This document shows, piece after piece, positions 1-33,811 of a DNA stretch of 33,811 nucleotides; the stretch's first letter is position 1; the number at the start of each line of letters is the position of its first letter. Both the position numbers and the translations under genes were made by a program. Where the stretch lies: contig JAILKT010000115.1 in the NCBI GenBank assembly GCA_024693545.1, positions 1 to 33,811 of the forward strand. The letters are read 5' to 3'. Below the pieces are notes generated by a model that was not told where the DNA came from, searched no databases, and was given only the letters and a program-made list of their open reading frames with translations. This stretch comes from Lachnospiraceae bacterium (GTDB lineage: Bacteria; Bacillota; Clostridia; Lachnospirales; Lachnospiraceae).

Positions 1-1896
1 CATAACACGCCCGAACCTCAAAGGATCAATCTTTTTCTCGAGTGACTTCCAGATGTCGATCATATCCTCCACATCCTCAACACCCTCGAAATGCGAGTCA
101 TAAATATGCTCAATTACTGTTTTCCCCGACTTAAGAACATAATCATAGGGAAGTCTGTGGAAGAACAAAACAAGTTCATCCGGACAGGTTTCAAGATTCT
201 CATAGAGACTTCTTACAGGCTCATTATACTGACTGATATAATCCGTACCCGTACTGCCTCTTTCAACACCCAGTCCGTTCCTGTCGGAGCGGTGATATGT
301 ACCCCAGGGTGAAAATTCATACCCTTCTATGTCAGGTCCGTAATGATGTCCCGGACTGATCATCCAGCCGATTCCAAGCGGGGATGTATATTTTTCGTAT
401 GCGGGCCATGACATCATCAACATAGAAACTATCTTTTCGGCTGTTTCGTCGTCGTTGCCGAAAGTAACTCTTGCCCACTCATCCGCTATATCTTCGGGAC
501 TAAGTAAAGGATCAAACGAGATTCTGCCGAACCCGTAAAGGTTTGCACCCGCAAGATCATGTCCCGTCCAGTTCGGATCGTCACCGGTATTCGATACAGC
601 TACCATACCACAGTTTACACCGTTTCCTTTACCCGTAACGATGTCACGAACGATTCCGTCATCTTCGCCGTTGTACGTTTTAAAATCAAGGACCTGTTTA
701 AACATCGGTAAAAGGTAGCAGACATCTCTCTGCTGCCCCGTGTACTCCTGAGCAATCTGAAATTCGACCATCATATTAGTCTTTTTCAGTCCTCCGAAGA
801 GAGGTGATACAGGCTCTCTGACCTGGAAATCCATAGGTCCGTTCTTAATCTGAAGTATTACGTTATCGTCAAATTGTCCGTCAAGACCGATAAAGTTATC
901 ATAGCAAGCTCTTGCGCGGTCTGTCTTATGATCACGCCAATCCTGCTGACAATTGTATACGAAGCAGCGCCATATAAGGAGACCCCCGAAAGGTCTGACA
1001 GCTCTCGCAAGCATATTGGCACCGTCCGCGTGAGTCCTTCCGTAAGAGAAAGGGCCGGGCCTGCCTTCCGAATCGGCTTTAACCAAAAATCCGCCAAGTT
1101 CCGGTATGTCGCTGTACAGAGTTTCAGCTGTTTTTTTCCACCAGTTCGCAACACTCTCATCAAGAGGATCTGCCGTGTCTGTTTCACCGAGCGAAAGAGG
1201 TGATGCAAAATTCAGACTGACAAACAGTTTGATACCATAGTCCCCAAAAATTTTCGCAATTTCAACAAGTTCTCTTCTGTCATATCCCGAAATTAGGCCG
1301 GTTGCAATGTTGTTGACGTTGACATTATTAATGGCAACACAGTTAATGCCGACCGATGAGACAAGTCTTGCATATTCTCTGGTTCTGTCATCAACATAAA
1401 GATGATCATTTTTAAAAAAGAAGGATTTACCCGAATAACCCCTTTCGATCGACCCGTCAGGGTTATCCCAGTGATTCAGCATCCTGACAGATGACGCAGG
1501 TACTTCGGTCAATCTTTCTGTTTCATTGATCTTTCCGGTCCTGATAAGTGTAAGCACTCTGAACACTCCATAGAGTATGCCGCACGCGCTTCCCGACTTG
1601 AGCGTAACGGCTTTGCCGCTGACACTTACAGAATACGTTCCTGTCTTTTCAATTACAGACTTATCAAAAACAATATTTATACCGTCTGCCGAAACAAAAC
1701 TGTCAAAAATTATATCCGGCTCCCTGCCGTTAATGGTTTTAGAAGCCAGAATAACTTCATCGACTGCGGAAGAAAGTATACGTTTTTCAGCTTCTGAGGA
1801 TACTTTTAAACCACTGACAGAAAGACTTTTAAGGAAATCCCCCGTTCCTGTGGCGGCTTTGTTTTTGTAATCAAGCCAAGCATACTCGTAACTCAT
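1..1896 (-). CDS. GH67 alpha-glucuronidase, C-terminus cut by window edge
   Basis: Cytoplasmic exo-acting enzyme that removes (4-O-methyl)glucuronic acid from the non-reducing end of aldouronic acids derived from glucuronoxylan. The open frame runs 632 codons from ATG at 1896 to the window edge without a stop; GH67 proteins are about 670-700 residues, so only some tens of residues are missing. It has no signal peptide. Family motifs are clear: LVKADSEGRPGP with the expected catalytic acid E277, QIKNGPMDFQVREP with D356, and EFQIAQEY with E384, the pair forming the base. Their spacing (79 and 28 residues) matches my memory of the Geobacillus enzyme (E285/D364/E392). The gene is divergent from an AraC-type regulator with about 370 bp between starts. 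The short open frames on both strands between 858 and 1208 are shadows. Confidence 0.95.
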   Translation of the reverse strand, partial: MSYEYAWLDYKNKAATGTGDFLKSLSVSGLKVSSEAEKRILSSAVDEVILASKTINGREPDIIFDSFVSADGINIVFDKSVIEKTGTYSVSVSGKAVTLKSGSACGILYGVFRVLTLIRTGKINETERLTEVPASSVRMLNHWDNPDGSIERGYSGKSFFFKNDHLYVDDRTREYARLVSSVGINCVAINNVNVNNIATGLISGYDRRELVEIAKIFGDYGIKLFVSLNFASPLSLGETDTADPLDESVANWWKKTAETLYSDIPELGGFLVKADSEGRPGPFSYGRTHADGANMLARAVRPFGGLLIWRCFVYNCQQDWRDHKTDRARACYDNFIGLDGQFDDNVILQIKNGPMDFQVREPVSPLFGGLKKTNMMVEFQIAQEYTGQQRDVCYLLPMFKQVLDFKTYNGEDDGIVRDIVTGKGNGVNCGMVAVSNTGDDPNWTGHDLAGANLYGFGRISFDPLLSPEDIADEWARVTFGNDDETAEKIVSMLMMSWPAYEKYTSPLGIGWMISPGHHYGPDIEGYEFSPWGTYHRSDRNGLGVERGSTGTDYISQYNEPVRSLYENLETCPDELVLFFHRLPYDYVLKSGKTVIEHIYDSHFEGVEDVEDMIDIWKSLEKKIDPLRFGRVM

Positions 1897-1926
1897 AACA
1901 TACCTCTTCGTTTTATTTCATTCATG

Positions 1927-1955
1927 AGTATAATAATTTGGCTACGATCATACTA
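1927..1955 (-). promoter_or_regulatory. Possible GH67 promoter
   Basis: On the minus strand TATACT (1932-1927) follows a weak -35-like TAGTAT (1955-1950) by 17 bp, giving a leader of about 25 nt. The weak -35 would fit an activator-dependent promoter. It is tentative, because TATTAT a few bases away could be the -10 instead. Confidence 0.35.
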
Positions 1956-1960
1956 TTCAC
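1946..1960 (-). promoter_or_regulatory. Candidate AraC operator, copy 1
   Basis: Plus-strand GATCAT followed directly by ACTATTCAC. The second divergent region of the window, in front of the esterase gene, has GATCAT, five extra bases, then ACTAATCAC. Both copies overlap the -35 region of the gene driven leftward, and both have TCATGA 18-19 bp to the left. This is a shared-sequence inference, not a known site. Confidence 0.35.
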
Positions 1961-2264
1961 TTTTGGTTCAAATGATTATCATATATTGCTATTATTGCCC
2001 ACATGTACATATTCAACTAGTCAAATTTTGCTTTTTTCCTCTTTACATATTGCTTACCACATGCTATAATTCATTTGTTTCATCACAAAAAGGGATGTTT
2101 TTTACATTTATTACATAAAATAACAATGAATTTTTGGTTTATTTGTCCAATTCATTTATTCGCAATTTTTGAGTATCTAACTGTTTCTTTTAATTTATTC
2201 ATCTAATTGAATTTTGTAACAATAGATGCTCTTATTACGATTTAGTAAGGAGGATCAATATTTC

Positions 2265-3143
2265 ATGATTGAGATTCTAAACGGTATAGTAGAAACCGTT
2301 TCGTACGAAGGTATGAACGGAGTGCGTGTTTATCATAATGATGTCAACGAAAACTACCCCATTCACTGGCACAACGCCATGGAGATAATCATGCCGATCC
2401 ATAATTGTTATTACATCGAGATTGGCGGCATAAAATTTACGATCAATGAAGGTGATGTTCTTCTTATTCCTCCCGGAGAACTTCATGCTCTTTACGCTCC
2501 ACCGGTAGGCGAGCGCCTCATTATAATGATGGATTATGCGCTTATGTGTAATTTAAAAGGAATGGATTCCGCTCTTCGAAACTTCCATCCCTATAAACTG
2601 ATCGAGGCCGGTGTTGAAACCGAACTTGCCAAAAAGCTTTCTGTTATATTACTTGATATCGAAAAAGAATATTTCAGCCGTTTTCCTTTCAGAGAAGCCA
2701 GGATATACTCACAGCTGATAAATTGTTTCGTTCATATCGGTCGCGAATCGCAACGTAATGAAAGACAATTCGGAAATGTAAAATCAAACAAACAGCATGA
2801 ATATGTTGAAAAATTTTTACGCGTATGTAACTTTATCAACGAGCATTGCACCGAAGACGTAACAGTTGAGCAGCTTGCAGATATAGCAGGTTTTTCACGT
2901 TTCCATTTTGCCCGTCTTTTTAAGCAGTTTACCAATGTTTCCTATTATGAATACCTTACACAGAAAAGGATCGAACATGCCGAAAAGCTTCTTATAACTC
3001 CGGATATATCCATAACCGAAGTTGCGATGCAGTCGGGTTTCAACTCTCTTTCTACCTTTAACAGAGTATTCAAAAACATGAAACACTGTACACCGTCTGA
3101 ATACAAGGGACTCAACAGTCTGTCGGTATACGATCAGGTATAA
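2265..3143 (+). CDS. AraC-family transcriptional regulator 1
   Basis: DNA-binding regulator of 292 residues, probably sensing a sugar. The N-terminal half is a cupin-like AraC ligand-binding domain (HWH at about 34-36, GDVLLIPPGELH at about 63-74). The C-terminal half has two helix-turn-helix segments at about 200-222 (VEQLADIAGFSRFHFARLFK) and 249-270 (ITEVAMQSGFNSLSTFNRVF) and ends with the usual TPSEYK motif. I chose ATG 2265 because AAGGAGG (2247-2253) lies 11 bases ahead of it; an in-frame ATG at 2226 lies upstream of that site. It is divergent from GH67, its likely target, and is a paralogue of the regulator at 15690. Its stop is one base from the stop of the convergent dipeptidase gene. 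Confidence 0.92.
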   Translation: MIEILNGIVETVSYEGMNGVRVYHNDVNENYPIHWHNAMEIIMPIHNCYYIEIGGIKFTINEGDVLLIPPGELHALYAPPVGERLIIMMDYALMCNLKGMDSALRNFHPYKLIEAGVETELAKKLSVILLDIEKEYFSRFPFREARIYSQLINCFVHIGRESQRNERQFGNVKSNKQHEYVEKFLRVCNFINEHCTEDVTVEQLADIAGFSRFHFARLFKQFTNVSYYEYLTQKRIEHAEKLLITPDISITEVAMQSGFNSLSTFNRVFKNMKHCTPSEYKGLNSLSVYDQV

Positions 3144-3144
3144 A

Positions 3145-4632
3145 TCATAACAATTCAAGCGTTCTGGTAAGTAATTTCATAGTGCGATCTATCGAATCGA
3201 TGGCTATTTTTTCCTTTACGGAATGAATGTCATCGATTTGCGGTCCTATGGATATTATTTCGCAGCCTTCTATTTTAGATGCAAAATAACCGCATTCAAG
3301 ACCACCGTGAGTTACCGCGGTTACCATCTCCTGTCCGAAAAGTTCTTTATATGCTTTGCAAAGCACGTCCCTGAGCGGTGAAACGGAGACGAACTGCCAT
3401 GCAGGATAAGGATCTCTCACATTCCAAGTGCAGCCTTTTATCCGTTCCAGAGCATCTGTAACTTTATTTTCAAGCTCTTTTCTTCTCTCATCGTTACTCG
3501 AACGAAGCGAAAATGTCATTTTTAGATAATTGCCGTCGATTCTGACAGTTCCAAGATTCATCGAAGTATCAACGGCACCCTGACATTCCTTCATCATCAA
3601 AGTAACTCCCTGAGGTATAACGCTCATGGCCGAAAGAAATTCTTTCGTCTCTTCTGCACCAAGCAACATATCCTTGGCAGTGTATTCTTTTTCCGAGGAT
3701 ATAATATCTATGGAAATGAGCTTTTCCGTTTTCTGATAAATGATACGTTCTCTGTCTGCGATCTTTTTCAGTTCTTCGACAAGCTTATCAGAAATGTTTT
3801 TCTCCGTAACAAGGACAGCATATGCGTCTGAGCAGATCACATTATCAAATTTACCTCCGCAAAAATCGGCAATTGCATATGATATCCCTTTAACTTTCCC
3901 GAGTATATCGGTTATAACGCGGAGAGCGCTAAGCCTTCCCTTATGAATATCACATCCGGAATGACCACCGACAAGTCCCGATACCTCAATCTTTACAGAG
4001 GCAATTTTTTGTTGCTCCTGTGTTTTTTTACCAGATGTGCGTATTGGTGATGAAAGCCCCGGACGTTCTTTTGAAAGCGGGATACATACATCAAGTCTTT
4101 CACCTCCCGCACACGAGCAGGTAACAACTCCTTCTTCTTCACTGTCGAGATTAATGAGTTTTTTCCCTTTTAAAATACTTGTATCAAACTCGGCGGCGCC
4201 TGACATCCCTGTCTCTTCATCAACGGTAAATATTGCTTCTATCGCCGGCCTTGAATGGACTTTATCATCAAGAACGGCAAGTGCCATCGCTTCACCGATA
4301 CCGTCATCGGCACCGAGTGACGTCCCTTTTGCCGAGATCATGCCGTTTTCGATAATAAGTTCAAGAGGATCGCGGGCCATATCGATCGTGCAGTTATCTT
4401 CTTTTACGCACACCATGTCCTGATGTCCCTGAAGTATAACTGTACTGCCATGTTCGTTTTCCCTTTTAACGGCAGGCGCTTTGATCAGTACATTGCCTTT
4501 CCTGTCACGTATCGCCTCAAGTCCCCTTTCCTCGGCAAATCTCATAAGGTAATCTCCCGCAAGTGTACAATTACCGGAACCGTGAGGCATATCACAGATT
4601 TCTTTAAAGAACTTTAAAACCTTATCTTTCAT
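3145..4632 (-). CDS. pepD: PepD-type M20 dipeptidase (aminoacyl-histidine dipeptidase)
   Basis: Cytosolic zinc dipeptidase of 495 residues, the normal length for the PepD family, which cleaves Xaa-His and other dipeptides. Metal and catalytic motifs of the M20 fold are present: GHQDMVCVK (H70, D72), SLGADDGIG (bridging Asp about 109), TVDEETG (E139/E140), LDSEEEG (D163), and a late THGGLECG. The start at 4632 has AAAGGAG just upstream and overlaps the end of the GH115 gene by 11 bp, so the two are translated from one message. No sugar link is obvious. It may recycle peptides, or it may simply have been captured in this operon. I see no terminator hairpin at its 3' end, where it meets the AraC gene tail to tail. 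Confidence 0.93.
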   Translation of the reverse strand: MKDKVLKFFKEICDMPHGSGNCTLAGDYLMRFAEERGLEAIRDRKGNVLIKAPAVKRENEHGSTVILQGHQDMVCVKEDNCTIDMARDPLELIIENGMISAKGTSLGADDGIGEAMALAVLDDKVHSRPAIEAIFTVDEETGMSGAAEFDTSILKGKKLINLDSEEEGVVTCSCAGGERLDVCIPLSKERPGLSSPIRTSGKKTQEQQKIASVKIEVSGLVGGHSGCDIHKGRLSALRVITDILGKVKGISYAIADFCGGKFDNVICSDAYAVLVTEKNISDKLVEELKKIADRERIIYQKTEKLISIDIISSEKEYTAKDMLLGAEETKEFLSAMSVIPQGVTLMMKECQGAVDTSMNLGTVRIDGNYLKMTFSLRSSNDERRKELENKVTDALERIKGCTWNVRDPYPAWQFVSVSPLRDVLCKAYKELFGQEMVTAVTHGGLECGYFASKIEGCEIISIGPQIDDIHSVKEKIAIDSIDRTMKLLTRTLELL

Positions 4633-7525
4633 TGAATTCTCCTTTAAAGCAAGGGCCTAAACGACTGAAGGGAACCTTGAACGCAGCCGGATAAACTACG
4701 ATCTTTTCTATTGCGATATTCTGATCACCCGCAAAAACCTTTAATGAGCATGTTCCTTTTTGAAGATTTACCCCGGTCGAAGCAACATTGATCCCTGTCA
4801 TTACATTCCTGCTCCAAAGGCTGTTGGTAAAATGTGTTTTATAAGACTTATCACACGGTGTCACAGTTACCGTAGCACCATCGTTGACACTGATCTCAAA
4901 CCTCATCTCGTCTCCCATAACCACAGGGTTACGTCCGAGTGTATAGAAATCAAGTTTGTATTCTCCGGACATATCAATATCAAAGAGATACTCAAGGTAT
5001 GGTTTCTTTTCAAGACCGTAATAACTCTTGTCAAAAGGAACTGCTTTAACTGCATTATGCACTACTCCGAGACCGTTTACAAGAATAAAACTTCCATCCT
5101 CCGATTCACCGGCCGAAGCATAATCTCCTGCGGGAATAACTATCATTCCCGACGAGCTCTTATGTATAAACAGTTCACTACCCGATTCAAAAGGTCCGTA
5201 ATATACACGAACTTTATCTTTAATAACGGTATTGTCGCAGGGTGATACTTTCTCCGCAAAATCAAGCTCAACGCTTATGTCGGCATATCCTTTTTCCTTG
5301 ATCTTGTTTCGGTCTGCGCTTATCTTTACTTCAAGACAGTTCTTAAGCGCACTGTTAAAATGGCCGGATGTGGTACTAAGCGAAATATTTTTGTCTTCAC
5401 ATACTATCTTATAATCAAAATCATAAGGTGCCTTAAGGTCTATAAACAAACTTGTTTCCTCAAGGTTGGAGTCGGCAAGAACATATGATTCAAGTTTTTT
5501 CGAATCGGTCCACATCGAGCCGGTATGAAAGACAGAGCTGTCTTCAAAACTGAACAGTACAGCCTTCCTGTCAAGCGGATACACCTTGGTGCTTGTCGGA
5601 TAATTCCAAATATCATCATTCCAATTATTAAAACCGGTATGAGCCGACGCAAGCATATAATTCCACTTCCCGTTCAAAAATGAATGAAATTCCTTAACAA
5701 GAGCCTTATCTTTATCTATCATCTCTTCGATCATGGGAATATAATCGTTAGCTCTGAGTGCTCCTCTTCCGGCAAGGAATCTGTTCATTCCCGAATACAG
5801 ACCTGCCAGCATCGAATAAGCAGAAACCATTCCCTGGTAGTAAAACAGGCTCTCAAAAGCGATCTTTGCATCTTTTTCAATGCTTTCCCTTACAGAATTG
5901 CCGAGACTGATGATCTCGCGTGCAACACTTATCATTCTCTTCGTCTCATTAAATGCTTCAGGCGCAAATGAATCCGCATGAAGAGTCTCGGGGTGAACGC
6001 ATGAATTCATTCTTGTAAAAAGCTCCACAAATTCTATGATTTCCTGCTTTTTACCATCGGATACACTTTCCCCGAAGTTTTTATACACAAATTCCTTCAA
6101 ATATTTATCGGTAAGGTTGGGAACCGACCATTTTTCGTAATCATATGCAAGATCCATAAAATACGAAAGAGGCAGTTCGTTAAATTTAATATCACCGACA
6201 TTGACTATCCAAAGCTTTCTTACACCCGAATCATAAGCAAGCGTCATCTGATCCCAAACCTTGGGAAGAATGGTGCAGTTAACACATTCGTAGCTGATGG
6301 GAGCTCCATGATAATCAAAATGGTAATACATTCCGAAACCACCCTTGTGATTTCTGTCTTCCGGAGTGGGAAGTCCTCTTGTGTTGGCGAAATTATCATC
6401 GGAAAGAAGGAAAATAACATCTTCGAGCTGATCCCAATCCTTGAGACCCTGAGTATTTTCGTCGCCGTAATAGAAATCCTCAACCTCCTTATAAATGGCA
6501 AGCATTCTGTTGATCTCTTTAAGATCCGGCGAAACATTCTCTTTGAGAAGCCTGTACTGTTCGATAATAGCTGTTTTCAAAACATTTATATTATCTTCGA
6601 GAGTCGCATCCTCACCTAGAAGGAGAGAGTCGTCTTCTCCTCTCATTCCGATCGTGATTATGTTTTCAAATTCACGATTTCTGATCAAACCGTCTTTCCA
6701 GAAATTGCTGATAGCCTCGCCGTTCTTAACAAAACTCCATGTATTGTCATCCCCGTATTGCTTGTATATTCTCTGCCATTCCGCACCGGCACGGCAAAGC
6801 GGTTCATGATGCGATGTACCCATAACAATACCGTATATATCGGCAAGTTCGGCATTCTTTGTTCCGGGCCCGTCCTCTGAAAATACTTCAAACCACATAG
6901 CGGGCCACATATAATTGCCCTTAAGCCTGAGTATAAGCTTAAACACTTCATCGTACGCAGCAGAATTGGCACCTCCGAACTTCTCTATCGCCCAATTACC
7001 GAATGCAGGCAATTCATCATTAATAAACAGACCTCTGTATTCAACCGAAGGCTCTTTCGAGATAAAACCGTCCGTTATCTCTATTACAACATCATCTTTA
7101 TGTTCGGGCTTAACATCTCCCCAATAAATAAAAGGAGATACGCCGCATTTTTCCGATATATTTAAAAGGCCGTATATTGTTCCTCTCTTATCGGATCCGG
7201 CGATCACGAGTACTTTGCCCTCTCCTGCGGAGATATCTTTTGCGTCAAGGAAAAAATAACCGTAGCACTCTCTTTTTCCTCTGAGCGCATCCAGATTTAT
7301 CCTGCTCTCAATACTGTCAAGGAAAGGACTGCTATCGACAGTAGCCGCGACGATCGTATACCCCGAAAGTTTTTCGGGATACCCTGTTATACAATGGGGC
7401 TTAACGCCACATACACATTTAACATCTTCGGCAAGAGTATCCGCTATACGTTTAACTCCTTCAAATGCCTTTTCTTCAACAATGATACTGCATACGGCAC
7501 CGCCGATATTTATACAAAATGTCAT
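4622..7525 (-). CDS. GH115 xylan alpha-glucuronidase
   Basis: Removes (4-O-methyl)glucuronate side chains from xylan or xylo-oligosaccharides, including internal residues that GH67 cannot reach. The protein has 967 residues, typical for GH115. Family-type segments include SVEYRGLFINDE (about 160-171), LKGNYMWPAMW (about 201-211), GTSHHEP (about 236-242) and SDDNFANTRGLP with GGFGMYYHFDYHGAP in the barrel. A long C-terminal part of beta-rich character should hold the GH115 C-terminal domain. No signal peptide is seen, so it is predicted to be cytoplasmic. The start is ATG 7525, five bases after AGGAGG (7531-7536); an in-frame ATG at 7552 lies ahead of this site and is less likely. It is co-transcribed with pepD through an 11-bp overlap. 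Confidence 0.95.
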   Translation of the reverse strand: MTFCINIGGAVCSIIVEEKAFEGVKRIADTLAEDVKCVCGVKPHCITGYPEKLSGYTIVAATVDSSPFLDSIESRINLDALRGKRECYGYFFLDAKDISAGEGKVLVIAGSDKRGTIYGLLNISEKCGVSPFIYWGDVKPEHKDDVVIEITDGFISKEPSVEYRGLFINDELPAFGNWAIEKFGGANSAAYDEVFKLILRLKGNYMWPAMWFEVFSEDGPGTKNAELADIYGIVMGTSHHEPLCRAGAEWQRIYKQYGDDNTWSFVKNGEAISNFWKDGLIRNREFENIITIGMRGEDDSLLLGEDATLEDNINVLKTAIIEQYRLLKENVSPDLKEINRMLAIYKEVEDFYYGDENTQGLKDWDQLEDVIFLLSDDNFANTRGLPTPEDRNHKGGFGMYYHFDYHGAPISYECVNCTILPKVWDQMTLAYDSGVRKLWIVNVGDIKFNELPLSYFMDLAYDYEKWSVPNLTDKYLKEFVYKNFGESVSDGKKQEIIEFVELFTRMNSCVHPETLHADSFAPEAFNETKRMISVAREIISLGNSVRESIEKDAKIAFESLFYYQGMVSAYSMLAGLYSGMNRFLAGRGALRANDYIPMIEEMIDKDKALVKEFHSFLNGKWNYMLASAHTGFNNWNDDIWNYPTSTKVYPLDRKAVLFSFEDSSVFHTGSMWTDSKKLESYVLADSNLEETSLFIDLKAPYDFDYKIVCEDKNISLSTTSGHFNSALKNCLEVKISADRNKIKEKGYADISVELDFAEKVSPCDNTVIKDKVRVYYGPFESGSELFIHKSSSGMIVIPAGDYASAGESEDGSFILVNGLGVVHNAVKAVPFDKSYYGLEKKPYLEYLFDIDMSGEYKLDFYTLGRNPVVMGDEMRFEISVNDGATVTVTPCDKSYKTHFTNSLWSRNVMTGINVASTGVNLQKGTCSLKVFAGDQNIAIEKIVVYPAAFKVPFSRLGPCFKGEFNER

Positions 7526-7573
7526 ACACTCCTCCTGTTCATAAGCCGGCAAAAGCTTCCTTGTTTACCCAAA

Positions 7574-7579
7574 ATTATA
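7574..7579 (-). promoter_or_regulatory. Extended -10 box for the GH115-pepD operon
   Basis: Minus-strand TATAAT preceded by TGG, an extended -10 arrangement, gives a start about 42 nt before the GH115 ATG. No good -35 lies 16-18 bp upstream (TGGACT is 19 bp away), which suggests activation by a regulator. Confidence 0.5.
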
Positions 7580-7797
7580 CCAAACAGTAAGCACTGAAAG
7601 TCCACGGTATAAAAAAACAAAAAATATAAACGGAACAAAAAATCCATCAATTCTAATTAATATGAAACTGATGAAAAGACAAAAAGAATTAAAGATAAAG
7701 CATACGAGTCGGGATCGCACGAATCATCCTATGTATCATTATAAACATTTATTTAAAAAAGTGTAGTCAGATATTACTATGTTTATACTCAAAAAAA
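7580..7797. other. AT-rich non-coding spacer upstream of the GH115 operon
   Basis: This spacer runs from the GH115 promoter to the terminator of the oxidoreductase operon. It holds no gene I can support. It contains an imperfect inverted GGAT/ATCC pair at about 7713-7731 that could be part of an operator, but there is no second copy to support it. Confidence 0.4.
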
Positions 7798-7824
7798 TAC
7801 AGCTCCGAAACATCCGGAGCCGTA
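7791..7824 (-). terminator. Rho-independent terminator of the 2-oxoacid oxidoreductase operon
   Basis: A 10-bp stem (7798-7807 with 7815-7824, one G-T pair) with a 7-base loop is followed on the minus strand by seven T (7797-7791). It sits 25 bases beyond the stop of the gamma-subunit gene. Confidence 0.88.
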
Positions 7825-7849
7825 TAAAAAAGTCACTCAATTTTTCCGA

Positions 7850-8386
7850 TCACTGCTGTGCACCTATGGAAAGTGCTTTCTTGTTGGATTCGATCATTGC
7901 CGCTTTCTTAGGCGGAATACACTTCAAAAGGCCCTGATCGAGAGATTCCTGAGATACAAAACCGGTTTCTTTAAAGAGTTTTCCTACAAGAATCATATTT
8001 GCAAGTCCTTTAATACCGTTTTCATCTGCAAGAACAGTTGCGGGCACGTAATAAACAGTCACATCGGTTCTTTCAACTTTAACATCTACCGTTGAACTGT
8101 CAACAATTATTGTTCCGCCGCTAACTACTTTATCCATAAACTTGAGAAGTGAAGGTTTATTCATTGCAACAAGAACATCAGGATTAACAACAAGAGGTGA
8201 TCCAATAGCATCTTTACTGATAACAACGCTGCAGTTACATGTACCGCCACGCATTTCAGGGCCGTATGAAGGAAGCCAGCTGATCTCGGCCCCGTCAACG
8301 AGTCCCGAATAAGCCATTACTTTACCTGCAAACAGAATACCCTGTCCACCGAAACCGGCAAGAAGTACATTCATTGTCTTATCCAT
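7850..8386 (-). CDS. 2-oxoacid:ferredoxin oxidoreductase, gamma subunit
   Basis: Gamma subunit (178 residues) of the four-subunit enzyme that oxidatively decarboxylates a 2-oxoacid to acyl-CoA and reduces ferredoxin. It shows the family opening LLAGFGGQGILFAGKVMAYSGL (about 8-30) and WLPSYGPEMRGGTCNCSVVIS (about 38-58), both typical of the pyruvate/ketoisovalerate oxidoreductase gamma domain. The start ATG at 8386 shares one base with the stop of the beta gene (TAATG), with GGAGG at the end of the beta frame, so translation is coupled. It is the last gene of the operon and is followed by a strong terminator. Confidence 0.92.
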   Translation of the reverse strand: MDKTMNVLLAGFGGQGILFAGKVMAYSGLVDGAEISWLPSYGPEMRGGTCNCSVVISKDAIGSPLVVNPDVLVAMNKPSLLKFMDKVVSGGTIIVDSSTVDVKVERTDVTVYYVPATVLADENGIKGLANMILVGKLFKETGFVSQESLDQGLLKCIPPKKAAMIESNKKALSIGAQQ

Positions 8387-9132
8387 TAGTTCTCACCTCC
8401 TTTATCCTTATATACACCGAGAGGATAGTAAGGAAGCATGTTGTTTTCAAGCCATTCAACAGCAGCCTTGGGTGACATACCCCAGTTTGTGGGACATGTT
8501 GAAACAACTTCAACTATAGAATATCCAAGACCGTTTATCTGATTCTCAAAAGCCTTCTTGATAGCCTTTTTAGCTTCATTTACATGCTTTACATTGTCAA
8601 CCGTAACTCTCTGCGCAAGCGCAACTCCGTCAAGAGTAGAAAGCATCTCGCACATTCTTATGGGATAACCGGCAACCTTAACATCACGTCCGTAAGGAGT
8701 TGTCTGTGTTATCTGTCCGGGAAGCGATGTGGGAGCCATCTGTCCGCCTGTCATACCGTAAATAGCATTGTTGATGAAAATAACGGTAATATTCTCACCA
8801 CGTGTTGCGGCATGAACGGTCTCACAAGTACCGATCGCTGCAAGGTCACCATCGCCCTGATATGTAAATACAACATTATCGGGCTGTGCTCTCTTAATTC
8901 CTGTTGCTACTGCCGGAGCACGACCATGGGGTGCCTGTACCATATCACAATTAAAATAATTATAGCTGAATACCGAACATCCAACAGATGCAACACCGAC
9001 TGCTCTGCCTTCACAGCCAAGTTCATCAATTGCTTCCGCAACAAGACGATGAACGATACCGTGAGTGCAACCGGGGCAATAATGGAAAGGAATATCGGTA
9101 AGCGCATGAGGTTTTTCAAATACTATAGCCAT
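8386..9132 (-). CDS. 2-oxoacid:ferredoxin oxidoreductase, beta (TPP-binding) subunit
   Basis: Catalytic subunit of 248 residues that binds thiamine pyrophosphate and an iron-sulphur cluster. Visible motifs are YCPGCTHG (about 18-25, cluster ligands and substrate region), GDGD at about 93-96 and NNAIYGMTGGQ at about 121-131, the TPP/Mg signature. The start is set at ATG 9132, because GAGGAGG lies just before it, rather than at the in-frame ATG at 9153, which precedes that site. It forms an operon with the alpha gene (70 bp upstream) and the gamma gene (one-base overlap). The protein is short, lacks fused domains, and is more like the ketoisovalerate/oxoglutarate class than single-chain pyruvate oxidoreductase. 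Confidence 0.92.
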   Translation of the reverse strand: MAIVFEKPHALTDIPFHYCPGCTHGIVHRLVAEAIDELGCEGRAVGVASVGCSVFSYNYFNCDMVQAPHGRAPAVATGIKRAQPDNVVFTYQGDGDLAAIGTCETVHAATRGENITVIFINNAIYGMTGGQMAPTSLPGQITQTTPYGRDVKVAGYPIRMCEMLSTLDGVALAQRVTVDNVKHVNEAKKAIKKAFENQINGLGYSIVEVVSTCPTNWGMSPKAAVEWLENNMLPYYPLGVYKDKGGEN

Positions 9133-9202
9133 TTCTTTGCCTCCTCTAAACATGTGTATGAAAACACATATCAGTTCTCATTCTAAAGTCATTAAAATTC
9201 TG

Positions 9203-10258
9203 TCAATCATTAAGTTTCTTGATCTCTTCAAGTATTTCACCGGGTGTGGGGATAACGCCGCCTGTTCTTCCAAAGAACGAAACAGGTGCACGTCCGTTAA
9301 TAACAAGTTTAACGTCATCTACCATCTGACCCATGCTCATTTCAACGGTAAGATATTTCTTAGCTGTAGAAACTGTAGCTTCAATTGCGTCTGTAGGGAA
9401 AGGCCAAAGAGTGATCGGTCTGATAAGTCCAACCTTAATGCCTGCCGCACGAGCCGAATTAACCGCACTTCTCGCTACACGTGACGAAGCACCGTATGCA
9501 ACAACAACTATTTCTGCATCATCTGTAAGGTAAGACTCTGCTCTCTGCTCTTCCTTCTTGATGATGTCATATTTCTTAAATCTTTCAACAACCGTCTTTT
9601 CAAGATCCTTAGCTTCAATGTAAAGCGAATTAACAATATTATGAGGACGCTTTCCACCGTGACCGCATGCTGCCCAAGGTCTTTCGGGAATAACGGGATC
9701 ACCTTTTTCGGGGAACGATACAGGCTCCATCATCTGACCGAGCATACCGTCCGAAAGGATCATAACCGGCATTCTGTATTTGTCACCAAGGTCAAATGCC
9801 TGACCGACAAAATCAGCCATTTCCTGTACTGTCGAAGGAGCAAGCACTATAAGCTGAAAATCTCCGTGGCCTGTTGCCTTGGTTGCCTGCCAATAATCTG
9901 CCTGTGAAGGCTGAATACTTCCGAGTCCGGGGCCTCCACGCTGAACGTTAATGATGACAGCGGGAACATCCGAACCTGCTATATATGAAATACCTTCACT
10001 CTTAAGGCTTATTCCGGGTGAACTCGAAGAAGTCATCGCGCGCTTTCCTGCCGCAGATGCTCCGAGTACCATATTAATTGCTGCAAGCTCTGACTCTGCC
10101 TGAAGGAAAAGTCCGCCAATCTTAGGCATCTTCTTAGACATATATGCGGAGAGCTCAGTCTGAGGCGTGATCGGATAACCGAAGAAAAGCCTGCATCCTG
10201 CCTGAATAGCTGCTTCCGCAAGAGCTTCGTTACCTTTCATTAATACTTTTTCTGACAT
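9203..10258 (-). CDS. vorB: 2-oxoacid:ferredoxin oxidoreductase, alpha subunit (VorB-like)
   Basis: Alpha subunit, 351 residues. The N-terminal pyrimidine-binding domain carries GCRLFFGYPITPQTE (about 21-35) and TSSSSPGISLKSEG, characteristic of this family. The C-terminal transketolase-like domain has VVAYGASSRVARSAV and GLIRPITLWPFP. The length fits subunits annotated as VorB (3-methyl-2-oxobutanoate oxidoreductase) in clostridia. The real substrate could be a branched-chain 2-oxoacid, 2-oxoglutarate or an aryl pyruvate; sequence alone does not decide. AAGGAG precedes ATG 10258. It is the second gene of the operon, 66 bp after the ferredoxin gene. Possible roles are branched-chain amino acid fermentation or reductive amino acid synthesis. 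Confidence 0.85.
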   Translation of the reverse strand: MSEKVLMKGNEALAEAAIQAGCRLFFGYPITPQTELSAYMSKKMPKIGGLFLQAESELAAINMVLGASAAGKRAMTSSSSPGISLKSEGISYIAGSDVPAVIINVQRGGPGLGSIQPSQADYWQATKATGHGDFQLIVLAPSTVQEMADFVGQAFDLGDKYRMPVMILSDGMLGQMMEPVSFPEKGDPVIPERPWAACGHGGKRPHNIVNSLYIEAKDLEKTVVERFKKYDIIKKEEQRAESYLTDDAEIVVVAYGASSRVARSAVNSARAAGIKVGLIRPITLWPFPTDAIEATVSTAKKYLTVEMSMGQMVDDVKLVINGRAPVSFFGRTGGVIPTPGEILEEIKKLND

Positions 10259-10324
10259 GATCTTATTTCTCCTTGTACGTAATCATAATTCCAAATTGTC
10301 ATTCTCTTTTAAGAAAAATTCGAA

Positions 10325-10528
10325 TTATCTTTCTACGGTAATGCAGACATCAGGACACATAATGGCGCACGATTTGCAACCAATGCATGCTGCCTCATCA
10401 GTCATCATGACCGGATGATAACCTTTGCCGTTAATGTGGTCCGATAGCTTTAGCAGCTGTTTGGGACATGCATTAACGCACATCTCGCATCCTTTACAAT
10501 TCGTTTCGTTGATAATCAATTTTGCCAT
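10325..10528 (-). CDS. 2x[4Fe-4S] ferredoxin, delta subunit of the oxidoreductase
   Basis: Small ferredoxin of 67 residues with two complete cluster motifs: C11, C14, C17, C21 followed by P, and C48, C51, C54, C58 followed by P. It serves as the electron-transfer delta subunit of the enzyme encoded just downstream. GGAAGGAG precedes ATG 10528. It is the first gene of the operon, and a consensus-like promoter lies about 50-80 bp upstream. Confidence 0.95.
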   Translation of the reverse strand: MAKLIINETNCKGCEMCVNACPKQLLKLSDHINGKGYHPVMMTDEAACIGCKSCAIMCPDVCITVER

Positions 10529-10580
10529 ATTTTCTCCTTCCCGCAGTCTCTCGCCTGCATCGTTTTTAACATAATTTAGT

Positions 10581-10609
10581 ATTGTAGCACGCTGTTTTTG
10601 ATTTGTAAA
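10581..10609 (-). promoter_or_regulatory. Promoter of the oxidoreductase operon
   Basis: Minus-strand TTTACA (10609-10604), a 17-bp spacer and TACAAT (10586-10581) with TGC just before the -10 make a good sigma-A promoter. It starts two bases after the ATPase stop and gives a leader of about 45 nt. The operon can therefore be expressed independently of the upstream ATPase gene. Confidence 0.75.
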
Positions 10610-10611
10610 CC

Positions 10612-11289
10612 TTAAAACGACGGGCCTGCGATTATATCTACAGGTATTATTTCACCTACTTTTAAAGTAGGTATCCTTTTAATATCGGACATTAAATCTC
10701 TTCTAATTATATTTGCAACCAAAGGTAAACCTGTTAATTTTGATGTTTCGACAGCAAAGCTGTATCCCTTTTCGATATGTTCGGCTGTTGTTTCATACAT
10801 CAGATTCGAATTATTAATGATTCCGGTAGCTTTTAATTTCGTTACCGCTTCTATTTCCTTTAAGATTTCGGCAGTGCTTTGAGGCGAACAATCAATATCC
10901 CTGTACTTATTTACAACGTAAAGCATCTCATATTCACGCCCTTGCAGTCTTTCGCTGAATCTGCCCATTACGGTTGAACCGACATCATCTCCTCCGAGAT
11001 CGAATATAACGGTACCCTCTTTTTCAAAAGCCATATACATTGATGCCGGGAGCGACGGAAGATCAAGATTTGTCGCTCCGAAAACCGGTGCGATCACCTC
11101 GATCTGCTCTTCCTCAAGAATTTTCCTGTAGTCTGAAGTACGAAAATACGGATTGACAATATCCATATCTACGATCGTAACCTTCTCACCCAGTTTAGCA
11201 TGATCTCTGGCAAGGTTGATCGCAAGATTAGTCTTTCCCGTACCGTAGTGACCGCATATAATACTGATTTTCCCCGAAATAATATTCAT
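10612..11289 (-). CDS. P-loop ATPase of the ParA/NifH-like (SIMIBI) type
   Basis: Cytoplasmic nucleotide-binding protein of 225 residues. It has a P-loop GHYGTGKTN (13-21, K19), a second motif VDMDIVNPYFRT (about 40-51) of the kind found in MinD/ArsA/NifH-like ATPases, and a Walker-B-like VIFDLGGDD (about 94-102). The exact role is unknown. A position directly upstream of a ferredoxin-linked oxidoreductase suggests a cluster assembly, maturation or regulatory job, but that is inference. No iron-sulphur ligand pair like that of NifH is visible; Cys is present only at residue 12 and in IDCSP. The start ATG 11289 has a moderate GAGGT site. A separate promoter follows it, so coupling to the operon is not certain. 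Confidence 0.8.
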   Translation of the reverse strand: MNIISGKISIICGHYGTGKTNLAINLARDHAKLGEKVTIVDMDIVNPYFRTSDYRKILEEEQIEVIAPVFGATNLDLPSLPASMYMAFEKEGTVIFDLGGDDVGSTVMGRFSERLQGREYEMLYVVNKYRDIDCSPQSTAEILKEIEAVTKLKATGIINNSNLMYETTAEHIEKGYSFAVETSKLTGLPLVANIIRRDLMSDIKRIPTLKVGEIIPVDIIAGPSF

Positions 11290-11314
11290 TTCATTGACCT
11301 CACAATACTGTTTG

Positions 11315-11342
11315 ATTATTCTGACGAACGGTATGTTCTCAA
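11315..11342 (-). promoter_or_regulatory. Possible promoter of the P-loop ATPase gene
   Basis: Minus-strand TTGAGA (11342-11337), 16 bp, then AATAAT (11320-11315), giving a leader of about 20 nt. It directly follows the terminator of the preceding operon, which supports a new transcription unit here, but the -10 is imperfect. Confidence 0.4.
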
Positions 11343-11389
11343 AAAACAGAAACCAGGCAAACGATACATCCCAATGAGATCATTTGCCT
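11343..11389 (-). terminator. Terminator downstream of the GH3 gene
   Basis: An 11-position stem with one mismatch (11355-11365 with 11379-11389) around a 13-base loop is followed on the minus strand by a T-rich tract (GTTTCTGTTTTTT). It lies about 95 bp after the GH3 stop. The tract is interrupted, so termination may be partial. Confidence 0.6.
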
Positions 11390-11484
11390 GTTTATCAATC
11401 ATCACTTTAAAAAATATTCTGAATTAAACAACAATTGATTCAAATATAGTCATTTGAATGTAACCATACCGATACTAATTATCA

Positions 11485-13659
11485 TCAGATTTGTTGCGTA
11501 CTGTCAACAGTAATATTAAATGTACTGCATTTAATACCGGTCAGCTCGACACTTCTCTCATCCGGCTGTGAATCTCCGACAGAGACATTATAAACTCCCT
11601 TGTTAAGCTTCAAAATTCCGTCTTCATCAAAAAGTGCAAACGCTTCGTCGGTAAGACTGAGTTTTACAGTTTCTTTTGACCCCGACGCAAGTCTTATCTT
11701 CTTAAGAGCTTTAAGCTGCCGAACCGGCGCATCTTTTTCATCAAGGGAAACATATGCCTGAATTGTTACCCCGCCTTCAAATTTACCGGTATTTTCCACT
11801 GTAACAAAGACATCCAAAACATCACCTTTTTTGAATGATATATTTCCGGACACCTCTGCCCCGTTCAGTTCGAGCTTTTCTATCTTTTCATTGAAAGAAG
11901 TATAAGACAAACCGTAGCCGAAAGGATAGAACGGCTTTTCGGTCATATATCTGTAAGTTCTGCCTTTCATGGAATAATCGGTCGGATCGGGCAATACATT
12001 CTTTTCACTGTAGAATGTAACGGGCAGTTTTCCTTCGGGTGATTTGCATCCGAAGATTATCTGTGCAAGTGCGCGTCCGCCCTGTGCTCCGGGATAAAGA
12101 GCAAGAAGTGTGGCGGCAGCTTTTTCATAGGCGCTGTCGAGATAAAGAGCGCTGCCCGCAAGGCAAACTACGATCACGGGTTTACCCATCGAAGTAACTT
12201 CATCAAGTAATTTACCCTGTAATCCGGGAAGTTTAAGATTAGGTTTATCACCGCTTCCGTATTCGTTTCCGGTATCGCCTTCTTCACCTTCAAGCGAAGC
12301 ATCAAGACCTACGCAAAGGACTACTACATCGCTGAATTCACATACACTCTTAGCTTCGGCGATCCTGTCGCCCATCTCTGACAGATCGGACATCTTTTCT
12401 TTGTAAAGATGACATCCTTCCGAAACCATAACTCTGGTTCCCGTTCCCTTTACAGCCTCTCTGATCCCTTCAACGATCGTAACATATTCCGATGCGGTTC
12501 CTTCATAGTTACCGACAAGAGCTTTACGGTTATCGGCATTCGGACCGATCACGCCGATTGTCCTGATTTTGGAGGCATCCAAAGGAAGAATGCTGTTTTT
12601 ATTGTCAAGAAGTACAATACTCTCAAGTGAAGCTTTAAGATTAAGTGCTCTCGCCTCTTCCGTGTCAACATATGAGTAATCTATCTTATTGTATTCGTTA
12701 TCGGATGAATCGCCGAGTATTCCGAGCTTAAAACGTGTGGCAAGTACTCTGACAAGTGCCTTGTCAACTTTTTCCCAGGTCGTAAGTCCCTTCGCAACAG
12801 CATCTTCGAGATATTGATAAATGTTTCCGCAGTTCAGATCGCAGCCGTTGTTCATTGCAAGTGCGACCGATTCCGTAGGATTCTTTGTAACACCGTGATT
12901 GCCATGGAAGTCCTTGATCGCCCAGCAGTCAGAGGTAACATGGCCTTCGAATCCCCACTCATCACGAAGGATATCTTTAAGGAGCGTCTTACTTCCGCAA
13001 CATACTTCTCCGTTGGTACGGTTGTATGCGCCCATAACAGCCTCAACACCCGCTTCCTTAACAAGTGCCTTAAATGCGGGAAGATATGTCTCTCTCAGAT
13101 CCTGCTTATTACAAACAGCGTTGAATCCATGGCGTACAGCCTCAGGTCCCGAATGAACAGCAAAATGTTTTGCGCATGCGGCAGCCTTGAGATATTTGGG
13201 ATTCTTTCCCTGAATACCCTGTACAAACCTCACCCCAAGCCTTGATGTAAGATAAGGATCTTCCCCGTATGTCTCGTGACCGCGTCCCCATCTCGGATCC
13301 CTGAAAATATTGATGTTGGGTGCCCAGAAAGTAAGGCCTTTATATATACCGTGATCACCGTATTTGAACTGTCCCGCGTACTTTGCTCTTCCTTCGGTGG
13401 AAACAGTATCACCCACCTTTTCAAGAAGATCTTCATCAAATGTGGCAGCCAATCCGATTGCCTGAGGAAATACCGTGGCAATACCTGCACGAGCCACACC
13501 GTGAAGTGATTCGTTCCAGTAATTATATGCAGGGATTCCAAGCCTCTCGATAGCGGGTGCCCCGTGACGAAGCTGGTAAACTTTCTCTTCGGAAGTCATC
13601 TCTGCCACAAGCTTTGCGGCCTTTTCCTGGCATTCCAGCATGCGTTCCTTAGTGATCAT
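11485..13659 (-). CDS. GH3 beta-xylosidase / beta-glucosidase
   Basis: Exo-acting glycosidase of 724 residues that releases terminal beta-linked sugars; the xylan context favours xylose. Order: GH3 N-terminal barrel (about 1-320), GH3 C-terminal alpha/beta domain (about 350-580), fibronectin-III-like domain (about 610-710). Motifs: NESLHGVARAG (49-59), FRDPRWGRGHETYGEDPYLT (about 119-138), KHFAVHSGPE (164-173) and VTSDCWAI with the nucleophile D244. No signal peptide is present, so it is cytoplasmic and acts on imported oligosaccharides. AAAGGAG lies five bases before ATG 13659. It follows the SGNH esterase gene by 72 bp on the same strand and is probably co-transcribed with it. A beta-glucosidase activity cannot be excluded. 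Confidence 0.93.
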   Translation of the reverse strand: MITKERMLECQEKAAKLVAEMTSEEKVYQLRHGAPAIERLGIPAYNYWNESLHGVARAGIATVFPQAIGLAATFDEDLLEKVGDTVSTEGRAKYAGQFKYGDHGIYKGLTFWAPNINIFRDPRWGRGHETYGEDPYLTSRLGVRFVQGIQGKNPKYLKAAACAKHFAVHSGPEAVRHGFNAVCNKQDLRETYLPAFKALVKEAGVEAVMGAYNRTNGEVCCGSKTLLKDILRDEWGFEGHVTSDCWAIKDFHGNHGVTKNPTESVALAMNNGCDLNCGNIYQYLEDAVAKGLTTWEKVDKALVRVLATRFKLGILGDSSDNEYNKIDYSYVDTEEARALNLKASLESIVLLDNKNSILPLDASKIRTIGVIGPNADNRKALVGNYEGTASEYVTIVEGIREAVKGTGTRVMVSEGCHLYKEKMSDLSEMGDRIAEAKSVCEFSDVVVLCVGLDASLEGEEGDTGNEYGSGDKPNLKLPGLQGKLLDEVTSMGKPVIVVCLAGSALYLDSAYEKAAATLLALYPGAQGGRALAQIIFGCKSPEGKLPVTFYSEKNVLPDPTDYSMKGRTYRYMTEKPFYPFGYGLSYTSFNEKIEKLELNGAEVSGNISFKKGDVLDVFVTVENTGKFEGGVTIQAYVSLDEKDAPVRQLKALKKIRLASGSKETVKLSLTDEAFALFDEDGILKLNKGVYNVSVGDSQPDERSVELTGIKCSTFNITVDSTQQI

Positions 13660-13731
13660 AATTGCTCCTTTCTCATAAGCATCGGTGTTTTAACAAAACC
13701 TGCTCCTTACTCAAGTGATACGTCCCGATCG

Positions 13732-15423
13732 TCAGATGCCTACACCAAAACCGAGGATCGTAAAGTTTTTGTCTTCAAAGCCTTTTCTCATCTTTATCTC
13801 CACCAAATGTTCTTTGGCTTCTTTTTCACGTATGATTACATAAGGATTGCAATGTATCCATCCTATCGCCCTGGGATCTATGCTGCGTACAAACTTACCG
13901 TCAACATATACATCCGTATCTCCTTCGTCGGCTGAGTGAGAATCCTTATATACGATAATAAGCGTTTTGCAATTAAGCCTGATTCTGAAGGGATCGTCTC
14001 CTTTTCCGAAACGTGCCCAGTTATCGGGGAATTGAGGCGTACTTTCGATCGATCTGTCCATCTGACATGACTGTAGATTTGTATCGGTTTCCGTAAAACT
14101 GCCGGGTTCGATAACAGCACCGAAATCATTATGTGCACGGTCAATAAGACGTATATTGTCAAAATCATCACTTCTCATTGCGGGCTTCTTTCCGTCTGTT
14201 TTTTCTCCGACAGGCACATCTTCCCTGTCGGCTCTCTCAAAAAGCTTCAAAATACAATCCGCCATAATGGTATGTCCTATGTTGGCGGGATGATAACGAT
14301 CATAGAAGAAAGCATTCTTTCCGATAACTCTTCCGTCTTCTTTTTTTATATAGAATTGCTCTGTAACCGCACTCTTAATGCTAACGAGAGGAAGGTTATA
14401 GTATTTACCTATCGGTACAAGCCTCTCTTCAAGGTTATAATCATCGACAAATACAGAAAACAGAAGAACGACAGCAGGCTTTTTCTTCATATTGAGGCAA
14501 CGTCTTACAAGGCCCTCGTAGCAATCGCCACCGGTTTCATCACCTGCATCGTTTACCGCAAATTCGATAACAACGATATCAGGTTCGACTTCACCAAACT
14601 TTATAAGGTCCTTATCAACCCTGACAAGACCGAGTTCGGAAGGTGTTCCGCCCACACCGGCTTTAACATATGTGACATTTCCTTTAGGATTTATGATCTT
14701 GTTAAATCCTTCATATGTCTTGTATGTATAACATTCCTTGTTTATGGGATTTGAACCGGCGCCCTGTGTAATGGATCCGCCTATAAAAGTAACAGCCACA
14801 TCTTCGCCTGCTCTGGCCCTCTTAAATACTTCCTTAAGTCTGGTTGTATCTCCAAGGCTCATTACGCCTTTCTCGATCATCTCTTTATATCCCTGAGAAG
14901 CAGGATCCACCTTGTCAATCCCCTCAAAAGGAGGTGCGGTGTATCCGTCATTAAGATAAAACCTGACATTGACGGTGGCCGTTACATCCAGATTTTTAAA
15001 CTCAAATCTGAATTGTCCGGGTTCTTTATCATCATGTTTCCATTCAAAAGCGTCAAAAGGAAGAAGGTATTCAACGCCGTCACCTGTGATCTCGGCACTT
15101 ATGGATGTACCTGTTGAATTGGTGACACTGTTTTGATCAAAGAAAAATGATGCTCCCTCACCTGTATCGGTGATCATAGACACACCAATTCCGTATACAA
15201 GCTTCCTGATATCCCCGGTATTTGCAAGAAGGGAAAGGATCTTGTCGTCCGTAACATTGCCAACAAGTTCCGAAGCGCTCTTTAGTCTTCCGTCGTTTGC
15301 AAAAATTATTGAAGCGTTTTTACCGTTTGTAGTCGGAAAGATACTGATCTGCTTTTCAAGCATAACATAATAGAATTGCCGCTGTCTGACAGGATCCTGC
15401 GGCGCTATGGGCCCCATTTTCAT
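13732..15423 (-). CDS. SGNH/GDSL esterase, likely acetyl-xylan or related carbohydrate esterase
   Basis: 563-residue hydrolase, expected to remove acyl groups from xylo-oligosaccharides. The SGNH core lies at about 200-395: block I VTFIGGSITQG with catalytic Ser217, block II KAGVGGTPSELG (about 254-265), block III VIEFAVND with Asn291, block V DRYHPANIGH with Asp375 and His378. Block I reads GGS instead of GDS. About 190 residues before the core look beta-rich (GQFRFEFKNLDVTATVNVRFYL), and about 160 after it hold another beta-rich domain (FRIRLNCKTLIIVYKDS). It has no signal peptide. GGAGG lies just before ATG 15423. It is the first gene of an operon with GH3 and is divergent from AraC regulator 2. 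I do not assign a CE family. Confidence 0.85.
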   Translation of the reverse strand: MKMGPIAPQDPVRQRQFYYVMLEKQISIFPTTNGKNASIIFANDGRLKSASELVGNVTDDKILSLLANTGDIRKLVYGIGVSMITDTGEGASFFFDQNSVTNSTGTSISAEITGDGVEYLLPFDAFEWKHDDKEPGQFRFEFKNLDVTATVNVRFYLNDGYTAPPFEGIDKVDPASQGYKEMIEKGVMSLGDTTRLKEVFKRARAGEDVAVTFIGGSITQGAGSNPINKECYTYKTYEGFNKIINPKGNVTYVKAGVGGTPSELGLVRVDKDLIKFGEVEPDIVVIEFAVNDAGDETGGDCYEGLVRRCLNMKKKPAVVLLFSVFVDDYNLEERLVPIGKYYNLPLVSIKSAVTEQFYIKKEDGRVIGKNAFFYDRYHPANIGHTIMADCILKLFERADREDVPVGEKTDGKKPAMRSDDFDNIRLIDRAHNDFGAVIEPGSFTETDTNLQSCQMDRSIESTPQFPDNWARFGKGDDPFRIRLNCKTLIIVYKDSHSADEGDTDVYVDGKFVRSIDPRAIGWIHCNPYVIIREKEAKEHLVEIKMRKGFEDKNFTILGFGVGI

Positions 15424-15477
15424 ATAATCCTCCTAAATAGAATTAATTTATCAGAATTTGATTTCCCTCATGAAATG

Positions 15478-15507
15478 ATTATAGCAATTTTTGATCATCC
15501 CAAACTA
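15478..15507 (-). promoter_or_regulatory. Promoter of the esterase-GH3 operon
   Basis: The minus strand reads TGCTATAAT, an extended -10 (TATAAT at 15483-15478). The -35 is weak (TAGTTT at 15507-15502, 18 bp away), as expected for an AraC-activated promoter. The leader is about 48 nt. Confidence 0.65.
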
Positions 15508-15512
15508 ATCAC
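15493..15512 (-). promoter_or_regulatory. Candidate AraC operator, copy 2
   Basis: Plus-strand GATCAT, five bases, then ACTAATCAC, matching the block in front of the GH67 gene (GATCAT then ACTATTCAC). It overlaps the weak -35 region of the esterase promoter. The difference in spacing weakens the case. Confidence 0.35.
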
Positions 15513-15619
15513 ATATTATTATATTTTTATTGATTAATGCTTTCCTTTTAAGGTAAAAACGCATATACCGAAATACTGTCACAACTTCTCAAAAATTAAC
15601 ATTCAAAACTGTCTTTGAT

Positions 15620-15648
15620 TTGATTGAAAATCAACCTTGTGATAAAAT
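15620..15648 (+). promoter_or_regulatory. Promoter of AraC regulator 2
   Basis: TTGATT (15620-15625), a 17-bp spacer and TAAAAT (15643-15648) match sigma-A boxes, with a leader of about 35 nt to ATG 15690. Confidence 0.7.
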
Positions 15649-15689
15649 CAAAAGATGTGAACAACACAATAGCATTAACGGAGGCAACG

Positions 15690-16586
15690 ATGAATAATCC
15701 TTATGTAGTCCAAGACGATACACTTGCACTTCCACGAATGAAATGGATACGTGTTTATCATAATGTTCAGAACGAAAACTATGCAACGCATTGGCATACT
15801 TCGGTTGAAATTATAATGCCTTATGTAAACTACTATGATGTTATTTGCGATGGTATACGCCACAGGGTAAATCCCGGTGATGTATTTATAATTGCACCGG
15901 GAGAACTCCATACTCTTTTTGCCCCGGACGAAGGTGAACGTCTTATCACACTTTTCGATTATTCACTTTTTTCAAGTCTTCAGGGAATGAATTCCATATT
16001 GGAATCAATACACCACTATCGTCACATTAAGGCAAAGGACGATCCCAAAACCGCCGAGATCCTTACCTCTTGTCTTAAAGATATCGAATATGAATTTTTC
16101 CAGGAAACTCCCTACGAAGACCCGATATTATTCTCTCTTATAATCAGGTTCTTTGTTACCATCGGACGTGCCAATCTCGAACTCAAATCATTCTTTCCCG
16201 ATCTCACGATCGAGAAACAGCATGAATATACAAACAAGTTTCTTGCTCTGAACAACTACATCAGCTGGAACTACTCAACCGATCTTACCAGCCGAAAACT
16301 TGCCGATATGATCGGTTTTACTCCTTCGGAGTTTTCCAAACGTTTTGAACAGTTTAACGGTCAGTCCTTTAACAATTATCTTAACCAAAAAAGAATAAGT
16401 CATGCCGAGAAACTGCTCGTATATCCGAACGTATCTACAACCGAAGTCGCAATGTCCTGCGGTTACAAAAGCCTTTCAACATTTAACAGAGCATTCAGAT
16501 CCATAAAAAAGATCAGTCCCACTGAATACAAGGGACTGATCAGGAGTTTTGATCAGGATATCTCAAATGACAACGAGAACGAATAA
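15690..16586 (+). CDS. AraC-family transcriptional regulator 2 (paralogue of regulator 1)
   Basis: 298-residue regulator with the same layout as regulator 1: a cupin-like N-terminal sensing domain (RVYHNVQNENYATHWH, GDVFIIAPGELHTLFAP, GERLITLFDYSLF) and two C-terminal helix-turn-helix segments (SRKLADMIGFTPSEFSKRFEQF and TTEVAMSCGYKSLSTFNRAF), ending with the SPTEYKGL motif. The two proteins align along their whole length without large gaps, so they look like a duplication. ATG 15690 was chosen because GGAGG (15680-15684) is five bases ahead; an upstream in-frame ATG at 15624 overlaps the promoter. It is divergent from the esterase-GH3 operon, its likely target. Its stop is 32 bp from the convergent GH5 stop. 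Confidence 0.92.
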   Translation: MNNPYVVQDDTLALPRMKWIRVYHNVQNENYATHWHTSVEIIMPYVNYYDVICDGIRHRVNPGDVFIIAPGELHTLFAPDEGERLITLFDYSLFSSLQGMNSILESIHHYRHIKAKDDPKTAEILTSCLKDIEYEFFQETPYEDPILFSLIIRFFVTIGRANLELKSFFPDLTIEKQHEYTNKFLALNNYISWNYSTDLTSRKLADMIGFTPSEFSKRFEQFNGQSFNNYLNQKRISHAEKLLVYPNVSTTEVAMSCGYKSLSTFNRAFRSIKKISPTEYKGLIRSFDQDISNDNENE

Positions 16587-16618
16587 TACTTCAAATACAG
16601 ATCTCCCATGTTTCCAAT

Positions 16619-18052
16619 TTAATCACTTTTACTGTTATCGACAAGAGCCTGTACTATTTCGGGATATCTTATAGTATTAGCTTTTCTGTCAAATATGCCG
16701 AAACGTTCGCCTGAACCGAAGAAAACGTTATTATCCCACCAGAAACAGGTAATACCGAATTCGCGGGCTTTTTTCACGTAATATCCCGCATAATCGGTTC
16801 TTGCCTCAAGATTTCCTCCTTTATCCCTGGCTCCGAATTCATCAATAACAACGCCGATCCCTTTATCAATAAATTTAAGCTTTAGCTTCAACATCAAATT
16901 GTTAATTTCCGCCGTGCTGCCGTTATCAAGTGAATTAAACATATCGGTACTGTTTGAATCGGTAGGTGAGGAAAGAGCAAAATTATAAGGCGAGTAGGCA
17001 TGCACTTCGACAAGTATCTTATTGTCAGCCGTATCAGCGGGCAAAACGAACTCGTCGCTGATCGCGGCATTCCACTGCGCCGCATAAGCCGGAACCAGAA
17101 GATATCTTTCGGCATTATTGCTGCCCTGTGCTCTTACAGTATCTACAAACAGCTGATTCAGTTCATTTATACACCTTACGGCATCATGACACATTTCGTT
17201 GTCAGAAAGTGACCATTCGTTTGACGTACCTACAAGTCTCGGTTCGTTAAGCGCTTCGAATATGAGGTGATCGTCATAGTCCTTAAATGTCTCTCCTACC
17301 TGCTCCCATATTTTTCTGACATAATTCTTCGATTGTTCAAGATATTCGCTTGTAGGATAAAAATATTCTTTTGAATTGTCATGATGGATATTTATCGTAC
17401 AATACATATCCCTCTCTATAACATAATCAACAATTTCTTTTACTCTATCAAGCCATGGTTTTTCAATGTTAAAATCCTTATCTACATGATTATGCCACGA
17501 AACAGGTATACGGATAGATTTAAAACCCGCCGATTTAAGCGTATCTATCATCTCCGGAGTAGTCCTTGCACCGCACCATGCCGTTTCAAGATCAAGGTTT
17601 GCACCGCTCTTGGCGCTGTTGTTCGCGTCCATTGTATTACCGAGGTTCCACCCGATCCGTAATTTTCTCACGAAAGCAAGAGCCCCGGTAAGACCTTGTA
17701 CATCATCATCTTCATGGACTATTTCCTTCGGTTCGGAGTTTTCTGTTTCGTCTTTTTCAGTTTCAGTACCCCCGGTGATATCCTTATCTGTGGTTTCCGT
17801 ATTATTCTTGTCCGTAGTTTCATCGGTAATATTTTCAATAGCCTCTTCGGTCCTGACTGTTATATTTTCCGATGAAACAGATTCTTTTACTTCTTGTTTT
17901 TTGTCTTCCTGATTATCTGTTTCCGTACTCAAAGTTTCTTTTACATCATTAGCTTTATTTCCCGAACCTGAGCAAGAAGAAATTGACCCGAGTATTAATA
18001 TAAGTACTAACAATAAGGCGGATATCTTTAATGTTTTAAACGTTCTGTTCAT
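16619..18052 (-). CDS. GH5 endo-glycanase, surface lipoprotein
   Basis: Secreted, lipid-anchored endo-acting glycosidase of 477 residues. ATG 18052 starts a lipoprotein signal (MNRTFKTLKISALLLVLILILGSISSC, lipid Cys27) and follows AAAGGA; the upstream in-frame ATG at 18178 would add 42 unlikely residues. Residues 30-115 form a Glu/Thr/Asp/Lys-rich linker. The GH5 barrel (about 120-470) has LRIGWNLGNTMDA, IRIPVSWHNH, IHHD, the acid/base E270 in FEALNEPR, VHAYSPYNF, and the nucleophile E405 in VVIDEFGARD. The pattern resembles subfamily GH5_4 (endoglucanase, xyloglucanase or mixed-linkage glucanase), so it probably attacks a glucan rather than xylan itself. It converges with AraC regulator 2, and no terminator is visible between them. 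Confidence 0.92.
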   Translation of the reverse strand: MNRTFKTLKISALLLVLILILGSISSCSGSGNKANDVKETLSTETDNQEDKKQEVKESVSSENITVRTEEAIENITDETTDKNNTETTDKDITGGTETEKDETENSEPKEIVHEDDDVQGLTGALAFVRKLRIGWNLGNTMDANNSAKSGANLDLETAWCGARTTPEMIDTLKSAGFKSIRIPVSWHNHVDKDFNIEKPWLDRVKEIVDYVIERDMYCTINIHHDNSKEYFYPTSEYLEQSKNYVRKIWEQVGETFKDYDDHLIFEALNEPRLVGTSNEWSLSDNEMCHDAVRCINELNQLFVDTVRAQGSNNAERYLLVPAYAAQWNAAISDEFVLPADTADNKILVEVHAYSPYNFALSSPTDSNSTDMFNSLDNGSTAEINNLMLKLKLKFIDKGIGVVIDEFGARDKGGNLEARTDYAGYYVKKAREFGITCFWWDNNVFFGSGERFGIFDRKANTIRYPEIVQALVDNSKSD

Positions 18053-18087
18053 GTTTTTTCCTTTCGAGCCTATAATTAATAAGTTTT

Positions 18088-18145
18088 CGGTTCTCGTCCC
18101 GCGAGAGCCGGCGCCTGACTTGGCACGGGCGATGTCTGTCGATAC
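18088..18145 (-). promoter_or_regulatory. GC-rich structured 5' leader of the GH5 gene
   Basis: About 60 bases of very high GC content in an AT-rich intergenic region, lying between the probable GH5 start point and its ATG. On the minus strand two adjacent hairpins can form: GTGCC/GGCGC (18126-18122 with 18115-18111, one G-T pair) and a 9-bp stem with one mismatch (18110-18102 with 18096-18088, loop of five). An alternative pairing joins CCCGTG to CGCGGG around both. It matches no riboswitch consensus I know. It could be a regulatory leader or a stabilising element, or a small RNA on either strand. Confidence 0.4.
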
Positions 18146-18157
18146 TGTGTTCAAAAA

Positions 18158-18163
18158 ATTATC
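18158..18163 (-). promoter_or_regulatory. Possible extended -10 box of the GH5 gene
   Basis: Minus-strand TGTGATAAT places GATAAT behind a TGn element, with no clear -35. It predicts a start near 18151 and a leader of about 100 nt containing the GC-rich element. Confidence 0.4.
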
Positions 18164-18196
18164 ACAATTTGGAAACAATTTACCACTACGGTCTTA

Positions 18197-18225
18197 TTGA
18201 AACTTTTACGGTACTGGTTTATAAT
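18197..18225 (+). promoter_or_regulatory. Promoter of the small membrane protein gene
   Basis: TTGAAA (18197-18202), exactly 17 bp, TATAAT (18220-18225): a near-consensus sigma-A promoter, with a leader of about 30 nt. Confidence 0.8.
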
Positions 18226-18261
18226 ATATCAGACTTAAAAATGAAAACAAGGGGAAAAAAT

Positions 18262-18534
18262 ATGAGCCAAAAAAAAGTTGATGATTATAAAAAAGAGAAA
18301 GCAGAACGCAAGCAGACTTTAAAAAGAAAGAAGCTTATGCGTGTTCTTTATGTTATAATAGCGGTTATCGTGGTTGTAGGTTTTGGTTTCCTGATTTATA
18401 ACGGGACAAAGCCCGTATATAATGTCAACGTTGAGGAGAGCAAATTTGATGAACCCGCGCTTTCTTCCGTTCTCGGTTATGACGGTATCAACATTAACGA
18501 TTATATTGATGCTTCTTCCGAAGAAACAGAATAA
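18262..18534 (+). CDS. Small single-pass membrane protein of unknown function
   Basis: 90-residue protein that I do not recognise. It has a strongly basic, helical cytoplasmic start (MSQKKVDDYKKEKAERKQTLKRKK), one transmembrane segment (about 27-48) and an acidic extracellular tail of about 40 residues ending in EETE. The start ATG 18262 has AAGGGG seven bases ahead, and a near-consensus promoter lies at the right distance, so the gene is likely real and well expressed. The upstream in-frame ATG at 18169 would overlap the promoter. Two stops in a row (TAA, TGA) end the frame, and a bidirectional terminator follows 51 bases later. Confidence 0.75.
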   Translation: MSQKKVDDYKKEKAERKQTLKRKKLMRVLYVIIAVIVVVGFGFLIYNGTKPVYNVNVEESKFDEPALSSVLGYDGININDYIDASSEETE

Positions 18535-18585
18535 TGATCTTATAACGATCATCAGATCAGAGCGTAAGTCTCAGATATAAATAAT

Positions 18586-18619
18586 CCCCGAATGCATGGT
18601 ATAATGCCTGCATTCGGGG
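18586..18619. terminator. Bidirectional Rho-independent terminator
   Basis: A perfect 11-bp stem (CCCCGAATGCA at 18586-18596 with 18609-18619) and a 12-base loop. T-rich sequence follows on the plus strand (ATTTTT by 18630) and ATTATTTAT follows on the minus strand. It serves both the small membrane protein gene (plus) and the convergent aminotransferase gene (minus). Confidence 0.85.
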
Positions 18620-18636
18620 TATACATTTTTCAGGGA

Positions 18637-19662
18637 TTACATGATCTCGTAGATCCAGCCTTCGGGAGCCTTGATGGTACCCATCTGGATTCCGGTAAGT
18701 GTCTCGTAAAGCTTCTTTGTAACAGGTCCCATATCTTTCATTCCGCTGGGGAAACAAATCTCTTTTCCGTGATCAACGATCTTTCCGACGGGAGAAATAA
18801 CTGCTGCCGTACCACAAAGACCACATTCAGCCATATCCTTTACTTCTTCAAGAGAAATAACTCTCTCCTCTGCTTCAAGTCCGAGATATTCTTTTGCAAC
18901 CTGTACAAGAGAACGTCTTGTGATCGAAGGAAGAATACTGTCCGACTTAGGTGTAACAACTTTATTATCCTTTGTTACAAACAGGAAGTTGGCGCCGCCT
19001 GTCTCTTCAACATTAGTTCTGGTCTTTGCATCAAGATACATGTTCTCATCAAAGCCTTCCTGATGTGCCGTAACTATTGCATGAAGACTCATCGCATAGT
19101 TAAGTCCGGCCTTGATATTACCTGTTCCGCAAGGTGCGGCACGGTCATAATCACTGACTTTAAGTGTAAGAGGCTTAATACCGCCTTTAAAATAGGGGCC
19201 AACAGGTGTAGCAAACAATCTGAACTGATACTCGGTTGCGGGTTTAACACCGATAACAGGGTTTGTACCCATCATATAAGGACGAAGGTAAAGAGTTGCA
19301 CCCGATCCGAAAGGAGGTACATATGCAGCATTGGCAGCTACTACCTGCTTTACAGCATCAATAAATCTATCTCTGGGGAATGCGGGAATTTCAAGTCTTT
19401 TAGCCGACTGCTCAAGACGTTCCGCATTAAGGTCGGGACGAAATGTTACTATCTTACCGTCTTTCGTTGTATATGCTTTGAGTCCTTCAAAAACTGTCTG
19501 AGCATACTGGAAAACTCCTGCACATTCGTTAAGAACAACATTTGCATCTTCAGTAAGACGCCCATCATCCCATTTTCCATCCTTAAAATCAGAAACATAT
19601 CTCTTGTCTGTCTGAATGTAACCAAAACCGAGGCTACCCCAATCAATGTCTTTCTTCTGCAT
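18637..19662 (-). CDS. ilvE: Branched-chain amino acid aminotransferase
   Basis: PLP-dependent fold-IV transaminase of 341 residues that interconverts leucine, isoleucine and valine with their 2-oxoacids. Visible motifs: FEGLKAY (about 58-64), LYLRPYMMGTNP, the PLP lysine K184 in GTGNIKAGLNYA, and NVEETGGANFLFV. Length and the WDDGRL/ANVVLNECAGVFQYAQTVFEG opening fit the larger bacterial/eukaryotic-type IlvE subgroup. It is monocistronic, with a promoter about 55-80 bp upstream and a shared terminator downstream. It is functionally linked in principle to the ketoisovalerate-type oxidoreductase 8 kb away, but is not in its operon. Confidence 0.95.
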   Translation of the reverse strand: MQKKDIDWGSLGFGYIQTDKRYVSDFKDGKWDDGRLTEDANVVLNECAGVFQYAQTVFEGLKAYTTKDGKIVTFRPDLNAERLEQSAKRLEIPAFPRDRFIDAVKQVVAANAAYVPPFGSGATLYLRPYMMGTNPVIGVKPATEYQFRLFATPVGPYFKGGIKPLTLKVSDYDRAAPCGTGNIKAGLNYAMSLHAIVTAHQEGFDENMYLDAKTRTNVEETGGANFLFVTKDNKVVTPKSDSILPSITRRSLVQVAKEYLGLEAEERVISLEEVKDMAECGLCGTAAVISPVGKIVDHGKEICFPSGMKDMGPVTKKLYETLTGIQMGTIKAPEGWIYEIM

Positions 19663-19716
19663 AACTCATCATTCCCTTCTTTAAATTATTTCTATATTTT
19701 TTACTAATATTCTGTT

Positions 19717-19744
19717 ATGATAGCACTACGTGCTTAAAAGTCAA
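19717..19744 (-). promoter_or_regulatory. Promoter of ilvE with palindrome in the spacer
   Basis: Minus-strand TTGACT (19744-19739), 16 bp, TATCAT (19722-19717) with TGC before the -10. The spacer holds the inverted repeat GCAC-GTA-GTGC, which could be an operator half-site pair. Confidence 0.65.
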
Positions 19745-19820
19745 GCCTTTATTCATATATTAGCGGCTGATGAAGCATTCTGCAGTCAACTGTTAATATA
19801 TAACATTTACTTTATTACAT

Positions 19821-19849
19821 AAAAAGAGTCGCCTGTTTAGGCGACTCTT
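19821..19849 (-). terminator. Terminator of the transporter cluster
   Basis: A perfect 10-bp stem (19824-19833 with 19840-19849), six-base loop, with TTTTTA following on the minus strand. It lies 21 bases past the stop of the last binding-protein gene. Confidence 0.85.
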
Positions 19850-19870
19850 ATTTATTTAAAGATAATACTA

Positions 19871-21382
19871 TCAATAGCTGTTTGCAACACCTACATAGTA
19901 ATCGATCTCATCCTTCATTTCTTCATACTGCTCCTGACCTGTCTTGGAGTCAATATTCCAGAAGTAAGAGTTGTCACGGTTAACGTTATCAACAAGAGGG
20001 AAGAGCTGAGGAATAGGATTCCTTGTAAGGATTTCAAGAGTCTCATCAACCGCACGAGTATCTCTGAACTGAGGATAGTATCCTGTCTTCCAATCGTCTA
20101 CATCCTCATATCCGGGAGTAGGATTTGTGTAAAGGTTGAATGCAAATGCGATCTTCCAAGCTCTGTCATCATCATAGATAGCAGGGATAACACGAAGATG
20201 ATCGTATGAGTAGCAAGTATAATCTGAAACTGCAGGTCCCTTAGGGAATACTACAAATCCAAAATCATCGGGAAGCTCTGCATTGTTGGCAACTCTGTAC
20301 TCCTCTGCTGCCTGAAGGGCAACCTCAGCATTAAGGAATGCTGTGTAAGGGAAGTCATACTGAGCACCTTCGGGAGCGGGGAGCTGATACTTAGCACGCA
20401 TATCTTTTGCCCAGTCCCAAGCCTGAATAAAGTTATCTGTACCTGTTGCATTTACAAATTTGCCTTCAGCATCACGCTCAATAATGAAAGCGTTATTTGA
20501 TGCAAGACAAGGTTTCATAAAGTCATAGTTTGTAGAGCACATAGCATATACATCGGGGATATCATCGCCGTTTGTATCACGTGTGAGCTTAGCACAAAGT
20601 TCTTCAAATGCTGCCCAATCCCATGTACCTGCTGCCTGCATATCATAAAGAGATTCGGGATCTACACCTGCTTCGGTAAGGAGTCTCTTGTTAAAGAAGA
20701 TACCTCCACGAGGCTCTGTTCTGTCTGCTCTCATACCATAGATGGAATCGCCGATCTTAAGGAGCTCTTTAGCTGACTTGTCCCACTTTTCCTCCGTAAA
20801 GTCAAGACAATCAAGTGTTGTAAGATCCTTATAAAGACCTGATCTGAAACCACTGAAACTTCTCTCGTCGCATACGAAAACATAGTTCTCATCGCCACCG
20901 GTTGTACAGAAGTTTGTAAGGAGTGAAGGATAGTCATTCCAGCTACCTATCGACTCTTCTTTAATAGTAAAGTTATAGGTCTTCTGAATCCAGTCACGGT
21001 AATTCTTGGTAGCCTCACCGTATGCTGTAGATTCATCGGGATCGGGGTTTGCCCACCAAGCTGCGATCTTAACTTCCATTCCGCCAAGATCTATGGGGTT
21101 GCCGTCAGCACCAACAATAACATCGGGGAATTCATCTTCCTCTTCTTCCTCTTCTTCCTCTTCAACATCAGCCCCATCATCAGGAGTATCAACGTCTGCA
21201 TCTGCAACATCAGTCGGTGCTTCTTCCTTCTTCTCGGTTTCGGAAGTTGTTGCTGTGTCCTTAGAGTCCGCTTCATTCGTTGTAGGTTCTGTCTTATCTC
21301 CGCCGCTCGAAGAACATGCCGCACATGAAAGAACGAGAACTAAGATCATGAAGAGCGCTACAAGCTTACTAGTCTTTTTCAT
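19871..21382 (-). CDS. Sugar ABC transporter solute-binding lipoprotein (SBP 1)
   Basis: 503-residue extracellular binding protein. A lipoprotein signal peptide ends at Cys23 (VLSCAAC-SSSGG). A Thr/Asp/Glu-rich linker follows, including nine consecutive glutamates (74-82), before the binding fold starts at about residue 100 (GGMEVKIAAWWANPDP). Family-1-like features are the ligand-cleft start MEVKIAAWW, GDSIYGMRADRTEPRGGIFFNKRLLTEAG, and TWDWAAFEELCAKLTRDTNGDDIPDVYAM, with acidic DTNGDDIPD resembling a calcium loop. The ligand is probably an oligosaccharide. It is last in the cluster, 129 bp after the preceding permease gene, with its own strong promoter, so it is likely made in excess over the permeases. 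Confidence 0.9.
   Translation of the reverse strand: MKKTSKLVALFMILVLVLSCAACSSSGGDKTEPTTNEADSKDTATTSETEKKEEAPTDVADADVDTPDDGADVEEEEEEEEEDEFPDVIVGADGNPIDLGGMEVKIAAWWANPDPDESTAYGEATKNYRDWIQKTYNFTIKEESIGSWNDYPSLLTNFCTTGGDENYVFVCDERSFSGFRSGLYKDLTTLDCLDFTEEKWDKSAKELLKIGDSIYGMRADRTEPRGGIFFNKRLLTEAGVDPESLYDMQAAGTWDWAAFEELCAKLTRDTNGDDIPDVYAMCSTNYDFMKPCLASNNAFIIERDAEGKFVNATGTDNFIQAWDWAKDMRAKYQLPAPEGAQYDFPYTAFLNAEVALQAAEEYRVANNAELPDDFGFVVFPKGPAVSDYTCYSYDHLRVIPAIYDDDRAWKIAFAFNLYTNPTPGYEDVDDWKTGYYPQFRDTRAVDETLEILTRNPIPQLFPLVDNVNRDNSYFWNIDSKTGQEQYEEMKDEIDYYVGVANSY
21136..21162 (-). repeat. Three tandem 9-bp units encoding poly-glutamate
   Basis: The plus strand shows CTTCCTCTT three times in a row, read on the minus strand as nine glutamate codons in SBP 1. 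Copy-number change by slippage in 3- or 9-base steps would keep the frame and only alter linker length. Confidence 0.85.
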
Positions 21383-21477
21383 AAAACCTCTCTCTTTCTC
21401 ACCACTTGGGTGCTAAAATATTGAGTTCGCAATTAAGCAAACACATCAGCATCGAAAAATTTCCGACGCCAATTAAC

Positions 21478-21506
21478 ATTATAAATCAGCAGGTTAAAAG
21501 CGTCAA
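21478..21506 (-). promoter_or_regulatory. Internal promoter in front of SBP 1
   Basis: Minus-strand TTGACG (21506-21501), exactly 17 bp, TATAAT (21483-21478): one mismatch from sigma-A consensus. It starts five bases beyond the permease stop and gives a leader of about 90 nt with a short GGAAA/TTTCG inverted repeat. Confidence 0.82.
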
Positions 21507-21511
21507 GCAAC

Positions 21512-22519
21512 CTACATCTTGATACCTGTCGAAGAAAGAGATTCAACGAATCCTTTCTGAGCGATCAGGTATAACAGAATAATCGGAACGACAACAAGCA
21601 GCACGCCTGTAGCATTCATTTGTTGAAGTAAAGCTTCGGACGCAAGTCCGGTTCTTTGATTAACTATCTGATAATAATTGGTGTAATTATCGGCAAGCGA
21701 TGCAAGTCCCGTCGATAAGAGGTCTTTACCTCCGATGAAAAGTGCCGAATAAAAACTGTCGGTCCACTGCCATACAAATGAGAAGAGGAAACACGAAGTA
21801 ATGATCGGTTTCGCATCGGGAAGCATGATCCTGACAAATGTATAAAGTGTTCCGCATCCGTCAACATAAGCAGCTTCTTCAAGTTCCTTGGGAATACCGC
21901 GGAAGAACTGACGTACAAGGAAAATATAAAGACCGTTTTTGAGTCCCATACATCCGGCTGACATAAGGAAATAAGGAATAACGGAACCTCTCAGATTTAC
22001 CGCTGATCCTGTAAATGTTTCAAACAGTCCGAATACATCGAAGAATCTGAAGTGAAGGTAAAGGGGTGAAGAAATTGTCTGGGGCGGAATAAGAATAATA
22101 AGTATAACACACGCAAACCAAAATTTCTTAAGCGGGAAATTAAACCTCGCAAACCCGTAACCAACAAGCGTACATGCACAGATCTGAACTATCGATACGG
22201 CAATTGAGATCCAAAGCGAATTAAACAATGCCTTCCAATAGTTCATAAGTTCCATAACAACCGAATAATTGGCTGTCGTAAGATGACGCGGCAAAATATT
22301 TATGGTAGTGTCATAAAGATCCTTCTCTGTCATAATACTTACACAGAATTTGTTTACGATCGGTTCAAGGATCATAAAACAAAGACCGAAAATAAGCACA
22401 AATCTAAGTATCTTAAGCACAACAGAGCCGGTAGTCTTTTTCAAAAGATATCCACCGCTTAGTCTGTTTCTCTCACTGAAGGATCTGCGTCCTTCCACTG
22501 CTGCCTTTGCTTTACTCAT
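21512..22519 (-). CDS. Sugar ABC transporter permease, MalG-like (pair 1)
   Basis: Inner-membrane permease of 335 residues of the carbohydrate uptake family (MalG/second-permease type). About six transmembrane segments are seen, starting with VVLKILRFVLIFGLCFMILEPIV. The cytoplasmic ATPase-contact loop is clear: EEAAYVDGCGTLYTFVRIMLPDAKP. The C-terminus SLSSTGIKM resembles the typical ending of MalG-type permeases. ATG 22519 overlaps the stop of the upstream permease gene by 8 bp. It works with the neighbouring permease and SBP 1. No ATPase gene is nearby, so a shared MsmK/UgpC-type ATPase must be supplied from elsewhere. Confidence 0.92.
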   Translation of the reverse strand: MSKAKAAVEGRRSFSERNRLSGGYLLKKTTGSVVLKILRFVLIFGLCFMILEPIVNKFCVSIMTEKDLYDTTINILPRHLTTANYSVVMELMNYWKALFNSLWISIAVSIVQICACTLVGYGFARFNFPLKKFWFACVILIILIPPQTISSPLYLHFRFFDVFGLFETFTGSAVNLRGSVIPYFLMSAGCMGLKNGLYIFLVRQFFRGIPKELEEAAYVDGCGTLYTFVRIMLPDAKPIITSCFLFSFVWQWTDSFYSALFIGGKDLLSTGLASLADNYTNYYQIVNQRTGLASEALLQQMNATGVLLVVVPIILLYLIAQKGFVESLSSTGIKM

Positions 22520-23420
22520 AATAGTACACCACCCTCGAAATTATTAGCGTAGATATACCGATCCAGGCTATAACCACTCCGAAATAGATCCAGGCCAGTG
22601 CCGATCCGTAACCAAAGTCAAGGTTACGCGTAACCTCTGTCTGAACCTGCTGTATTACCTGGTTGTCAGACTTCATGAAAAAGTCGATGATGGTATATAT
22701 CCAGTTTACAAGGAACATGGAGCTTATCATGGGGAAAGTGATCTTCCAAAGACTCTCCCACTTTGTACAACCTTCGATATCAGCAGCCTCATACATACTC
22801 TTCGGAATAGTCTGAAGTGCGGAAAGGAAAATGATTATCTGAATTCCCGAAGCAATGGCAATATCATAAACCGAATTAACAAGTTCAATTATCTTTTCTA
22901 CAAATCCGCTCGCCATATCGGTATTTGAAAGAATAATCTCAAGCGTATCGGCTATGCCCGAAGAGGATGATCCCTCTATCATCTCCTTCATGCCCGAAAG
23001 CAGCGTATTGTTATACTCAAGGCCTACAACAACACCGGAAGAAAAAATAACGGGAAGGAAGAATACGGCTCTTACAAAAGCTCTGCCCTTAAACTTCTGA
23101 TTTAACAGGAGCGCGATAAAGAAACTGAAAATGATCGTTGCCAAAGAGTTAAAGACCATCTTCGATATTTCCTCAAGGAGCATACGCGAAAAATTAGGAT
23201 CGATCGTAAGCGCTCTTTTATAGTTATCAAGTCCTGCATAAACGTTCTCAAATCCCTCGGCACCAACCTGCACATCCGAGAAAGACATAATGAGCGATTG
23301 GATAAGCGGCTTAACCATAAACAACAGGAAACCAAGCACAAACGGAAGTATAAACAAATATCCGAATATGGCTCTTCTTCCGAGAAGCGACATCTTCGTT
23401 TTTTTATTTACCTTAGCCAT
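22512..23420 (-). CDS. Sugar ABC transporter permease, MalF-like (pair 1)
   Basis: 302-residue membrane permease with an N-terminal segment (RRAIFGYLFILPFVLGFLLFMVKP) typical of first permeases of sugar importers, about six transmembrane segments, and the EAA loop YEAADIEGCTKWESLWKITFP at about 210-230. A hydrophilic insert (about 140-185, with GSSSSG) between transmembrane segments is longer than usual. The start is ATG 23420, nine bases after AGGTGA; an alternative GTG at 23429 overlaps the DUF5696-like stop and has no room for a ribosome binding site. It forms a heterodimer with the downstream permease. Confidence 0.9.
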   Translation of the reverse strand: MAKVNKKTKMSLLGRRAIFGYLFILPFVLGFLLFMVKPLIQSLIMSFSDVQVGAEGFENVYAGLDNYKRALTIDPNFSRMLLEEISKMVFNSLATIIFSFFIALLLNQKFKGRAFVRAVFFLPVIFSSGVVVGLEYNNTLLSGMKEMIEGSSSSGIADTLEIILSNTDMASGFVEKIIELVNSVYDIAIASGIQIIIFLSALQTIPKSMYEAADIEGCTKWESLWKITFPMISSMFLVNWIYTIIDFFMKSDNQVIQQVQTEVTRNLDFGYGSALAWIYFGVVIAWIGISTLIISRVVYYYE

Positions 23421-23425
23421 ATATG

Positions 23426-25981
23426 TCACTCACCTCTCTTTACTACATAGTCCCTTGCGGGAACTTTCACACCATTTGAATCTATATCCTTATATGCGTA
23501 ATTAACATATACTTTAGTGCCGTCTTCATATTCTGTGATCCTCACACCACTGTCATCTACCGTGTGTCCGATCATCTTTTTATTTGAAACGCTGTCAAAA
23601 TCATTTTTGAAACGCTTATATATAGCAGCGGCTTTATCTTTCCACAGATCAAATGAGGAACCGTAGTATTCGGAATACATTGTTTCCTGTATCCTTTCGG
23701 GAGCACATTTCATAAACGTAAATGTGAGACCCGCACCAAATTCCGCAGACTTAAGTATCTCATATTCAAAGTCTTCGGAAAGGTTTATCGGAACGCCTGT
23801 ATAATCGACAAGATCGTGAATAGCCATCTCAAAGAAAGGAATATCATAATCTATGATCGCCATATTTGAATTACTGATATCCATCGATGTAACTACATCA
23901 GCATATTCAAGAGCATAATCATTGGCATGATTGACTATGGTACCCTTTTCGGATGCTAAAGAAAGTATCTCACATGAAATGTCTTTTGCTTCTTCTCTCG
24001 TAACCTTTTCCTTCGGGTTATAATCGCTGTTGAGCAAATAGCCTGTATATCGAAGTGCCATTCCGATATCGTATTCATCGGTAAATGACTTAAACTCATC
24101 GAAACATTCTTTCTTATATGAAGGCTTGACAAGATAATACGGATCGTTAAAATCTTCCTGTCCATACCAAACAATCGAATAATCGTAAAGTTCAGCCTGT
24201 TCTCTCGATACAAATTTTGCACCGTCACGGAATCCGATATAACCGTCCGTCATTCCCGAATCGTAAGCAAAATCAGTCTGTCCTTCAAGATAAAGTTTAA
24301 TTTTTCTCTCACGCAGCTTTTCCAGCATGTCTTTAAAATCACTTTTGCCGCCGAGTTTCGATATAAGATCAACATCTTTTAATACATAGTGTTTAACACC
24401 ATCGTTTATCGCACCGGTTAGCTTAAGATCAAAATCGTCAACTCCGAGGTTCTTAAGTTCATCAACAATTTCAACCGTTTCATCATAAGTAGTAAGTTCA
24501 AGCGGCTGCTTATACGGAATTCCGGCTGTCTGCTGAACTTTATCTATCGCTCCTATTACTTCAATGACCGCAGGCAATCCTTCATCCTTTTTCGATCCGA
24601 GCGAAGGATACCTTTCAAGAAGATATTGTCTGTATACTCCGGCCATATCGCTGTAATTATCTTCACTTCCGAATCTGTATCTCTGAGAGATATTCTGCTT
24701 CGGAAGTGTTTCCTCATAAACATAGAATGTTGCATTAGATCTCTCGGTAACATCGTAAGACTCATAATGTATAAACGAATATCCGGCATCGGCATGATTA
24801 TAACTGTCGAAACGTCCGCTGACATCTGCGGTTATATTGGCATAGGAGGCTCCATCTTCAAGCATACACAGGAACGAAGCACCGTTTTTCGACATTCCGA
24901 ACATGGGGAATGAATTTCTTGTCTCGGTAACAACGGATGTTCTCGAAGAACAGTAATCCCATCCGTAAACATTAGCATAATAAGGATTCTGACCGAATCT
25001 TCCGTTATTAAATTCAATAACGGCTCCGCCGCTTTCCGGAACAACGATAAATCCTTCATCTTCGGTACTGCCTGCACCGAAATAAGGTAAGATTTCAATA
25101 TTTGTTATAGGATAATCGGGTTTAAATTCAACCTTATCCATTGGTACATTGACTATAAGATCACGTCCGTCAAGCTTATATTCAACCGAAATATTAAAAA
25201 GCGGAATATCCTCCGACTTCTTGGTCGAATAACGTGACAAATGCGCCTGATACTGTTCTTCTGTATAACCGGCCTCCCAGAAATACTTCTCAATTGCTGC
25301 TTTCAAATGCTGAGCAACACCGTCACGAAGTATATAAAGCTTCATATCTGCAAGATCGGGATAACTTTCAAGAAGTTCTTCTTTATTATCCGATGCTCTC
25401 AGATTATTGATATCTGTCTTTCTGTAATACTCTTTAACCTGTTTGGCGGCTTTCTTCTCCATATTTTTGGTAATGGCTTTAAAATCCTTTTCGGGAAGTG
25501 CAAGGGGAATTTTAAATTCTTTCTCTGTATTACCGATCGTATAATTGACCGTGATCGAATCCTTACCCTCTTCTATCTCAAAGATTCCCTTATCAATACT
25601 GTATGCACAGTTATTATAAGTGGTAAGGATACCCTTTATATTTCCGTAAGTAATATAGAGCGTTGACTTAAGATTGGCCTTTTTATCAAGCGTGGGCGCA
25701 AGAGGATCATTGTCTGCTTCTGCGGGATTGGATTCCCAAACGGCTCCCGTAGCTTTATCCGTAACAGAGAAACGCGAAGTAGCTCGGTCCATCGAAAAGA
25801 TAAGGTCATCGTTTTCCATCACGGCAATACCTTCTCCGGGCGATCCTCCTCTGATCTCGATCTCAACAGGCGCCGCCTCTTCGGGCTGGATCATATAAAC
25901 AAACAAGACAATAAGACCCAAAACTGCTATCGGGATAACGATATTCAGTATAGTTTTAATCCAGGATTTCTTTCCTTTCAC
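23426..25981 (-). CDS. Membrane-anchored extracellular protein, DUF5696-like, possible glycosidase
   Basis: 851 residues. One N-terminal transmembrane anchor (about 12-31) is followed by a large extracellular part. Residues 40-440 look beta-rich (VTDKATGAVWESNP, NITADVSGRFDSYNHADAGYSFIHYESY). Residues about 470-800 alternate strands and helices like a TIM barrel with conserved-looking acidic sites (GVDDFDLKLTGAINDG, KLYLEGQTDFAYDSG, VPINLSEDFEYEI). I recall proteins of this shape beside sugar ABC transporters in Firmicutes under the name DUF5696. A distant relation to GH101-type glycosidases is my inference. The start is GTG 25981 with GAGGAGG eight bases ahead. It ends five bases before the permease start, so it is clearly in the operon. 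Confidence 0.7.
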   Translation of the reverse strand: MKGKKSWIKTILNIVIPIAVLGLIVLFVYMIQPEEAAPVEIEIRGGSPGEGIAVMENDDLIFSMDRATSRFSVTDKATGAVWESNPAEADNDPLAPTLDKKANLKSTLYITYGNIKGILTTYNNCAYSIDKGIFEIEEGKDSITVNYTIGNTEKEFKIPLALPEKDFKAITKNMEKKAAKQVKEYYRKTDINNLRASDNKEELLESYPDLADMKLYILRDGVAQHLKAAIEKYFWEAGYTEEQYQAHLSRYSTKKSEDIPLFNISVEYKLDGRDLIVNVPMDKVEFKPDYPITNIEILPYFGAGSTEDEGFIVVPESGGAVIEFNNGRFGQNPYYANVYGWDYCSSRTSVVTETRNSFPMFGMSKNGASFLCMLEDGASYANITADVSGRFDSYNHADAGYSFIHYESYDVTERSNATFYVYEETLPKQNISQRYRFGSEDNYSDMAGVYRQYLLERYPSLGSKKDEGLPAVIEVIGAIDKVQQTAGIPYKQPLELTTYDETVEIVDELKNLGVDDFDLKLTGAINDGVKHYVLKDVDLISKLGGKSDFKDMLEKLRERKIKLYLEGQTDFAYDSGMTDGYIGFRDGAKFVSREQAELYDYSIVWYGQEDFNDPYYLVKPSYKKECFDEFKSFTDEYDIGMALRYTGYLLNSDYNPKEKVTREEAKDISCEILSLASEKGTIVNHANDYALEYADVVTSMDISNSNMAIIDYDIPFFEMAIHDLVDYTGVPINLSEDFEYEILKSAEFGAGLTFTFMKCAPERIQETMYSEYYGSSFDLWKDKAAAIYKRFKNDFDSVSNKKMIGHTVDDSGVRITEYEDGTKVYVNYAYKDIDSNGVKVPARDYVVKRGE

Positions 25982-26000
25982 GAGTACATCCTCCTCTTAA

Positions 26001-26022
26001 GAAACAGAATAAATACTGTTTC
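26001..26022 (-). other. Intercistronic hairpin
   Basis: A 7-bp stem GAAACAG/CTGTTTC with an 8-base loop lies just ahead of the ribosome binding site of the DUF5696-like gene, with no T-run after it. It could stabilise or process the long transcript. Confidence 0.4.
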
Positions 26023-26052
26023 CGTGCCGAAAATTTAATCTATGTATCAGAT

Positions 26053-26733
26053 TTAGTACAATCTAAAGATCACTTCTCTGTAAAGAGAATAAAAATATGC
26101 TCCGGCGTCGCTGATCAAACTGAAGAAAAGTAACAACAGGAATATGACCACTGCCATGCCGACAAAAGTAAACAAAATAACAAGTATTGTTTTGCCTATT
26201 GAATAAGCATGCACCATCATGATAGCAGAAATAAACAACAGCGCCGCCCATACGATAGAAAAATCATGGAAGAAATAATTAAACGTATCCTCTTCTTCCG
26301 CAAGGAAATTACTGAGAATGGTATTCGGTATAACGATCAAAGGATAAGGCGTCATGGCATAAGCCGAAGAGATCCAAACATCCTTAAGTGTTCCTTTTCC
26401 GTCAAACAGTGTAGTGAGTGCCCAGTTTGTAATTACAAAGATAATGAACGGAAGAAGGATTCCGAGCATTTCTATCAGGAAATTCGCACGTTCAAGGTTA
26501 ACTTTGATAAACTGAAACGTTGTAAATTCAAGTCTGAATACGGAAGTGAGCAGAGAGAGTATCAAAATAAAGTTAGCTGCCGCAAGACTACCTCTTTTTT
26601 CATGTGTCAGATCCCAGAATCCGTCAAAGGGATGAACGATCACGTATAACGCATATCGAAGGCTCTTGAAAAATCTGTCATATGCAGCTCTGTTTGTAAA
26701 GAAATCAATTATTCTTCTTGCTGTCGTTTTCAA
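26053..26733 (-). CDS. YIP1-family multi-pass membrane protein
   Basis: 226-residue integral membrane protein with about five hydrophobic segments (around 50-70, 88-110, 125-145, 160-178, 182-208) and a basic N-terminus. The pattern, with VIVHPFDGFWDLTHEKRGSLAAANFILILS and YAMTPYPLIVIPNTILSN, resembles the Yip1 domain. Bacterial members have no agreed function. The start is TTG 26733, with GGAGGTG nine bases ahead; this frame overlaps the end of the NHL/TPR gene by 29 bp. It may be a membrane partner of the NHL protein or of the importers; that is inference from the tight gene coupling. Confidence 0.75.
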   Translation of the reverse strand: MKTTARRIIDFFTNRAAYDRFFKSLRYALYVIVHPFDGFWDLTHEKRGSLAAANFILILSLLTSVFRLEFTTFQFIKVNLERANFLIEMLGILLPFIIFVITNWALTTLFDGKGTLKDVWISSAYAMTPYPLIVIPNTILSNFLAEEEDTFNYFFHDFSIVWAALLFISAIMMVHAYSIGKTILVILFTFVGMAVVIFLLLLFFSLISDAGAYFYSLYREVIFRLY

Positions 26734-28201
26734 ATGCCTTCACCTCCCATCTGACTTTTTTGATCCTTCCGATCAAAAGTGGTACTACAAGTACAAGTAT
26801 GATAACAATAAATATTAAGACTATATGATCTTCAACCCATTGTTTTCGGTACAGCTGAAAAGCATCTCCGTAATTCTTGTCCGAATATTTAATTTTGAAA
26901 TACGACATTGCTTCTTCATATTTATCCTGCCTTAGCAGCGCTCGTCCGATGCCCTTATAAGCAAGCTCATTATTACCGTTGATCATAAGAACTTCTTTCC
27001 ACTCTTCGGCCGACTTGTCATACCTGCCTTGCTGATACTCATATATGGCAGAGAATATCTTTTTCCCGTAGAATGTAGGCGTCAATACTGTAAGCTGTGC
27101 ATCCTGAGAATCAAGGACTAAAAGATCATGTCCCATATGTTCGAGCGCGGTCGGCATTCTGAAATATCCGTCTTTGTTACCGTTACCACCAAAACAGCAA
27201 AGGATGTTGCCCTGATCATCATAACCGAATATTCTTCCTCTGATACGATCGAGAGCAAAATAAGTTCCGTCATCAAGAGCTGTTATATCAACCATTCTTG
27301 ACGCACCGGTGTAAACACCCTCATCGGCCCAGTTCAGATCACCTATAACAACCCAATCACCGTTTTGAACAAGGATATCATTTCCGAGTGAATTCAGTCT
27401 TCTGATAGGATCGACCGAACCATCACTGAGAGAACCCTCATAAAAGTTTGCGGTGACAACATACATAAACCCTTCATTATCTGTCGCGATATTATCATAC
27501 TCCGTAGGAACGAAGTCACTCATGGCATCTGCCTGAGCGTCCGATGCGATCCATGTCTTCCATATATAATCGAGCAGATCGTACGTAACAGGTGTGGCCC
27601 CGACGAAACCGTTAAATTTCCCGTCATTTTCGTATTTAACGATTCCCTTATTAACACGTTTAACAAGACAGAACACTCTGTCGGCACCGTCAACGATGAT
27701 TTTTGAAGGAAGGAATGTAATACTCTGATCAAAGTTTATATCATCGGGTTTTGTAAACTCCATGACAAACTGCAGATCCTTTGTAAGCTTAACTATCCTG
27801 TTATTCTCGGTATCGGCGATAAAGTAATGCTCATCGGTAACAAATATATCATTGGGCGAATTAAAAGTATTAAGCTCCGCTCCTTCGAATGAATCAATGA
27901 TCTCTTTAACGTTATACTCTTCATCAACGCATTCAATAACGATGATCCTGTTATTTCCGGTATCACATATGTATATGAGATTATCTTTTACGAACAATCC
28001 CTGAGCCTTTGACAGTTTATCTTCGAGACCGAGTTCAATATGAGTTAAAGTCTTTTTTACAGCATAAGGATTGGGTGAATGAATCTCTTCACCCCAAAAA
28101 TCATAGTTATACGAATAACCTGAATCTGCGTTAGATAAGGCAGCAGGCGAAGCCGCAGCCAAAACAAGAACAAGAGCTGTGAGTACTGCTATTTTCTTCA
28201 T
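26705..28201 (-). CDS. NHL beta-propeller / TPR protein with C-terminal membrane anchor
   Basis: 498 residues. Signal peptide (MKKIAVLTALVLVLAAASPAALS), then about six NHL-type blades from about 60 to 375 (DTGNNRIIVIE, FIADTENNRIVKLTKD, IATDNEGFMYVV, FALDRIRGRIFGYDDQG, VLDSQDAQLTVLTP). A TPR-like helical part follows (about 382-455, FSAIYEYQQGRYDKSAEEWKEVL and GIGRALLRQDKYEEAMSYF), then one transmembrane helix (about 459-477) and a short basic cytoplasmic tail. The propeller and TPR therefore face outside. The role is unknown; it could be a scaffold or a sugar or protein sensor for the transporters. ATG 28201 follows GAGGTGA; the in-frame ATG at 28270 lies inside the permease gene and is unlikely. 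Confidence 0.8.
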   Translation of the reverse strand: MKKIAVLTALVLVLAAASPAALSNADSGYSYNYDFWGEEIHSPNPYAVKKTLTHIELGLEDKLSKAQGLFVKDNLIYICDTGNNRIIVIECVDEEYNVKEIIDSFEGAELNTFNSPNDIFVTDEHYFIADTENNRIVKLTKDLQFVMEFTKPDDINFDQSITFLPSKIIVDGADRVFCLVKRVNKGIVKYENDGKFNGFVGATPVTYDLLDYIWKTWIASDAQADAMSDFVPTEYDNIATDNEGFMYVVTANFYEGSLSDGSVDPIRRLNSLGNDILVQNGDWVVIGDLNWADEGVYTGASRMVDITALDDGTYFALDRIRGRIFGYDDQGNILCCFGGNGNKDGYFRMPTALEHMGHDLLVLDSQDAQLTVLTPTFYGKKIFSAIYEYQQGRYDKSAEEWKEVLMINGNNELAYKGIGRALLRQDKYEEAMSYFKIKYSDKNYGDAFQLYRKQWVEDHIVLIFIVIILVLVVPLLIGRIKKVRWEVKAFENDSKKNN

Positions 28202-28211
28202 GCGCGTCACC

Positions 28212-29102
28212 TCAATCCTTAATACCCGAGCTTGCCATTGTTTCAAGTATCTGGCTCTCGGAAATAACAAACAACAAAATGGGAACGATCATGGTTACAA
28301 CAGAAACTGCAGCAGCCTGACCGGTCCTGGCAACACCGCCGAGGGAAACCTGTGAAAGAGCATAAACAAGCGCTTTCTTTTCCTCAGAGTAAATATAAAT
28401 CGAAGCGGGATTGTTCCAAAGACTCTGAACAGAGAAAATGATCATTGTAAGCCAGGCAGGTTTAACATTGGGCATTACTATCCTGGTAAATACATACCAT
28501 TCAGTAGCACCGTCAACCTTAGCGGCTTCAATCAGGGCAGTTGGCAATCCCTCCATAAACTGTTTCATTAGGAAAACACCCATAGGCGAAGCAAATGCAG
28601 GAATGATGATCGCAAGCAATGAGTCGATCAAATTGAGTGAATTCATGATGATATAGTTGGGGATCATCAGAATCGAGCCTGTAAACATAAGTGCCGTAAC
28701 AACTACACCGAATAAAAACTTGCTTCCGGGGAAATTATATTTTGCAAGCACGAACGCAGCCATCGATCCGATAAGCAGATGACCTGCCGTTCCGACAGCG
28801 GTTGTAAACAACGTGTTGAAAATATAACGCGAAAACGGAACCGTTGACTTGTTCATTGAAACGAACAGATCCGTAAAATTATCAAAGCTCGGGTTCTTAG
28901 CAAAGAACGTGGGCGGGAAACGGAACAATTCGTCCATTGGCTTTAGCGATTGATTGATCGCAAACAAAAGCGGAGCCACCATGATACAAGACATGATCGC
29001 AAGGAAAATATAGATACCTATATCTCCTCCTCTTGAACGGTTAGGCTGTCGCCGACGAAGTATCTTCGGTTTTTTGTGATAAGGCTTAGTAGATGTTTTC
29101 AT
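28212..29102 (-). CDS. Sugar ABC transporter permease, MalG-like (pair 2)
   Basis: 296-residue permease with six transmembrane segments. It has the typical second-permease opening IGIYIFLAIMSCIMVAPLLFAINQSLKP, the EAA loop IEAAKVDGATEWYVFTRIVMPNVKPAW, and the end ILETMASSGIKD. ATG 29102 is preferred over the in-frame ATG at 29120 because GGAGAGAGA lies between them. Its stop is 10 bp ahead of the NHL/TPR gene start, whose ribosome binding site overlaps this gene's end. It pairs with the permease at 29185-30123. Confidence 0.92.
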   Translation of the reverse strand: MKTSTKPYHKKPKILRRRQPNRSRGGDIGIYIFLAIMSCIMVAPLLFAINQSLKPMDELFRFPPTFFAKNPSFDNFTDLFVSMNKSTVPFSRYIFNTLFTTAVGTAGHLLIGSMAAFVLAKYNFPGSKFLFGVVVTALMFTGSILMIPNYIIMNSLNLIDSLLAIIIPAFASPMGVFLMKQFMEGLPTALIEAAKVDGATEWYVFTRIVMPNVKPAWLTMIIFSVQSLWNNPASIYIYSEEKKALVYALSQVSLGGVARTGQAAAVSVVTMIVPILLFVISESQILETMASSGIKD

Positions 29103-29184
29103 ATTAATCTCTCTCTCCATACAGAAGCTGTTTTATAACATCTTCAGTTTCCTCGCGTTAAACACGGCAAATAAATTATTTTTG

Positions 29185-30123
29185 TTAATGACCTACTCTT
29201 CTGAGCAGTGCCTGAATTGCCTTGTTGCAAAGTATCATCGCAAGGAAAAGAATTGTAGCGATTGCCGAAGCATAACCCATTTCAAATCGCGTAAAACCGT
29301 AATCGTAAAGGTGGGTAACTATAGTACGTGCAGCGTAATCCGTACTGGGATATCCGCAAAGTGCCATTGTCTGCGCGCTGACGCCGAACGAAGAAGTAAT
29401 TGCCATAACTGCACCAAACAAAAGCATGGGCTTCATGTTCGGAAGTGTTATATACCAAAGTTCCTGCCATCTGTTCTTTACACCGTCAATATATCCGGCT
29501 TCATATTGGGCTTTATCAACACCTTGAAGTCCGGCTACAAAGCCGAGGAATCCGGCGCCCATCGAAAGCCACAGCAGAACTGCGATTATCAGTCCCATCA
29601 TATAATCCGGGTTTGTAAGGAAAAATATAGGTTCGTTTATTATGCCCACATCGATCAGCATACCGTTTACATATCCGTATGCATCACCTCTGAAGAAGAT
29701 CGAGAAAATATAGTAAATATTTCCGGCGATCGACGGTGAATAGAACATAATAACAACTATCGCACGCAGCCATTTGGGAAGCTCGTTGATAAACCATGCG
29801 CATACAAACTGGAGCATATATCCGATAGGTCCCGTAATAACTGCGATAATGAATGTATTTTTAATAGCGATCAGGAATACATCATCCTGCAATATCAGAT
29901 TGATGTAATTCTGAAGGAATATAAATTTCGGTGGTTCCAAAATGTTGTAGTACGTAAAGCTGTAATATATTGACGAAAAGATCGGCAATATATAGAAGGT
30001 GAAAAAGAGTACAAAAAACGGAAGCAGGAATAAGTAGCACGTCTTCATGGACTTTGCTTTCTTCCACGCAATACGCATATTGTTCTTTTTCATACTTACA
30101 TATGATTTTGCAAACGATGACAT
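29185..30123 (-). CDS. Sugar ABC transporter permease, MalF-like (pair 2)
   Basis: 312-residue first permease of a sugar importer. The N-terminal transmembrane segment (YLFLLPFFVLFFTFYILPIFSSIYYSFTYYN) and the EAA loop YEAGYIDGVKNRWQELWYITLPNMKP are clear; the second position pair reads EAG instead of EAA. ATG 30123 follows GGAGGAGG by five bases, and the in-frame TTG at 30138 overlaps that site. It lies 66 bp after SBP 2, with a small AGATAA/TTATCT inverted repeat in the gap. Confidence 0.92.
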   Translation of the reverse strand: MSSFAKSYVSMKKNNMRIAWKKAKSMKTCYLFLLPFFVLFFTFYILPIFSSIYYSFTYYNILEPPKFIFLQNYINLILQDDVFLIAIKNTFIIAVITGPIGYMLQFVCAWFINELPKWLRAIVVIMFYSPSIAGNIYYIFSIFFRGDAYGYVNGMLIDVGIINEPIFFLTNPDYMMGLIIAVLLWLSMGAGFLGFVAGLQGVDKAQYEAGYIDGVKNRWQELWYITLPNMKPMLLFGAVMAITSSFGVSAQTMALCGYPSTDYAARTIVTHLYDYGFTRFEMGYASAIATILFLAMILCNKAIQALLRRVGH

Positions 30124-30189
30124 AGCATCCTCCTCCAAAAGAGCGTATCATAGATAACTCGCTTAATTATCTGTAACGTTAAAATAATG

Positions 30190-33114
30190 TCAATCGGTAT
30201 CCAGACCGTATTCCTTACGTTTCTTAGTGATCTCTTCATTGATCGTTCTTGTATAGTCAAGAAGTACTTCTCTCTGATCAAGCTTTTGATTAACAACCTT
30301 TCGTACGGCATTGGTCAAATGACGGCTTGTATAGTAACCACCGGCAATCTCTCTGAAACCCCTTGCCCATTTTCTCTGTTCTTCAAGGACCTTGATCTGA
30401 TCGGCACTCCATGCAAGCTGTTTAAATGCCACATCATTTGCGGTTGCATATCTTGCAGCCGATCCCATAACAGACTCAAGCTCTCGGCCGTATCTAACCT
30501 GTGTTTCCGATTTTGCCCACCATTTCATGAATGTCCAGGCATTATTTCTGATCTTATCATTATCCGTCTTTATCATCATGGAGCATTGACCCCATCCGTG
30601 AACGGATCTGTCTATATATTCCTGTCCGTTTTCATCTGTTTTCTTTACACCGGGAAGAGGCATGAAATCCCAGAGTCCGCGAAGTTCGGGTGCAGAAAGG
30701 ACAAGCGTATTGAATGTATTATAATCCGCAATACCGATCGGCACTTCACCCGAACGGAATCTTGTTACGAAATCAAGCTCGAGCGGAATACCGTAATCTA
30801 CAAACAGACTTGTAAATTGGGTGAACGCCTGAACACTTTCCTCATTATCTATCTGTATCTTTTTGCCTTCGTCATCATAAAAGTCGCCGCCATGCTGATA
30901 TGTCATAGATATCAGTAATGAAAGGTCGGGATTGATAACGTTACCTATCTTACGTTCTGTTGAAGGAACTGCAAGAGTCATACTGTTACCCTGTATGGTA
31001 GGCAGCATATTTATGAGATCATCCCATGTCTGAGGCGGTTCAAGACCAAGTTCCTCAAGAATATCCTTGCGATAGAACATAACGTTGTAATTAAGTGTCT
31101 CGGGAAGTGCATACATACCGCCTTCAAAAAGATAAGAACGATACGAACTGAGCGGGTACTCCGAAAGGACTTCATCAAGATCGGGGAACTGCGAAAGATC
31201 TTCTACCGCATTACGAAGAGCGTAATTTACAGGATCCTGCTGCGGTGCTGTAAGAACAACATCGGGACCCTTTCCGGCAACAACCGCGGGAAGAAGTGCA
31301 TCGGCTTGAATAAGCTGAACATTGACCTTAATTCCTGTTTCCTGAGTAAAAGTATCATCAACCATCATCTTCATGATGTCATTTTGATCACGACCTGCAA
31401 GAAGCCATACTTCGATCGTATCTTCATCGTCCTCATCATATACATCTCCGATCGAGTTGTAATCGTAGAAGAACGATACAAAGAATGATTTGATGTCATG
31501 CCAGAGATTCGAGAAGAAGCCTGCGTCATCATCGACTTTTTCAGAATCCTTTCCCTGAACGATCATATAATCAATATCAAGCTTGCTCTCGCTGATCGTA
31601 TTGATCGAAGTACCGAGCGCTGCAATATTCTCTTTGAAGTTGGAAAGTGTTTTGGTTATATCACGGGGATCATTGTTAAATCTTTCAAGCTGCGAAGCAA
31701 GGGTTATCGCATTTGCGATCTGATCGGACTTCTCACCCGTGATGGCAATATAATCATCGACAGTCTTAAAGAGCCTTTTACTCTCAAGACCCATCGCCTC
31801 GATGATATCGGGATATACTTCTTTGATATTATAATCTCTGTGAGCATCGGGATTTGTTCCGGTAAGTACGATCAGTTTTCTGTAAATAAGATTAAGACGG
31901 TAAACACTGTCCGAAAGATCGTTAAGTACCTGTCCGAGATCTCCGAGGGTTGCTTCGAGTCTTATGGTATGTTTACCCTTTGTAAGGTAGAAATCATAAG
32001 GATCTTCGTTTTTATCCGAAAGGGTTATCATATCCCAATCGGTATTATATACAAAGCCGATAGCTCTGGCCTCTTCAAAAGGAAGCTGACCGTCTATCGT
32101 GATCTTTCTGGAAGAAATGCCGCCACGCTGGTATCCCTGACGACCTTTGATAGTGATATTATAAAATCCGTCGCCGGGCACATCAAATTCCCATTCTATC
32201 CATTGTCCGGGAACCTTCCATGCGTCACCGCCGATATAATTCAGTTTTGTAGTAGTAATACTGTATGGATCGGTATTGGATACAGATTTATCAAAACGAG
32301 CATAAAGAGAGGCATCGGAACGTCCCGTCGCATTCTCTCCGTCAACCTTAACGACGTACGAAAGGGACTCCGGAGAGGCGCTCATTCCATTATGATCCTT
32401 TGAATACTGAGAATAATCATAATCTGCATTGATCGGTAAGAAATCAAGTGATTTAATGATGACTGGCTCGTTAACTGCCTTAAGAGAAATAATATTTTTT
32501 CCTTCATCAAGCCAAAATCTGTAGGGCTCTATCTCATATCCGAGATAATCGGAGAACATACTCTCCTGCCACTCAAATTTTTCAACCTGTGAAGGACGAA
32601 GCTCGTTTCCTCTGTTATCTGTCCTGACTTCGCTTCCGTTGGTCCAGATACGGGAAAACGCAAGATCTTCGGCTCCGACAAATGGAACCTCTCCGTTTAT
32701 CCTGAATTCTCTTTCGATATCAACGCCTCTGCTCTGTACAGGATAATAATTAATAGAAACATTATAAAGACCGGACTGAGGTGCGTTAACCTCCCAGGTA
32801 ACATCCGAACTGTCACCGGTGTATAAAACATGATCCACACCGTCACATTCGTCCATTACTTCACAATCGACCGCTTCAAAATAATCTGCAGCTTCAATAG
32901 AAAATCCTTCCGTAGCAAGTGCCGAAGACTCATGTTCAAGCTTAAAAAGCTTGTATGTGTTTTCACGGCCAAGTCCACGTACGTCATATGAAAGGTCTGT
33001 TCCTTCGTATTTTTTCAAAAAATTATCTTCTTCAAAAAGTCCTAAGATCAAAACAAAACCGATAATAAAAACAACAATGGCAGCAAATACGATCAGTCCC
33101 TTAGCCTTTTTCAC
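30190..33114 (-). CDS. Membrane-anchored ABC solute-binding protein fused to two sugar-binding-like domains (SBP 2)
   Basis: 974 residues, about twice a normal binding protein. Order: N-terminal transmembrane helix (5-26) without a lipobox cysteine; beta-sandwich A (about 70-225, TWEVNAPQSGLYNVSINYYP, EFRINGEVPF, KNIISLKAVNEPVII); beta-sandwich B (about 255-390, GQWIEWEFDVPGDGFYNITIKG, RKITIDGQLPF, GKHTIRLEA), both like CBM6/35-type folds; a helical stretch (about 395-545); an acidic joint; and a family-1 binding fold (about 565-974, EVWLLAGRDQNDIMKMMVDDTF, GKGPDVVLTAPQQDP, ALPETLNYNVMFYRKDIL). The start is GTG 33114 with GGAGG seven bases ahead. It is the first gene of the 13-kb cluster, directly before permease pair 2. 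Confidence 0.88.
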   Translation of the reverse strand: MKKAKGLIVFAAIVVFIIGFVLILGLFEEDNFLKKYEGTDLSYDVRGLGRENTYKLFKLEHESSALATEGFSIEAADYFEAVDCEVMDECDGVDHVLYTGDSSDVTWEVNAPQSGLYNVSINYYPVQSRGVDIEREFRINGEVPFVGAEDLAFSRIWTNGSEVRTDNRGNELRPSQVEKFEWQESMFSDYLGYEIEPYRFWLDEGKNIISLKAVNEPVIIKSLDFLPINADYDYSQYSKDHNGMSASPESLSYVVKVDGENATGRSDASLYARFDKSVSNTDPYSITTTKLNYIGGDAWKVPGQWIEWEFDVPGDGFYNITIKGRQGYQRGGISSRKITIDGQLPFEEARAIGFVYNTDWDMITLSDKNEDPYDFYLTKGKHTIRLEATLGDLGQVLNDLSDSVYRLNLIYRKLIVLTGTNPDAHRDYNIKEVYPDIIEAMGLESKRLFKTVDDYIAITGEKSDQIANAITLASQLERFNNDPRDITKTLSNFKENIAALGTSINTISESKLDIDYMIVQGKDSEKVDDDAGFFSNLWHDIKSFFVSFFYDYNSIGDVYDEDDEDTIEVWLLAGRDQNDIMKMMVDDTFTQETGIKVNVQLIQADALLPAVVAGKGPDVVLTAPQQDPVNYALRNAVEDLSQFPDLDEVLSEYPLSSYRSYLFEGGMYALPETLNYNVMFYRKDILEELGLEPPQTWDDLINMLPTIQGNSMTLAVPSTERKIGNVINPDLSLLISMTYQHGGDFYDDEGKKIQIDNEESVQAFTQFTSLFVDYGIPLELDFVTRFRSGEVPIGIADYNTFNTLVLSAPELRGLWDFMPLPGVKKTDENGQEYIDRSVHGWGQCSMMIKTDNDKIRNNAWTFMKWWAKSETQVRYGRELESVMGSAARYATANDVAFKQLAWSADQIKVLEEQRKWARGFREIAGGYYTSRHLTNAVRKVVNQKLDQREVLLDYTRTINEEITKKRKEYGLDTD

Positions 33115-33218
33115 TTTAAAGCCTCCTGATATGATTTTCTTCCGAAACTATACTTGATCGTTATTATGAACGTCTCAATTGTTTCGGTCTCAATATCCCT
33201 GTTTTCAAAAATATACTT

Positions 33219-33247
33219 ATAATAATCTTTGAAAATGCACTTCTCAA
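33219..33247 (-). promoter_or_regulatory. Promoter of the 13-kb transporter cluster
   Basis: Minus-strand TTGAGA (33247-33242), exactly 17 bp, TATTAT (33224-33219). The leader of about 98 nt contains a 7-bp inverted repeat (CCGAAAC/GTTTCGG, 33 bases apart) that encloses a smaller CGTT/AACG stem, a possible operator or leader structure. Confidence 0.65.
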
Positions 33248-33310
33248 ATTATAGCTTGATTTGGTATGTACCGACTTATCAAAAGTTGCTATCGGATGCT
33301 CGTATAGTGC

Positions 33311-33350
33311 TAATAAACCGCTGAATTACAAGTAATACAGCGGTTTATTA
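33311..33350 (-). terminator. Hairpin terminator of the isomerase gene
   Basis: A perfect 13-bp stem (33311-33323 with 33338-33350) and a 14-base loop. The T-rich end of the stem (TTTATTA) replaces a separate T-run. It lies about 110 bases beyond the isomerase stop. Confidence 0.65.
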
Positions 33351-33460
33351 TATGATTATTGGTAAAAATGCCTATATAACAAGGTTTTTATGCAAAATTA
33401 CAGTTAAATTTCAACCAATCAAATAATGCTAAACATCTTGATACGGATGATTTTCCCGAC

Positions 33461-33811
33461 TTATTTAAAAGGATTCTCAGTAGGATAAGGAAGAGATGCG
33501 GGATGATTGTAATCAAGGTCCTCGATCGGAACTCCGATGTACTTAAATACTTCAAAGAGTGCCTTTCCGAAATGACCGAATGCAACAGCACCGTGATGAG
33601 GGAAATTCTTCTCAATAAGTACATGACGATAGAATCTGCCCATCTCGGGAATAGCAAATACACCGATACCACCGAATGACTTTGTTCTTACATCAAGCAC
33701 CTCGCCCTGAGCGATATAAGCGCGAAGCTTAGCATCAGCGGTAGATTGAAGACGATAGAAAGTGATCTCGCCGGGAGCGATATCTCCTTCGAGTGTTCCG
33801 TTTGTAACCTC
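33461..33811 (-). CDS. L-fucose/L-arabinose isomerase-family enzyme, C-terminal 116 residues
   Basis: The frame is open to the right edge and ends at TAA 33463-33461, so only the C-terminus is here. The stretch EVTNGTLEGDIAPGEITFYRLQ, then VLDVRTKSFGGIGVFAIPEMGRFYRHVLIEKNFPHHGAVAFGHFG with clustered histidines, resembles the C-terminal domain of aldose-ketose isomerases of the FucI/AraA group. The substrate could be L-fucose, L-arabinose or another pentose. It probably belongs to a sugar-use operon to the right and is separated from the transporter cluster by a terminator and a promoter. Confidence 0.75.
   Translation of the reverse strand, partial: EVTNGTLEGDIAPGEITFYRLQSTADAKLRAYIAQGEVLDVRTKSFGGIGVFAIPEMGRFYRHVLIEKNFPHHGAVAFGHFGKALFEVFKYIGVPIEDLDYNHPASLPYPTENPFK

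Follow-up and report, generated by a model that had tools for sequence, protein, structure and literature searches.

The 33,811-nucleotide stretch of Lachnospiraceae DNA analysed here, referred to below as the window, encodes on its minus strand a 974-residue binding protein, SBPbig (30190..33114), in which an N-terminal transmembrane helix and two CBM35-like beta-sandwiches precede a CUT1-type solute-binding (SBP) domain. On balance, and with modest confidence, we read SBPbig as the constant, tethered extracellular binding subunit of a double CUT1-type ABC glycan importer whose outer parts vary from locus to locus. By its parts the system is of a known kind, a carbohydrate ABC importer, and what sets it apart is the tethered CBM-SBP architecture together with a fixed cassette holding two importers. 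Surface glycan capture in Gram-positive gut and soil bacteria is usually pictured as the work of secreted enzymes and a simple importer with a lipoprotein SBP. One fixed cassette, at least eight genes long and encoding two importers and three anchored exoproteins, occurs across Bacillota and Spirochaetota, at up to 14 match places in a single genome, which suggests a standard outer assembly that many soil and gut bacteria reuse for many polysaccharides. It also raises the question of why the SBP domain, which usually confers specificity, should be one of the most constant parts. In the open-access literature searched, which included few subscription papers, no paper naming or describing the cassette or a tethered CBM-SBP fusion was found, and within the same scope searches on CBM-SBP fusions, Yip1 with ABC transporters and NHL with Yip1 returned nothing on the cassette, the parts of which stand under generic names in NCBI records.

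The SBPbig gene starts at a GTG codon (33114) with an AGGAGG ribosome-binding sequence (33127-33122) 7 bases to its 5' side, and close relatives share the same start. All coordinates given below for genes, their domains and the terminator are likewise on the minus strand. The protein has a single hydrophobic segment, a strongly hydrophobic helix at about residues 7-27 (33034..33096), and no second TM-like segment or other anchor was seen in it, borderline stretches occurring in two relatives only. No obvious signal-peptidase site and no lipobox cysteine is present in the window protein, and a lipobox-like motif was found in 2 of 81 relatives; a lipobox is usual for CUT1-type SBPs in Gram-positives, although it is not strictly defining. 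The N-terminus is TM-like in the window clade, in Spirochaetes and in many Bacillales. Some members of the Lachnospiraceae branch begin with a signal-peptide-like sequence, so tethering is not universal in the family. A scan of genome contigs yielded 80 loci, nearly all encoding the whole SBPbig architecture, from Lachnospiraceae, other Clostridia, Treponema and other Spirochaetes, Paenibacillus and Cohnella. A local oddity or a misassembly is ruled out by these approximately 80 relatives of the same architecture. The original prediction was thus right in the position and length of the gene and in taking the N-terminal helix as an anchor without a lipobox, but the fusion that it had regarded as unusual is common within its own family.

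Only SBP_bac_1 and its sister model SBP_bac_8 were recognized in SBPbig by Pfam (residues 578-874), and no Pfam or NCBIfam name for the sandwiches rose above cut-off in the window protein, CBM_35 reaching 15.6 bits against a gathering cut-off of 28. Among 64 family members, weak Pfam matches were to Golvesin_C (50/64), CBM_35 (28/64 at E<=0.1) and GH115_C (12/64). An AlphaFold2 fold of residues 29-562, based on an alignment of 64 sequences, was obtained with a pLDDT of 93.3 and a pTM of 0.89. In it, two beta-sandwiches are followed by a four-helix bundle, one more strand and an amphipathic helix; the two beta-rich domains lie at about residues 71-226 (43-198 in model numbering) and 254-389 (226-361). 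Foldseek matched the model to CBM35, CBM6 and CBM51 sandwiches (2vzp, 2w1w, 2cdp and 2ygm). In profile comparison by hhalign, the two sandwiches proved homologous (99.5%, E 2e-23) and showed a distant relationship to the genuine CBM35 domains of GH26 enzymes adjoining the cassette (73% and 90%), so that AlphaFold2, Foldseek (2vzp, 2w1w, 2cdp) and hhalign agree on a CBM35/CBM6-type fold. We delimit sandwich 1 to residues 66-230 (32425..32919) and the more conserved sandwich 2 to residues 257-392 (31939..32346). The four-helix bundle, residues 393-507 (31594..31938), precedes the last strand of sandwich 2, residues 508-526 (31537..31593), which carries the motif LDIDYMIV with an invariant Asp515, and an amphipathic helix at residues 533-549 (31468..31518) leads into the SBP domain. 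When the bundle was removed from sandwich 2, its alignment to sandwich 1 grew from 88 to 104 columns and now included LDIDYMIV, and its match to CBM35 gained the corresponding LDYL strand; we therefore take the bundle to be inserted ahead of that final strand. Glu260 and Asp515, both conserved, fall at what we take to be the usual structural-calcium position of CBM6/35 modules. In a PDB profile search of the N-terminal region, the top matches were designed coiled coils on the helical bundle, which we read as composition rather than homology. The SBPbig sandwiches resemble CBM35 and CBM6 modules (2vzp, 2w1w) in fold and profile, while they differ in lying below Pfam cut-offs, in their tandem arrangement, in the helical insert of the second and in their fusion to an SBP. 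Judged from the predicted fold, polymer binding by the sandwiches is plausible.

In another family, the sandwich module occurs in a separate protein of about 540 residues (L092:9127-10809, L093:5154-6758, L094:7128-8495 and L095:980-2593), which has no SBP or transporter genes nearby and is found near a ROK-type kinase and a pseudouridine-synthase-like gene.

Family-wide conservation, expressed as the mean frequency of the commonest residue, was highest in sandwich 2 (0.61) and the SBP domain (0.60) and lower in the helical region (0.52) and sandwich 1 (0.49). The matching conservation of sandwich 2 and the SBP domain (0.61 vs 0.60), together with the helical bundle inserted in the former, would fit sandwiches and bundle that act purely as a protein-protein docking or spacer element, assembling the exoproteins and binding no glycan. 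However, the fold group consists mainly of carbohydrate-binding modules, and a sandwich protein without a nearby transporter in another family indicates that the module can occur independently of the cassette; we regard a purely docking role as rather unlikely.

The SBP domain proper occupies residues 561-974 (30193..31434), with PF01547 (SBP_bac_1) matching residues 578-872 at E 1.7e-23 and 84.5 bits, against a cut-off of 26. The score above gathering and the paired PF00528 permeases with EAA loops together place it among CUT1-type SBPs. Its best solved relative is Lin1841 of Listeria innocua (5ysb; E 4e-28 with the family profile), a stand-alone SBP of about 400 residues that differs from SBPbig in being without sandwiches. 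These results support the predicted architecture, in which a CUT1-type SBP carries two CBM-like sandwiches, is held by a transmembrane helix and is encoded beside permeases with intact EAA motifs. The sandwiches, which had been placed at residues 70-225 and 255-390 with a similar layout and proposed for structure prediction and fold search, were recovered close to those positions, and, as far as prediction goes, a fold other than a beta-sandwich is excluded for both regions. To that picture the analysis adds the gene cassette and two elements of the protein, the inserted helical bundle (393-507) and the amphipathic helix (533-549).

In the window, SBPbig is followed by permease A1 (29185..30138; EAA motif EAGYIDG...ITLP) and permease B1 (28212..29120; EAAKVDG...IVMP). 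Next come an NHL beta-propeller and TPR protein with a C-terminal TM helix (26705..28270, its likely real start with a signal peptide at 28201), a Yip1-domain integral membrane protein (PF04893; 26053..26733) and a DUF5696 protein with an N-terminal TM helix (23426..25981). A second permease pair, A2 (22512..23429; EAADIEG...ITFP) and B2 (21512..22519; EAAYVDG...IMLP), is followed by SBP2 (19871..21382), a lipoprotein solute-binding protein with an LSCAAC lipobox and the variable member of the cassette. All four permeases match PF00528. An intrinsic-terminator-like hairpin, identified by pattern match only, would end the transcription unit at 19824..19849. The EAA motif is the docking site for MalK-type ATPases and is retained in all four window permeases; the window genome has one MalK-type ATPase gene, located on another contig (C75) away from the cassette, and its contig C44 carries a second copy of the cassette. 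In Paenibacillus cellulosilyticus, a ugpC-type ATPase gene lies directly upstream of SBPbig. Rfam elements, riboswitches included, were not found in 18000-33811, and a promoter scan gave no more matches than shuffled sequences. The gap that separates permease B2 from SBP2 (21382-21512) contains a hairpin and a promoter-like match, which would allow separate expression of SBP2, with the scan as a whole not above shuffles.

The gene order SBPbig-A1-B1-NHL/TPR-Yip1-DUF5696-A2-B2 was kept in 61 of the 63 loci with enough flank; of the two exceptions, the sequence of L014 ends after a long DUF5696 frame and the B1 frame of L031 is broken. SBPbig is the first of these eight genes, and a lipoprotein SBP usually adjoins them. 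Among 300 genomes of the phylum, the SBPbig N-terminal module was present in 33 and DUF5696 in 26, all 26 of which also carried the module (hypergeometric P 2e-31, relatedness ignored). NHL and Yip1 are fused in one frame in L104, L106-L110, L114, L115, L096:8312-10345 and L097:10079-12214, and, by size and annotation, in L100:16403-18562, while in the other paralogous regions they are separate neighbours. Such fusion in several relatives hints that NHL and Yip1 work together. The Treponema (Spirochaetota) copies suggest that the cassette has been transferred between phyla; in loci L019, L021-L023, L025-L027, L029 and L043, single core proteins from SBPbig to permease B2 are about 34-63% identical to those of the window. 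Genes for GH5 enzymes recur beside the cassette, and many cassettes have GH26-CBM35 genes immediately upstream. In Lachnospiraceae, a CBM65 tandem-repeat protein occupies the SBP2 position at L062:21310-22965, L049:21183-22817 and L069:21082-22953; a lipobox is present in both of those read (L062 and L049), and the protein is possibly a surface glycan-binding protein.

Which part of the machinery varies was best seen among paralogous cassettes. One Lachnospiraceae genome, that of L062, has 14 match places, of which two are short and lie next to each other; Paenibacillus soyae has 6. Across 15 paralogous loci from two genomes the cassette was kept, permease B1 not being recovered in L102 and L110 (one each). 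Their neighbours differ and include GH43 with an arabinose isomerase (AraA), a GH94-type SOGP phosphorylase, GH66, GH3-CBM6, GH35, GH13, GH26-CBM35 and GH30. Mean paralogue identities, given as a pair of means within each of the two genomes, were 0.47/0.48 for permease A1, 0.42/0.46 for permease B1 and 0.37/0.44 for the SBP domain, which is the least variable part of SBPbig among paralogues. Lower values were obtained for sandwich 2 (0.32/0.38), sandwich 1 (0.23/0.32), permeases A2 and B2 (0.33-0.37), DUF5696 (0.25/0.26) and SBP2 of the same loci (0.21/0.23). Because the SBP domain stays constant beside different glycosidases while SBP2 varies, a role of the former as a locus-specific oligosaccharide receptor is disfavoured. 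The original proposal that the C-terminal domain captures the released oligosaccharide is accordingly not supported, given mean identities of 0.37-0.44 for the SBP domain against 0.21-0.23 for SBP2. Since the SBP domain and A1/B1 are constant and the outer parts and SBP2 are variable, we prefer a constant tethered unit. Locus-specific recognition would, on these comparisons, reside in SBP2, DUF5696 and sandwich 1 and not in the SBP domain. Conservation of the SBP domain could, however, be maintained by its contacts with A1/B1 even if residues of the pocket differ between loci, and adjoining glycosidases point to a substrate only indirectly.

The same comparison bears on a model in which the sandwiches are true CBMs that hold polymer while the SBP domain captures a locus-specific oligosaccharide and passes it to A1/B1. 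Such a model draws on the CBM35-like folds, on the relationship of the SBP domain to known sugar-binding proteins such as Lin1841, and on the glycosidases that adjoin the cassette and the tandem CBM65 proteins beside some cassettes. By contrast, across differing loci the SBP domain is more conserved than any outer part and it is SBP2 that is variable, and no CBM Pfam model scored above cut-off in the window protein, which leaves the model unlikely in our view. That SBPbig-A1-B1 serves in the sensing or uptake of a common signal sugar and controls the second importer, and is not a nutrient importer, would account for the constancy of the SBP domain and A1/B1 and for two complete permease pairs per cassette, but is improbable given an ATPase-docking EAA motif in all four permeases and no dedicated regulator fused to, or conserved in, the cassette.

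For the preferred constant, tethered unit, we infer import as the direction of transport, the formation of a complex, glycan binding and a scaffold role of SBPbig. The N-terminal helix would hold SBPbig in the membrane, and the tandem CBM35-like sandwiches and bundle would form a stalk or scaffold that lifts the SBP domain and orients it over permeases A1/B1, the sandwiches perhaps also holding glycan chains weakly. The cassette would contribute two more membrane-anchored exoproteins, the NHL/TPR protein with its Yip1 membrane partner and the GH129-like DUF5696 protein. The second permease pair, A2/B2, would be served by the lipoprotein SBP2, the sequence of which changes between loci, and a shared MalK/MsmX-type ATPase encoded elsewhere would drive both pairs. 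As a more tentative possibility, which we put forward as speculation, the whole cassette may constitute one cell-surface machine, composed of two ABC importers, a tethered CBM-SBP, an NHL/TPR-Yip1 unit and a GH129-like pseudo-enzyme, and may be a Gram-positive counterpart of a SusCD-type utilisome; the SBP domain of SBPbig would then be the constant coupling element, with glycan specificity coming from exchangeable outer parts.

DUF5696, for which the open-access literature searched (few subscription papers) yielded no papers and which gains a context here, was modelled with a pLDDT of 90.4. By Foldseek, the model has the fold of GH129 and GH101 enzymes (5opq, E 2e-32; 5wzr, E 1e-25), resembling GH129 NagBb and ZgGH129 as well as GH101. 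It departs from GH129 at the column of NagBb Asp330, which we take to be the catalytic nucleophile: the residue there is mostly S, Q, T, N or E instead of Asp, and is Thr522 in the window. Other acidic residues are invariant or nearly so (D653, D711 and E747), and R662 is invariant. We reject a reading of DUF5696 as an active GH129 enzyme because the nucleophile is not conserved; the protein may be a glycan-binding relative of GH129/GH101 or an enzyme with another arrangement.

Known importers share part of this organization. In the CUT1-type importers with a shared MsmX/MsmK ATPase in Bacillota, exemplified by Athe_0595-0598 of Anaerocellum bescii (PMC12838199), an SBP and two permeases likewise lack a local ATPase and rely on a single MalK-type ATPase elsewhere. 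Unlike these, SBPbig is TM-tethered and several hundred residues longer at its N-terminus, and the window cassette adds a second permease pair, NHL/TPR, Yip1 and DUF5696. The beta-mannan locus of Roseburia intestinalis combines RiMnBP/RiMPP1/2 with a GH26 enzyme carrying CBM27 and CBM23 (PMC6385246), and thus resembles the many cassettes with GH26-CBM35 upstream in pairing an extracellular GH26 with an ABC importer. It differs in carrying the polymer-binding modules on the enzyme and in having one SBP and one permease pair, and neither Yip1 nor DUF occurs in the main text of that paper.

In the window, the cassette is followed by a lipoprotein GH5 endo-beta-glucanase (16619..18178), the closest solved relative of which is the beta-1,3-1,4-glucanase 4x0v. 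Genes for GH67, GH115, a GDSL hydrolase and GH3 occupy 1-7552 and 11485-15423, with two AraC-type regulators nearby. The set of GH3, GDSL hydrolase, GH115 and GH67 is typical of xylan side-chain removal, and these two segments are likely, from their gene content, to form a xylan side-chain degradation region. Given the GH5 glucanase next to it and the xylan side-chain genes further along, the substrate of the window cassette would, by context only, be a plant beta-glucan or xylan. Between the glycosidase genes, three subunits of a 2-oxoacid:ferredoxin oxidoreductase are encoded at 7850-10258.
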